The notes under the pieces were generated by a model. The model was not told the DNA's origin and made no database searches. It was given only the letters and a program-made list of their open reading frames with translations. This document shows, one piece after another, positions 1 to 41,029 of a stretch of DNA of 41,029 nucleotides (its first letter is position 1; each line of letters starts with the position of its first letter). The translations under genes and the position numbers were made by a program. The DNA is from a virus, in the IMG/VR virus record IMGVR_UViG_3300009008_003203, positions 1 through 41,029 of that record. One strand, given 5' to 3'.

Positions 1-1
1 A

Positions 2-3000
2 TCATTTATGGTTCAACCTACTCCGATTAACAGCTCTACCGGCGCCAATCGAGGTGCTGGTATGTATATTATAACCGTTCGAATCACCACAGAGACAGGT
101 CCAGTTGTGCAGACACAGGGCAATGCCACATTTGTAACTGTTGAATATTCTGGCCCATCTACGGATGGCCAACGCCCAAGTTGGCATGCTAAAAATAACG
201 TGGTCCTGAATTATGAAAGCGACGGTGCTGCTGCTGATCTGTGGTTTCGGGTTCCTAATGCTAGCGGATTCTATGGTAATTTATACGTAACTCCTGTTGT
301 TGGTACCAGTGAGGCATCACCGGTCGCGTATAAGGGACCTCCATGGGTGATTAACGCGCCTGTTGCCCCTACTACGCTACCCGCCACAAATGAATTCGAG
401 TATGGCCAGTATGCATCTAAGATATTCGGTGTCGTAACAGGTAGCCAGTTTGTTGTATCGGGTGGTAATCCAGGACATGAGGTGCACATTAACGTCGACG
501 GCCATGGAGCACTTTCTCTTACTGGGTCTTATTCGACAACGCTTGGCTTTGCCCACCCGTTTAGCAATACCGAGGATACCTCTTTTATAGACAAATTAAT
601 AGGTGGCGGAGCTGGTGTCGAAGGAAGTGGCGGTCTTGCCATTACAGGTTCTTATGGTACTAATTCACAAGTCTTCTTCCACGGCGATCAGAATTCTAGG
701 GTATTCATATCTGCGAATACTGGGGACCCATCTCTTACATTTACCACACCTGTTGCAGACGGCACCCAGCAAGAAAGATGGGCATTTGCTCTAGATGAAA
801 GCAGAGATAATAGACTTGGCTTTAACCCTGGTAGTCCAGCTCCAGGTACTGATGACTTTCTTTCACTAAAATCTGACGGTCCTAATATTCTAATGCGCTA
901 TTCTAGAAATGCTTTAGCAGATGTAGGAGATCCCGCAAATTATTTTATGCATGTTGTTAATAATGATGACACCCTGGGGCAAGGCGCAGGTATTGCATTT
1001 ACCAGTGATGCCCCCTCCTCAGCTGGAATCGATGATCCAAATGTTGGCGGAAGTATTATTTTAAAGAATGCTGGAGCTGAATCGAAGGGAACTCTACAAT
1101 TCTATACAAAACAATCGACAGTAGAGGGAGACACTCCAACCCTAGCAATGGAAATCGCTGGTGGTCAACTCAATCTACAATACGGAATGCAATTTGACGG
1201 TGGTACGCTTAAAGATTCTGGAACGAATGACATCATAACGTTTGATGGTTCTGGCAATATTGAAACGATCGCTCCAGTTTTAGATCAGCTCACCGTCATA
1301 GGGACAGATAATACAGCCGAGCCTGTTATAACCCTTGTTAGCACAAATACAACAAACCATAAAGCTGGCCAGCTTCAACTGGATCACTACCACGGTAGCG
1401 CTGGGGAAGACGGTGTAAATCTTGGGGAAATAAAATTTAGGGGTTCAAACGATGGATCCACGTGGGGTGTCGGTGCTTCTATTCAGGGTGTCGGTGATGG
1501 TGATTGGTCGACAGATGATTATCCAGGCAGGCTTGAATTTTATACTACTAGAGAGGAAGCGGGCGCTGGTACTCTAGCACTCACAATCCACAAGGACCAA
1601 CAAGCTGATTTCACAGGGAATGTAACAGTTGGGGGCGGATACGGAAGCACTGGTACAACAATTTCGACTGCTGGTGTTCTTGAAACTGATAGTTCAATCA
1701 CTTGCGGTAACGTTTTATATGTCATAGGGGACTCTATAGCGGATTCTTCTTTGACAAGTGCAATCACCTTTGATGGAGCCGCGAATACGACGGTTGCAGG
1801 TGACCTAACAGTGGATGGAGATGATATCAAGGACAGTGGCGGAAATACCATACTTTCCTCTGATGGTAACGGTTACATCGACGATCGTCCAACATTCAGA
1901 AATAGTAGCATGGCCTATCCGACCACTGGTATCGATACCAGCGCTCCGGACACAAATGATTTTCTTAATATTTCTGGTTACCATTACTACACAACCACCG
2001 TATTGGGTTTAGCGTCCATTCAAGGAGGCGGCCAATATAGGGGGTGGCTTGGCGATGCAGCGGAAAACGGCACCGGGTCAGGGGCGCTAAATACAACTGA
2101 TTGGACCTTTACGAATGGAACTGGTGCCTCCGAACTGCGGTATGACTACCTCGAAGACTACACTTATTTTGGTGGATCCAAAGCTAACTTTGGTAAGTTG
2201 TACATTCTACGTGACACTGGAACCCCTATTTGGCAAACCGCTAATACATTTGGTGCTGGCACATGGTACGTTAGATATCGGGGAATGAAAGCCAACACCT
2301 CCTGGGAAGAAGAGGATGAGATCCGCTGGCAAGTTCGAACCGATGGAGGCTCCTGGACTACTGTTCATACTGTCTATTTAGACGCTTCTGCAACGACCAG
2401 CGCAGGTAATTTACCAATATATGATGATGCGACCAAGGCCTACGGTTGCTCGGTCGATTCTTTTACTTTCACAGTCGGCGGAACTTCGTCTGAATTGCGT
2501 GGTTATAGATATTCTGGAAATACGAACGAGTGGGTGGCCATCTGGGAATTCCAGCAAGTAATGGCAAATGATGGATCGAGGTATCCATGTCTAGACATCA
2601 TGTCTCCTGTTGGTGGACCGGATCACAGCACGCAGTATTTGATGCGGTTTTTTACCAATGACGCAACGACGAGCACTCACTATCCTGACGGTACTATTAC
2701 GTTGAACGATGGAACTGTTAGCTATAATCAATTTACTGGCCAGCATGGTGGAAAAGTTACCGTTGAAAATATGAAATACTCAAAGGGATCGATCGTTAGA
2801 ATTACTGGAATTGATAAAACAAAAAATGAGCCTGTTTACGAGATTGAAGAAACAACATCTGCGCAAGATAAAGCTGTTATAGGTGTATACAATAGCTTTG
2901 AGGGTGTCGGTGGGGTATCAAACTGCGGTATTGCCGCTGTAGGGAATGGCTATATACTTGTTTGTGATGAAGGTGGTGACATCGAGGTTGGAGACTATAT

Positions 3001-3217
3001 TTGCTCGTCTAATATAAAGGGACATGGTATGAAGCAAGAAAGTGATCAAATGATGAATTACACGGTAGCAAAAGCAGCAGAACCTGTGGATTGGTCAACA
3101 ATAACGTCTTCACGATGGGTAATTACAGGTACAGATGAAGAGGGAGAGCAGATTGGTGAGCATCAACAATTTCCAGCAACACAAACAAGGATCAATTGTA
3201 CATTCCACTGTGGATAG
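2..3217 (+). CDS. Tail fibre / virion appendage protein, 5' end probably outside the window
   Basis: Long structural protein; the first ATG is at position 8, but the frame is open to the left edge, so the true start may lie upstream. At least 1069 residues are visible. It is rich in Gly, Thr, Ser, Asn and Asp, with beta-rich low-complexity stretches typical of trimeric fibres. Two similar elements of the form KDSG-N-I-(F/S)-DG-GN occur near residues 398-420 and 605-630, a pattern common in phage fibre shafts. The last ~150 residues look like a separate globular domain, containing VIGVY, a GNGYILV strand, EVGDYICSSN and GMKQ, followed by an AKAAEPVDW stretch. This resembles C-terminal trimerisation or self-processing domains of fibre proteins, but I do not see the Ser/Lys signature of the S74 chaperone family. 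Role in host binding is inferred from architecture. No signal peptide or membrane segment is visible. Confidence 0.7.
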   Translation, partial: SFMVQPTPINSSTGANRGAGMYIITVRITTETGPVVQTQGNATFVTVEYSGPSTDGQRPSWHAKNNVVLNYESDGAAADLWFRVPNASGFYGNLYVTPVVGTSEASPVAYKGPPWVINAPVAPTTLPATNEFEYGQYASKIFGVVTGSQFVVSGGNPGHEVHINVDGHGALSLTGSYSTTLGFAHPFSNTEDTSFIDKLIGGGAGVEGSGGLAITGSYGTNSQVFFHGDQNSRVFISANTGDPSLTFTTPVADGTQQERWAFALDESRDNRLGFNPGSPAPGTDDFLSLKSDGPNILMRYSRNALADVGDPANYFMHVVNNDDTLGQGAGIAFTSDAPSSAGIDDPNVGGSIILKNAGAESKGTLQFYTKQSTVEGDTPTLAMEIAGGQLNLQYGMQFDGGTLKDSGTNDIITFDGSGNIETIAPVLDQLTVIGTDNTAEPVITLVSTNTTNHKAGQLQLDHYHGSAGEDGVNLGEIKFRGSNDGSTWGVGASIQGVGDGDWSTDDYPGRLEFYTTREEAGAGTLALTIHKDQQADFTGNVTVGGGYGSTGTTISTAGVLETDSSITCGNVLYVIGDSIADSSLTSAITFDGAANTTVAGDLTVDGDDIKDSGGNTILSSDGNGYIDDRPTFRNSSMAYPTTGIDTSAPDTNDFLNISGYHYYTTTVLGLASIQGGGQYRGWLGDAAENGTGSGALNTTDWTFTNGTGASELRYDYLEDYTYFGGSKANFGKLYILRDTGTPIWQTANTFGAGTWYVRYRGMKANTSWEEEDEIRWQVRTDGGSWTTVHTVYLDASATTSAGNLPIYDDATKAYGCSVDSFTFTVGGTSSELRGYRYSGNTNEWVAIWEFQQVMANDGSRYPCLDIMSPVGGPDHSTQYLMRFFTNDATTSTHYPDGTITLNDGTVSYNQFTGQHGGKVTVENMKYSKGSIVRITGIDKTKNEPVYEIEETTSAQDKAVIGVYNSFEGVGGVSNCGIAAVGNGYILVCDEGGDIEVGDYICSSNIKGHGMKQESDQMMNYTVAKAAEPVDWSTITSSRWVITGTDEEGEQIGEHQQFPATQTRINCTFHCG

Positions 3218-3226
3218 TGGTATAAT
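3196..3226 (+). promoter_or_regulatory. Candidate sigma70-like extended -10 promoter ahead of the glycan gene run
   Basis: A perfect TATAAT hexamer lies at 3221-3226, preceded by TGG at 3218-3220, giving the extended -10 form TGnTATAAT. A TTGTAC hexamer at 3196-3201 could serve as -35, but the 19 bp spacer is longer than ideal. The site straddles the stop codon of the fibre gene and sits about 180 bp before the next start, in the largest intergenic gap of the window (3218-3404). The rest of that gap is AT-rich; it contains the 10 bp palindrome CTGAATTCAG at 3291-3300 and no hairpin followed by a T tract. It would drive the glycosyltransferase run with host sigma70 polymerase. Chance occurrence in AT-rich DNA cannot be excluded. 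Confidence 0.45.
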
Positions 3227-3360
3227 AACTTAAATTAATTAATTATTAAATTAATAAACAGGTTTTATCAGTATTTGGTTAACTGGGAAACTGAATTCAG
3301 AATTAATATACAACCTCTGTAAAATTTGTACACGCAAAAAACTGAACTTTCTTTTTCATA

Positions 3361-3370
3361 TACAGCTGCT
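3361..3370 (+). repeat. 10-bp element TACAGCTGCT, copy 1 (44 bp before a start codon)
   Basis: This 10-mer recurs exactly at 11141-11150, also in a leader and also about 50 bp upstream of a start codon. It contains the palindrome CAGCTG. Whether it is a regulatory site or a coincidence is open. Confidence 0.3.
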
Positions 3371-3404
3371 CACTAGAGGTTATTATTCCTTGTGAGGTAG
3401 CTGA

Positions 3405-5354
3405 ATGTTTAATAGTCCCTTTGAAGATACCAGAATTAAAATTGATCGATCTGCAGATGTAGTGTTTGTTGCAGATCTTTTTGTTGAGAATTATGTTGGT
3501 GGAGCAGAACTGACAACCCAGGCTCTTATCGATGCTTCTGATGACGTAATTGTTCAGAAGCTTCATGCTCAAAATGTTACGCTAGAATTATTAGAAGCTG
3601 GAATGGACAAGCATTGGATATTCGGTAATTTTTCTACGTTAAATCCCCAACTAATTCCCAGTATTATAGGAAACATTTCATATTCGATTCTAGAGTATGA
3701 CTATAAATTTTGTCAGCATCGGTCTATTGAAAAACATCTTTCAGAGAGAGATGAAGTATGTGACTGTCATAATGAATTACATGGAAAGATGGTGTCTTCA
3801 TTTTTTCACGGTGCAAAAACGATCTGGTGGATGAGTGAAGAGCAAGAACGAAGATATCTTTCAAGATTTCCATTTTTAGAAGAGAATGATAGAGTTGTCT
3901 TGAGTAGTGTTTTTGATGAAAGCTATTTTGCAGTGGTCAAGGCGCTTAATGATAAATACAAAGAAGTTGACCGTAAGGGCTGGATTGTATTGGGTGCTGA
4001 ATCTTGGATCAAGGGTGCATCAGACGCAATTGCTTATTGCGAAGAAAATAATCTAGAATATGAAGTGCTATGGAAGAGACCATACGGCGAAGTTTTAGAA
4101 AGGCTAGCCACCGCTGAAGGGCTTGTGTATTTGCCACGCGGAGGTGATACATGCCCTCGAATGGTAATTGAAGCCAAGATGCTGGGCTGTGAACTAGTTT
4201 TAAACCAAGATGTACAACATGCCGATGAAGAGTGGTTTAAGGCTTCTCCAATAGACATGGTTTCATATTTGTACGCTGCCAGAAATCGATTCTGGGTGTC
4301 AATCAAGAGTGTGATGGGATGGACTGCAACTATTAGTGGGTATACAACAGTTCGAAACGCTAATGATATGGGTTATCCTTGGAAGGCATGTGTAGAATCA
4401 ATGCTCGGATTTTGTGACGAAGTGATTGTTGTAGATGGTGGATCAAATGATAATACATGGAAGCAGCTACAGGAATGGAGCAAAAAAGAACAACGTATTA
4501 AAGCGCATCAAATTTCTGTCAATCCCGATGACCCAAGCTTTGCATACGAATCCGATGGAAAATTAAAGGCCAAAGCTAGAGACTTATGTAAGATGCAATA
4601 TTGCTGGCAGATGGATGCTGATGAAATATTACATGAAGATGACTATGAACAAGTTCGACAGATAATAAGAAATTTTCCCAAAATGGTTGATATTGTTGCA
4701 CTTCCCATCATCGAATACTGGGGATCAAAAGAGAAAGTAAGGGTTGACATCAATCCCTGGAAGTGGAGATTGAGTAGAAATCTTCCTCATATTACACAAG
4801 GAATTCCAGCAGAGCTTAGAAAATTTGATGATGACGGTAATGAGTATGCAGGCTGGGGTACCGACACATGCGACTATATACACAAGGAGTCACGTGAAAG
4901 ACTTCCAATAGCTTCTTTTTACACTGAGGAAGTAAACAAGTTCAGAGCTGCAGCTCTTGAAGGAGATAAAAAAGCTCTAGAAATGTATGAGGGATGGTAT
5001 AACAGCGTTCTTGAACAACTACCAACAGTCCACCACTATTCGTGGTTCGATATATCTGCAAAGATAAAACAATATAGAAAGCACTGGGCAAAATTTTGGA
5101 AAAGTCAATATCGATTGGACATAGAAGACACTGCAAAAAATAATGTAATGTTCAACAAAGCGTGGAGCGACGTAACAGATAATGATATTAACATATTTGC
5201 ATCTCGATTAGCGACAGAAATGGGAGGATGGATATTTCACGAACCGGTAAACTTTTCTGCGCCCACTCCACATGTAGTGATAGGTAGAAATCATCCACAG
5301 GCTTATCTAGATAACGTTTCGAGCGATAAAGAGGAAGAAGATGCCAAAAGTTAG
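3405..5354 (+). CDS. Two-domain glycosyltransferase (GT4-like GT-B domain fused to GT2-like GT-A domain)
   Basis: This 649-residue protein appears to be two glycosyltransferases in one chain. Residues ~15-300 resemble a GT-B (GT4-like) enzyme: an early VGGAEL motif of the GGAE type, a central KGASDAI segment and a late region with PRGGDTCPRMVIEA in place of the usual E-x7-E motif. From about residue 305 a GT2-type GT-A domain begins: VVDGGSNDNT near residue 341 matches the nucleotide-binding loop, and MDADE near residue 402 is a DxD-type metal site. The final ~150 residues have no domain I recognise. A GAGGT ribosome-binding site precedes the ATG by about 6 bp. It is the first gene after the promoter candidate and overlaps the next glycosyltransferase by 14 bp. 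The acceptor and donor sugars cannot be read from sequence. Confidence 0.75.
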   Translation: MFNSPFEDTRIKIDRSADVVFVADLFVENYVGGAELTTQALIDASDDVIVQKLHAQNVTLELLEAGMDKHWIFGNFSTLNPQLIPSIIGNISYSILEYDYKFCQHRSIEKHLSERDEVCDCHNELHGKMVSSFFHGAKTIWWMSEEQERRYLSRFPFLEENDRVVLSSVFDESYFAVVKALNDKYKEVDRKGWIVLGAESWIKGASDAIAYCEENNLEYEVLWKRPYGEVLERLATAEGLVYLPRGGDTCPRMVIEAKMLGCELVLNQDVQHADEEWFKASPIDMVSYLYAARNRFWVSIKSVMGWTATISGYTTVRNANDMGYPWKACVESMLGFCDEVIVVDGGSNDNTWKQLQEWSKKEQRIKAHQISVNPDDPSFAYESDGKLKAKARDLCKMQYCWQMDADEILHEDDYEQVRQIIRNFPKMVDIVALPIIEYWGSKEKVRVDINPWKWRLSRNLPHITQGIPAELRKFDDDGNEYAGWGTDTCDYIHKESRERLPIASFYTEEVNKFRAAALEGDKKALEMYEGWYNSVLEQLPTVHHYSWFDISAKIKQYRKHWAKFWKSQYRLDIEDTAKNNVMFNKAWSDVTDNDINIFASRLATEMGGWIFHEPVNFSAPTPHVVIGRNHPQAYLDNVSSDKEEEDAKS

Positions 5355-6102
5355 TATTGTTCTTCCTTGCTATAATGGTGAAGCGACTATCGAACGAGCT
5401 ATTAAATCAATTGCTGCGCAAACATATCGCGATTTTGAGACTGTTTTTGTTGACAACAAATCAGATGACAGAACATTATCGATAATTGAGCGATATAGAC
5501 AATCCGCGAATATTCGAATCGTAACTTGCGATACAGCAGGAATCGTTCCAGCGTTGAATACTGGAATATATCATAGCGATTCTTCTTTTGTTGCAAGACA
5601 AGATGACGATGACTATTGGTACCCAACGAAATTAGAAAAACAAATGCTGCATTTTGAAGAAAATCCCGCCACGTCTATTTTGGGTACACGAATTCGTCTT
5701 CTTGACGAAGAAGGTAAAGCTCAGGATTTAGGTACGTATGGCCGACCAGTGAATTATCCTGTAGACGATCATACGATTCGATATATGCTTATTTTGGGTC
5801 AAAATCCGCTGTGTCATCCATCAGTGGTAATGCGTAGAGAGGTACCCCTTGTCGCTGGTGGATATAGCCAGCATTTTTTCTTGGCAGAAGACATGCATCT
5901 TTGGTTAAAGGCATTTCCGTTTTTTAAGTTCGCAAATTTACCAGAGGTTTTGCTAGATTACACCCAGACGGTTCGTGAAGACTATGACCCTCGTGTAGTG
6001 AAGGATTTAGCAACTTTCTACTATAACCTCTATAAGTCACAGGGGATAATCGAAGGAGATCGTCCTGCGCTAGTCTATGATTGGGAAAGAGGAGTAAAGT
6101 GA
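5341..6102 (+). CDS. GT2-family glycosyltransferase
   Basis: A 253-residue single-domain GT-A enzyme. The N-terminus has the GT2 hallmark (VSIVLPCYNGE), followed by TYRDFETVFVDNKSDD; the metal-binding acidic run is DDDD at residues 88-91 in the context ARQDDDDYW. Later motifs HPSVVMR and AEDMHLW (the ED of the catalytic-base region) are present. No membrane helices are seen, so it should act in the cytoplasm on a membrane- or protein-bound acceptor. It shares long motif strings with the product at 7776-8624, so the two are paralogues. Its start overlaps the end of the upstream gene by 14 bp, suggesting translational coupling. The sugar specificity is unknown. Confidence 0.85.
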   Translation: MPKVSIVLPCYNGEATIERAIKSIAAQTYRDFETVFVDNKSDDRTLSIIERYRQSANIRIVTCDTAGIVPALNTGIYHSDSSFVARQDDDDYWYPTKLEKQMLHFEENPATSILGTRIRLLDEEGKAQDLGTYGRPVNYPVDDHTIRYMLILGQNPLCHPSVVMRREVPLVAGGYSQHFFLAEDMHLWLKAFPFFKFANLPEVLLDYTQTVREDYDPRVVKDLATFYYNLYKSQGIIEGDRPALVYDWERGVK

Positions 6103-6947
6103 AACCACTATTACAGACCATAATTTTTTCAAAAAATCGAGCATTTCAATTACATGCATTGCTGTCTTCTATGAGATTGAAGGTAAAGACCTTGAAGCCG
6201 TTCATTCATACGGCAATATTGTGGTCAGCTGATGGTGCTCATAAGGATCAATATTCCGAATTAATTCAAATGTATCCTGAATTTGAGTGGATTGAAGAGA
6301 CGTCATTTCGTGATCAAGTAATTCAGAAATTAGATGGCTCGAAAGCAAAAAGATGCATGTTTCTTGTGGACGATATTATTTTTACAAGAGAAGTAGACTT
6401 AGTTGACGCAGTGCAGCTGTGGGATGCTAATGAAGGAGGAGCATATCGCGTCGCTGTATCATTAAGGTTGGGAATACACTTAACGAGGTGTTATGCACTG
6501 GATTGTGAGCAAGTTCACCCAAACACTGGACGCATTGTCGGGCCCTGGTTCGTCTGGAATTGGAAAGATGCGCACTCAAAGGGAGATTGGAGTTATCCGT
6601 TTTCACTAGACGGTCATATCTTCTCTACTGGAAAACTACGAAGCTGGATCGATCATTTAGACTTTGGGAACCCCAACGAAATGGAGTCAGAGATGGCTTC
6701 AAAGATTCCAATGACATTTAACGTTTCACAAAGTATGCTTTGTTATGTGCATGCGCCTCTTTTTAATATGCCGCTTAATCGTGTTCAGGACCAATTTAAG
6801 AATCGATGTGAAGAAATATCTGTCCAAGAATTATTTGAACATTTTCATAATGGCGATGAGCTAGATTTAGATCGATATGATAACATTCTCAATACAGGAT
6901 GTCATTTTCCAATGCCTGTTTATTTGAGAAAGAGGAAGATAGATTGA
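6099..6947 (+). CDS. Probable GT-A-fold glycosyltransferase
   Basis: I place the start at GTG 6099, inside a GTGA overlap with the stop of the previous gene, because an AGGAG lies 4 bp before it; a TTG 18 bp upstream lacks such a site. The 282-residue product opens with a GT-A-like strand (LLQTIIFSKNRAFQL) and later has a FLVDD motif around residues 88-92, consistent with a DxD-type site. The middle has many aromatic residues (WFVWNWKD), perhaps the acceptor site. It matches no family I can name firmly; assignment rests on the fold-like motif order and on being surrounded by glycosyltransferases. No signal peptide or transmembrane segment is seen. Confidence 0.6.
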   Translation: MKPLLQTIIFSKNRAFQLHALLSSMRLKVKTLKPFIHTAILWSADGAHKDQYSELIQMYPEFEWIEETSFRDQVIQKLDGSKAKRCMFLVDDIIFTREVDLVDAVQLWDANEGGAYRVAVSLRLGIHLTRCYALDCEQVHPNTGRIVGPWFVWNWKDAHSKGDWSYPFSLDGHIFSTGKLRSWIDHLDFGNPNEMESEMASKIPMTFNVSQSMLCYVHAPLFNMPLNRVQDQFKNRCEEISVQELFEHFHNGDELDLDRYDNILNTGCHFPMPVYLRKRKID

Positions 6948-7771
6948 TGAAAAGAAAAGAATTAAAAATCGGTATACTGTCAGTCGCTACTGGAAAGTAT
7001 ATAGATTTTCTAGAACCACTTTATGAGTCTATAGAGCATAGATTTTTAAGCGGTTATAAAAAGACATATTTCGTTTTTACCGATAACCCTAAAGCTGTTC
7101 AAACAATCGCTGCAAATGTTGGAGTTGATGCGCTATCTATCCCTATCGAACGTCAAGGATTTCCTGGCGACACTTTATTACGATATAACTACTTTTCTAG
7201 ACTCCCGGCAGCCTTAGCAGAAGTAGGTTCCGAACCTCCTGATGTGCTTTTTTATTTAGACGCTGACATGTTAGTCTTTTTCCCCGTCGGACCTGAAGTG
7301 CTTCCAGTCCCACCGCACTCTGAGCTTGTGGCTACTTCACATCCCGGATATTACAACCACAGAACACCTACTCATCCGCTGGGTGATCCAGATCAAAATC
7401 CCAAAAGTAGAGCCTATATTCGATCATACGAAGCTGGTGGCGATCATCGTCGTCGAAAAAGAATATGCTATCTTGCAGGTGGATTTAACGGTGGTACCTA
7501 TTCAGCTTTCATGAAGATGTGTGAAGTTTTATCTAAACAAATTGCAGATGACTTAGCAGATGGTGTGATGGCAAGATGGCATGATGAGTCGCATTTGAAT
7601 GAGTACTGTAGCAGATATTACATTTTTGAGCGCTTGAAAATTTTGACACCCGAGTACTGTTTTGATCAAAAAGATATGGAGATAGATGGTAACGATATTC
7701 GAATCAAGGGAGTACAGTACGCTCCACGAATAGTTGCACTAGATAAAGACCATAACAAGGTTAGGAGCTGA
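6947..7771 (+). CDS. GT6-family (ABO / alpha-1,3-galactosyltransferase type) glycosyltransferase
   Basis: The 274-residue product carries the GT6 signatures in order: DVLFYLDADM with an intact DxD (D105-A-D107), SHPGYY, a Ser-x-AYI segment, CYLAGGFNGGTY, RWHDESHLN (H212-DESH216) and LTPEYCFD. GT6 enzymes are retaining transferases that add Gal or GalNAc alpha-1,3 to a galactoside; the vertebrate A/B transferases need a fucosylated acceptor. Vertebrate enzymes use DxD, while many bacterial members have NxN, so the DxD form here is notable; a cyanophage GT6 with DxD is known to me from the literature. It lacks the N-terminal membrane anchor of animal enzymes and is soluble. The start is ATG 6947 in a TGATG overlap with an AGAGGA upstream, rather than an earlier in-frame ATG at 6899. 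Actual sugar and acceptor are not determinable. Confidence 0.88.
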   Translation: MKRKELKIGILSVATGKYIDFLEPLYESIEHRFLSGYKKTYFVFTDNPKAVQTIAANVGVDALSIPIERQGFPGDTLLRYNYFSRLPAALAEVGSEPPDVLFYLDADMLVFFPVGPEVLPVPPHSELVATSHPGYYNHRTPTHPLGDPDQNPKSRAYIRSYEAGGDHRRRKRICYLAGGFNGGTYSAFMKMCEVLSKQIADDLADGVMARWHDESHLNEYCSRYYIFERLKILTPEYCFDQKDMEIDGNDIRIKGVQYAPRIVALDKDHNKVRS

Positions 7772-7775
7772 CATA

Positions 7776-8624
7776 ATGACAAATATACCAAGGGTTTCTG
7801 TTTTAATACCCCTGCATAACTGCGAAAAAACTGTATTTCGTGCGATCGACTCTGTTCTGCAACAAACATATACTGACTTTGAGGTGGTATGTGTACTAAA
7901 TAATTGCTCTGATGCAACGGAAGATATACTACGAGATATCCAAGATGAGCGCATAAAGATCGTTTATCAAAATAAGTTGAAAGGAATTACGCCAACATTA
8001 AATCATGGATTTAGACATTGCCTCGGCGAATTTATCGCGCGCCAAGACGGTGATGATTATTGGTATCCAGAAAAGTTAAAAAAGCAAATGGATTATTTCG
8101 AGAGTAATCCAGAAGTTGATATTCTTGGAACACAAATTCGAATGGTGACGTCCGATGGTCAAGATTTTGTAAACAGAGATGCTGGATATGCTACGTCACA
8201 AAACAAATTGGTTACTTGGGATGCGGGAAATCCTGAGACAGATCAAGAAATTCGAGGGTTACTTTTGGAGGGTGACAATGTAATTGCTCATCCCAGCGTG
8301 GTTATGAGGGCAGTTGTATTAGACTGTGTTGGGGGTTATGATCCACTATACATAAGGGCGGAAGATTTGCACTTGTGGATGAAGGCATTACCCTTCTTTA
8401 CATTCGCAAATTTGCAAGAGGTTCTAGTTGACTATACGGTAAAGGAATCATCGAAAGAAGATTGGATGTGGGGTCAGGACTGGAAAATGGCTGAATGCTT
8501 AAAGCCCTTTATTCTGATATTAGAAGAGGAAGATTTACGTGCTGGTAAGTCACGGCGAGAATTTCTAAAATCTGTGGGAGCCAATCCACCAACACCTGTC
8601 CCTCCCCACAAGCCACTAAAGTAA
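7776..8624 (+). CDS. GT2-family glycosyltransferase (paralogue of 5341-6102)
   Basis: A 282-residue GT-A enzyme with VSVLIPLHNCE at the N-terminus, a TYTDFEVV strand, and the acidic metal site ARQDGDDYW (D91-G-D-D94). HPSVVMR, AEDLHLWMKA and FANLQEVLVDYT match the same strings in the enzyme at 5341-6102, so these genes are duplicates separated by two unrelated transferases. An extra stretch of roughly 20 residues (around residues 130-155) and a Pro-rich C-terminus distinguish it. An AGGAG ribosome-binding site ends about 10 bp before the ATG. Specificity is unknown; divergence around the acceptor half suggests a different acceptor from the paralogue. Confidence 0.85.
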   Translation: MTNIPRVSVLIPLHNCEKTVFRAIDSVLQQTYTDFEVVCVLNNCSDATEDILRDIQDERIKIVYQNKLKGITPTLNHGFRHCLGEFIARQDGDDYWYPEKLKKQMDYFESNPEVDILGTQIRMVTSDGQDFVNRDAGYATSQNKLVTWDAGNPETDQEIRGLLLEGDNVIAHPSVVMRAVVLDCVGGYDPLYIRAEDLHLWMKALPFFTFANLQEVLVDYTVKESSKEDWMWGQDWKMAECLKPFILILEEEDLRAGKSRREFLKSVGANPPTPVPPHKPLK

Positions 8625-8637
8625 CTTTGGAGAAAAA

Positions 8638-9348
8638 ATGTTCACTATTCTTCTACCAGTTTTTAATGGTGAGCGCTGGATTATTGAGGCGATACAAAAC
8701 TTAAAAGACCAGGTTTATACGGATTTTGAAGTCATTATAGTATGCAACGGTTGCACAGATCGATCCGCTAGTTTTGCATCAAGTCAGATAGCAGAAGATA
8801 AAAGGTTTAGATTAGTAGACACAAAATTTGCGAATAAATCATCCGCACTAAATATTGGGGTAATGATGGCGTCACGAGAGTGGATAGCAATATATGATGT
8901 TGATGACCGCTGGCATATAGAAAAACTAGATTATCAAGCCAGAGAGATATTATCTTCTTCTTCCTTGGAAGTTTTGGGAACACAAATGTTTTATCTGACA
9001 GAAGATAATGAAGTACAACCTGAGGGTCCCCTTTTGCCGCTGTCTCATGAAGATATAATGAGCTATTTGCTGGAAAGAAAAAGCAATCCATTTTGCAATA
9101 GCAGTATTACGTATCGAAGAGATTTGCATTTCACTAGAGTGGGATTTTATGATCCGCAATGTGCTGTAGAAGATTATGACTTTTGGATTCGATGCGCACT
9201 TGCTGGTACTCATTTTAAAAATTTGGCCGGGTTTTTAGCATTTCATAGGCTTCATTCTGGATCACATTTTAACGGATCAAATAAGCAACGCAACGATAAA
9301 GTTTTTTTAGATAGTATGATGGAGCATAGAAGAAAGGGAGCCGAGTAA
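8638..9348 (+). CDS. GT2-family glycosyltransferase
   Basis: A 236-residue GT-A enzyme: FTILLPVFNGERW at the N-terminus, VYTDFEVIIVCNGCTD as the nucleotide-binding strand, IYDVDDRW with D87-V-D89 as the metal site, and VEDYDFWIRCA as the catalytic ED motif. It is related to the two other GT2 genes in this cluster but more distant. GGAG lies 7-10 bp before the ATG. There are no membrane helices. Its place directly after a paralogue suggests a tandem duplication followed by divergence. Donor and acceptor are unknown. Confidence 0.83.
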   Translation: MFTILLPVFNGERWIIEAIQNLKDQVYTDFEVIIVCNGCTDRSASFASSQIAEDKRFRLVDTKFANKSSALNIGVMMASREWIAIYDVDDRWHIEKLDYQAREILSSSSLEVLGTQMFYLTEDNEVQPEGPLLPLSHEDIMSYLLERKSNPFCNSSITYRRDLHFTRVGFYDPQCAVEDYDFWIRCALAGTHFKNLAGFLAFHRLHSGSHFNGSNKQRNDKVFLDSMMEHRRKGAE

Positions 9349-9353
9349 TTGAT

Positions 9354-10211
9354 ATGGTAGAAGAATTTTGTAAAAAATATGGTGTCTCAAAAGACGATGT
9401 GGTTTGGATAGATTTACAAGACACAGACTTATCAAAGCTTAAAGCTCTTAGTGAGAGCTTAATAGCGGTCAAATATGTTAGGATAACAAAGCCATCGATT
9501 AATCAAGAATTGCTTAATGACATAAACAATCATTTGACAAATTATTTTTGTTTCCGACGGGTTGACGGTCCAAATGATCAAGACATCGTTTACGAAAATA
9601 AATTTCATACTGATCCGGTTTGGCCTGGGATTGATGTTTCTGGATATGAGAACACTTACATAAGAGGAAAACCGAAAGAATATTTACTCCACACAATAAG
9701 CCTGTTTAAGCAATTTACAAAGGCTCGTACAATTCTTGAAATCGGATCCGTACGAGCCGTGATGGAGCATACTATTGACGAATTTAATCCCGCATGTTGC
9801 AACGATGGTCATTCTACATATTTTTGGAGTCATTATACAGGTGCTGAAGTACACACCGTTGACAACCATCCCCATAGAAAGAGAAATATTATGGATGTTG
9901 ATGCTAGACTTTCAAGCGTCTTTGCGCACACTGCCGATGGCATAGAATTTATAAAGAATTTTGACCAAGAGATCGATTTGCTCTTTTTGGATGCATGGGA
10001 TGTGATACCCGATACACCATACGCCGAAAGACATTTAGAAGCTTATATCGCTTCGAAACAAAAATTAGCAGCAAGCTGCTTAGTGCTTATCGACGATACA
10101 GACGTCGGTGGCGGCGGTAAGGGTAGACTAGTCATTCCAGAACTTAAGAAAGATGGGTTTCAATGCATAGCGAATAGAAGACAAACAATCTTTTTGAGGA
10201 CAGCGCAGTGA
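9354..10211 (+). CDS. Class I SAM-dependent methyltransferase-like protein
   Basis: The 285-residue protein has an N-terminal segment of ~100 residues of unknown type followed by a Rossmann-like methyltransferase domain. The motif I strand is ILEIGSVRAVME near residues 125-136, in which the usual glycine-rich loop is reduced to one glycine. A second acidic strand (EVHTVDNHP) fits the ribose-binding position, and LLFLDAWDVIPDTPYAERHLEAY near residues 205-230 resembles the methyltransferase 24 group. LVLIDDTDVGGGGKG follows. It sits among glycosyltransferases, so a glycan methyl transfer is plausible, but the incomplete motif I leaves activity uncertain. AAAGGGAG lies about 13 bp before the ATG, rather far. 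Confidence 0.65.
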   Translation: MVEEFCKKYGVSKDDVVWIDLQDTDLSKLKALSESLIAVKYVRITKPSINQELLNDINNHLTNYFCFRRVDGPNDQDIVYENKFHTDPVWPGIDVSGYENTYIRGKPKEYLLHTISLFKQFTKARTILEIGSVRAVMEHTIDEFNPACCNDGHSTYFWSHYTGAEVHTVDNHPHRKRNIMDVDARLSSVFAHTADGIEFIKNFDQEIDLLFLDAWDVIPDTPYAERHLEAYIASKQKLAASCLVLIDDTDVGGGGKGRLVIPELKKDGFQCIANRRQTIFLRTAQ

Positions 10212-11131
10212 CACGTATAGTATTGATAAACACACCAACTCTTCCTTGTCCAGATACACATTATTTACATGTTAAGAAATTTCTAAAAGGGTTTGTTCAA
10301 AACGGCTTTCCGCTTATTGAGGTTAATAATAAAAGAGAAATTGATGCCTTAACTCATGACGACATTGTATACATCTCCAATCATGGGTTCGAACCATGGG
10401 CTGGTGTAAGTCGCGAAGATCTACCAATACAAAATGCTTTAAAGCAAATGGAGCTTCTGGAGAAGAAATGTCATTATGCGATATTGTGGCATTTTCATCA
10501 AGCGTTGTTCAGATTTTTTTATGAGCCGCAATTTAAGAACGTTATTTTAACCGGCCACTGGCGTGGGTCATGGGCTGATGAAGAATATTTCGATTTTTCA
10601 TTTACACCGTATAGTCAATTGGAGAATTTTGTTCCTATGAGATTTGCTACTGACCTTCATCCCTCTGAAATTGAGGATCCGCTTGACAAGGTTTATGACG
10701 CATGCTTTATTGGGACTCCATATAAGATACCGTGGATTCAAGAAATTGCCGGTCGCCACAATGTATATGCTCATTTTGGTAAACCGTGGTTACCAGAAGC
10801 AGATAGGCTTCGTGTTCTAAGAACTTCTACAATTGGTCTGGGCTTTGGTGCCGACCAGAATGTGAAGGAGGGTGTAATGACTGAAAGAGTTATTGAAAGC
10901 ATTGCTCATGGGTGTGTTGTGATAAGTGATTGCGCCACTGCACCAGAAAGAACCGGTGGCGCAGCAATTTATGTCGAAAGCAAGCAACACGCTCTTGAAG
11001 AAGTAAAACGGATTTTACATTCACCTGAGTTCGCTAGAGAAAAAATGCACCTCGGCCTTGAGTTTGTTAGAAATGAGGGCACCTATTTTCATCTTGCAAA
11101 AGATATGCTTGATGCACTGAATATCACATAA
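10208..11131 (+). CDS. GT-B glycosyltransferase (GT1/GT4, CgeB-like)
   Basis: The start is GTG 10208 within a GTGA overlap with the upstream stop; GAGGA lies 7 bp before it. The 307-residue protein has an N-terminal strand (IVLINTPTLP) and a C-terminal half with the sugar-nucleotide-binding pattern GVMTERVIESIAHGCVVISD near residues 223-240, followed by a GGAAIYVES strand. This C-terminal pattern resembles the CgeB-like glycosyltransferase group, where the conserved Glu contacts the donor ribose. There is no signal peptide. It closes the first tight block of glycosyltransferase genes; a 64 bp leader follows. Substrate unknown. Confidence 0.7.
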   Translation: MTRIVLINTPTLPCPDTHYLHVKKFLKGFVQNGFPLIEVNNKREIDALTHDDIVYISNHGFEPWAGVSREDLPIQNALKQMELLEKKCHYAILWHFHQALFRFFYEPQFKNVILTGHWRGSWADEEYFDFSFTPYSQLENFVPMRFATDLHPSEIEDPLDKVYDACFIGTPYKIPWIQEIAGRHNVYAHFGKPWLPEADRLRVLRTSTIGLGFGADQNVKEGVMTERVIESIAHGCVVISDCATAPERTGGAAIYVESKQHALEEVKRILHSPEFAREKMHLGLEFVRNEGTYFHLAKDMLDALNIT

Positions 11132-11140
11132 GCGAACTTG

Positions 11141-11150
11141 TACAGCTGCT
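11141..11150 (+). repeat. 10-bp element TACAGCTGCT, copy 2 (45 bp before a start codon)
   Basis: An exact copy of the element at 3361-3370, again in an intergenic leader. See the finding on this pair. Confidence 0.3.
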
Positions 11151-11154
11151 ATAT

Positions 11155-11162
11155 TTTAAATA
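11155..11162 (+). promoter_or_regulatory. Weak T4-late-like promoter candidate (TTTAAATA)
   Basis: TTTAAATA matches 7 of 8 positions of the T4-type late consensus TATAAATA and lies 33 bp before the ATG at 11196, in one of the few gaps of this gene run. The window encodes a gp55-like sigma factor that would recognise such a site. AT-rich DNA makes 7/8 matches common, so this is only a candidate. Confidence 0.25.
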
Positions 11163-11195
11163 AAATGTTTAGAACATGTTATTCTGGGTTTAGTA

Positions 11196-11966
11196 ATGCA
11201 AGAAATCATATTGGGGTCTCCTTATGGCGGGCTAGGAGACAATATTCAACTTTCTACGCTACCAGAGCTGTACGCTAAAGCGGGACATGATGTCTATATT
11301 TGCAGTGAAGCTTATTTTCGTAATCCCGAAATAAAAGAGCTCATTTGGGAATGTAATCCTTTTGTGAGGGGTACAAAGTCAGGTATTTGTAATGCTGGAG
11401 ACACCCCCGGCCGCCACCGTCCAGTGCACCCAAATCCCATATCTAATTGGGAGATTCTTCATGGGTTTTCACCAACAAACACGATACCAAAGATTTATTA
11501 TACTCCACAAAAGATCGATATATTCCAAGATGTATTTCTTGTGGATTTTTCTTCAATATCAGCAGTTTTTAGTACGAGAGTTGTGGAAGAAGCTTATTTG
11601 ATGATTAAAGAAAAGTACCCTGACAAAACTTTTCGACGTGTCCGATTTCAACAAAACTTAAATCCTGTCAACGAAAAAGCACAATGGCAAAATGGCGTCT
11701 TTAGAGAATTAAACATCAGCGTAGGCAATGACGTAGTTGTAAATAACATCTTTGAGTATTGTGATATAATATGCTCATCTTTTGGATTCTTATCAATCTA
11801 TAGTGGCGCCAGCCATCTAAGTTCTGCACTGAAAGAGTATAATCGAGAGTTGATTAGCTTATGTGTAGTAAGACAGGAGCACTATGAACATAATCGACGT
11901 AATTCGCTTCATTTATACGATAATATTGAATATATTCTTGTCTCATCCGATGGACTAGGGTTTTAA
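11196..11966 (+). CDS. GT9-like (heptosyltransferase-type) GT-B glycosyltransferase candidate
   Basis: The 256-residue product begins with ILGSPYGGLGDNIQLSTLPEL, a glycine-rich N-terminus like that of GT9 heptosyltransferases and similar GT-B enzymes. A later segment (VVNNIFEYCDIICSSFGFLSIYSGASHLSSA) resembles the C-terminal donor-binding region in which a SGASH-type motif replaces the TGP-HLA of heptosyltransferases. At 256 residues it is shorter than the usual ~320-350. It directly precedes (3 bp) the HldE-type adenylyltransferase, so a heptose donor is an attractive guess, but that rests on context. It has its own short leader carrying a repeated 10-mer. Confidence 0.5.
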   Translation: MQEIILGSPYGGLGDNIQLSTLPELYAKAGHDVYICSEAYFRNPEIKELIWECNPFVRGTKSGICNAGDTPGRHRPVHPNPISNWEILHGFSPTNTIPKIYYTPQKIDIFQDVFLVDFSSISAVFSTRVVEEAYLMIKEKYPDKTFRRVRFQQNLNPVNEKAQWQNGVFRELNISVGNDVVVNNIFEYCDIICSSFGFLSIYSGASHLSSALKEYNRELISLCVVRQEHYEHNRRNSLHLYDNIEYILVSSDGLGF

Positions 11967-11969
11967 TAT

Positions 11970-12368
11970 ATGAACGTTGATAGTCAAAAAAGGATATTCA
12001 CTAACGGTTGTTTCGATGTTTTACATCGAGGTCATATTGAGCTTTTAAAATATTGTAAAACTTTGGGGTATGTGATTGTGGGATTGAATAGTGATAAAAG
12101 CGTTAAGAGGCTAAAGGGTGACAATAGGCCATTCTTCTCTCAAGATGATAGAAAATTTATACTAGAGTCTTGTCGGTTCGTGGATGAGGTACGTATCTTT
12201 GAGGATGACACACCGCTCAGAATGATAAAAGCCTTGAGGCCAGATATGATTGTGAAAGGTGCAGATTATATGCCCCAAGAAGTGGCTGGTCATGAAATTT
12301 GTGAAGTTAGAATATTCCAAATTTTAGATGGATATTCCACAACAAATATTTTGGAAAAAATACAATGA
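11970..12368 (+). CDS. rfaE2: D-beta-D-heptose 1-phosphate adenylyltransferase (HldE C-terminal domain type)
   Basis: A 132-residue nucleotidyltransferase with TNGCFDVLHRGHIELL, the H19-x-G-H22 ATP-binding site of the class. The strings LKGDNRP, EDDTPLRMIKALRPDMIVKGADY, EVAG and GYSTTNILEKI match the heptose-specific adenylyltransferases rather than glycerol-phosphate or ethanolamine-phosphate cytidylyltransferases. The reaction is D-glycero-beta-D-manno-heptose 1-phosphate plus ATP to the ADP-heptose. In many bacteria this domain is fused to the kinase; here the kinase is a separate gene at 16750. It is coupled to the next gene by an ATGA overlap. Length is normal for the stand-alone domain. 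Confidence 0.87.
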   Translation: MNVDSQKRIFTNGCFDVLHRGHIELLKYCKTLGYVIVGLNSDKSVKRLKGDNRPFFSQDDRKFILESCRFVDEVRIFEDDTPLRMIKALRPDMIVKGADYMPQEVAGHEICEVRIFQILDGYSTTNILEKIQ

Positions 12369-12685
12369 TATATGTGTTCGATATAGACGGCACCATTTGT
12401 GAAAATTCTAATAGCGAATATCAAAATTCTATACCGAAATTAAATCGTATTGAAAGAGTAAATAAGCTTTATGATGAAGGACACACAATAATATTTCAAA
12501 CTGCAAGGGGAATGGGTCGAAGTGGGAACTCCTCAGCGTATGCTTACAAAGCATTTTATGAATTTACTAAAAACCAACTTGATTCTTGGGGAGTGAAGTA
12601 TCACTCATTGTTCTTAGGAAAGCCAGCAGGAGACACATACATCGATGATAAGGGAATTAGAGATGAAGACTTCTTTACCGATTAA
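12365..12685 (+). CDS. Minimal HAD-superfamily phosphatase
   Basis: A 106-residue HAD protein without a cap domain. Motif I is FDIDGT with nucleophile D6 and acid D8; T46 in FQTARG gives motif II; K86 in LGKPAGD and D94/D95 in YIDDKG give motifs III and IV. The pathway position between the adenylyltransferase and sugar enzymes suggests a sugar-phosphate phosphatase, possibly taking the GmhB role of removing the 7-phosphate from heptose bisphosphate. Against that, GmhB proteins are longer (~190 residues) with a zinc loop that is absent here. Similar small HAD proteins occur in capsule/LPS loci. The start is the A of an ATGA overlap. Confidence 0.75.
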   Translation: MIYVFDIDGTICENSNSEYQNSIPKLNRIERVNKLYDEGHTIIFQTARGMGRSGNSSAYAYKAFYEFTKNQLDSWGVKYHSLFLGKPAGDTYIDDKGIRDEDFFTD

Positions 12686-13022
12686 ATTCGTTCCGAAGGG
12701 ATGGGGATTTGAGAAGTGGATTGTTAATTGCGAAGAGTATTGCGGAAAACTTCTTTATTTTGTGAAGGGTAAACGCTGTTCATGGCACTATCATAAACTG
12801 AAAGATGAGGTGTTCTATGTGCAATCTGGAAAGATTTTGGTAAAATACTCAGAGGAAGATGATATCGAAAATGTTGGGGTAATAACACTCGGCCCAGGAG
12901 ATAACTTCCATGTTTATCGTGGGCTTAGACATCAGATGATCGCTCTTGAAGATACTGAGCTTTTTGAATTCTCAACGCAACATTTCGATGAGGATAGTCA
13001 TAGGCTTCAAAAGGGAGACTAA
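12663..13022 (+). CDS. Single-domain cupin, probable sugar-biosynthesis protein
   Basis: A 119-residue cupin. I use ATG 12663, which has AGGGA about 8 bp upstream and overlaps the HAD gene by 23 bp, instead of the ATG at 12645. The metal-binding pattern is clear: H42-x-H44-x4-E49 in SWHYHKLKDE, with a second histidine in GLRHQMIAL forming cupin motif 2. An opening PKGWGFEKWIVN is typical of cupins found beside phosphomannose isomerase or LPS genes. It could be an isomerase, an epimerase or a binding protein; the sequence does not decide. Neighbours on both sides handle sugar phosphates or nucleotide sugars. Confidence 0.75.
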   Translation: MKTSLPIKFVPKGWGFEKWIVNCEEYCGKLLYFVKGKRCSWHYHKLKDEVFYVQSGKILVKYSEEDDIENVGVITLGPGDNFHVYRGLRHQMIALEDTELFEFSTQHFDEDSHRLQKGD

Positions 13023-13025
13023 TAT

Positions 13026-13682
13026 ATGCGCACAAAGAGAGTACTTATAACAGGATCTTCACGAGGTCTTGGAAAGCATTTAGCGACCCAATTTGAGATG
13101 GCTGGATGTGGCGTTTTTAGACACGCAAGGATGGATGATTCAGGATACGATATTACTGGAGACATCACAAGTGACAATTTTTATGATTTGTTAGAAAGTT
13201 TTATCAGAGATAATCACATTAGTATCTTTGTAAATAATGCAGCGATCCATGAGCCGAAAGCATTTTTAGAGTATAGCGAAAATGATATTCGTATTGTGTT
13301 GGTAACAAATCTAGTTTCTCAAATTCTTATGATACAACGAGTGTATAAAGTCTTTAAAGAACGAGGTTCCGGAATAGTCGTTAACATTAATTCTTTGGCA
13401 GGCCGGAATCCATCATCAAATGAAACAATTTATTGTGCAAGCAAATACGGTCTTCGTGGATTTTCCGAATCACTCCAGATTGAATCTATTGGTAAGAACA
13501 TAAAGATTTTAGATTTTTATCCTGGCGCAATGAAAACAGACATGTGCAAAAATAGAGAAAATTATGATAGCTTAATGGATCCCCATGAGGTGGCTGAAAT
13601 AATATGCGACACCGTTTTACGTAATGATACCACTATTTTACCCACTGAGACAATTATAAGAAAATTTTTATCAAAGGACTAA
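13026..13682 (+). CDS. Short-chain dehydrogenase/reductase
   Basis: A 218-residue classical SDR. The cofactor motif TGSSRGLG lies near residues 9-16, NNAA near residue 74, the catalytic serine in NINSLAG, and the active-site YxxxK as YCASK near residues 136-140. The Gly-rich motif with an Arg suggests NADP(H), though this is not certain. The substrate is unknown; the zinc dehydrogenase 9 bp downstream may act on the same intermediate. No ribosome-binding site stands out beyond GGGAG about 9 bp before the ATG. Confidence 0.85.
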   Translation: MRTKRVLITGSSRGLGKHLATQFEMAGCGVFRHARMDDSGYDITGDITSDNFYDLLESFIRDNHISIFVNNAAIHEPKAFLEYSENDIRIVLVTNLVSQILMIQRVYKVFKERGSGIVVNINSLAGRNPSSNETIYCASKYGLRGFSESLQIESIGKNIKILDFYPGAMKTDMCKNRENYDSLMDPHEVAEIICDTVLRNDTTILPTETIIRKFLSKD

Positions 13683-13691
13683 AGCAAGATT

Positions 13692-14702
13692 ATGAAAGCA
13701 GCAATTTTAGAAGAAATTAATGGACCACTAGCCATTAAAGAAGTCGAGCTAACCTCGTTAAAGCCGGGGCAGGTTTTGGTAAAGATCTTAGTTAGTGGGT
13801 TATGTGGCGCTCAATTACATGAAATCCGTGGTCATAAAGGTAATGCAAAGTTTCTTCCCCACTTAATGGGTCATGAGGGCTGTGGAATCGTACAAGAAGT
13901 GGGCACCGGAGTCATGACTGTTGCACCTGGGGATAAGGTTGTAATGCATTGGAGACCTGGTACAGGAATGGAGGCGCCATTTCCAGAATATATTTTGAAT
14001 GGTAAAAAGATAAGCAGCGGAAAAGTGACAACACTTAGCGAATATTCTATAGTCTCAGAAAACAGGGTGACGACAGTTCCGGCAGATACTCCAAATAATC
14101 TTTGCGCGCTTCTGGGTTGCGGATTGACAACAGCATTAGGAATTATCGATAATGAAATAGATCTTAAAATGGGCGAAAGCGTGATGGTTATTGGCTGTGG
14201 TGGTGTAGGGCTGAACTTAATACAAGGCGCAAAAATGAAGAGCGCATTTCCAATCGTAGCAATTGATCAATCCGAGTATAAAAGACAAAAAGCTTTAGAG
14301 GCAGGAGCTAGCCTCTTTATTAATACTGCAACCGAGGAGTCCCAACCTAACGAGATTGATGTGATAATCGACACCACGGGAAATGTCAACGTAATCGCAG
14401 ATGCGATAGGGCGCCTGTCTAAGAATGGCAGAATGATTTTAGTAGGTCAACCTTCTCCTAACGAAGAATTGACGATCCCTAATGGTATCACATTATTCGG
14501 TGGTTCTGGAAAGTCTATAAAAGCGAGTCAGGGTGGAAGGACCGAGCCAGCTATGGACATCCCGCGATATATCAAGATGTATCGAGCTGGAATTTTAGAC
14601 ATTGATAAAATTGTAACCCATACGTTTTCACTTGAAGACGTGAATGAAGCGTTTGACTTGTTAAAGACAGGCACCGCTGGTAGAATAATGGTAAAGATGT
14701 GA
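13692..14702 (+). CDS. Zinc-type (MDR) alcohol/polyol dehydrogenase lacking the structural-zinc lobe
   Basis: A 336-residue medium-chain dehydrogenase. Catalytic zinc ligands are C38 (SGLCGAQ) and H61-E62 (GHEGCG), with a further cysteine near residue 148 (LGCGLTT); the Rossmann motif is VIGCGGVGLN. The loop that in most family members holds four cysteines for a second, structural zinc (here about residues 90-115) has none, so the enzyme probably binds only one zinc. It oxidises or reduces an alcohol/ketone, likely a sugar or polyol derivative given the context. The gene lies between an SDR and a methyltransferase and ends in an overlap with the next start. Confidence 0.85.
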   Translation: MKAAILEEINGPLAIKEVELTSLKPGQVLVKILVSGLCGAQLHEIRGHKGNAKFLPHLMGHEGCGIVQEVGTGVMTVAPGDKVVMHWRPGTGMEAPFPEYILNGKKISSGKVTTLSEYSIVSENRVTTVPADTPNNLCALLGCGLTTALGIIDNEIDLKMGESVMVIGCGGVGLNLIQGAKMKSAFPIVAIDQSEYKRQKALEAGASLFINTATEESQPNEIDVIIDTTGNVNVIADAIGRLSKNGRMILVGQPSPNEELTIPNGITLFGGSGKSIKASQGGRTEPAMDIPRYIKMYRAGILDIDKIVTHTFSLEDVNEAFDLLKTGTAGRIMVKM

Positions 14703-15535
14703 AGAAGACTATCTATCAATTCTTAAAAGAAATTCAAGTCTATGATTGCGAATTCCAGAAGGTCAGAATAGGTAATGAGTCAGATGGAGGCTATGTTGCG
14801 CTACATGAAGTGTGTGATAAAACCCGAACGCTTTATTCTTTTGGTGTCGAAGATAACATCACTTTTGAACAAGACTTCGTCCGGCGATATCCCCAGGCGC
14901 TCGTAAAACTATTTGATCATACAGTGGATGGATTGCCGTCTAATCATCCCAATTTTGCTTTTGTAAAGAAAGGTATCGCCGCCACCCCCTCCAAAAACTT
15001 CGTTGCACTTTCTAGCATATTAGACGAAGAATGTACAGGTATAACTTTAAAGATGGATATTGAGTGGGATGAATGGAGTGTTTTGGGTTCGTTAAGTTCT
15101 GATCAGCTAAAAAAAATAGACCAAATGCTGGTCGAATTTCACTTAGTCACTGTAGATGTTGATAACAAATTTATAGCAAATACAGACCCTGAATATAGGC
15201 TAACGCCTTATTTCGATTCATTTTATAGAGCGACTTATGACAAAGTTAATGATGCTCTTTTTATGACATACCTTAATACAATGAAGAAAATTAATGAATG
15301 GTTTTACGCTTTTCATATTCATCCCAATAATTCGCTAAAGAAGGTTAAGACCGGTGGATATAGTTTTCCACCACTTTTAGAAATAAGCTTTGTAAGAAAA
15401 GACTTGGTAAAAAATATTAGGGCTACTACGTGTAATTTTCCTATTTCTGGTTTAGATTTTCCAAATAAGCCCTACAAGAAGGAAATTAAGAATTATTATC
15501 CACTAGCTCAAGAGGAAAAAGGAGAAAAATGCTGA
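14699..15535 (+). CDS. FkbM/METTL24-like methyltransferase family protein
   Basis: The 278-residue product starts at GTG 14699 in a GTGA overlap and has no strong ribosome-binding site, so it is probably translationally coupled. Near residues 22-35 it has VRIGNESDGGYV and then LYSFGVEDNITFEQDF and LFDHTVDG, the arrangement typical of the METTL24/FkbM-related group in which GGY and FG-V shape the SAM pocket. MDIEWDEW in the middle fits the acidic motif of the family. Likely an O-methyltransferase acting on a glycan or sugar precursor; substrate unknown. A GGAGAAAA just before its stop serves the next gene. Confidence 0.65.
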   Translation: MKKTIYQFLKEIQVYDCEFQKVRIGNESDGGYVALHEVCDKTRTLYSFGVEDNITFEQDFVRRYPQALVKLFDHTVDGLPSNHPNFAFVKKGIAATPSKNFVALSSILDEECTGITLKMDIEWDEWSVLGSLSSDQLKKIDQMLVEFHLVTVDVDNKFIANTDPEYRLTPYFDSFYRATYDKVNDALFMTYLNTMKKINEWFYAFHIHPNNSLKKVKTGGYSFPPLLEISFVRKDLVKNIRATTCNFPISGLDFPNKPYKKEIKNYYPLAQEEKGEKC

Positions 15536-16266
15536 ATAACAGGTCAAAACAAATCAGGAGGGACACCATTACTTTATCAAAGGCCAATGGTGGTTATCAT
15601 TATGGGGGTTGCTTTTCAGCAGTAGAGTTACTCGTTTCCTTGTACGATCATATCTTAACCGATGATGATAGATTTATATTAAGTAAGGGTCATGGCTGCT
15701 GGCCATATTACGTTTTGCTTAGGGAGCGTGGGTATGACCCTAGACCTACCGGCCATCCAGAACGTGATGTGCATAATGGAATTCACTGGACAACAGGTAG
15801 CGAAGGACACGGATTTCCAGCTGCCATTGGAATGGCAATAGCAAAGAAAATGTTAAAAAAGTCTGGAAAGATTTACGTTATTATTGGTGATGGAGAATGC
15901 CAGGAGGGCACAACTTGGGAATCTCTTTTACTGGCTGCACATCACAAGCTTGATAATCTAGTTATTATCGCTGACTGGAATGGTATTCAGGGCTCAGGGT
16001 ATACAAAAGATATTTTACCCATCCCAAACTTCGACCAGATTGCTGAGGCAATCGGGTGGTCAACGTCAGTCATCGATGGGCATTCATATGAAGAAATTTT
16101 AGGTGCCCTGGCTATCTATAAAAAAGAAACGCCACGTCTTATTATTGCAAATACGATAAAGGGTAAGGGGGTGAGCTATATGGAAAATCAGCCTTGCTGG
16201 CATGCTCAATGGCCGCCACCAGACAAAGAAGAACAAGCGCTTAAAGAGCTGGAGGATTCAGAGTAA
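15529..16266 (+). CDS. Transketolase, N-terminal (thiamine-diphosphate PP-domain) subunit
   Basis: A 245-residue PP domain of transketolase. The hallmark thiamine-diphosphate motif begins with GDGECQEG near residue 120 and ends at ADWNG near N151. SKGHGCWPYY, TGSEGHGFPAAIGMA and NTIKGKGVSYME are conserved transketolase strings. The enzyme moves two-carbon units between ketoses and aldoses, which yields sedoheptulose 7-phosphate, the entry compound for ADP-heptose synthesis. The partner subunit follows with a 1 bp overlap (TAATG). Split transketolases occur in several bacterial surface-sugar loci. Whether the product is sedoheptulose 7-phosphate or another ketose is inferred only from neighbours. 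Confidence 0.88.
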   Translation: MLNNRSKQIRRDTITLSKANGGYHYGGCFSAVELLVSLYDHILTDDDRFILSKGHGCWPYYVLLRERGYDPRPTGHPERDVHNGIHWTTGSEGHGFPAAIGMAIAKKMLKKSGKIYVIIGDGECQEGTTWESLLLAAHHKLDNLVIIADWNGIQGSGYTKDILPIPNFDQIAEAIGWSTSVIDGHSYEEILGALAIYKKETPRLIIANTIKGKGVSYMENQPCWHAQWPPPDKEEQALKELEDSE

Positions 16267-16748
16267 TGAGACGTGCATTTGGAAAGACGATTGTTAGGAT
16301 CGCTGAAAAAGATGACAGAGTTATTTTAATATCTGGTGATGTTGAACAATGCATGGAGGAATTTCAAGAGCGCTGGCCTGAAAGGTATATTAATGCCGGG
16401 TTATGCGAGCAATCGATGATCAGTATGGCAGCGGGGATGGCAGCAGAGGGATTGAGACCAATCGTTTATTCAATCACACCATTTTTGATTGAGCGCCCAT
16501 TTGAGCAGATCAAAATTGATATCGATGAGCAGAAATTACCTGTTATGCTTGTAGGACAAGCTGATTACCCCACCCATGGTCCAACACATCGTCCACTAAA
16601 CGCTGAAGGTCTAATCGCCTTATTTAAGAATACGACTGGATACTTCCCCAAGTCTCAGCAAGAGACAGAAAAAGCAATGATTGATGCTTATTTGATGGGT
16701 GAACCAGCGATTATCTGTCTTAAGCGCGACGGTTTACCGTTTTTCTAA
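16266..16748 (+). CDS. Transketolase, C-terminal subunit reduced to the pyrimidine-binding domain
   Basis: A 160-residue Pyr domain. NAGLCEQSMISMAAGMA carries the invariant glutamate (E48) that activates thiamine diphosphate, and DYPTHGPTHRP matches the transketolase histidine-containing loop. Usual C-terminal subunits have ~300 residues because they include the third (transketolase_C) domain; that domain is absent here and does not continue in any frame, since the next gene starts 1 bp later. The third domain is not part of the active site, so activity with the upstream subunit is plausible. The gene overlaps its partner by 1 bp, giving balanced expression. Confidence 0.85.
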   Translation: MRRAFGKTIVRIAEKDDRVILISGDVEQCMEEFQERWPERYINAGLCEQSMISMAAGMAAEGLRPIVYSITPFLIERPFEQIKIDIDEQKLPVMLVGQADYPTHGPTHRPLNAEGLIALFKNTTGYFPKSQQETEKAMIDAYLMGEPAIICLKRDGLPFF

Positions 16749-16749
16749 G

Positions 16750-17481
16750 ATGAAAGAGGTTTTAGTTATAGGTGATAGCTGCAAAGATGTATTTGTGTAT
16801 TGCAGCGCAAATAGGCTGTGCCCTGATGTTCCTGTTCCTGTTTTAAATGAGAAATATCGTACATCGAATCCTGGGATGGCTGCGAATGTGCATAGAAACA
16901 TTCTGGCTTTAGGTGTTGAGTGCGATTTGCTCACCAATCAGAATTGGGAAGATTTTTCTAAAATCAGGTATGTTCATGATGAAAGTAATCATATGTTTTT
17001 TCGAGCCGACTCTTTACCCCGCATAAAACCATTCGATACAAGTAAGATTTGCTATGATTACCATTTGATAATTGTATCAGATTATGATAAGGGATTTTTA
17101 TCTAAATCTGATATAAGGACAATTTGTTCCCATCACGATAACGTATTTATTGATTCAAAAAAAATTCTGGGGTCTTGGGCGCATGATGCAAGATACATCA
17201 AGATTAATCACACTGAGTATCACCGCTCAAAGGACCATATTGATAAATTTTTAGTTGATAAGATTATTCGAACAGAGGGTCCGCGGGGATGTGTGTACCA
17301 AGATGAAATATACCCTGTTAAAAAAGCTGAAATTAAAGACGTTTCTGGCGCTGGAGACAGTTTTCTAGCGTCGTTGGTTGTGAAGTATTTAGAGAATAGT
17401 GACATAATAGAAAGCATTAAATTTGCAAACAAGTGTGCTTCTGAGGTTGTTACAAGAAGAGGAATTTCAATAATCCAGTGA
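16750..17481 (+). CDS. rfaE1: PfkB-family sugar kinase, HldE N-terminal (heptose 7-phosphate kinase) type
   Basis: I start at ATG 16750, 1 bp after the transketolase stop; an upstream in-frame ATG would lie inside the transketolase gene. The 243-residue product has GDSCKDVFVY and RLCPDVPVPVLN, matching the GD-x3-D-x-Y and E/C-PVPV pattern of HldE kinases, an NPGMAANV segment in place of PGGAANV, VSDYDKGFL, and the catalytic DVSGAGDSF near residues 195-203. It would phosphorylate D-glycero-D-manno-heptose 7-phosphate at C1. It is shorter than usual HldE kinase domains (~315), with losses in the middle. The matching adenylyltransferase is at 11970, so the two halves are unlinked genes here. Confidence 0.8.
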   Translation: MKEVLVIGDSCKDVFVYCSANRLCPDVPVPVLNEKYRTSNPGMAANVHRNILALGVECDLLTNQNWEDFSKIRYVHDESNHMFFRADSLPRIKPFDTSKICYDYHLIIVSDYDKGFLSKSDIRTICSHHDNVFIDSKKILGSWAHDARYIKINHTEYHRSKDHIDKFLVDKIIRTEGPRGCVYQDEIYPVKKAEIKDVSGAGDSFLASLVVKYLENSDIIESIKFANKCASEVVTRRGISIIQ

Positions 17482-18287
17482 AAATATTAGTAACAGGTGC
17501 AAATGGATTTATAGGCAAAAACATGGTAGCTGCTTTGTGTCAGCATGAAGTAGTATGTCTGGATGATGATCATTTGGATAATACCCAATGGAAGAATCTC
17601 TGGTCAACACTTTTAAAAGATAACACTTTAGACGCAGTCTTTCATATCGGCGCATGCTCAGACACATTAGAGCAGAATGTCAATTTTATGATGCAACGTA
17701 ATTATGAGACGACAAAGTTTCTTGTTGATTGGTGTGTTGAAAACAATATACCCATGATTTATTCTTCTTCTGCTGCAAACTACGGCGCAAATAATGATCA
17801 TCCATCCAATTTGTACGGATGGAGTAAGTACGTAGCAGAAGACTATGTTGTGAGTAATTCAGGTATAGCATTACGATATTTCAACGTGTATGGCCCCGGC
17901 GAAGAGCGTAAGGGTAGGATGGCGTCTGTAGCTTATCAAATGTGTACAAGAGATCAAAGCAATCTTGAGTGTAAGTTATTTCCAGACTCTCCGCGGAGAG
18001 ACTTTGTATACGTAAAAGATGTCGTCTCTGCGAATATTCATGCTTATGAAAATTATGAAGCGCTTCAAGGTAAATATTATGATGTAGGAAGTGGCCAAGC
18101 AAGGGCCTTTGAAGAAGTTCTTGACTTGCTGGAGATCAAGTATTCTTATCATTCTTCTGATGCGATCCCAGAAGGTTATCAGTTTTTTACTCGTAGCAAT
18201 AAAGAGAGGTGGTTACCGGGGTGGGAGCCAAGATATCAGCTTGAGGAAGGGATATCAGATTATCGAAAAGTTTTGGAGACTAGATGA
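17478..18287 (+). CDS. hldD: ADP-L-glycero-D-manno-heptose 6-epimerase (HldD type)
   Basis: A 269-residue extended SDR starting at GTG in a GTGA overlap. TGANGFIGKN is the NAD(P) loop; FHIGACSDTLEQNVNFMMQRNY is the characteristic HldD string, followed by SSSAANYG, the catalytic YGWSK, RYFNVYGPGEERKGRMASVA and RRDFVYVKDV. The enzyme epimerises C6 of ADP-D-glycero-D-manno-heptose, the last step to the LPS-core donor. It is ~40 residues shorter than the E. coli protein, mostly through loops. The following gene is coupled by an ATGA overlap. Together with the kinase and adenylyltransferase, it forms most of an ADP-heptose pathway. Confidence 0.88.
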   Translation: MKILVTGANGFIGKNMVAALCQHEVVCLDDDHLDNTQWKNLWSTLLKDNTLDAVFHIGACSDTLEQNVNFMMQRNYETTKFLVDWCVENNIPMIYSSSAANYGANNDHPSNLYGWSKYVAEDYVVSNSGIALRYFNVYGPGEERKGRMASVAYQMCTRDQSNLECKLFPDSPRRDFVYVKDVVSANIHAYENYEALQGKYYDVGSGQARAFEEVLDLLEIKYSYHSSDAIPEGYQFFTRSNKERWLPGWEPRYQLEEGISDYRKVLETR

Positions 18288-19216
18288 AAATCCTCGTCAC
18301 AGGCGGAACCGGAATGGTTGGGTCTGCTTTTAGAAATCTAAAAACCGACCATGAATTGGTTCTATATGGGTCAGAACAATACGACTTGAGAGACGATCAG
18401 CAGGTTGATGATATGTTTTATCGCAATCAAGTTGATGCAGTTATTCATTTGGCTGCAAAAGTAGGTGGTGTGAAGGGGAATATGGATTTCATGGCAGACT
18501 TCTATTCTGATAACATTAAGATAAACACCAATGTTCTAGATTCAGCACACAGTCATGGGGTCAAAAAAGTTGTTTCATTGTTATCAACATGCGTTTATCC
18601 AGACGCCGTTTCATACCCCTTGACAGAAGAACAAGTGCACCAGGGCGAACCGCATTACAGTAATTTCGGCTATGCGTACGCAAAAAGGATGCTAGACGTA
18701 CACTCCAGGGCTCTTCGTAAACAATATGGGTGTAACTTCATCTGTGCTATACCAAATAATCTATATGGCCCTCATGATAATTTTGATTTAGAGAACGGTC
18801 ATGTAATTCCCGCAATAATCAGGAAAGTGTGGGAAGCAAAGCTTACTAAGACAGCCCCAGTGTTTTGGGGAGACGGATCCCCGCTACGTGAATTTACGTA
18901 CGCACCCGATGTTGCCAGGATCTTACTTTACCTTTTAGAAAAGTATGATAGCTCGGTGCCCATTAATATTGGGATGACGAATGAGCAGAGTATAAGCAGT
19001 ATAGTAGATCTAGTGTGTAAAGAGCTAGATGTTAGCACCTCCATTATTTGGGATCGATCAAAGCCCGCTGGACAATTTAGGAAACCAAGCTCAAACAAGA
19101 ACCTATTGAAGCTTGGATGGGAAGAAAGCGAGTATACTTCGTTGGAGTCTGGAATAAAGCAAATGTGTGAATGGTTCTCTACAAATTATCCCAATATAAG
19201 AGGTATGAATAAATGA
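18284..19216 (+). CDS. fcl: GDP-L-fucose synthase
   Basis: A 310-residue extended SDR with [11 protein letters not shown], the family-specific [18 protein letters not shown] (catalytic cysteine near residue 102), YAYAKRM (YxxxK near residues 129-133) and [25 protein letters not shown], whose histidine completes the epimerase pair. [11 protein letters not shown] is also diagnostic. It converts GDP-4-keto-6-deoxy-mannose to GDP-L-fucose with NADPH. Its length is normal. It is coupled to HldD upstream and to Gmd downstream by ATGA overlaps, so the fucose and heptose branches are made from the same message. Confidence 0.92.
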
Positions 19217-20259
19217 AAACAGCAATGATAACAGGCGTAACTGGCCAAGATGGGTCGTATCTCGCAGAGCTTTTGTTAAGCAAAGGATATAGGGTCATTG
19301 GTCTAAAAAGACGGACAAGCTTAATAACAACCGACCGTGTAAATGCGATTTATAATAATCCCAATTTTGAACTACGCTATTATTCTCTTCACGATCCTTC
19401 AACCCTATATCGCCTATTAGAAGAATATGAGCCAACTGAATTTTATAATCTTGCTGCTCAATCTCATGTGCGGGTTTCTTTCGACGTACCAATCGAGACC
19501 GTGGATACAATCGCAATGGGTACCCTTCGTGTTCTAGAAGCTATTAGACATGTCAATAAAGACATAAGAATATACCAGGCTTCCTCTTCAGAGATGTTCG
19601 GTGATAACCCTCAAGCTCCACAGGATGAGAAAACTATTTTAATGCCGGCGTCCCCATACGCTTGTGCTAAAGTTTTTGCGCATAATCTGTGCAGAAACTA
19701 TCGTGAATCCTATGATATGCATATTTCATGTGGAATATTGTTTAATCATGAATCCCCAAGAAGAGGTGAGACGTTCGTAACACGTAAAATTACTAGGGCC
19801 GCTGCGCGTATAAAAATGGGGCTTCAAGAAAAGCTATATCTTGGTAACCTTGAAGCAAAGAGAGACTGGGGTTTCGCTGGAGACTTCGTAGAAGCTATGT
19901 GGCTCATGATGCAACAAGACCAACCAGACGATTATGTTATAGCTACTGGAGAAACACACTCAGTACAAGAATGGCTAGACTGTGTTTTCTGTGTAGCGTC
20001 TCTACCACAAGCCGGGAACGTTGAAATCGATCAAAGGCTTTTTCGACCTCATGAGGTACCATTGCTGTTGGGTGACCCATCAAAGGCGTTGAAGGAACTT
20101 GGGTGGAAACCAACAATAAGATTCAATGAATTAGCTAAAATGATGTATAATGCAGATAAGATTTTCGCAGAGGGTGAGCTTCGATTGCTCGGCCGAGATT
20201 TAAAGATTGAAGCGCTTATTGATGGTCGAAAAATGCCCTATCAATCTTCAAAGAAATAG
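19213..20259 (+). CDS. gmd: GDP-mannose 4,6-dehydratase
   Basis: A 348-residue extended SDR with [43 protein letters not shown] (catalytic YxxxK) and [17 protein letters not shown], all diagnostic for Gmd. It makes GDP-4-keto-6-deoxy-mannose from GDP-mannose, the substrate of the synthase encoded just upstream. No mannose-1-phosphate guanylyltransferase is seen in the window, so GDP-mannose should come from the host. Length matches the family. The ATG lies within the stop of the upstream gene. It ends the sugar-enzyme cassette; a 48 bp gap follows. Confidence 0.93.
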
Positions 20260-20307
20260 AGTAAATCTGCATAACTTCTTTTAAAATATAAAATAAGGAA
20301 GTTGTAT

Positions 20308-21180
20308 ATGCATATTAAAAACCCCGAAGAGATAGATTTTCGTACTGGGAAGCCACACGTTTCATTTTCTGAAATACGCTGTTGGAAGGAGTGCGCTTAT
20401 AGACATAAGCTTTTGTATATTGACAAGATTGGTGTCGATGAGCCTTCTCCCTATTTATCTTATGGAACAGCTGTACATGAAGCAATTGAAGCATTCTTAA
20501 ATACAGGAAACATGGACCCATCTATCGCAATTTCAATGATAGAAAGTGAGTGGGAAAAACACGGTTTCGAATCAAAAGAATTCAACGATGCCCATGCAGC
20601 GTACAGAAAGTCTCAAGGGTGGAAGCCTAAGCCATATCCTCCATTACATGAGTGGAAAGAATATGCCCTAACGGCGCTAACTGAACTACCACCATTTTTG
20701 AAAGAGACGTTTGGGGACTATGAGGTGGTGTCTGCCGAAGAGCAGCTATATGAATACTATCCTGAGTCGGATATCTTTTTCAAGGGCTTTATCGATGCTC
20801 TTATTAAGACTAAGCTCCGGGGAAAGGATGTCTATTATGTTATTGACTGGAAAACCGCTGGTGATAAAGGGTGGTTTAGAAATAAAAAGCAAGATATTTT
20901 GACATGGGGCCAGATTGCTCTTTACAAGACTTTTTGGCGAAATAAGCTAGGTTTGGATACAAAACAGGTAAGATGTGGGTTTGTACTTTTAAAGCGCGGC
21001 GCTCCAGCAGAAAAAGTTTGCGAGCTTGTGAGCGTTTCAGTGGGCCCCAAGGCAGAAGAGAAATCGATGGCCATTCTACGAAGCATGATTAAAACTGTCC
21101 GCCGCGGTATTTTTCTTAAAAATCGAAATTCTTGTTTATTTTGTGAGTTTAAAAAGACACCCAATTGTCCAGGAGGATGA
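20308..21180 (+). CDS. PD-(D/E)XK nuclease, Cas4/RecB-like with probable Fe-S cluster
   Basis: A 290-residue nuclease. The start is ATG 20308, preceded by AAGGAA at 7-12 bp; a TTG 6 bp upstream is less likely. Motifs are H57 (YGTAVHEAIE), D163 (FKGFIDALI), D180-W-K182 (YVIDWKT) and a QxxxY-like QIALY, the order seen in Cas4, AddB and RecB nuclease domains. Cysteines C25/C29 near the N-terminus and C276-x2-C279-x7-C287 at the C-terminus are placed as in enzymes with a 4Fe-4S cluster. It has no helicase part. Likely a DNA exonuclease for phage recombination, replication or host DNA breakdown; there is no CRISPR in the window. It stands alone between sugar genes. Confidence 0.82.
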   Translation: MHIKNPEEIDFRTGKPHVSFSEIRCWKECAYRHKLLYIDKIGVDEPSPYLSYGTAVHEAIEAFLNTGNMDPSIAISMIESEWEKHGFESKEFNDAHAAYRKSQGWKPKPYPPLHEWKEYALTALTELPPFLKETFGDYEVVSAEEQLYEYYPESDIFFKGFIDALIKTKLRGKDVYYVIDWKTAGDKGWFRNKKQDILTWGQIALYKTFWRNKLGLDTKQVRCGFVLLKRGAPAEKVCELVSVSVGPKAEEKSMAILRSMIKTVRRGIFLKNRNSCLFCEFKKTPNCPGG

Positions 21181-21237
21181 TTCTTAGACATATACGTTGA
21201 ACTTTTATCGGTTATGATTATCTGGTGAGGTACGTAT

Positions 21238-22485
21238 ATGGAAAAATATAAAATACTAATGCTCTCGGATCATGCCCTCTCAACATCGGGTGTGGGTTGT
21301 CAATCACGATTTTTGATAAATGGGTTGGTTGAAAAGGGGTGTTGGTCAGTAAGACAGTTCGGGGCAGCATTAAAACACAACGAATATGACGTTGTGAAAA
21401 TATCTGATGACTTTATTATCAAGCCAATAGATGGCTTTGGTAATCCAGATATGCTAAGAATAACTCTGGCCACTGAAAAGCCTGATGTCATTCTGCTGTT
21501 TACCGACCCAAGGTTTTTTACGTGGTTGTGGGAAATCGAGGATGAGATTCATCAGATGTGCCCCATCGCCTATTGGCATGTTTGGGATAATGATCCTCGG
21601 CCATTATTTAACGACAGTTATTACCAGGCAACAGATTTAATAAACTGTCACTCTTACCCAACCTTTAAGCAGGTAAGCTCAAAGTTTCCAGAACGTACTA
21701 ATTTTATACCTCACGCCCTCCCAACTGATGTTTTCTATGAGTTTTCCGATTCAGATAAAAAACGGTACAAAGAGCAAGTTTTAGGATACCAGAAAAGAAA
21801 CGACTTTGTGGCGCTATGGATTAACAGAAATGCAAAAAGAAAGAGGCCAGCCGATGTTCTCTGGGCCTGGAAAGAATTTCTAGACGAGTCTAAAGCTGAG
21901 CATGCTACATTGATAATGCATACCCAGCCGAATGACCAAGAGGGACCAAACCTAATAGCGGTCGCGGAAAGGTTAGGAATTCAGCATTCAGTACTTTTCT
22001 CTCCAGAAAGAGTTGATTTTGAGAAGATGAATGTGCTTCATAACATTTCTGATTGCTGCATAAACATCGCATACGCAGAAGGGTTTGGACTGCCAACTTT
22101 GGAAGCTATGCAAGTTGGTAATCCGATTATCGCTGCAAAAACAGGCGGTTTAACAAGACAAGTTGTTGACCACCGCGACGGTAGTCAAAACGGTGTCGCA
22201 TTAGATATAAAGTTAAGAACGCTTGTAGGATCACAAGGTGTACCGTACATATACGAGGATTACGCTGACGTAAAAGACTTGGCAAACGCTATTATGCACT
22301 TATATTCCATGGAACCAGAAGACAGGAAAAAGCTTAGCAAGAAATGTTCAGACTATGTTAAGGAGGAATTTTCGCTTCAACGTACCATCGATGATTGGCA
22401 CACAACCTTGTTAGACCTCGTGGAAAATTGGAAGCGAGGTACTCGTACAACACCACGTTTTGAAATGATAGAAATAGGAGCATAG
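21238..22485 (+). CDS. GT4-family glycosyltransferase
   Basis: A 415-residue GT-B enzyme. The N-terminal half has ILMLSDHALSTSGVGCQSRFL; the C-terminal half has ALWINRNAKRKRPADVL, HTQPNDQEG and the donor-binding motif YAEGFGLPTLEAM (E281 to E289, the E-x7-E pattern), followed by GNPIIAAKTGGL. It should use a nucleotide sugar by a retaining mechanism in the cytoplasm. GAGG lies about 9 bp before the ATG in a 57 bp leader. The gene is followed after 4 bp by a second GT4-like gene. This pair is separated from the main transferase cluster by the nuclease. Confidence 0.87.
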   Translation: MEKYKILMLSDHALSTSGVGCQSRFLINGLVEKGCWSVRQFGAALKHNEYDVVKISDDFIIKPIDGFGNPDMLRITLATEKPDVILLFTDPRFFTWLWEIEDEIHQMCPIAYWHVWDNDPRPLFNDSYYQATDLINCHSYPTFKQVSSKFPERTNFIPHALPTDVFYEFSDSDKKRYKEQVLGYQKRNDFVALWINRNAKRKRPADVLWAWKEFLDESKAEHATLIMHTQPNDQEGPNLIAVAERLGIQHSVLFSPERVDFEKMNVLHNISDCCINIAYAEGFGLPTLEAMQVGNPIIAAKTGGLTRQVVDHRDGSQNGVALDIKLRTLVGSQGVPYIYEDYADVKDLANAIMHLYSMEPEDRKKLSKKCSDYVKEEFSLQRTIDDWHTTLLDLVENWKRGTRTTPRFEMIEIGA

Positions 22486-22489
22486 TAAT

Positions 22490-23641
22490 ATGGAGGTTGT
22501 CATAAGAGGACCGCTTTTAAGCGTCACTGGTTACGGCGTACACACGCGCCAACTATTTTCGTGGGCTCAGTCTCGTGGTATGAACGTACATGCAAGTATT
22601 GTACCCTGGGGTATTTGTACGTACTATGTGAATCCCGAAGCACTAAATGGATTGATTGGTGAAATTATGAGTAAAACAACGCCAGTCGAAAATGCTGATC
22701 TCTCATTCCAGGTTCAGTTGCCAGATGAATGGGACCCTACACTAGCGAAAACGAATATTGGTGTCACTGCGGGTGTCGAGGCAGATATCTGTTCGCAGAC
22801 ATGGGTTGAGGCATGTAAGAAAATGCATAAAGTAATAGTCCCAAGCACATTTACTAAAAAAACCTTTGTTAGAAGCGGGGTCCCTGAAGACAAAATTTGG
22901 GTGATTCCAGAAGCGCATAGCGTAAAAGATGACACTTCCCTTATACTCGATGCGCAGTTAAGCGGTCTTCCAACTAGCTTTAATTTTTTAATGTTTGGGC
23001 AGTTAACAGGCCACACTCCGGAAACAGATAGAAAAAATACGTTTTACGCGCTCCGTTGGCTTTCAGAACTGTTTAAGGACGACAAAGATGTTGGGATAAT
23101 AGTAAAAACGAACCTGGGTCGGTTCACTACAAAAGATAGAGAGCATGCCAGAATCCTTTTTGAGGGTCTAGTAAACGAAATTAGGGTAGGCGATTACCCA
23201 AGGTTTTATCTTGCTCATGGAATGCTAGACGAAACTGAGATATCAACCCTGTATAGAAACAAAACAGTGAAGGCTTTGATTGCGCCCACCAGAGGCGAGG
23301 GCTGGGGGTTACCTATTCTAGACGCTGCATGTGCTGGGTTACCAATCATTACCACTGATTACTCTGGCCATTTAGACTTTTTAGAAAGTGTAAAATTTCT
23401 ATCACTAGACTATACTCTTGTTCCAGTTCCGCCTTCTAGATGCGATGGAAGAGTGTGGATCGAGGGATCGAAGTGGGCAGACGTGAAAGAGTCCTCGTTT
23501 AAGTCTCGTGTAAAGAAATTTAGGAAGGGCTCTACTTTACCCGAAGAGTGGGCTAAGTCAGCTGCCCCGAAATTACAAAAAGAATACTCACTAAATGCCG
23601 TATCAATGGAATATGACAAATTCATGGAGAAGTGCTTTTGA
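22490..23641 (+). CDS. GT4-like GT-B glycosyltransferase
   Basis: A 383-residue GT-B enzyme. It starts with VVIRGPLLSVTGYGVHTRQL, a typical N-terminal glycine-rich acceptor loop. VIVPSTFTKKTFVRSGV, then NFLMFGQLTG, and the E-containing motif TRGEGWGLPILDAACAGLP (E270) with TDYSGHLDFL mark the donor-binding half. The last 80 residues are basic and may help binding. AGGAG lies about 11 bp upstream. Its stop is overlapped by the start of the small membrane protein, so this enzyme is translationally joined to the late-sigma/baseplate genes downstream. Confidence 0.83.
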   Translation: MEVVIRGPLLSVTGYGVHTRQLFSWAQSRGMNVHASIVPWGICTYYVNPEALNGLIGEIMSKTTPVENADLSFQVQLPDEWDPTLAKTNIGVTAGVEADICSQTWVEACKKMHKVIVPSTFTKKTFVRSGVPEDKIWVIPEAHSVKDDTSLILDAQLSGLPTSFNFLMFGQLTGHTPETDRKNTFYALRWLSELFKDDKDVGIIVKTNLGRFTTKDREHARILFEGLVNEIRVGDYPRFYLAHGMLDETEISTLYRNKTVKALIAPTRGEGWGLPILDAACAGLPIITTDYSGHLDFLESVKFLSLDYTLVPVPPSRCDGRVWIEGSKWADVKESSFKSRVKKFRKGSTLPEEWAKSAAPKLQKEYSLNAVSMEYDKFMEKCF

Positions 23642-23970
23642 CTGGGGTAGAGATAATATTGGCATGTAGCTTATTCATTATGACCGTGATTGCAGGAATT
23701 GCGATATATTTTGCTGTAAAATTTGGTGTTTTGATTTTGAGTATTGAAGATGCTATTGAGGAGAGTCTTGATGTGTTAGATGAAAGATACATGTCTATTA
23801 GCGAGGTCATTGAGATTCCGCTATTTTCAGACAGCCCGCAGATTCGACAAGTTCATTTTGATTTGCGACGATCAAGAGAAGCCATTCTTTCAATCGCGCA
23901 TATACTAGTTGACGATTTTAATAGATTAGAGGATATTGAGGATGGCGAAGACCAGAAAAAAAATACGTAG
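23638..23970 (+). CDS. Small membrane protein with one N-terminal helix
   Basis: I choose TTG 23638 as start: GGAG lies 8 bp upstream and the codon overlaps the previous stop (TTGA); a GTG 6 bp earlier is too close to that GGAG. The 110-residue product has one hydrophobic helix (about residues 5-35) followed by an acidic, charged, probably helical cytoplasmic part with IEDAIEESLDVLDERY and DSPQIRQV. I do not know a function. The pattern reminds me of small membrane proteins conserved in T4-like marine phages near late genes, but that is memory, not a search. It overlaps the sigma-factor gene by 29 bp. Confidence 0.7.
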   Translation: MTGVEIILACSLFIMTVIAGIAIYFAVKFGVLILSIEDAIEESLDVLDERYMSISEVIEIPLFSDSPQIRQVHFDLRRSREAILSIAHILVDDFNRLEDIEDGEDQKKNT

Positions 23971-24673
23971 AAATCCTGGTAAAAAAAGGAACATGTATTT
24001 TAATAAAGATACACAGGCAGCGATTGAAGAATACCAGCAAGAGGAGTGCCTCGATAAAAGAGAGGTTATTTATCGGGAAAAAATTCTACCTGCATTTGAG
24101 CAATTATCAGAGAGCTTAATCTTTGTTTATGGGTTTCATTCCCCCTATGACAGCGTGCACGCTCTTAAGTCTGATTGCGTAACCTTTTTATACGAAACGA
24201 TTTATAAGTGGGACCCCGCAAGAGGAACAAAGGCCTTCTCTTATTTTAATGTCGTCGCAAAAAATTGGCTTATTATCCGTTGTCGGAACGCGATGAAAGA
24301 GAACCGTCGTCACGTATCGATGTCAGACCTCTCAACAATGTCTTCTAGAGATAAGCACAAAGTGGCAAACAGCAGTGTCGCTCCATCGCCGCAAGATATT
24401 TTAGAGTTGGGAGAGTTACGGGGAAATATCCTGAAGGTGATTGAAGAGATCGAAAAGCGGGTATCAAAAGATAACGAGAAAATCTGTGTAAGCGCTATAC
24501 GAACTGTTTTTGAAAACATTGATAACCTTGATTTTTTGAACAAGCGTGCTATTTACGTTTACGTAAGGGAGATCTCGGGTTTGACTTCGAAGCAGTTATC
24601 AGTTGCAATGTCAAAGATACGAAAGCACTACAAGGATATTGTTCATGATTCCCGAATCGTGGATTTATTTTAG
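23942..24673 (+). CDS. 55: Late-transcription sigma factor, T4 gp55-like
   Basis: A 243-residue protein with a basic N-terminus (KTRKKIRRNPGKKR), then a region resembling sigma region 2: YKWDPARGTKAFSYFNVVAKNWLI at about residues 89-112, the string that identifies gp55-type phage sigma factors. It would direct host RNA polymerase to TATAAATA-like late promoters, usually with a clamp-loaded co-activator. It is longer than T4 gp55 (185 residues). ATG 23942 is preceded by GAGG; an in-frame TTG lies 6 bp upstream. It sits inside the late run itself, just ahead of the baseplate genes, so it may sustain its own late expression. Confidence 0.78.
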   Translation: MAKTRKKIRRNPGKKRNMYFNKDTQAAIEEYQQEECLDKREVIYREKILPAFEQLSESLIFVYGFHSPYDSVHALKSDCVTFLYETIYKWDPARGTKAFSYFNVVAKNWLIIRCRNAMKENRRHVSMSDLSTMSSRDKHKVANSSVAPSPQDILELGELRGNILKVIEEIEKRVSKDNEKICVSAIRTVFENIDNLDFLNKRAIYVYVREISGLTSKQLSVAMSKIRKHYKDIVHDSRIVDLF

Positions 24674-24682
24674 GTAAGCATT

Positions 24683-25051
24683 ATGGCTGACAACATCAAA
24701 AGTACACTTCAAAACTTTGAAAAAACAAAAAAGAAAATAGCAGACTTTGAAGAGATCCTCACCAAGATTAAGCATGCCGATGCAAAGAAACGTATATTAT
24801 GGAAAGAGATATATGATAATGCATTAACCGATCGTCAAAATGCTCATATCTTGTTTGTTGAGGCATACACATGCATGACAAATTCATCTGCGGAACATGT
24901 CACCTTGGGTTCTACACTATCGAAATATTTAGAGAGGATGGCAAAATCAAACGAGCAATTATTGAAGCTGGCTGACTTAATTTCAAAGTCAGAATCAGAG
25001 CATAATTCGATAAACGCTGATGAGCTATTTTCGAAAATTCAGGATGAGTGA
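24683..25051 (+). CDS. Small alpha-helical protein of unknown function
   Basis: A 122-residue, highly charged, mainly helical protein with coiled-coil potential in residues 5-35 and 75-105, and a central KKRILWKEIYDNALTDRQNA. It has no membrane segment. It lies between the sigma factor and the baseplate hub candidate. The end (ADELFSKIQDE) is acidic with hydrophobic residues, loosely like the clamp-binding tail of T4 gp33, but the resemblance is too weak to name it. It may equally be a tail or hub assembly factor. AGGTAAG lies before the ATG; its stop overlaps the next ATG (TGATG). Confidence 0.7.
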   Translation: MADNIKSTLQNFEKTKKKIADFEEILTKIKHADAKKRILWKEIYDNALTDRQNAHILFVEAYTCMTNSSAEHVTLGSTLSKYLERMAKSNEQLLKLADLISKSESEHNSINADELFSKIQDE

Positions 25052-26793
25052 TGGCAAAAGGTTCAGGAACTGACGCAGTAGCGAAAATTAATAACCCCAC
25101 CTCGAGCATTGCAGCAGAGGTGGAAGCAGCCCAAACTGCAGGTCCAACACAGGTCCTGCAACGCGCCGTGGTGGTTGAAGTGCTATATGATCTCGCTGCA
25201 TTTACCGAAGATGAATTTACAGAGCTACAAGCGATTGTTTCGACACCAGACCTTTTAGCTTCCACTCCACGGAACTCTATTATAGCTCGACCAGTTACTG
25301 CCGGAGCAGATAAACGAGCGACCGTTGAGAAGGATGAAGAGAGTGGAGAAGAAAAGGGAGTCGTGGGGGTTCTTTGTTACCCTTTCTTTCCGCCCCATCT
25401 GTGTTTTCCAGTTAAGCCCGGAGAACAAGTGTGGCTTATATCTGATTCGCCAGATGTAACAGCGGGAGTTCTCTACTGGATGTGTCGTATTCCAGAAGCA
25501 GACCATATTGATGGTCTCAATTTCACTCATGGTGATAGAAAATTTATTGGTTCGACTGGTGAGAAAAGTTCATCTGAAAAAGCCGCTTCCGCACAAGGCG
25601 AAGAAGTAGCAGAAGCAGCAGAAGTATTTGGGTTCCCTAATGGCCCCGGGGTGCAGGATGCGTATTCCTTGAATGGCGAGCTCGCGTATGAAGATGTTGT
25701 GAACGCTTCGTTGAGTTATATGTCATTTATTCCAGAACCAATTCCTCGCTTTACTAAGAGGCCTGGCGATCTAGTCATTCAAGGCTCAAATAATGCATTG
25801 ATTTGCCTTGGTCAAGATCGCGGATGGACCCATGATTCTAGTAATGCTGCTCGACAAACCTCAGACGGAGCAGAGCAGTCAAATGCAACGTTAGAAGACG
25901 GTGACACGACTAAGGACGCTGAAATAAGCACGGGGGCAGTGGATATTGTTGCTGGAAGAGGACGCTACGATTTTCGAGTGCTTGGCGGCGCGGTAGATGA
26001 TGATCCCGCATTAACATCTTCAAGAACTGTAGAGAACGTACCTCCCGATGAGGGTCGGGAGCCTTATCCAGAAACAAACAAAAACCCTGTTGGGAATGAC
26101 ACAGCTGGCGTAAATCGTTTCGACGGTCCCACAGAGGGAGACCCCGACTTAGAAAATGACGCTGCAAGAGTGTATGTTGCGATGGCAACTGAAGTAGATA
26201 AGAACTTCCATATTGATACTCCTGGAGACACCATCCCGACAGCGATCGATAGCAATGTTAAAGCAGCAGAAGATGAGTCATCTATTGAATATCCCGCTGC
26301 TGTGGTCGTAAAGTCCGATGAGGTGAGAATAATAGCCAGGAAGAAGGACTCGGGGGACCCTGTTAGTGGCGCTCCAGAAATTAATGGTAGCATTAGGCTC
26401 ATTAAGGAGGGGGACGCCAGTGATGATCTGGCTGCTATCTTTATACTTCCTGATGGCACCATTCAAATTAGTGGAAAGCAGATTCTTTTAGGACGTGCTC
26501 ACGCGGACGGCAGAACAAAGTCTATCTACGCAATGCTGGATGGCGGTGATCCCATGGGTCCTGATGATGCTGAACCCTGGGTTCGCTTTTCTGATTTAAA
26601 GAAATTATTTGGTCAACTTTATGAAGCTTTAGACCAGTGTTGTCAAACGCTTCAGACAAATATTTGTCCAATCATTGGACCCAACCCTCAAGTTACTGCC
26701 GCTGCAACGCAGCTTCAAGCAATGTTGAAAATTCATAAGACTCGCACACAAGATTTTGACGAGTTAGCATCTACAAGAATTTGGGGAGAATAA
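25051..26793 (+). CDS. Baseplate hub / tail-tip protein candidate with OB-fold-like N-terminus
   Basis: A 580-residue structural protein; ATG 25051 in a TGATG overlap with AGGATGAG upstream is preferred over GTG 25048. Around residues 95-155 the strings GVLCYPFFPPHLCFPVKPGE, VWLISDSP and GVLYWMCRIP look like the OB-fold of gp5/gpV-type hub proteins. A long acidic, Asp/Glu/Ala-rich middle and an IFILPDGTIQISGKQILLG segment (a short beta repeat of the spike type) follow. The C-terminal ~80 residues are helical with two cysteine-rich turns (DQCCQTL, NICPIIG). I see no lysozyme domain, unlike T4 gp5. Position just before the gp25/gp6 genes supports the hub role, which remains inferred. Confidence 0.6.
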   Translation: MAKGSGTDAVAKINNPTSSIAAEVEAAQTAGPTQVLQRAVVVEVLYDLAAFTEDEFTELQAIVSTPDLLASTPRNSIIARPVTAGADKRATVEKDEESGEEKGVVGVLCYPFFPPHLCFPVKPGEQVWLISDSPDVTAGVLYWMCRIPEADHIDGLNFTHGDRKFIGSTGEKSSSEKAASAQGEEVAEAAEVFGFPNGPGVQDAYSLNGELAYEDVVNASLSYMSFIPEPIPRFTKRPGDLVIQGSNNALICLGQDRGWTHDSSNAARQTSDGAEQSNATLEDGDTTKDAEISTGAVDIVAGRGRYDFRVLGGAVDDDPALTSSRTVENVPPDEGREPYPETNKNPVGNDTAGVNRFDGPTEGDPDLENDAARVYVAMATEVDKNFHIDTPGDTIPTAIDSNVKAAEDESSIEYPAAVVVKSDEVRIIARKKDSGDPVSGAPEINGSIRLIKEGDASDDLAAIFILPDGTIQISGKQILLGRAHADGRTKSIYAMLDGGDPMGPDDAEPWVRFSDLKKLFGQLYEALDQCCQTLQTNICPIIGPNPQVTAAATQLQAMLKIHKTRTQDFDELASTRIWGE

Positions 26794-26796
26794 CCG

Positions 26797-27876
26797 ATGG
26801 CTGAGAAATTTACGTTTGGGCTTGAGTCAGAAGCAGCCGATGCGACAGTCAAATTAATACAAATAGACACGCTCGGAATCAGAGTGACTGCTGCAAACCT
26901 CGCCGCAGTTGCTGCCGCCATGGCCCTCGCCGCAGCCGAAGCCGCTATGGCAGCAGCTGAAGATGAGTTGGCTCTTGCCGAAGCAGCTGAGGCCGCAGCC
27001 CTCGCGGCACTGGCGGGCGGTGCTGAAACACCCGCCGGCCTTCTTCGAGCTTTGCCCCTTCCATTCGGGTCAATTATTCCCGAGCCTCCCGAGATAGCCT
27101 TACCGACGCTTAGCGGAAGCGGCCCTGATGTAGAGGGAGATACAGAGACTGTTGAGATGTTTGCCGCCCTAACAGAGATGAGCGGAATTCAAAAAGAGAT
27201 GGGTGATGCTGTATTCGCAACACTAGACCCAATCCTCCAAGGGCTTGAGGGCGATCTTACGTACGCTGTAGCTGATACCGCAATTTTCGCTGCAGGTATA
27301 ACCGACGAGCCCCATGATACCCGTCCACCGCTTCCTGTATCAGAGGTTGTGCCAAGCATGGCCCGAATGCAATTATTTGACGAGTTTGTATACGCTCTCC
27401 GCCGCGCAACCATGGCCGCCGGAACTGAAGACCCCGAAGCTCCTGGAAAAATTCTTTGTGCATATATGGCATTAGCGGTTGAGAAATTTGTACGTAGAGC
27501 AGTTATTCGGGTGTCATTACCAGATGACAAAATTATATCATTAACCGCTGATCTTAATACCTTCGGGACAAACACAGCTGCAAAATCTGCTGAGAACATT
27601 ACGTTATTCGGTAATCCAAGCTTAACAGAGTGCGACTATAATGGTACCAGCGGCGAACTTGGTTCATACGATCTACAGTCTGCAGATATGTTACTTGGAT
27701 TTAACATCGTTCCGCAGCTCACATTTTATGGTGGTATCGATACACTAAAGGACTACGGGTATAATTTCGATGCTGGAAATAGTGATCCGCTGTATCGAGC
27801 GGAGGGAGGGGAGGTACCCTTGGTGAATCTTCAAGCTATCCTGATGGGCCTTAAAAACGGAATAAACTTTATCTAG
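26797..27876 (+). CDS. Ala-rich virion structural protein, probable tail/baseplate component
   Basis: The 359-residue protein has an extreme Ala/Glu-rich stretch at about residues 30-75 that should form one long helix or coiled coil, then a Pro-rich linker (PLPFGSIIPEPPEIALPTL) and a mixed C-terminal domain. No signal peptide or catalytic motif. Genes before and after are baseplate-type, so a baseplate or hub role is inferred. GGGGAG precedes the ATG by 9 bp. I do not recognise a family. The local G+C is high because of Ala codons. Confidence 0.65.
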   Translation: MAEKFTFGLESEAADATVKLIQIDTLGIRVTAANLAAVAAAMALAAAEAAMAAAEDELALAEAAEAAALAALAGGAETPAGLLRALPLPFGSIIPEPPEIALPTLSGSGPDVEGDTETVEMFAALTEMSGIQKEMGDAVFATLDPILQGLEGDLTYAVADTAIFAAGITDEPHDTRPPLPVSEVVPSMARMQLFDEFVYALRRATMAAGTEDPEAPGKILCAYMALAVEKFVRRAVIRVSLPDDKIISLTADLNTFGTNTAAKSAENITLFGNPSLTECDYNGTSGELGSYDLQSADMLLGFNIVPQLTFYGGIDTLKDYGYNFDAGNSDPLYRAEGGEVPLVNLQAILMGLKNGINFI

Positions 27877-27920
27877 ATGAGGGAATTTATCGGGGTAGAT
27901 AATTAACGTCAGGAGTCGAC

Positions 27921-28427
27921 ATGGCAATAGTCCCAATTGGTAATAGAAAAGTTTATTCTTTCAAGTCTGTAGGGCAAGATGCTGCTGAAAGAAAAAAGTT
28001 TAGAGCGGAGCAGATTAGCGCTAGAAATAAGACGGCTTTTGGTATAAAGACTCCAGTACAATTATCAACTGGAGGTACTGAATTTCTTAAGATGAATTAT
28101 TCTATGGCAGATCAAGTTTCCGATAATTTTAGAAACTTGATTTTGACAAATCATGGAGAGCGGTTGGGGTTTCCAGATTTCGGGGCAAATCTCATGGAAT
28201 TGGCATTCGAGTTACAGAGCGAAGACGGCCAACAGGAAGCTGTTCACCGTATTAGCAAAGCAGCTGGAAAGTATATGCCCTATTTAATACCCAATACTTT
28301 TGAAGCGATTGTTGATCATTTTGATAATCAGACGGTTGCGAAAGTCGGCCTTAGGATAAGTTACGATATTCCGAAACTAAAGGTAAGTAATAGAATTTTA
28401 GAAGTGATCATCTACACTGCGAGTTAA
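27921..28427 (+). CDS. 25: Baseplate wedge protein, gp25-like
   Basis: A 168-residue protein of the GPW/gp25 family. The conserved region is FGIKTPVQL, then DNFRNLILTNHGERLGFPDFGANLMELAFE, with the family's L-x4-GER-x3-P-x-FG pattern (residues ~70-90). It is somewhat longer than T4 gp25 (132) through an N-terminal extension. gp25 forms part of the inner baseplate/sheath initiation ring of contractile tails. CAGGAG lies about 6 bp before the ATG in a 44 bp gap. The gp6-like gene follows after 6 bp, the usual order of contractile-tail modules. Confidence 0.85.
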   Translation: MAIVPIGNRKVYSFKSVGQDAAERKKFRAEQISARNKTAFGIKTPVQLSTGGTEFLKMNYSMADQVSDNFRNLILTNHGERLGFPDFGANLMELAFELQSEDGQQEAVHRISKAAGKYMPYLIPNTFEAIVDHFDNQTVAKVGLRISYDIPKLKVSNRILEVIIYTAS

Positions 28428-28433
28428 TAAAAA

Positions 28434-30278
28434 ATGGCAAATGATATAAAGAAGCAATTAAAGAAAGAGCTACAACGAAATTATCTCGCAAAAGATTTTA
28501 CGGGTTTTAGGAGTGACTTATTGAGTCATGCTAGGGTGTATTTCCCTGACAAAATAAAAGACTTCACAGAAGCTAGTCTTGGGGGTATGCTTTTAGATAT
28601 GGCAGCATTCGTGGGAGACTCGATGTCTTTCTATTTAGACCACCAATTTAATGAGCTAAATTGGTCCACTGCTATTGAAGCTAAAAATGTTAAGAAGCAT
28701 CTACGAAATGCTGGTGTAAAGGTTCGAGGAGCAGCTCCCTCCATTGCAGAGGTAAGGTTTTATTTTGAGATACCAGCAAAGCTATCTGGGACCGAGTACG
28801 GTCCAGACTCTTCTCTTTTGCCCAAGGTGGGTCGAGGCACTAAGTTAGCTTCTGCTAAAGGGGTTCCATTTTCGTTGATAGACGATCTAGACTTTACTGA
28901 GAAAGACTTATTGGGAAACTACCTTTATGATGCGATACTTGTTGAAGTTGATGATGCTGGAGATCCATCCAGCTATGTTGTTAGCATGATCGGAATATGT
29001 CTATCTGGTGAAGAAAAGACTGAGTCAATAAAGATCCCCAATTTGCACAAGCCCTTTCGTACGTTGACATTAGCCGCTGAAAATATCACAGACATCATAA
29101 GCGTAAAGGACAGCGAAGATAATGAATATTACGAGGTAGATAATCTTACACAAGATACTGTGTTTCAGGCTGTGCTTAATACGACTGAAGACGCTGAGCA
29201 GGTGCCTAATAATATTGAAATAATCCCAGCTCCCTACCGCTTTCTTACAATCTATGATTACAATACAAAATTAACGAAACTTCGATTTGGTGGTGGTGAT
29301 GCTCAGACTCTTGATAACGACATTGTTCCTGATCCAGCCGATTTAGCATTGCCAATGTACGGAAAAACTGTAATGAGTAGATTTTCCATTGATCCTGGCT
29401 CGTTATTACAAACACAAACTCTTGGAATAGCACCTAGAAATACAACTCTAAAAATAACATATCGCTACGGTGGAGGGCTAAATCATAACGTGGCTGCCAA
29501 TACAATCAAGACGGTAGACACACTATATCTCACATTCCCCAGCGTCGCAAACGCGACAGGAGCCAATAATGTTAGGGGCTCGGTAGATATTTTGAACGAA
29601 GATCCCGCCTCAGGTGCAGATAATGCTCCAACTCTTGAAGAGCTTCGTGCACAGATTCCAGCGGCGCGTCAAGCCCAGAATAGAATCATTACCAAACCCG
29701 ATTTGGTTTCAAGAATTTATACCTTGCCCAACAAGTTTGGGAGAGTGTATCGTGTAGGTGTACAGCCAAACCCTATAAATTCTTTAGCGTCTCAAATATT
29801 CGTTATTTCAAGAGACAAAAACAAAAAGCTTGGACTAACACCTGATACGCTTAAGAAAAACATGAGAAAATACCTTAATGAATTTCGTGCTGTTAGCGAT
29901 GCATTTGATATTTTAGATGCTCAGATTATTAATTTTGCTCTTGATTTTGTGATTGTAGCTCATCCGGCATCTAATAAGACACAGGTTGCGCAAAAAGCAA
30001 TCCAAGCTTTGGCGAAGATTTTAGACACGAAGAATTTTCAGATCGATATGCCTATTGCGCTTTCAGACATAACAAACACAATCTTAAATACTGACGGGGT
30101 AATTTCTTTGGTGGCACTGGAACTTTCAAATAAGACGGGTACAATCGAAGATCGCGTCTATAGCGATGTTTCATTCAACCCTCAGGCAAACACATACCAA
30201 CAGATGGTGATTGGCCCCGCTGGGTCAATCTTTGAATTGAAGTTTCCAAAATCTGATATAACAGTTTCGGTAAGGTGA
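28434..30278 (+). CDS. 6: Baseplate wedge protein, gp6-like (baseplate J family)
   Basis: A 614-residue protein. The N-terminus NYLAKDFTGFRSDLLSHARVYFP and GGMLLDMAAFVGDSMSFYLDHQFNE is the gp6/baseplate-J signature; AQNRIITKPDLVSRIYTLPNKFGRVYRV at about residues 415-445 is the conserved core of the ring-forming domain. T4 gp6 has 660 residues. It should dimerise and form the inner iris of the baseplate with the gp25-like protein. No odd features; start has only a weak ribosome-binding site. Confidence 0.85.
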   Translation: MANDIKKQLKKELQRNYLAKDFTGFRSDLLSHARVYFPDKIKDFTEASLGGMLLDMAAFVGDSMSFYLDHQFNELNWSTAIEAKNVKKHLRNAGVKVRGAAPSIAEVRFYFEIPAKLSGTEYGPDSSLLPKVGRGTKLASAKGVPFSLIDDLDFTEKDLLGNYLYDAILVEVDDAGDPSSYVVSMIGICLSGEEKTESIKIPNLHKPFRTLTLAAENITDIISVKDSEDNEYYEVDNLTQDTVFQAVLNTTEDAEQVPNNIEIIPAPYRFLTIYDYNTKLTKLRFGGGDAQTLDNDIVPDPADLALPMYGKTVMSRFSIDPGSLLQTQTLGIAPRNTTLKITYRYGGGLNHNVAANTIKTVDTLYLTFPSVANATGANNVRGSVDILNEDPASGADNAPTLEELRAQIPAARQAQNRIITKPDLVSRIYTLPNKFGRVYRVGVQPNPINSLASQIFVISRDKNKKLGLTPDTLKKNMRKYLNEFRAVSDAFDILDAQIINFALDFVIVAHPASNKTQVAQKAIQALAKILDTKNFQIDMPIALSDITNTILNTDGVISLVALELSNKTGTIEDRVYSDVSFNPQANTYQQMVIGPAGSIFELKFPKSDITVSVR

Positions 30279-30284
30279 TTAAGA

Positions 30285-31835
30285 ATGTTTTACATCGTAA
30301 CAGCTAGTTCAGACACTTATATTACAAACAAGATTATAGACAATAACTTTAGAGCGACCGACGCTAACGTAGGAAGAGCCGCAACGTTAGACCTCTTTAA
30401 ACTATACGACGAGTCGGTCTATACATCGGGATCTACGAGGGTTACTTCATCTGTCAGCGAGCTATCGAGAATATTAGTTAAATTTAATTACGACACAATC
30501 CAGACACTAGCAAGCTCATCGCTAGATTTTACTCATTCGAGTTTCAAGGCAGTACTGGAATTAAATGAAATACAAACTGGTGCTCCGGTTCCACGAGATT
30601 TCTGGGTCGTTTCTTATCCGCTAGCGCAGCAGTTCAATGAAGGCTCCGGCCGGGATACATCACGCTTTACTGACGTCGACGCTGCAAACTACACAACTGC
30701 CTCATATTCATCTGGGACACCTGTATTATGGAACACGAGCGGGTCTAACAAAGGTGGATACCTGGGAGACTCTGGGGTCGATTTTATTCTTAGCGGTGCC
30801 ATTGGATCGTCAGTGGTTGATTTTGGAGCCTCTCAATATTTTAAAGAAGGTCCTGGGAAGATCTCTCTTGATGTCACGAATGTAGTGTCTTGTTCACTAG
30901 CCAGCTCAATTCCTAATTTCGGTTTCAGGATAACTTTTAGTGGCTCGTATGACACTGATACAAAGACACGGTTTGCTAAACGTTTTGCATCTAGACATGT
31001 AAGAAATAAGTTGCTATCTCCACGTCTTCTCATTACGTGGAATAATACGATGAAAGATTCACACCTTAATTTCGTATTTAACTCATCTGCTAGTTTATTT
31101 TTACGAAATACCATTGGTGGCACGTCAACCAACCTAAGGTCTGGTTCGGCATTGACTGAGCTGAGTGGTGAAGACTGCATTTTATTAACGCTGGTCAGCG
31201 GCTCGGGTGCTACTGCTTCGTATACATTTATTACTGCATCTCAGCATACTGGCTCCGCCACAAGCGCCGGTATGCCGGGAGTGTACTCTGCTTCATTCGC
31301 GTTGAACCAATTTGATTCATCATTTTTTAAGACGATGAAAGGTAATAATGAACTTACATTTACTGAAATATGGTCATCGCTTGATCGTACTATCGGATAT
31401 ATGACGGGATCGTTAACCGTTAAAAAAACAGCTGTGGCATCTAACGCGTTTGTGAATAGAAAGCTTTTATTCACCGCGACCAATGCATTGCCTGAGTATA
31501 AGCAATATTCTCGTGTTACGATGAGGTTATTTGTAGAAGATGTTGAAGCGCAACGTAAGACAAAGGCGTACAAGCTTCCTCGAGAACTTGAAACGATAAT
31601 TGTTGACAAAGTGTATTACAGGATTCGTGATATCGAGTCTGGCACCATTATGGTTCCCTTCGATGAGATACGTGATTCCACCAGAGTAGCTGTTGATTCT
31701 GCCGGGATGTATATAGACTTTCGTACTTCTGGATTGCCCCACAACAGAAATTACACTATTGACCTACTCGTAAAAGATAGAAACATCTCTGAAATTGTTG
31801 AGCTTAATAACGTATCATTTATGGTTGTTTCTTAA
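30285..31835 (+). CDS. Virion structural protein, possible wedge component
   Basis: A 516-residue Ser/Thr-rich beta protein. The first ~140 residues (ASSDTYITNKI, NVGRAATLDLF, SRILVKFNYDT, then FWVVSYPLAQQFNEGSG) resemble DNRLRE/CBM96-like jelly-roll domains, which bind carbohydrate in other proteins. The C-terminal part ends with LPHNRNYTIDLLVKDRNISEIVELN. Where T4 has gp7 and gp8 after gp6, this gene occupies a similar position, so it could be a gp8-like wedge protein, but I see no direct sequence match. It ends in a 1 bp overlap (TAATG) with the next gene. Confidence 0.65.
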   Translation: MFYIVTASSDTYITNKIIDNNFRATDANVGRAATLDLFKLYDESVYTSGSTRVTSSVSELSRILVKFNYDTIQTLASSSLDFTHSSFKAVLELNEIQTGAPVPRDFWVVSYPLAQQFNEGSGRDTSRFTDVDAANYTTASYSSGTPVLWNTSGSNKGGYLGDSGVDFILSGAIGSSVVDFGASQYFKEGPGKISLDVTNVVSCSLASSIPNFGFRITFSGSYDTDTKTRFAKRFASRHVRNKLLSPRLLITWNNTMKDSHLNFVFNSSASLFLRNTIGGTSTNLRSGSALTELSGEDCILLTLVSGSGATASYTFITASQHTGSATSAGMPGVYSASFALNQFDSSFFKTMKGNNELTFTEIWSSLDRTIGYMTGSLTVKKTAVASNAFVNRKLLFTATNALPEYKQYSRVTMRLFVEDVEAQRKTKAYKLPRELETIIVDKVYYRIRDIESGTIMVPFDEIRDSTRVAVDSAGMYIDFRTSGLPHNRNYTIDLLVKDRNISEIVELNNVSFMVVS

Positions 31836-34800
31836 TGTCAAAAGGCCCAAAGATAAAGCGCGTTTTTGAAAATCAACGACTGTTTACTCCCAAGGTAATC
31901 AGAAGATACACAAATTCATCTGGTGTTCTTAGAAACCAGACAGCTGCCTCGTTATCTGGTTCAGCCCCTACATCTACAACAGGCTCTTTTAGGTATGATC
32001 CCCCCGGATCACCTATGAAGTCCACACAGCAATTGCCGCTTGATTTTTCGCAATTCGAGAACCACACATTTTTTGCATCCGCTGAATCAAATGTTAATGT
32101 CGCTTTTGAAAAAATTGTTAATCAATTTCCTTTTGACGGAACGACTGAGGAATATGAGAATTTTCTAGATGATTTGACTGGTTTCGAAAACTACGTTTTG
32201 GATTCGTTTCCGCACTATGTAGGATACCTAACTTTTGACAACACTGTGCTGGGTTCAGTTGATGGGAAGCATCAATCCATAGAAGTCAAGGATAGGGCCG
32301 GCGTTTTATTTCCTGCTTTATCTAGAATCCGTTCTGCAAAAACTATTTTAGATCCATCTGGTGGCTCATTTTCTGTTGAGTGTAAGTTGTCTTTGCCACC
32401 AGAAGTGAATACAAAACAGATCGTCTTTAGTCATATGAGCGATGGGGGTGTTGGTTATTCTGCATTTTTAGAAGATGGTGATGAAGCTTCCGCAAACATA
32501 AAGTTTGTAGTTGCTAGTGGTTCACATCATATTTCTGCTTCTCATAACTTAGAGAAAGGAGAAGTCTGGCACTCTTTAAGCTTCGTTTATGACCGTGATG
32601 TGACACAAAGAAATGCAAAGATATTAAGTTGTTCTACTGTGATAGCTACGTCGCCACGCTACCGATTTAATAGTCTAAGTACACAAGGTGCTTCTTTTTT
32701 CATCGCAACCGGAAGCACAATCCAGACCGGTGGATCTTATTTCACTCCAGCCGATACATTTGCCGGTTCCATTGACGAATTTAGAGTATTTGCAGGTGTG
32801 AGGCCACCTGGTGATATTGATTATTACATGCAAAGAAATATATTCGCTCGAAAAGATCTAAAGCTGTCTTTTCGTTTTAATGAGCCAACAGGATCATATA
32901 CAAACAATGACGTTGTATTAGACCACTCTGGTATGAGCTTACATTCTAAAATCACAGGGTGGAGGGAAAACCAGATTAGAGTAGTAAATACTGACAATAT
33001 GCCTCCGATGTTATTTGAGGGATCTGTAAAGCATCCAGTACTTTTTCCTTCATACCCCTCTCTCGTTACGCTGAATGAGCAATTGCTATTGTCGGCATCT
33101 CAGTATGATTCCAACAACCCAAACTTAATTACGAAATTAATTCCAGCGCACTATTTGGACGAAGCAGCAGCCTCACTTGCGATATCAGACAATCCTGATG
33201 GTACCCTTATGGATGGAATCTCAGCGATGTCTCCAAGTTATGATGTGCCTGGCGGCGCAAGGTTGGGACAACCACAAATAATCGCGTCTTTGTTGTTTAT
33301 GTGGGCCAGGGAATTTGATATGGTGAAGGCATTTTTAGATCATGTTAGTAATCTAATTTTTGCTGAGTATGATTATAATGAGTCGATAGCTGATCACCTT
33401 TTACCCGTATTAGCAGAACACTACGGGCTAGAATTACCCAACATGTTTCGAAATGCAAAAATGAATCAATTCTTTTCAGGTGAAGAAGTCGTTACTGGAA
33501 AGCTTACAAGAAGTCTTCAATTTGCACAAAATGAAATATGGCGAAGAATTTTAATAAATGTTAGAGAAATAATTTCTTCAAAGGGTACAGTACACGCCAT
33601 CAAGGCATTATTTAGAACTTCCGGGATAGACCCAGACAGAATTTTTAGGTTTGTAGAATATGGTGGCACAACTACTCAACGACTTGGTACGGCTCGAGAA
33701 GTGGCTACTGAGGTTTCAACCTTAATAGATTTCTCAGGTAGTCTGGCACACCAAACATCTGTCACAACAGATGCACAGGGGTTCTACGATAAATATCCGT
33801 CTATCCAAAGTGTGTTTCTGTCTTCTTCTAGAGTTGAGAAGGGATGGCCTCCGCCAGCCGGAGACTTTGTTATGCTCAACAACCAGGTATTGGGCACAGA
33901 TAACACAAATGACGGACTTCAAACATCTGGAAGCTGGACAATCGAAACTCGAGTTAAGTTTCCTTTAGCTCGTGGACTCACTTCAAAACAAAGCTTATTT
34001 AGGCTTCATACCACATCTTCTGGCACGCCACATAACATGATATTGAATCTTGTTGCTACACCACCTACGTCTAGGGCTGTTTATGCGGAGAAGGCTGGGG
34101 AGAAAATTACGCTTTATTGCCGTCCTGGCTTCGGTTCAGACGCACCCTTGATTGAGCTTCCGCTCACCGGCGCAGACATTTTTGATGGACGTGTATGGAT
34201 GATCACTTGTGGTAGGGAAAGATATGATAGGTGTGGTTCGTATGTATCTTCTAGCTATTTTATAAGGGCAACGAAGCAAGAATATGGAAATATTGTTGAA
34301 TATCATACGACATCGTCCTTTTTCGCAGAACAATCGGATCCTCCGTATATGAACTATGGAGAAAATATTTGGCAGTTAAAAGAAGAGCCAGGCTCCAAGG
34401 CTCTGGAAAATGCGAGTGGTTCATTTTTAGCTTTCGGAAATCAGAGCATTACAACTACCGGTATAAATTTCCTGAATAACGCTGCTGCTGTGACAAATAA
34501 TGATGCTAGAACAACGTTATTTCAAGGGTTAATGGGGCATACTCGTTTTTGGTCTGAAGCTTTAGACGAGCAAGAAACAAAAGAGCACTTATTAAATTTT
34601 CGATCGCTGGGTGTCCGAAACCCTCTTGTGAATTTCGGTTTCACACCTGATGTAACAGGATCGTTCGAAAAGCTTCGCTTGAATATATCATCCGATCAGC
34701 CATCCACAGAGAGTAACGATACCGGCGGTCTCTTTTTAATAGATTTCTCTCAGAACTTTAATCTATCTGGGTCTCAGTATTATCTACCAGCATCCGGATC

Positions 34801-35440
34801 GATGATAGGCGCCGTTGGACAAGGGTTTGAGGTAGAGAAGGGAGTGATTAAACCCGAGCGAATCGACTTTAGTTATCTATCACCAAATTGGGATGAGATG
34901 CCAGAGCAAAATAAAGTAAGAGTTGCCGGTTTCACACAGGGCAAGAATCTATTTGAGCTTGGTGGTCAACCAGCGCCTGTTTACGAGATTCCAAAGTCTG
35001 CCGAGCCTGTGGATGATGCAAGATTTGGTATTGAGTTTTCGATTATGCAAGCCCTGGATGAGGACATCATGAACATATTTGCAACTCTTGATGCACTAGA
35101 TTTAGCGATTGGGGCTCCAGAATTGATGTTCGCAGAAGAATATCCAGAGTTAGCACGATTGAGAAAAGTTTATTTTAATCGCTTAACAGATCAGATCAAT
35201 TATAAAAAGCTGTTTGATTTTTTTAGGTGGCTAGACGACTCGTTTGACTCGATAATAGAGGGATTAATCCCACGTAAGACAAATTACATGGGGTTCAATT
35301 TTATAATTGAGGGCCACGGACTAGAACGTCCTAAGGTGGCGTATGGGTCTGGAGACGTTTATCTCGGTGAGAGTACCAGGAGAAATTTAAAGGGAATCAT
35401 ATTACTTCGACAACTTGTCGGTGACATGAGGAAGTTCTAA
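31835..35440 (+). CDS. Giant baseplate-type protein with two LamG-like domains around a tail-protein-I-like core
   Basis: A 1201-residue protein. LamG/concanavalin-like segments lie near residues 130-320 (GYLTFDNTV to GSIDEFRVFAG) and 695-910 (SWTIETRVKF to GHTRFWSEALDEQ). Between them, at about residues 485-610, a helical part contains LLFMWAREFDMVKAFLDHVSN, NEIWRRILINVREIISSKGTVHAIKALF and SGIDPDRIFRFVEYGG; the KGT-x2-AIK-x-L pattern recalls the phage tail protein I family that links baseplate and fibres. The last ~150 residues are again conserved-looking (FFRWLDDSFDSI). Size and place suggest the role of T4 gp7. LamG domains may bind host glycans. Confidence 0.65.
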   Translation: MSKGPKIKRVFENQRLFTPKVIRRYTNSSGVLRNQTAASLSGSAPTSTTGSFRYDPPGSPMKSTQQLPLDFSQFENHTFFASAESNVNVAFEKIVNQFPFDGTTEEYENFLDDLTGFENYVLDSFPHYVGYLTFDNTVLGSVDGKHQSIEVKDRAGVLFPALSRIRSAKTILDPSGGSFSVECKLSLPPEVNTKQIVFSHMSDGGVGYSAFLEDGDEASANIKFVVASGSHHISASHNLEKGEVWHSLSFVYDRDVTQRNAKILSCSTVIATSPRYRFNSLSTQGASFFIATGSTIQTGGSYFTPADTFAGSIDEFRVFAGVRPPGDIDYYMQRNIFARKDLKLSFRFNEPTGSYTNNDVVLDHSGMSLHSKITGWRENQIRVVNTDNMPPMLFEGSVKHPVLFPSYPSLVTLNEQLLLSASQYDSNNPNLITKLIPAHYLDEAAASLAISDNPDGTLMDGISAMSPSYDVPGGARLGQPQIIASLLFMWAREFDMVKAFLDHVSNLIFAEYDYNESIADHLLPVLAEHYGLELPNMFRNAKMNQFFSGEEVVTGKLTRSLQFAQNEIWRRILINVREIISSKGTVHAIKALFRTSGIDPDRIFRFVEYGGTTTQRLGTAREVATEVSTLIDFSGSLAHQTSVTTDAQGFYDKYPSIQSVFLSSSRVEKGWPPPAGDFVMLNNQVLGTDNTNDGLQTSGSWTIETRVKFPLARGLTSKQSLFRLHTTSSGTPHNMILNLVATPPTSRAVYAEKAGEKITLYCRPGFGSDAPLIELPLTGADIFDGRVWMITCGRERYDRCGSYVSSSYFIRATKQEYGNIVEYHTTSSFFAEQSDPPYMNYGENIWQLKEEPGSKALENASGSFLAFGNQSITTTGINFLNNAAAVTNNDARTTLFQGLMGHTRFWSEALDEQETKEHLLNFRSLGVRNPLVNFGFTPDVTGSFEKLRLNISSDQPSTESNDTGGLFLIDFSQNFNLSGSQYYLPASGSMIGAVGQGFEVEKGVIKPERIDFSYLSPNWDEMPEQNKVRVAGFTQGKNLFELGGQPAPVYEIPKSAEPVDDARFGIEFSIMQALDEDIMNIFATLDALDLAIGAPELMFAEEYPELARLRKVYFNRLTDQINYKKLFDFFRWLDDSFDSIIEGLIPRKTNYMGFNFIIEGHGLERPKVAYGSGDVYLGESTRRNLKGIILLRQLVGDMRKF

Positions 35441-38058
35441 TGGCGAAATATGAAATAATCACTCCCCATGGTGTCGAAGCACCATACAGTCTAACGGGAT
35501 CCATGTACGTAGGCGGCCCACCTTTTGATGGCTACTATACCGCTGGGTCATCTTTGGTTGGCTGGTGGCGCTTCCAGGATTTAACGTCTTTCCCTTCTTC
35601 TGGCGACGCGCCAGACTCAAGTGGTCAAGATAATCCCGCGACGAGTTTTAAAGCCAAGAGACCAGATTTTTCGATATCGTCCCCAGGCGATAGAATTCAA
35701 CCAAATTCTGTATTATTAACCCAATCACCAGATATACAATCTGCCACCATCAAAGATCTCGCGGCAGATTCTGTTCTTTCATTCGGGGACGGGGAAACAG
35801 ATAGTTCATTTTCAATTGCCGCGCGCGTACGGAGACCGTCTCTATCGTTAAATGGTGCGTACGGGACGATTATTCACAAGGGAAAAGAAAATTCCGCTGA
35901 TGAAGTAGAGTACCAGCTTGTACTTTGGGACAATAACACAGACGGTGCCTCGAGGGTGCAATTTAAAATTGGTGATCGTTCTGAAGAAGCTTTTCTGCGA
36001 GTTCAGAGTCCTGCGGAGTCATTAACGGCCGATGAGTGGCATAGCGTAGTTGTGACGTATGACGGAACAGCCAAGGCAACTCTAGATGATGGTGGCAGCT
36101 CTATAAATTGTATGGCAATATACATCGATGGACGGCCTCAGCCGCTGGAAGATAATTCTCTTAATCCCCTGTTATATGTAGCGATGGAGGGATCGACCGA
36201 ACGTTTTCGGATGGGCGCTCGAGGAAGTGGTGGAGGTGCGAACGGTTTCGAGGGGAACCTGGCAGACATAGCAATATGGAATAGGGAGTTAACTGAAATT
36301 GAGATAGCTGCGATCGCGAATGCAGCAAGTGGTCCGATTTATTGGTCATATCGAAACTTCCACCTTGTAGGATATGGTCAGCGGCTTTCACCCACTGGAT
36401 CACAAGAACGCCTGTCTCTTCAAGGTTTGGACGCGCGTCCAGATGATGTATATTTCCCAAGCCTGCTTCCTCGTATTCGTCAAGGCGCTCCAATGTCGAT
36501 ATGGAGACAGGGCGAAAAGATATCTGACAAGTATTTTGATGACACTTTGTCCTTCCCCCATTCAGGGTCTACAAGTCTCCGCGGCGAAAATGATGTCAAG
36601 ATTAATATGCGGATGAATTTTGAGTGGGAAAAGCTCAACTTTGGTCAAGCACCGGTAGTTCAGCAGGGGGAATCTTTTGTTGAGACTAACCCCTTCAATG
36701 CAGTAGACTTTATTACATCACCCGAAAGTACCTTCTGGCCCGTAAATTTATTCAACCTTGGGTCTCTACTCGATCATGAGTTCGACGGTGTAATAGAGCC
36801 ACTAGACATTCGTTCTGAACTTCTTGGATTGGTTCGCTCTAGATTCGAGGGGCATTCTGTCCGCGGCTCGCTTATGGGTCCTGCTAGCGAAACATACTTT
36901 GGTAGCAAGCTTATTGTTGACAAGTGGCGCTCTGATGACGGAAAGACTCCATTTTTTCTCGATGCACCAATTAACTGGAGCGAGCTAACACCAAGCGCAT
37001 CAGCGACATGGGACAGTTTGCCGGTGGCGGTTTATTCTAATATAACGACCGAGCCGGATCGACCGTTTGTTGATCACGATGCGTTTGAGCAGACCGTTTC
37101 TACTTTGGTAATGAATAACCCACAGCTGCCTGGTGGAATTATCCCCTATAATTTAGCTTTATCCCCTCCAGGTTTTTCCTTTGGTAGTCAGCTTTCGTTA
37201 CCATGGGCCAATGAATTGTTGGCTTGGTGGAGACTAAACCGCGAAAGTAGCAGTGGGGGTACAGTACCCGATTCGTCAGGTAATGGTCGTGACGCGACAT
37301 TCTCTTCCACTCCCACTGTTACTTCAGCAGAAACGCCAATGCCGTATATTCAAGAGACTGTTCAGCAATTCGTCAATGAGAGTGACAAAATCTTCCTCGG
37401 GACCGATGCAGTCTGGGAGCCGCTGATCGGTGGCGCCGGGGATGATGCAAAACCATTTTCAATATCTGCTTGGTTTAATGCGCAAGCGCTGGGAAGCTCG
37501 TTCCCCCACGCCGGGAAATTAATAGAGTTTGGTTTCGCCAGCAGAACAATCATCACCACCCATCCTATTGATCCCGACTACGATCTCGGCCTGAGGTTTG
37601 ACTGTGGCGCCGGCACCCCCCCCAGGACCCAAGACATATTCTTTAATACGTGGTATCACATGGTTTGGACATATTCTGGTGGGTCCAACCACGGTGGAAA
37701 CAAGAAAGCAAGGGTATACATCAATGGCGTCCAGCATGACGTTGAGACCCAGACAGCTATAGCTATAGCATCAGGTCACGGGTATCTTGGGGGTGATCAC
37801 GATGGAGGAAGCGGATGGGCGGGCTATATTGCTGATGTGAGTATATGGAGTCGCAGACTACTGTGGGCTGAAGTTCAAGCGCTTTACAGTGCACGAAACG
37901 GTATATCCAGATATGATTTAAAGGACGACACGCTGATAGCGGCGATGCGTCAAATGAACTCAACAGCATATCCCACTATCGATCATGCCGAACGGCGTGC
38001 TAATCATGGATTTTACTTCGGACAAAATGCTGGTTCAATTGTGTATGGAGATGAGTAG
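35440..38058 (+). CDS. Virion protein with two LamG-like domains
   Basis: An 872-residue protein starting in a TAATG overlap. Two LamG-type segments are visible, each with the same signatures: GWWRFQD...PDSSGQDN near residue 40 and AWWRLNRE...PDSSGNGRDA near residue 595 open the domains; WHSVVVTYDG and WYHMVWTYSGG are the central strands; GNLADIAIWNRELTEIEI (residues ~270-285) and GYIADVSIWSRRLLWAEV (~795-812) close them. The middle ~300 residues have no recognised domain. Such domains are carbohydrate- or protein-binding beta sandwiches; in a phage virion they may act in adsorption or baseplate decoration. It is the second of three adjacent LamG-bearing genes. Confidence 0.75.
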   Translation: MAKYEIITPHGVEAPYSLTGSMYVGGPPFDGYYTAGSSLVGWWRFQDLTSFPSSGDAPDSSGQDNPATSFKAKRPDFSISSPGDRIQPNSVLLTQSPDIQSATIKDLAADSVLSFGDGETDSSFSIAARVRRPSLSLNGAYGTIIHKGKENSADEVEYQLVLWDNNTDGASRVQFKIGDRSEEAFLRVQSPAESLTADEWHSVVVTYDGTAKATLDDGGSSINCMAIYIDGRPQPLEDNSLNPLLYVAMEGSTERFRMGARGSGGGANGFEGNLADIAIWNRELTEIEIAAIANAASGPIYWSYRNFHLVGYGQRLSPTGSQERLSLQGLDARPDDVYFPSLLPRIRQGAPMSIWRQGEKISDKYFDDTLSFPHSGSTSLRGENDVKINMRMNFEWEKLNFGQAPVVQQGESFVETNPFNAVDFITSPESTFWPVNLFNLGSLLDHEFDGVIEPLDIRSELLGLVRSRFEGHSVRGSLMGPASETYFGSKLIVDKWRSDDGKTPFFLDAPINWSELTPSASATWDSLPVAVYSNITTEPDRPFVDHDAFEQTVSTLVMNNPQLPGGIIPYNLALSPPGFSFGSQLSLPWANELLAWWRLNRESSSGGTVPDSSGNGRDATFSSTPTVTSAETPMPYIQETVQQFVNESDKIFLGTDAVWEPLIGGAGDDAKPFSISAWFNAQALGSSFPHAGKLIEFGFASRTIITTHPIDPDYDLGLRFDCGAGTPPRTQDIFFNTWYHMVWTYSGGSNHGGNKKARVYINGVQHDVETQTAIAIASGHGYLGGDHDGGSGWAGYIADVSIWSRRLLWAEVQALYSARNGISRYDLKDDTLIAAMRQMNSTAYPTIDHAERRANHGFYFGQNAGSIVYGDE

Positions 38059-38060
38059 CG

Positions 38061-41029
38061 ATGTTTAACACAAAGAATCAATGGATCTGGCCAGACCTTT
38101 CAAGATATGTTTCTTCGATTGGAAGCCACGGCAAGCGATGGGAATTGAAACCCATTTGTAAAGCTTACTATAGATTTAATGAGTGGTCCGCATCAGGTGA
38201 GCCAGGGTTTAAAGATCGTGCCGGCGCCCAAGAACCACTGATGATAGTCACCGGCAGTGGAACTGCTGGAACCACCTCAACGACATATCCGCCAATCCTT
38301 CCATATAATAAGGAGATGTTGCCCTTAGATTTTGACAAGTCATTAGCTGGCAGCTTACCAAAGTTTACTCCCACTTCATTAGAGCTTGTTCCTAACTCTG
38401 AAACTCGAGTTGCACGTCCGCTTGTCATGAAGTGTTTTGACTTCGGAACCCGCGACCGCCGCTTTTTACTGAGCAACACTCTTAAGAATATTGACACCAC
38501 TTTCCTCCAGGAAGAGTATACATTCGTTACAAGGGTATGTGTTACTTCACCTGCCGGCGATCCAGAGCTTATATTTTCACTATCAGAATTTAATCTGACC
38601 TTATTGTCTCTTTCTTGTACATCAGCGTCAGCGACACAATATACTTTGGGAGCGAAGGTCTTTGATACGGTCGGCACCACTGAGTCCGTTTCAGGAAACC
38701 TCTATTATGATAAATGGTACACTGCCTTTATTTCTGTAAGGGGCCCAACTGCTTCTACGGCTGGTCAGGTAAAACTGAGTGTGTGGGAAATGACAGACGG
38801 AACTCGTACTGCGGTACCGACCGTCACCGCAATTACCGCTGGAAAAACTCTTCTTAGTCTCACATCTCCTAGAATATTCGTCGGATACGGAGACCCGACT
38901 TCTGCTCCTAATCCTTCATTCCCTCCAGGCGAATCGAATAATTGGGGACATCATTCCAAAATTTTTGAGTTAGCAATTCTTGGAAATTGGACTTCTAGTG
39001 AATTAAACCAGGCGATCGCATCAGGATGGTCTGACGAAACTCTTACCGGACATCCTCGTCTTTTCACAAATTGGACATCTGGGTTTGATAGCGAAAAAGC
39101 TAGAAAAGCATTACGATTGATGGACGACGCAAGAGCAGCTTATCCATCGATAGTAAGAACCGGTGACGGAACCCGGTTAGGGAACCAACCAGTATCACCA
39201 TTTAACGATGATAATACGCTAATTTTTACCGCTAGCTCTCATTTGCGCTTTCCAGAAATGTTGCCCGAAGACTTATTTGCTGACAGCGGAGCTGGTGGTA
39301 GTCTGGAGAGGTATTCTAGAAAGAATTTAACGCACACTTCACCGACCGATCTCGGTGCCGACCCATGGATAATTGCCTCCGGCAGTGTCAGACCCGGTAT
39401 TATGTCTAGAGAAGCATTCATTTTTAATAGAAATGATGGGATATATGGTCAGCAATTACAACACAGGAATAGACTAGCTAGCGCGATGCCTCCCTTTGAT
39501 GATTCCGCCCGTGATACCGCTGTAGAAATAATTCACTTACCTGCCACACCACTTTCTACCACACTAGGTTTTGATCAACCGCTGGGTAGCAGAATCGCGA
39601 TTGTTATAGATTTAAACCCCACCCAAGATCTGGCTTTAGGCCATGTCAGTAGAGACCTTATATTGACAGGATCCGAGGGAGTGGGCGGTGGCTTAGAAAA
39701 TCGTACTTGTGTACCCGACTTTTCCAATGTAGGTAAGGCAATCGACAGTATCGCCTATTTTAATTTCGCCAAAAGCCGCTGGGACTTAAAGGGTAGTATT
39801 ATTGATGACTCTATACTCCCGATGCCATCGAGCCTGGACAATTACAAGTCACCCTTTATTGTTTCTTCTTCTCTTGCATTCGGGGCCACAACGGGCTTCG
39901 TTGTGAATCCAGATGCAGAGGATCCAGTCTTACCCTTAATGGCGCGAGGACGACCGACTGATACTTTTGGATTTCCGTTTGATGAAAAGTGGTCACCACA
40001 GCGTGAACAGAAATTAAATTTGGCAAAATATATTTCTGCTCCTTTCTTGTTAGAGAAAATGGTCATTAAGCATGACATAGAATTCTATGAGGCGGGTGAT
40101 GAGGGGCTTGGATATATGATAAGGGAAAAGAAGAGTCCGTCGGATGGATCTTTTCTTGCTCATTCTTCATCAAGAGCGGGAGACACTGTCCCCAATTATG
40201 CTCGCGTCGATGTGACCGTGCAACCTCCACAAGGGTCGCTCTGGACCACCGCCACCGCATCCTGGCAGGATTTATTTTATGCCGGTACATCTCGTTCCGA
40301 TAAACTTACATACGGTCGATTTCCCCTTATGGGAGGGATGAGAGGAAGCGGCGGCGTCGCAGCAGGGATAAGAGGCGGCTTGTTAATGCCGTCTGATGAT
40401 AGCAAGTATAAGGTTGTACCCAATGTCCTTCTTCCGCTTGAGGAAAACGGCGCTCCCTGGCGTCGGTTTCCAGCAGACAAATCGTTATACATTAATGCCG
40501 ACATAGAAGAGATCGAACTAACAGCTGGGCAAACACCTGGCGGAGCAGCATTCTGGCGTGCCGATACTTTCTTCTTACTTCGTGACACAGTGGGTCGGGT
40601 TAACCGAGTAACAGAACGAACCCCTCCAGATGCTTTCTTGACCGGCGCATCGAGAGGACGATGGTGGCCACGTGGAGTGTTCGACAACGCGCAAACCACC
40701 GAAGGCTGGCCTTATTCGATTCCACAACGTTATACAGTCAACTCGGTATCTTCCGGTTCAATTCGAGAGCTTATTACCTACGCGCAAATAGCTCACTGTG
40801 GTTATGTAAGAACAGACATGAATAGTCAAGCTCTTAAGAGCGGCTCTACGTGGCAAGAAACCCATCCCCTCCGCGCCGGTGCTATGCACTACCCTCGGCA
40901 GAACAGAACGGGCACTCCATTTACAATAGCTGGTCAAGAGAGATGGGAACAACCACTAGACAATGCTGCCTGGAGCGGCGCCGCCGAAGCCTGGCGAAAC
41001 TACGATTCTCGAGGGTACCCACATCATGG
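38061..41029 (+). CDS. Giant virion protein with LamG-like N-terminal region, 3' end outside the window
   Basis: The frame is open from ATG 38061 to the right edge, giving at least 989 residues without a stop. GGAG lies about 11 bp before the ATG and the previous stop is 2 bp away. The first ~350 residues look LamG-like: CKAYYRFNEWS near residue 33, FVTRVCVTSP near 155, KWYTAFISV near 222, and KIFELAILGNWTSSEL near 300. The rest is Trp/Arg/Gly-rich with no family I know (for example RFPLMGGMRGSGGVAAGIRGG near 752). It is richer in G+C than the glycan cluster. Probably a tail or baseplate protein, by context. Confidence 0.75.
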   Translation, partial: MFNTKNQWIWPDLSRYVSSIGSHGKRWELKPICKAYYRFNEWSASGEPGFKDRAGAQEPLMIVTGSGTAGTTSTTYPPILPYNKEMLPLDFDKSLAGSLPKFTPTSLELVPNSETRVARPLVMKCFDFGTRDRRFLLSNTLKNIDTTFLQEEYTFVTRVCVTSPAGDPELIFSLSEFNLTLLSLSCTSASATQYTLGAKVFDTVGTTESVSGNLYYDKWYTAFISVRGPTASTAGQVKLSVWEMTDGTRTAVPTVTAITAGKTLLSLTSPRIFVGYGDPTSAPNPSFPPGESNNWGHHSKIFELAILGNWTSSELNQAIASGWSDETLTGHPRLFTNWTSGFDSEKARKALRLMDDARAAYPSIVRTGDGTRLGNQPVSPFNDDNTLIFTASSHLRFPEMLPEDLFADSGAGGSLERYSRKNLTHTSPTDLGADPWIIASGSVRPGIMSREAFIFNRNDGIYGQQLQHRNRLASAMPPFDDSARDTAVEIIHLPATPLSTTLGFDQPLGSRIAIVIDLNPTQDLALGHVSRDLILTGSEGVGGGLENRTCVPDFSNVGKAIDSIAYFNFAKSRWDLKGSIIDDSILPMPSSLDNYKSPFIVSSSLAFGATTGFVVNPDAEDPVLPLMARGRPTDTFGFPFDEKWSPQREQKLNLAKYISAPFLLEKMVIKHDIEFYEAGDEGLGYMIREKKSPSDGSFLAHSSSRAGDTVPNYARVDVTVQPPQGSLWTTATASWQDLFYAGTSRSDKLTYGRFPLMGGMRGSGGVAAGIRGGLLMPSDDSKYKVVPNVLLPLEENGAPWRRFPADKSLYINADIEEIELTAGQTPGGAAFWRADTFFLLRDTVGRVNRVTERTPPDAFLTGASRGRWWPRGVFDNAQTTEGWPYSIPQRYTVNSVSSGSIRELITYAQIAHCGYVRTDMNSQALKSGSTWQETHPLRAGAMHYPRQNRTGTPFTIAGQERWEQPLDNAAWSGAAEAWRNYDSRGYPHH

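Follow-up and report, generated by a model that had tools for sequence, protein, structure and literature searches.

A viral gene cassette that probably encodes a compact route to ADP-heptose, with a cupin as candidate replacement for GmhA

Introduction

The bacterial pathway to ADP-L-glycero-beta-D-manno-heptose comprises GmhA, HldE, GmhB and HldD. Heptose genes are also borne by phages, as in Caulobacter phage Cr30 and SynMITS9220M01, where a SIS-type GmhA match and an annotated heptose kinase are either adjacent or separated by one small gene, pairs that presumably belong to the GDP-heptose branch. Heptose/LPS genes of cyanophages have been described before (PMC3037559, PMC7378029, both available in part), and in the accessible part of PMC3037559 T4-GC 304, 305, 307 and 308 co-occur in P-SSM2, S-SM2 and S-SSM7, while the functionality of these recurrent genes is left open. 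In addition, gmhA has found use as a marker among marine viruses, according to the accessible part of PMC9238414.

Here we analyse a stretch of viral DNA of 41,029 nucleotides (the window), positions 1 to 41,029 of IMG/VR virus record IMGVR_UViG_3300009008_003203, which carries a heptose-type gene cassette at 11970-18287. Its virus is a different, uncharacterised one from those with the cyanophage LPS clusters (P-SSM2, S-SM2, S-SSM7; T4-GC 304-308). The preliminary description of the window treated LPS core sugar genes on a phage as a surprise, which is smaller than claimed in the light of the cyanophage reports just cited, as far as these were accessible. A search for psbA (PF00124) as a host hint was negative in 7 records. 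For the baseplate protein, matches of 28.6-30.8% identity came from six phage records, namely from Microcystis phage Mel-JY01, Flavobacterium phages and an uncultured phage, and the protein at 35440-38058 gave no match against phages.

Results

Gene content of the cassette

The cassette and its surroundings hold the following features.

6899..11131, + strand: upstream glycosyltransferases (GT6, two GT2, one GT1-like) and a possible methyltransferase, by domain matches
11970..12368, + strand: putative HldE-C type sugar-1-phosphate adenylyltransferase (NT); TIGR02199 8.9e-44, phrog_7878 2.4e-35
12365..12685, + strand: small capless HAD phosphatase, proposed heptose-1,7-bisphosphate 7-phosphatase; TIGR01689 5.8e-12, phrog_1238
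12645..13022, + strand: cupin (125 aa), proposed sedoheptulose-7-phosphate isomerase; Cupin_2 4.5e-9
13026..13682, + strand: short-chain dehydrogenase; PF00106 9.9e-33
13692..14702, + strand: Zn alcohol dehydrogenase (ADH); PF08240 and PF00107, 2.9e-15 each
14699..15535, + strand: 278-aa protein between ADH and transketolase (TK); homologues in loci L008 and L024
15529..16266, + strand: transketolase N-domain protein (TPP binding); PF00456 3.8e-27
16266..16748, + strand: transketolase pyrimidine-domain protein; PF02779 1.9e-22, LCEQSM context
16750..17481, + strand: putative short HldE-N/HldA type heptose-7-phosphate kinase; TIGR02198 1.9e-31
17478..18287, + strand: putative HldD-type ADP-heptose 6-epimerase (short form); TIGR02197 4.4e-62
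18284..20259, + strand: NAD-dependent epimerase and GDP-mannose 4,6-dehydratase (GMD), adjoining the cassette; PF01370 2.8e-54, PF16363 2.7e-126

All cassette ORFs are intact at these coordinates, and neighbours overlap in places. The kinase ORF opens at a GTG (16699), with homology starting only at the ATG at 16750, and the cupin ORF has an inner ATG at 12663. The 278-aa protein gave no family match in Pfam, NCBIfam or PHROGs. By best match, the kinase, adenylyltransferase and epimerase fall into the families of the bacterial pathway, from which the window differs in having HldE as two short genes, a HAD of another subfamily for GmhB and a cupin for GmhA. NT, kinase, HAD, cupin and epimerase are likewise seen in the cyanophages S-SM2, P-TIM68, P-SSM2 and S-CAM3.

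Family matches and conserved residues

The HldE-type adenylyltransferase, HAD phosphatase, HldE-type kinase and HldD epimerase named in the preliminary description are all present here as intact ORFs; they are short and diverged, and none reaches its curated family cut-off. The best NCBIfam matches were TIGR02199 rfaE_dom_II for NT (148.8 bits, cut-off 181.5), TIGR02198 rfaE_dom_I for the kinase ORF at 16699-17481 (109.4 bits, cut-off 345, the protein being about 70 residues short of the profile), TIGR02197 heptose epimerase for the epimerase (210.1 bits, cut-off 274.6) and TIGR01689 capsule HAD phosphatase for the HAD (45.7 bits, cut-off 162). TIGR01689 heads the matches of the HAD, and the GmhB family TIGR00213 is not among them at E 0.1. 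A check of kinase and NT for non-heptose best matches thus returned heptose families for both, and alignment in search of lost catalytic residues found the catalytic motifs kept. HxGH, NSDxSVKRLKG, VKGADY and STT are readable in NT, as are DxDGT, TAR, GKP and DD in the HAD. The SGAGD residues of the kinase are invariant in 26 sequences, and the PfkB GAGD and flanking motifs, common to HldA and aligned with 4e84, are invariant in a 52-row alignment. The predicted kinase model is nearest to B. cenocepacia HldA (6.3e-17), with seven HldA chains at 6e-17 to 4e-16 and the next protein at 8e-13. The epimerase matches PDB 1eq2 at 1.1e-36, and Tyr140, Lys144 and Lys178 of HldD, which we take to be residues with a role there, align to identical residues. 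The solved structures that come nearest to NT are a 'putative cytidylyltransferase' (5x9q) and cytidylyltransferases. By these sequence comparisons, the putative assignment of kinase, NT and epimerase to ADP-heptose is supported.

Recurrence of the gene set in viral loci

Loci sharing an identical kinase, cupin or NT sequence were merged ahead of the counts, which left 59 distinct loci for the NT scan (best 80 of 202), 70 (71 in one count) for the cupin scan (best 80 of at least 579) and about 24-25 distinct kinases for the 45 loci of the KIN scan; many scan loci end at contig ends. The combination of NT, kinase, HAD and cupin is a recurrent one, seen in cyanophages and many IMG/VR contigs. 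Among the 59 distinct NT-scan loci, whose counts lean to close relatives because only the best-ranked matches (80 of 202) were listed, the kinase occurs in 55, the cupin in 52, both in 51 and GMD in 10, while GmhA is found in none within the locus stretch examined; a match to the EPI profile of at least 110 bits occurs in only 21 of these 59. NT and cupin jointly accompany 12 of 25 distinct KIN-scan kinases, cupin alone one, NT alone none and neither 12 (Fisher p 2.7e-6 for the NT-cupin association, the sequences being related and not independent). In many related viral loci the kinase has ADH close by, and seven of the 25 kinases have it without NT or cupin. Near its cupin, the close relative L008 lacks the HAD; against this locus, eight genes gave pN/pS of 0.14-0.27; dN/dS was 0.07 for TKP and is not given for the other eight of nine genes because synonymous sites are saturated.

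A split transketolase had been put forward as a possible source of sedoheptulose 7-phosphate. Its two domains are real, PF00456 and PF02779 both scoring above gathering score, whereas the supply role is weakly supported: no Transketolase_C (PF02780) was found in the window or in two longer records with the same cassette, the pair occurs in 8 of the 59 distinct NT-scan loci (best 80 of 202), and a pyruvate-dehydrogenase-E1-like TPP protein is encoded next after the alcohol dehydrogenase in S-SM2 and P-TIM68.

Absence of GmhA and database labels

That GmhA is not seen holds for the window record, which gave no match to the GmhA SIS domain (PF13580). The domain is equally absent from 49 of 49 other kinase-carrying records, including four isolated cyanophages deposited as complete genomes, and no match over cut-off was found in 50 of 50 viral loci (50 of the 80 from the cupin scan), one of which (G125) matches weakly at 24.3 bits. 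Two of the 70 distinct cupin loci (L140 and L170; best 80 of at least 579) contain a distant SIS protein, with no NT or kinase there. In the deltaproteobacterial MAG locus L075, cupin, NT and a weakly HldE-like kinase stand together, and two GmhA-like genes lie about 15 and 30 kb from this group, apparently on the same contig.

The identification of cyanophage GC306 as GmhA was rejected, as it is a HAD in the records examined. Correspondingly, phrog_1238, labelled 'phosphoheptose isomerase', is matched by the HAD phosphatase in five phage proteins tested. The family of the window cupin, phrog_7851, is labelled cysteine dioxygenase; it is likely a sugar isomerase, and this label misleading.

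The cupin as isomerase candidate

The cupin lies inside the very coordinates that the preliminary description assigned to the pathway and was overlooked there. Its predicted model (pLDDT 95.5) has D-lyxose isomerase as top Foldseek match (1.7e-8) with CapF as a near-tie (2.4e-8), and VIA-align places CapF first (Z 15.7 versus 15.1). Against PDB profiles, the best E-value belongs to quercetin dioxygenase (1.1e-7 over 57 positions), and D-lyxose isomerase matches at 6.8e-7 over 92 positions. The matches to D-lyxose/D-mannose ketol-isomerases (2y0o, 7nzo) span most of the cupin at about 23-25% identity, with the fold and metal motif in common; N..YC.K, H.H and K.ETF are shared with 2y0o, and N..YC.K / K.ETF with the group. 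These ketol-isomerases are longer proteins that act on free sugars. Solved archaeal phosphomannose isomerases are also similar in profile and fold comparison. The D-lyxose isomerase family PF07385 gave no match to the window cupin at E 0.01, and 18.7 bits (cut-off 20.8) to its S-SM2 homologue. Ketol-isomerase chemistry is what the sedoheptulose 7-phosphate step needs; fold similarity by itself was rejected as strong evidence because many cupins score alike. Many genomes carry the cupin with no heptose genes in its vicinity, at times close to GMD; the family may therefore have wider or other substrates.

Archaeal fusions

The survey covered one archaeal order (103 genomes of unproven completeness, loci of about 1.5 kb on each side). 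The same cupin family is fused to an HldE-type kinase in 11 of the 103 genomes, lies in a GmhB-cupin-NT fusion in one and is adjacent to kinase and NT in three; the fused cupins form one clade, so that these genomes are not independent. No GmhA-sized SIS frame was found in the 15 genomes with fused or adjacent cupin, their completeness being unproven, while 19 of 34 cupin-positive genomes, many with weak scores, were left out as not linked. In the archaeal relatives L213, L214 and L215, GmhA stands directly beside a bifunctional HldE (L214 checked by family). Seventeen genomes score at least 300 bits for TIGR02198; of these, 12 have the cupin only, four GmhA only, none both and one neither. 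Under manually chosen cut-offs, a strong cupin is present in 20 of all 103 genomes, a GmhA-like SIS in 23 and both in one (one-sided p 0.03). In G153 a cupin (85.6 bits) coexists with a SIS frame of 291 aa (50.6 bits), and G148, G160, G163, G164 and G172 have GmhA together with cupin matches of lower score (30-69 bits).

The operon L222 (genome G147, without a PF13580 match) encodes HldD (278.4 bits, cut-off 274.6), a kinase-cupin fusion (320.6, cut-off 345), GmhB (180.6, cut-off 149.6) and NT (154, cut-off 181.5). The fusion operons L222, L220 and L188 thus join the cupin family of the window to ADP-heptose enzymes; unlike the window, they are cellular and fused, with a GmhB-type phosphatase and a full-length kinase. 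Six of the 95 'viral' cupins in the clade grouping come from contigs that had been assigned to MAGs. The archaeal fusion, used as query against plasmids, matched 103 records, with hldE among the matches listed.

Discussion

We propose, with a probability of roughly two in three, that the cassette is a complete, compact route to ADP-activated manno-heptose, with the cupin taking the place of GmhA. What was observed is homology, retention of residues, conservation of the gene sets, fusions in archaea, a pattern of exclusion between cupin and GmhA, and low pN/pS; from these we infer the activities of all cassette proteins, which sugar is made and what it serves. The host pentose-phosphate pathway would supply sedoheptulose 7-phosphate, and the cupin (12645-13022), acting for GmhA, would convert it to D-glycero-D-manno-heptose 7-phosphate. 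The 1-phosphate would be added by the short HldE-type kinase (16750-17481); the small HAD (12365-12685), acting for GmhB, would then take off the 7-phosphate, after which the HldE-C type enzyme (11970-12368) would form ADP-heptose and the HldD-type enzyme (17478-18287) would epimerise C6; neighbouring glycosyltransferases may then put the heptose on a host envelope glycan or on the virion. The pathway had been described as near-complete: the lack of GmhA stands, whereas the incompleteness probably does not, because, judging from sequence and model, the cupin probably stands in for GmhA.

The cassette might instead lack an isomerase of its own, with host GmhA giving heptose 7-phosphate and the cupin acting as a CapF/RmlC-like 3/5-epimerase of a nucleotide sugar or in sugar binding. 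The CapF cupin domain is indeed among the top fold matches, but the ketol-isomerases match over most of the length, there are archaea with the other pathway enzymes that have the cupin and lack GmhA, and the cupin is joined there with the first kinase (11 genomes) or with GmhB plus NT (one genome); we regard this explanation as unlikely. Doubtful to a greater degree is that kinase, NT and epimerase only resemble heptose enzymes and act on another sugar, for instance a branched or TPP-enzyme-derived one. Scores below cut-off, the cytidylyltransferase neighbours of NT and the seven ADH-linked kinases would fit it, yet three separate enzymes each have a heptose family as best NCBIfam match, the HldD residues are kept and the kinase model stands nearest to HldA.

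The similarity to archaeal phosphomannose isomerases raises the question of whether the cupin feeds the GDP-mannose/GDP-fucose genes of the window and is unconnected to the heptose genes, the more so as GMD and an epimerase follow at 18284-20259 and, by reading, the cupin lies beside a GMD-like gene in the MAG loci L066 and L071. GMD, however, accompanies far fewer of the NT-scan loci than the cupin (10 versus 52 of the 59), and the archaeal cupin fusions are to heptose enzymes, which leaves this account a small chance. Hardly credible is that the cassette is non-functional filler DNA for headful packaging, an alternative raised and left open in the accessible part of PMC3037559, as intact overlapping ORFs, low pN/pS and a gene set recurring in diverse viral loci speak against it.

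Title searches, with most subscription journals outside their range, found no cupin as heptose isomerase and no paper on point for archaeal ADP-heptose. Returning to the proposed cupin-containing route, we think it reasonably probable that the phrog_7851 cupin represents a second, unrelated class of sedoheptulose 7-phosphate isomerase, present in cyanophages, other viruses and Woesearchaeota-type archaea, and that such viruses carry a self-sufficient set of five steps to ADP-heptose, with some archaea forming this sugar independently of GmhA. If true, the cupin assignment would complete the viral pathway, would predict ADP-heptose synthesis in archaea without GmhA, and would narrow the functionality question left open in the accessible part of PMC3037559 to a single enzyme activity; counts of gmhA in marine viruses based on such labels would need checking.

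The cassette and its heptose-family enzymes

The window covers the full IMG/VR record of 41,029 bases and carries the cassette as a run of overlapping or tightly spaced open reading frames, which is flanked by glycosyltransferases on one side and by more glycosyltransferase, exonuclease and baseplate-type genes on the other. The preliminary description had named an HldE-type adenylyltransferase, a HAD phosphatase, an HldE-type kinase and an HldD-type epimerase, and their best NCBIfam matches confirm the heptose-family or HAD assignments, all below the curated cut-offs: TIGR02199 for the adenylyltransferase (148.8 bits, cut-off 181.5), TIGR02198 for the kinase (109.4 bits, cut-off 345), TIGR02197 for the epimerase (210.1 bits, cut-off 274.6) and TIGR01689 for the small HAD (45.7 bits, cut-off 162). 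The nearest solved structure to the adenylyltransferase is 5x9q, a putative cytidylyltransferase. Tyr140, Lys144 and Lys178 of the epimerase, which we take to be the catalytic residues of HldD, are identical in alignment to solved HldD. The kinase falls about 70 residues short of the TIGR02198 profile, but its predicted structure (pLDDT 92.1) is nearest to the heptose-7-phosphate kinase HldA, with seven chains at 6e-17 to 4e-16 and the next protein at 8e-13.

Heptose made by the cassette would be placed on the host envelope or on the virion; the LPS of marine Synechococcus is not known to contain heptose. Heptose-related LPS genes of cyanophages are already in print: T4-GC 304, 305, 307 and 308 co-occur in cyanophages, with their function left open there (PMC3037559), and the heptose genes of SynMITS9220M01 are listed (PMC7378029). 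The cassette might be regarded as filler DNA, but the low pN/pS against the close relative L008 (0.14-0.27 for eight genes) speaks against this; in the same comparison dN/dS was 0.07 for TKP.

Elsewhere in the window, a glycosyltransferase family 6 gene lies at 6899-7771 (PF03414, 2.8e-31), here in a phage; the ABO blood-group enzymes belong to this family. The stretch 31835-38058 encodes two large proteins that contain laminin-G/concanavalin-like lectin domains (PF13385), and a search for a phage relative of the second found none.

A cupin as candidate heptose isomerase

One gene within the interval of the preliminary description had been missed there:

12645-13022: cupin, 125 aa, overlapping the 3' end of the HAD gene

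D-lyxose/D-mannose isomerases turn a ketose into its C2 manno-type aldose and back, the same step as that from sedoheptulose 7-phosphate (S7P) to heptose 7-phosphate, and we propose that the cupin probably replaces GmhA. Its profile matched the D-lyxose isomerase of B. subtilis (6.8e-7 over 92/121 positions) and the D-lyxose/D-mannose isomerase of Thermofilum (1.8e-6 over 98/121); quercetin dioxygenase was slightly ahead (1.1e-7), but over 57 positions. The cupin and 2y0o have N..YC.K, the HxH metal motif and K.ETF in common. Lys35, His50, Lys53, Glu55, His96 and Glu108 are invariant in 95/95 sequences classed as viral and in 10/10 fused cupins, and His48 is kept in 93/95 and 10/10, respectively. 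With the cupin model (pLDDT 95.5), Foldseek ranked the Thermofilum D-lyxose isomerase best (1.7e-8) and CapF second (2.4e-8), whereas VIA-align placed many cupins level with CapF first, so the fold leaves the function undecided. Literature searches returned no cupin heptose isomerase.

GmhA had not been seen in the preliminary description, and indeed its SIS domain (PF13580) was not found in the window. It was likewise absent from all 49 records carrying the kinase and, above the cut-off, from all 50 cupin-scan records, where one weak match scored 24.3 bits. The HAD is labelled phosphoheptose isomerase in the records of S-SM2, P-TIM68, P-SSM2 and S-CAM3, and phrog_1238, which bears the same label, was matched by all five phage HADs tested, including that of the window; for the three HADs tested against NCBIfam, TIGR01689 was the best match, though weak (45.7, 21.6 and 35.2 bits). 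With one genuine GmhA as query, 13 of 50,697 phage records gave a match, and some of these 13 are clearly bacterial.

Possible supply of sedoheptulose 7-phosphate

The split transketolase had also been suggested to supply S7P. In its N and pyrimidine proteins the GDG and Glu contexts are conserved, but no Transketolase_C was found in the window or in two longer records that carry this cassette. S7P supply by this pair is possible, and another TPP reaction together with the dehydrogenases is equally likely. In the cyanophages S-SM2 and P-TIM68 an E1-like protein comes after the alcohol dehydrogenase, where the window has the split transketolase. Both carry the annotation 'transketolase central region', and in each a single chain matches E1 alpha as well as E1 beta of pyruvate dehydrogenase:

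L002:9984-11192 (S-SM2): single-chain E1-like protein
L003:10850-11995 (P-TIM68): single-chain E1-like protein

Gene linkage in viruses

Adenylyltransferase, kinase, HAD, cupin and epimerase are all present in S-SM2, P-TIM68, P-SSM2 and S-CAM3. Among the 59 distinct loci from the best 80 of 202 in the adenylyltransferase scan, the kinase occurred in 55, the cupin in 52 and both in 51, followed by the HAD (41/59), GDP-mannose 4,6-dehydratase (10/59) and the transketolase pair (8/59); GmhA occurred in 0/59. The 25 distinct kinases of the kinase scan were accompanied by adenylyltransferase and cupin in 12 cases, by the adenylyltransferase alone in none, by the cupin alone in one and by neither in 12 (p 2.7e-6, descriptive since the sequences are related). 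In the cupin scan (70 distinct loci, best 80 of at least 579), adenylyltransferase, kinase and HAD were found in 56, 53 and 61 loci, and a distant SIS protein in two, both without adenylyltransferase and kinase:

L140:19317-19904: distant SIS protein
L170:5386-6054: distant SIS protein

In Caulobacter phage Cr30 and SynMITS9220M01 the GmhA match either adjoins an annotated heptose kinase or is separated from it by one small gene. SynMITS9220M01 (L181, MT408532.1) carries two separate sugar modules, one with kinase, cupin, adenylyltransferase and epimerase; in the other, the annotations name a heptose kinase, a phosphoheptose isomerase and an epimerase.

Several observations cut against the heptose cassette reading. 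Some genomes encode the cupin but have no heptose genes close to it, and two loci have a GDP-mannose 4,6-dehydratase-like gene alongside; the family may include phosphomannose-type isomerases. Locus L075 combines cupin, adenylyltransferase and a kinase with weak similarity to HldE, and what appears to be the same contig also has two GmhA-like genes, at distances of about 15 and 30 kb. L008 lacks the HAD near its cupin. Moreover, 7 of the 25 distinct kinases have the Zn alcohol dehydrogenase without adenylyltransferase and cupin, a second association of the same kinase.

Alcohol dehydrogenase and HldE-like kinase, with no adenylyltransferase, HAD or cupin in the locus, were seen in L013, L016, L017, L018, L029-L032, L047 and L050, and the split transketolase joins the alcohol dehydrogenase-kinase association in L018, L019 and L050.

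The cupin in cellular genomes

Scanning genome contigs with the cupin gave 46 loci. Phage-type gene sets lie on L051-L055, L058 and L095, so these appear to be contigs of phages that were binned into MAGs of bacteria and archaea. Two Woesearchaeota MAGs carry fusions: kinase-cupin in one protein followed by a GmhB-like gene (L093), and GmhB-cupin-adenylyltransferase in a single frame (L094). In the archaeal order around L093, the cupin profile matched 34/103 genomes, with the cupin fused to the kinase in 11, lying between GmhB and adenylyltransferase in one frame in 1, and adjoining kinase and adenylyltransferase in 3. A GmhA-sized SIS frame was found in none of these 15 genomes; G082 and G216 gave weak SIS matches, but the frames concerned are 583 and 600 aa long. 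The operon of G147 reads HldD and, after the kinase-cupin, GmhB (both over cut-off), then adenylyltransferase and a gene called GT9-like by reading. A second same-family kinase stands beside a kinase-cupin fusion and GmhB in another archaeal operon (L220:5180-6163).

Against replacement of GmhA by the cupin, G153 of this order holds a cupin (85.6 bits) and a SIS frame (50.6 bits) in one genome, and weaker cupin matches accompany GmhA in G148, G160, G163, G164 and G172. The fused cupins form one clade, so their genomes are not independent observations. Among the 17 genomes with a kinase of at least 300 bits, 12 have only the cupin, 4 only GmhA (directly adjoining a bifunctional HldE in 3), 1 neither and none both (p 0.002, which ignores kinship). 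This archaeal distribution of cupin and GmhA is what the replacement of one enzyme by the other looks like.
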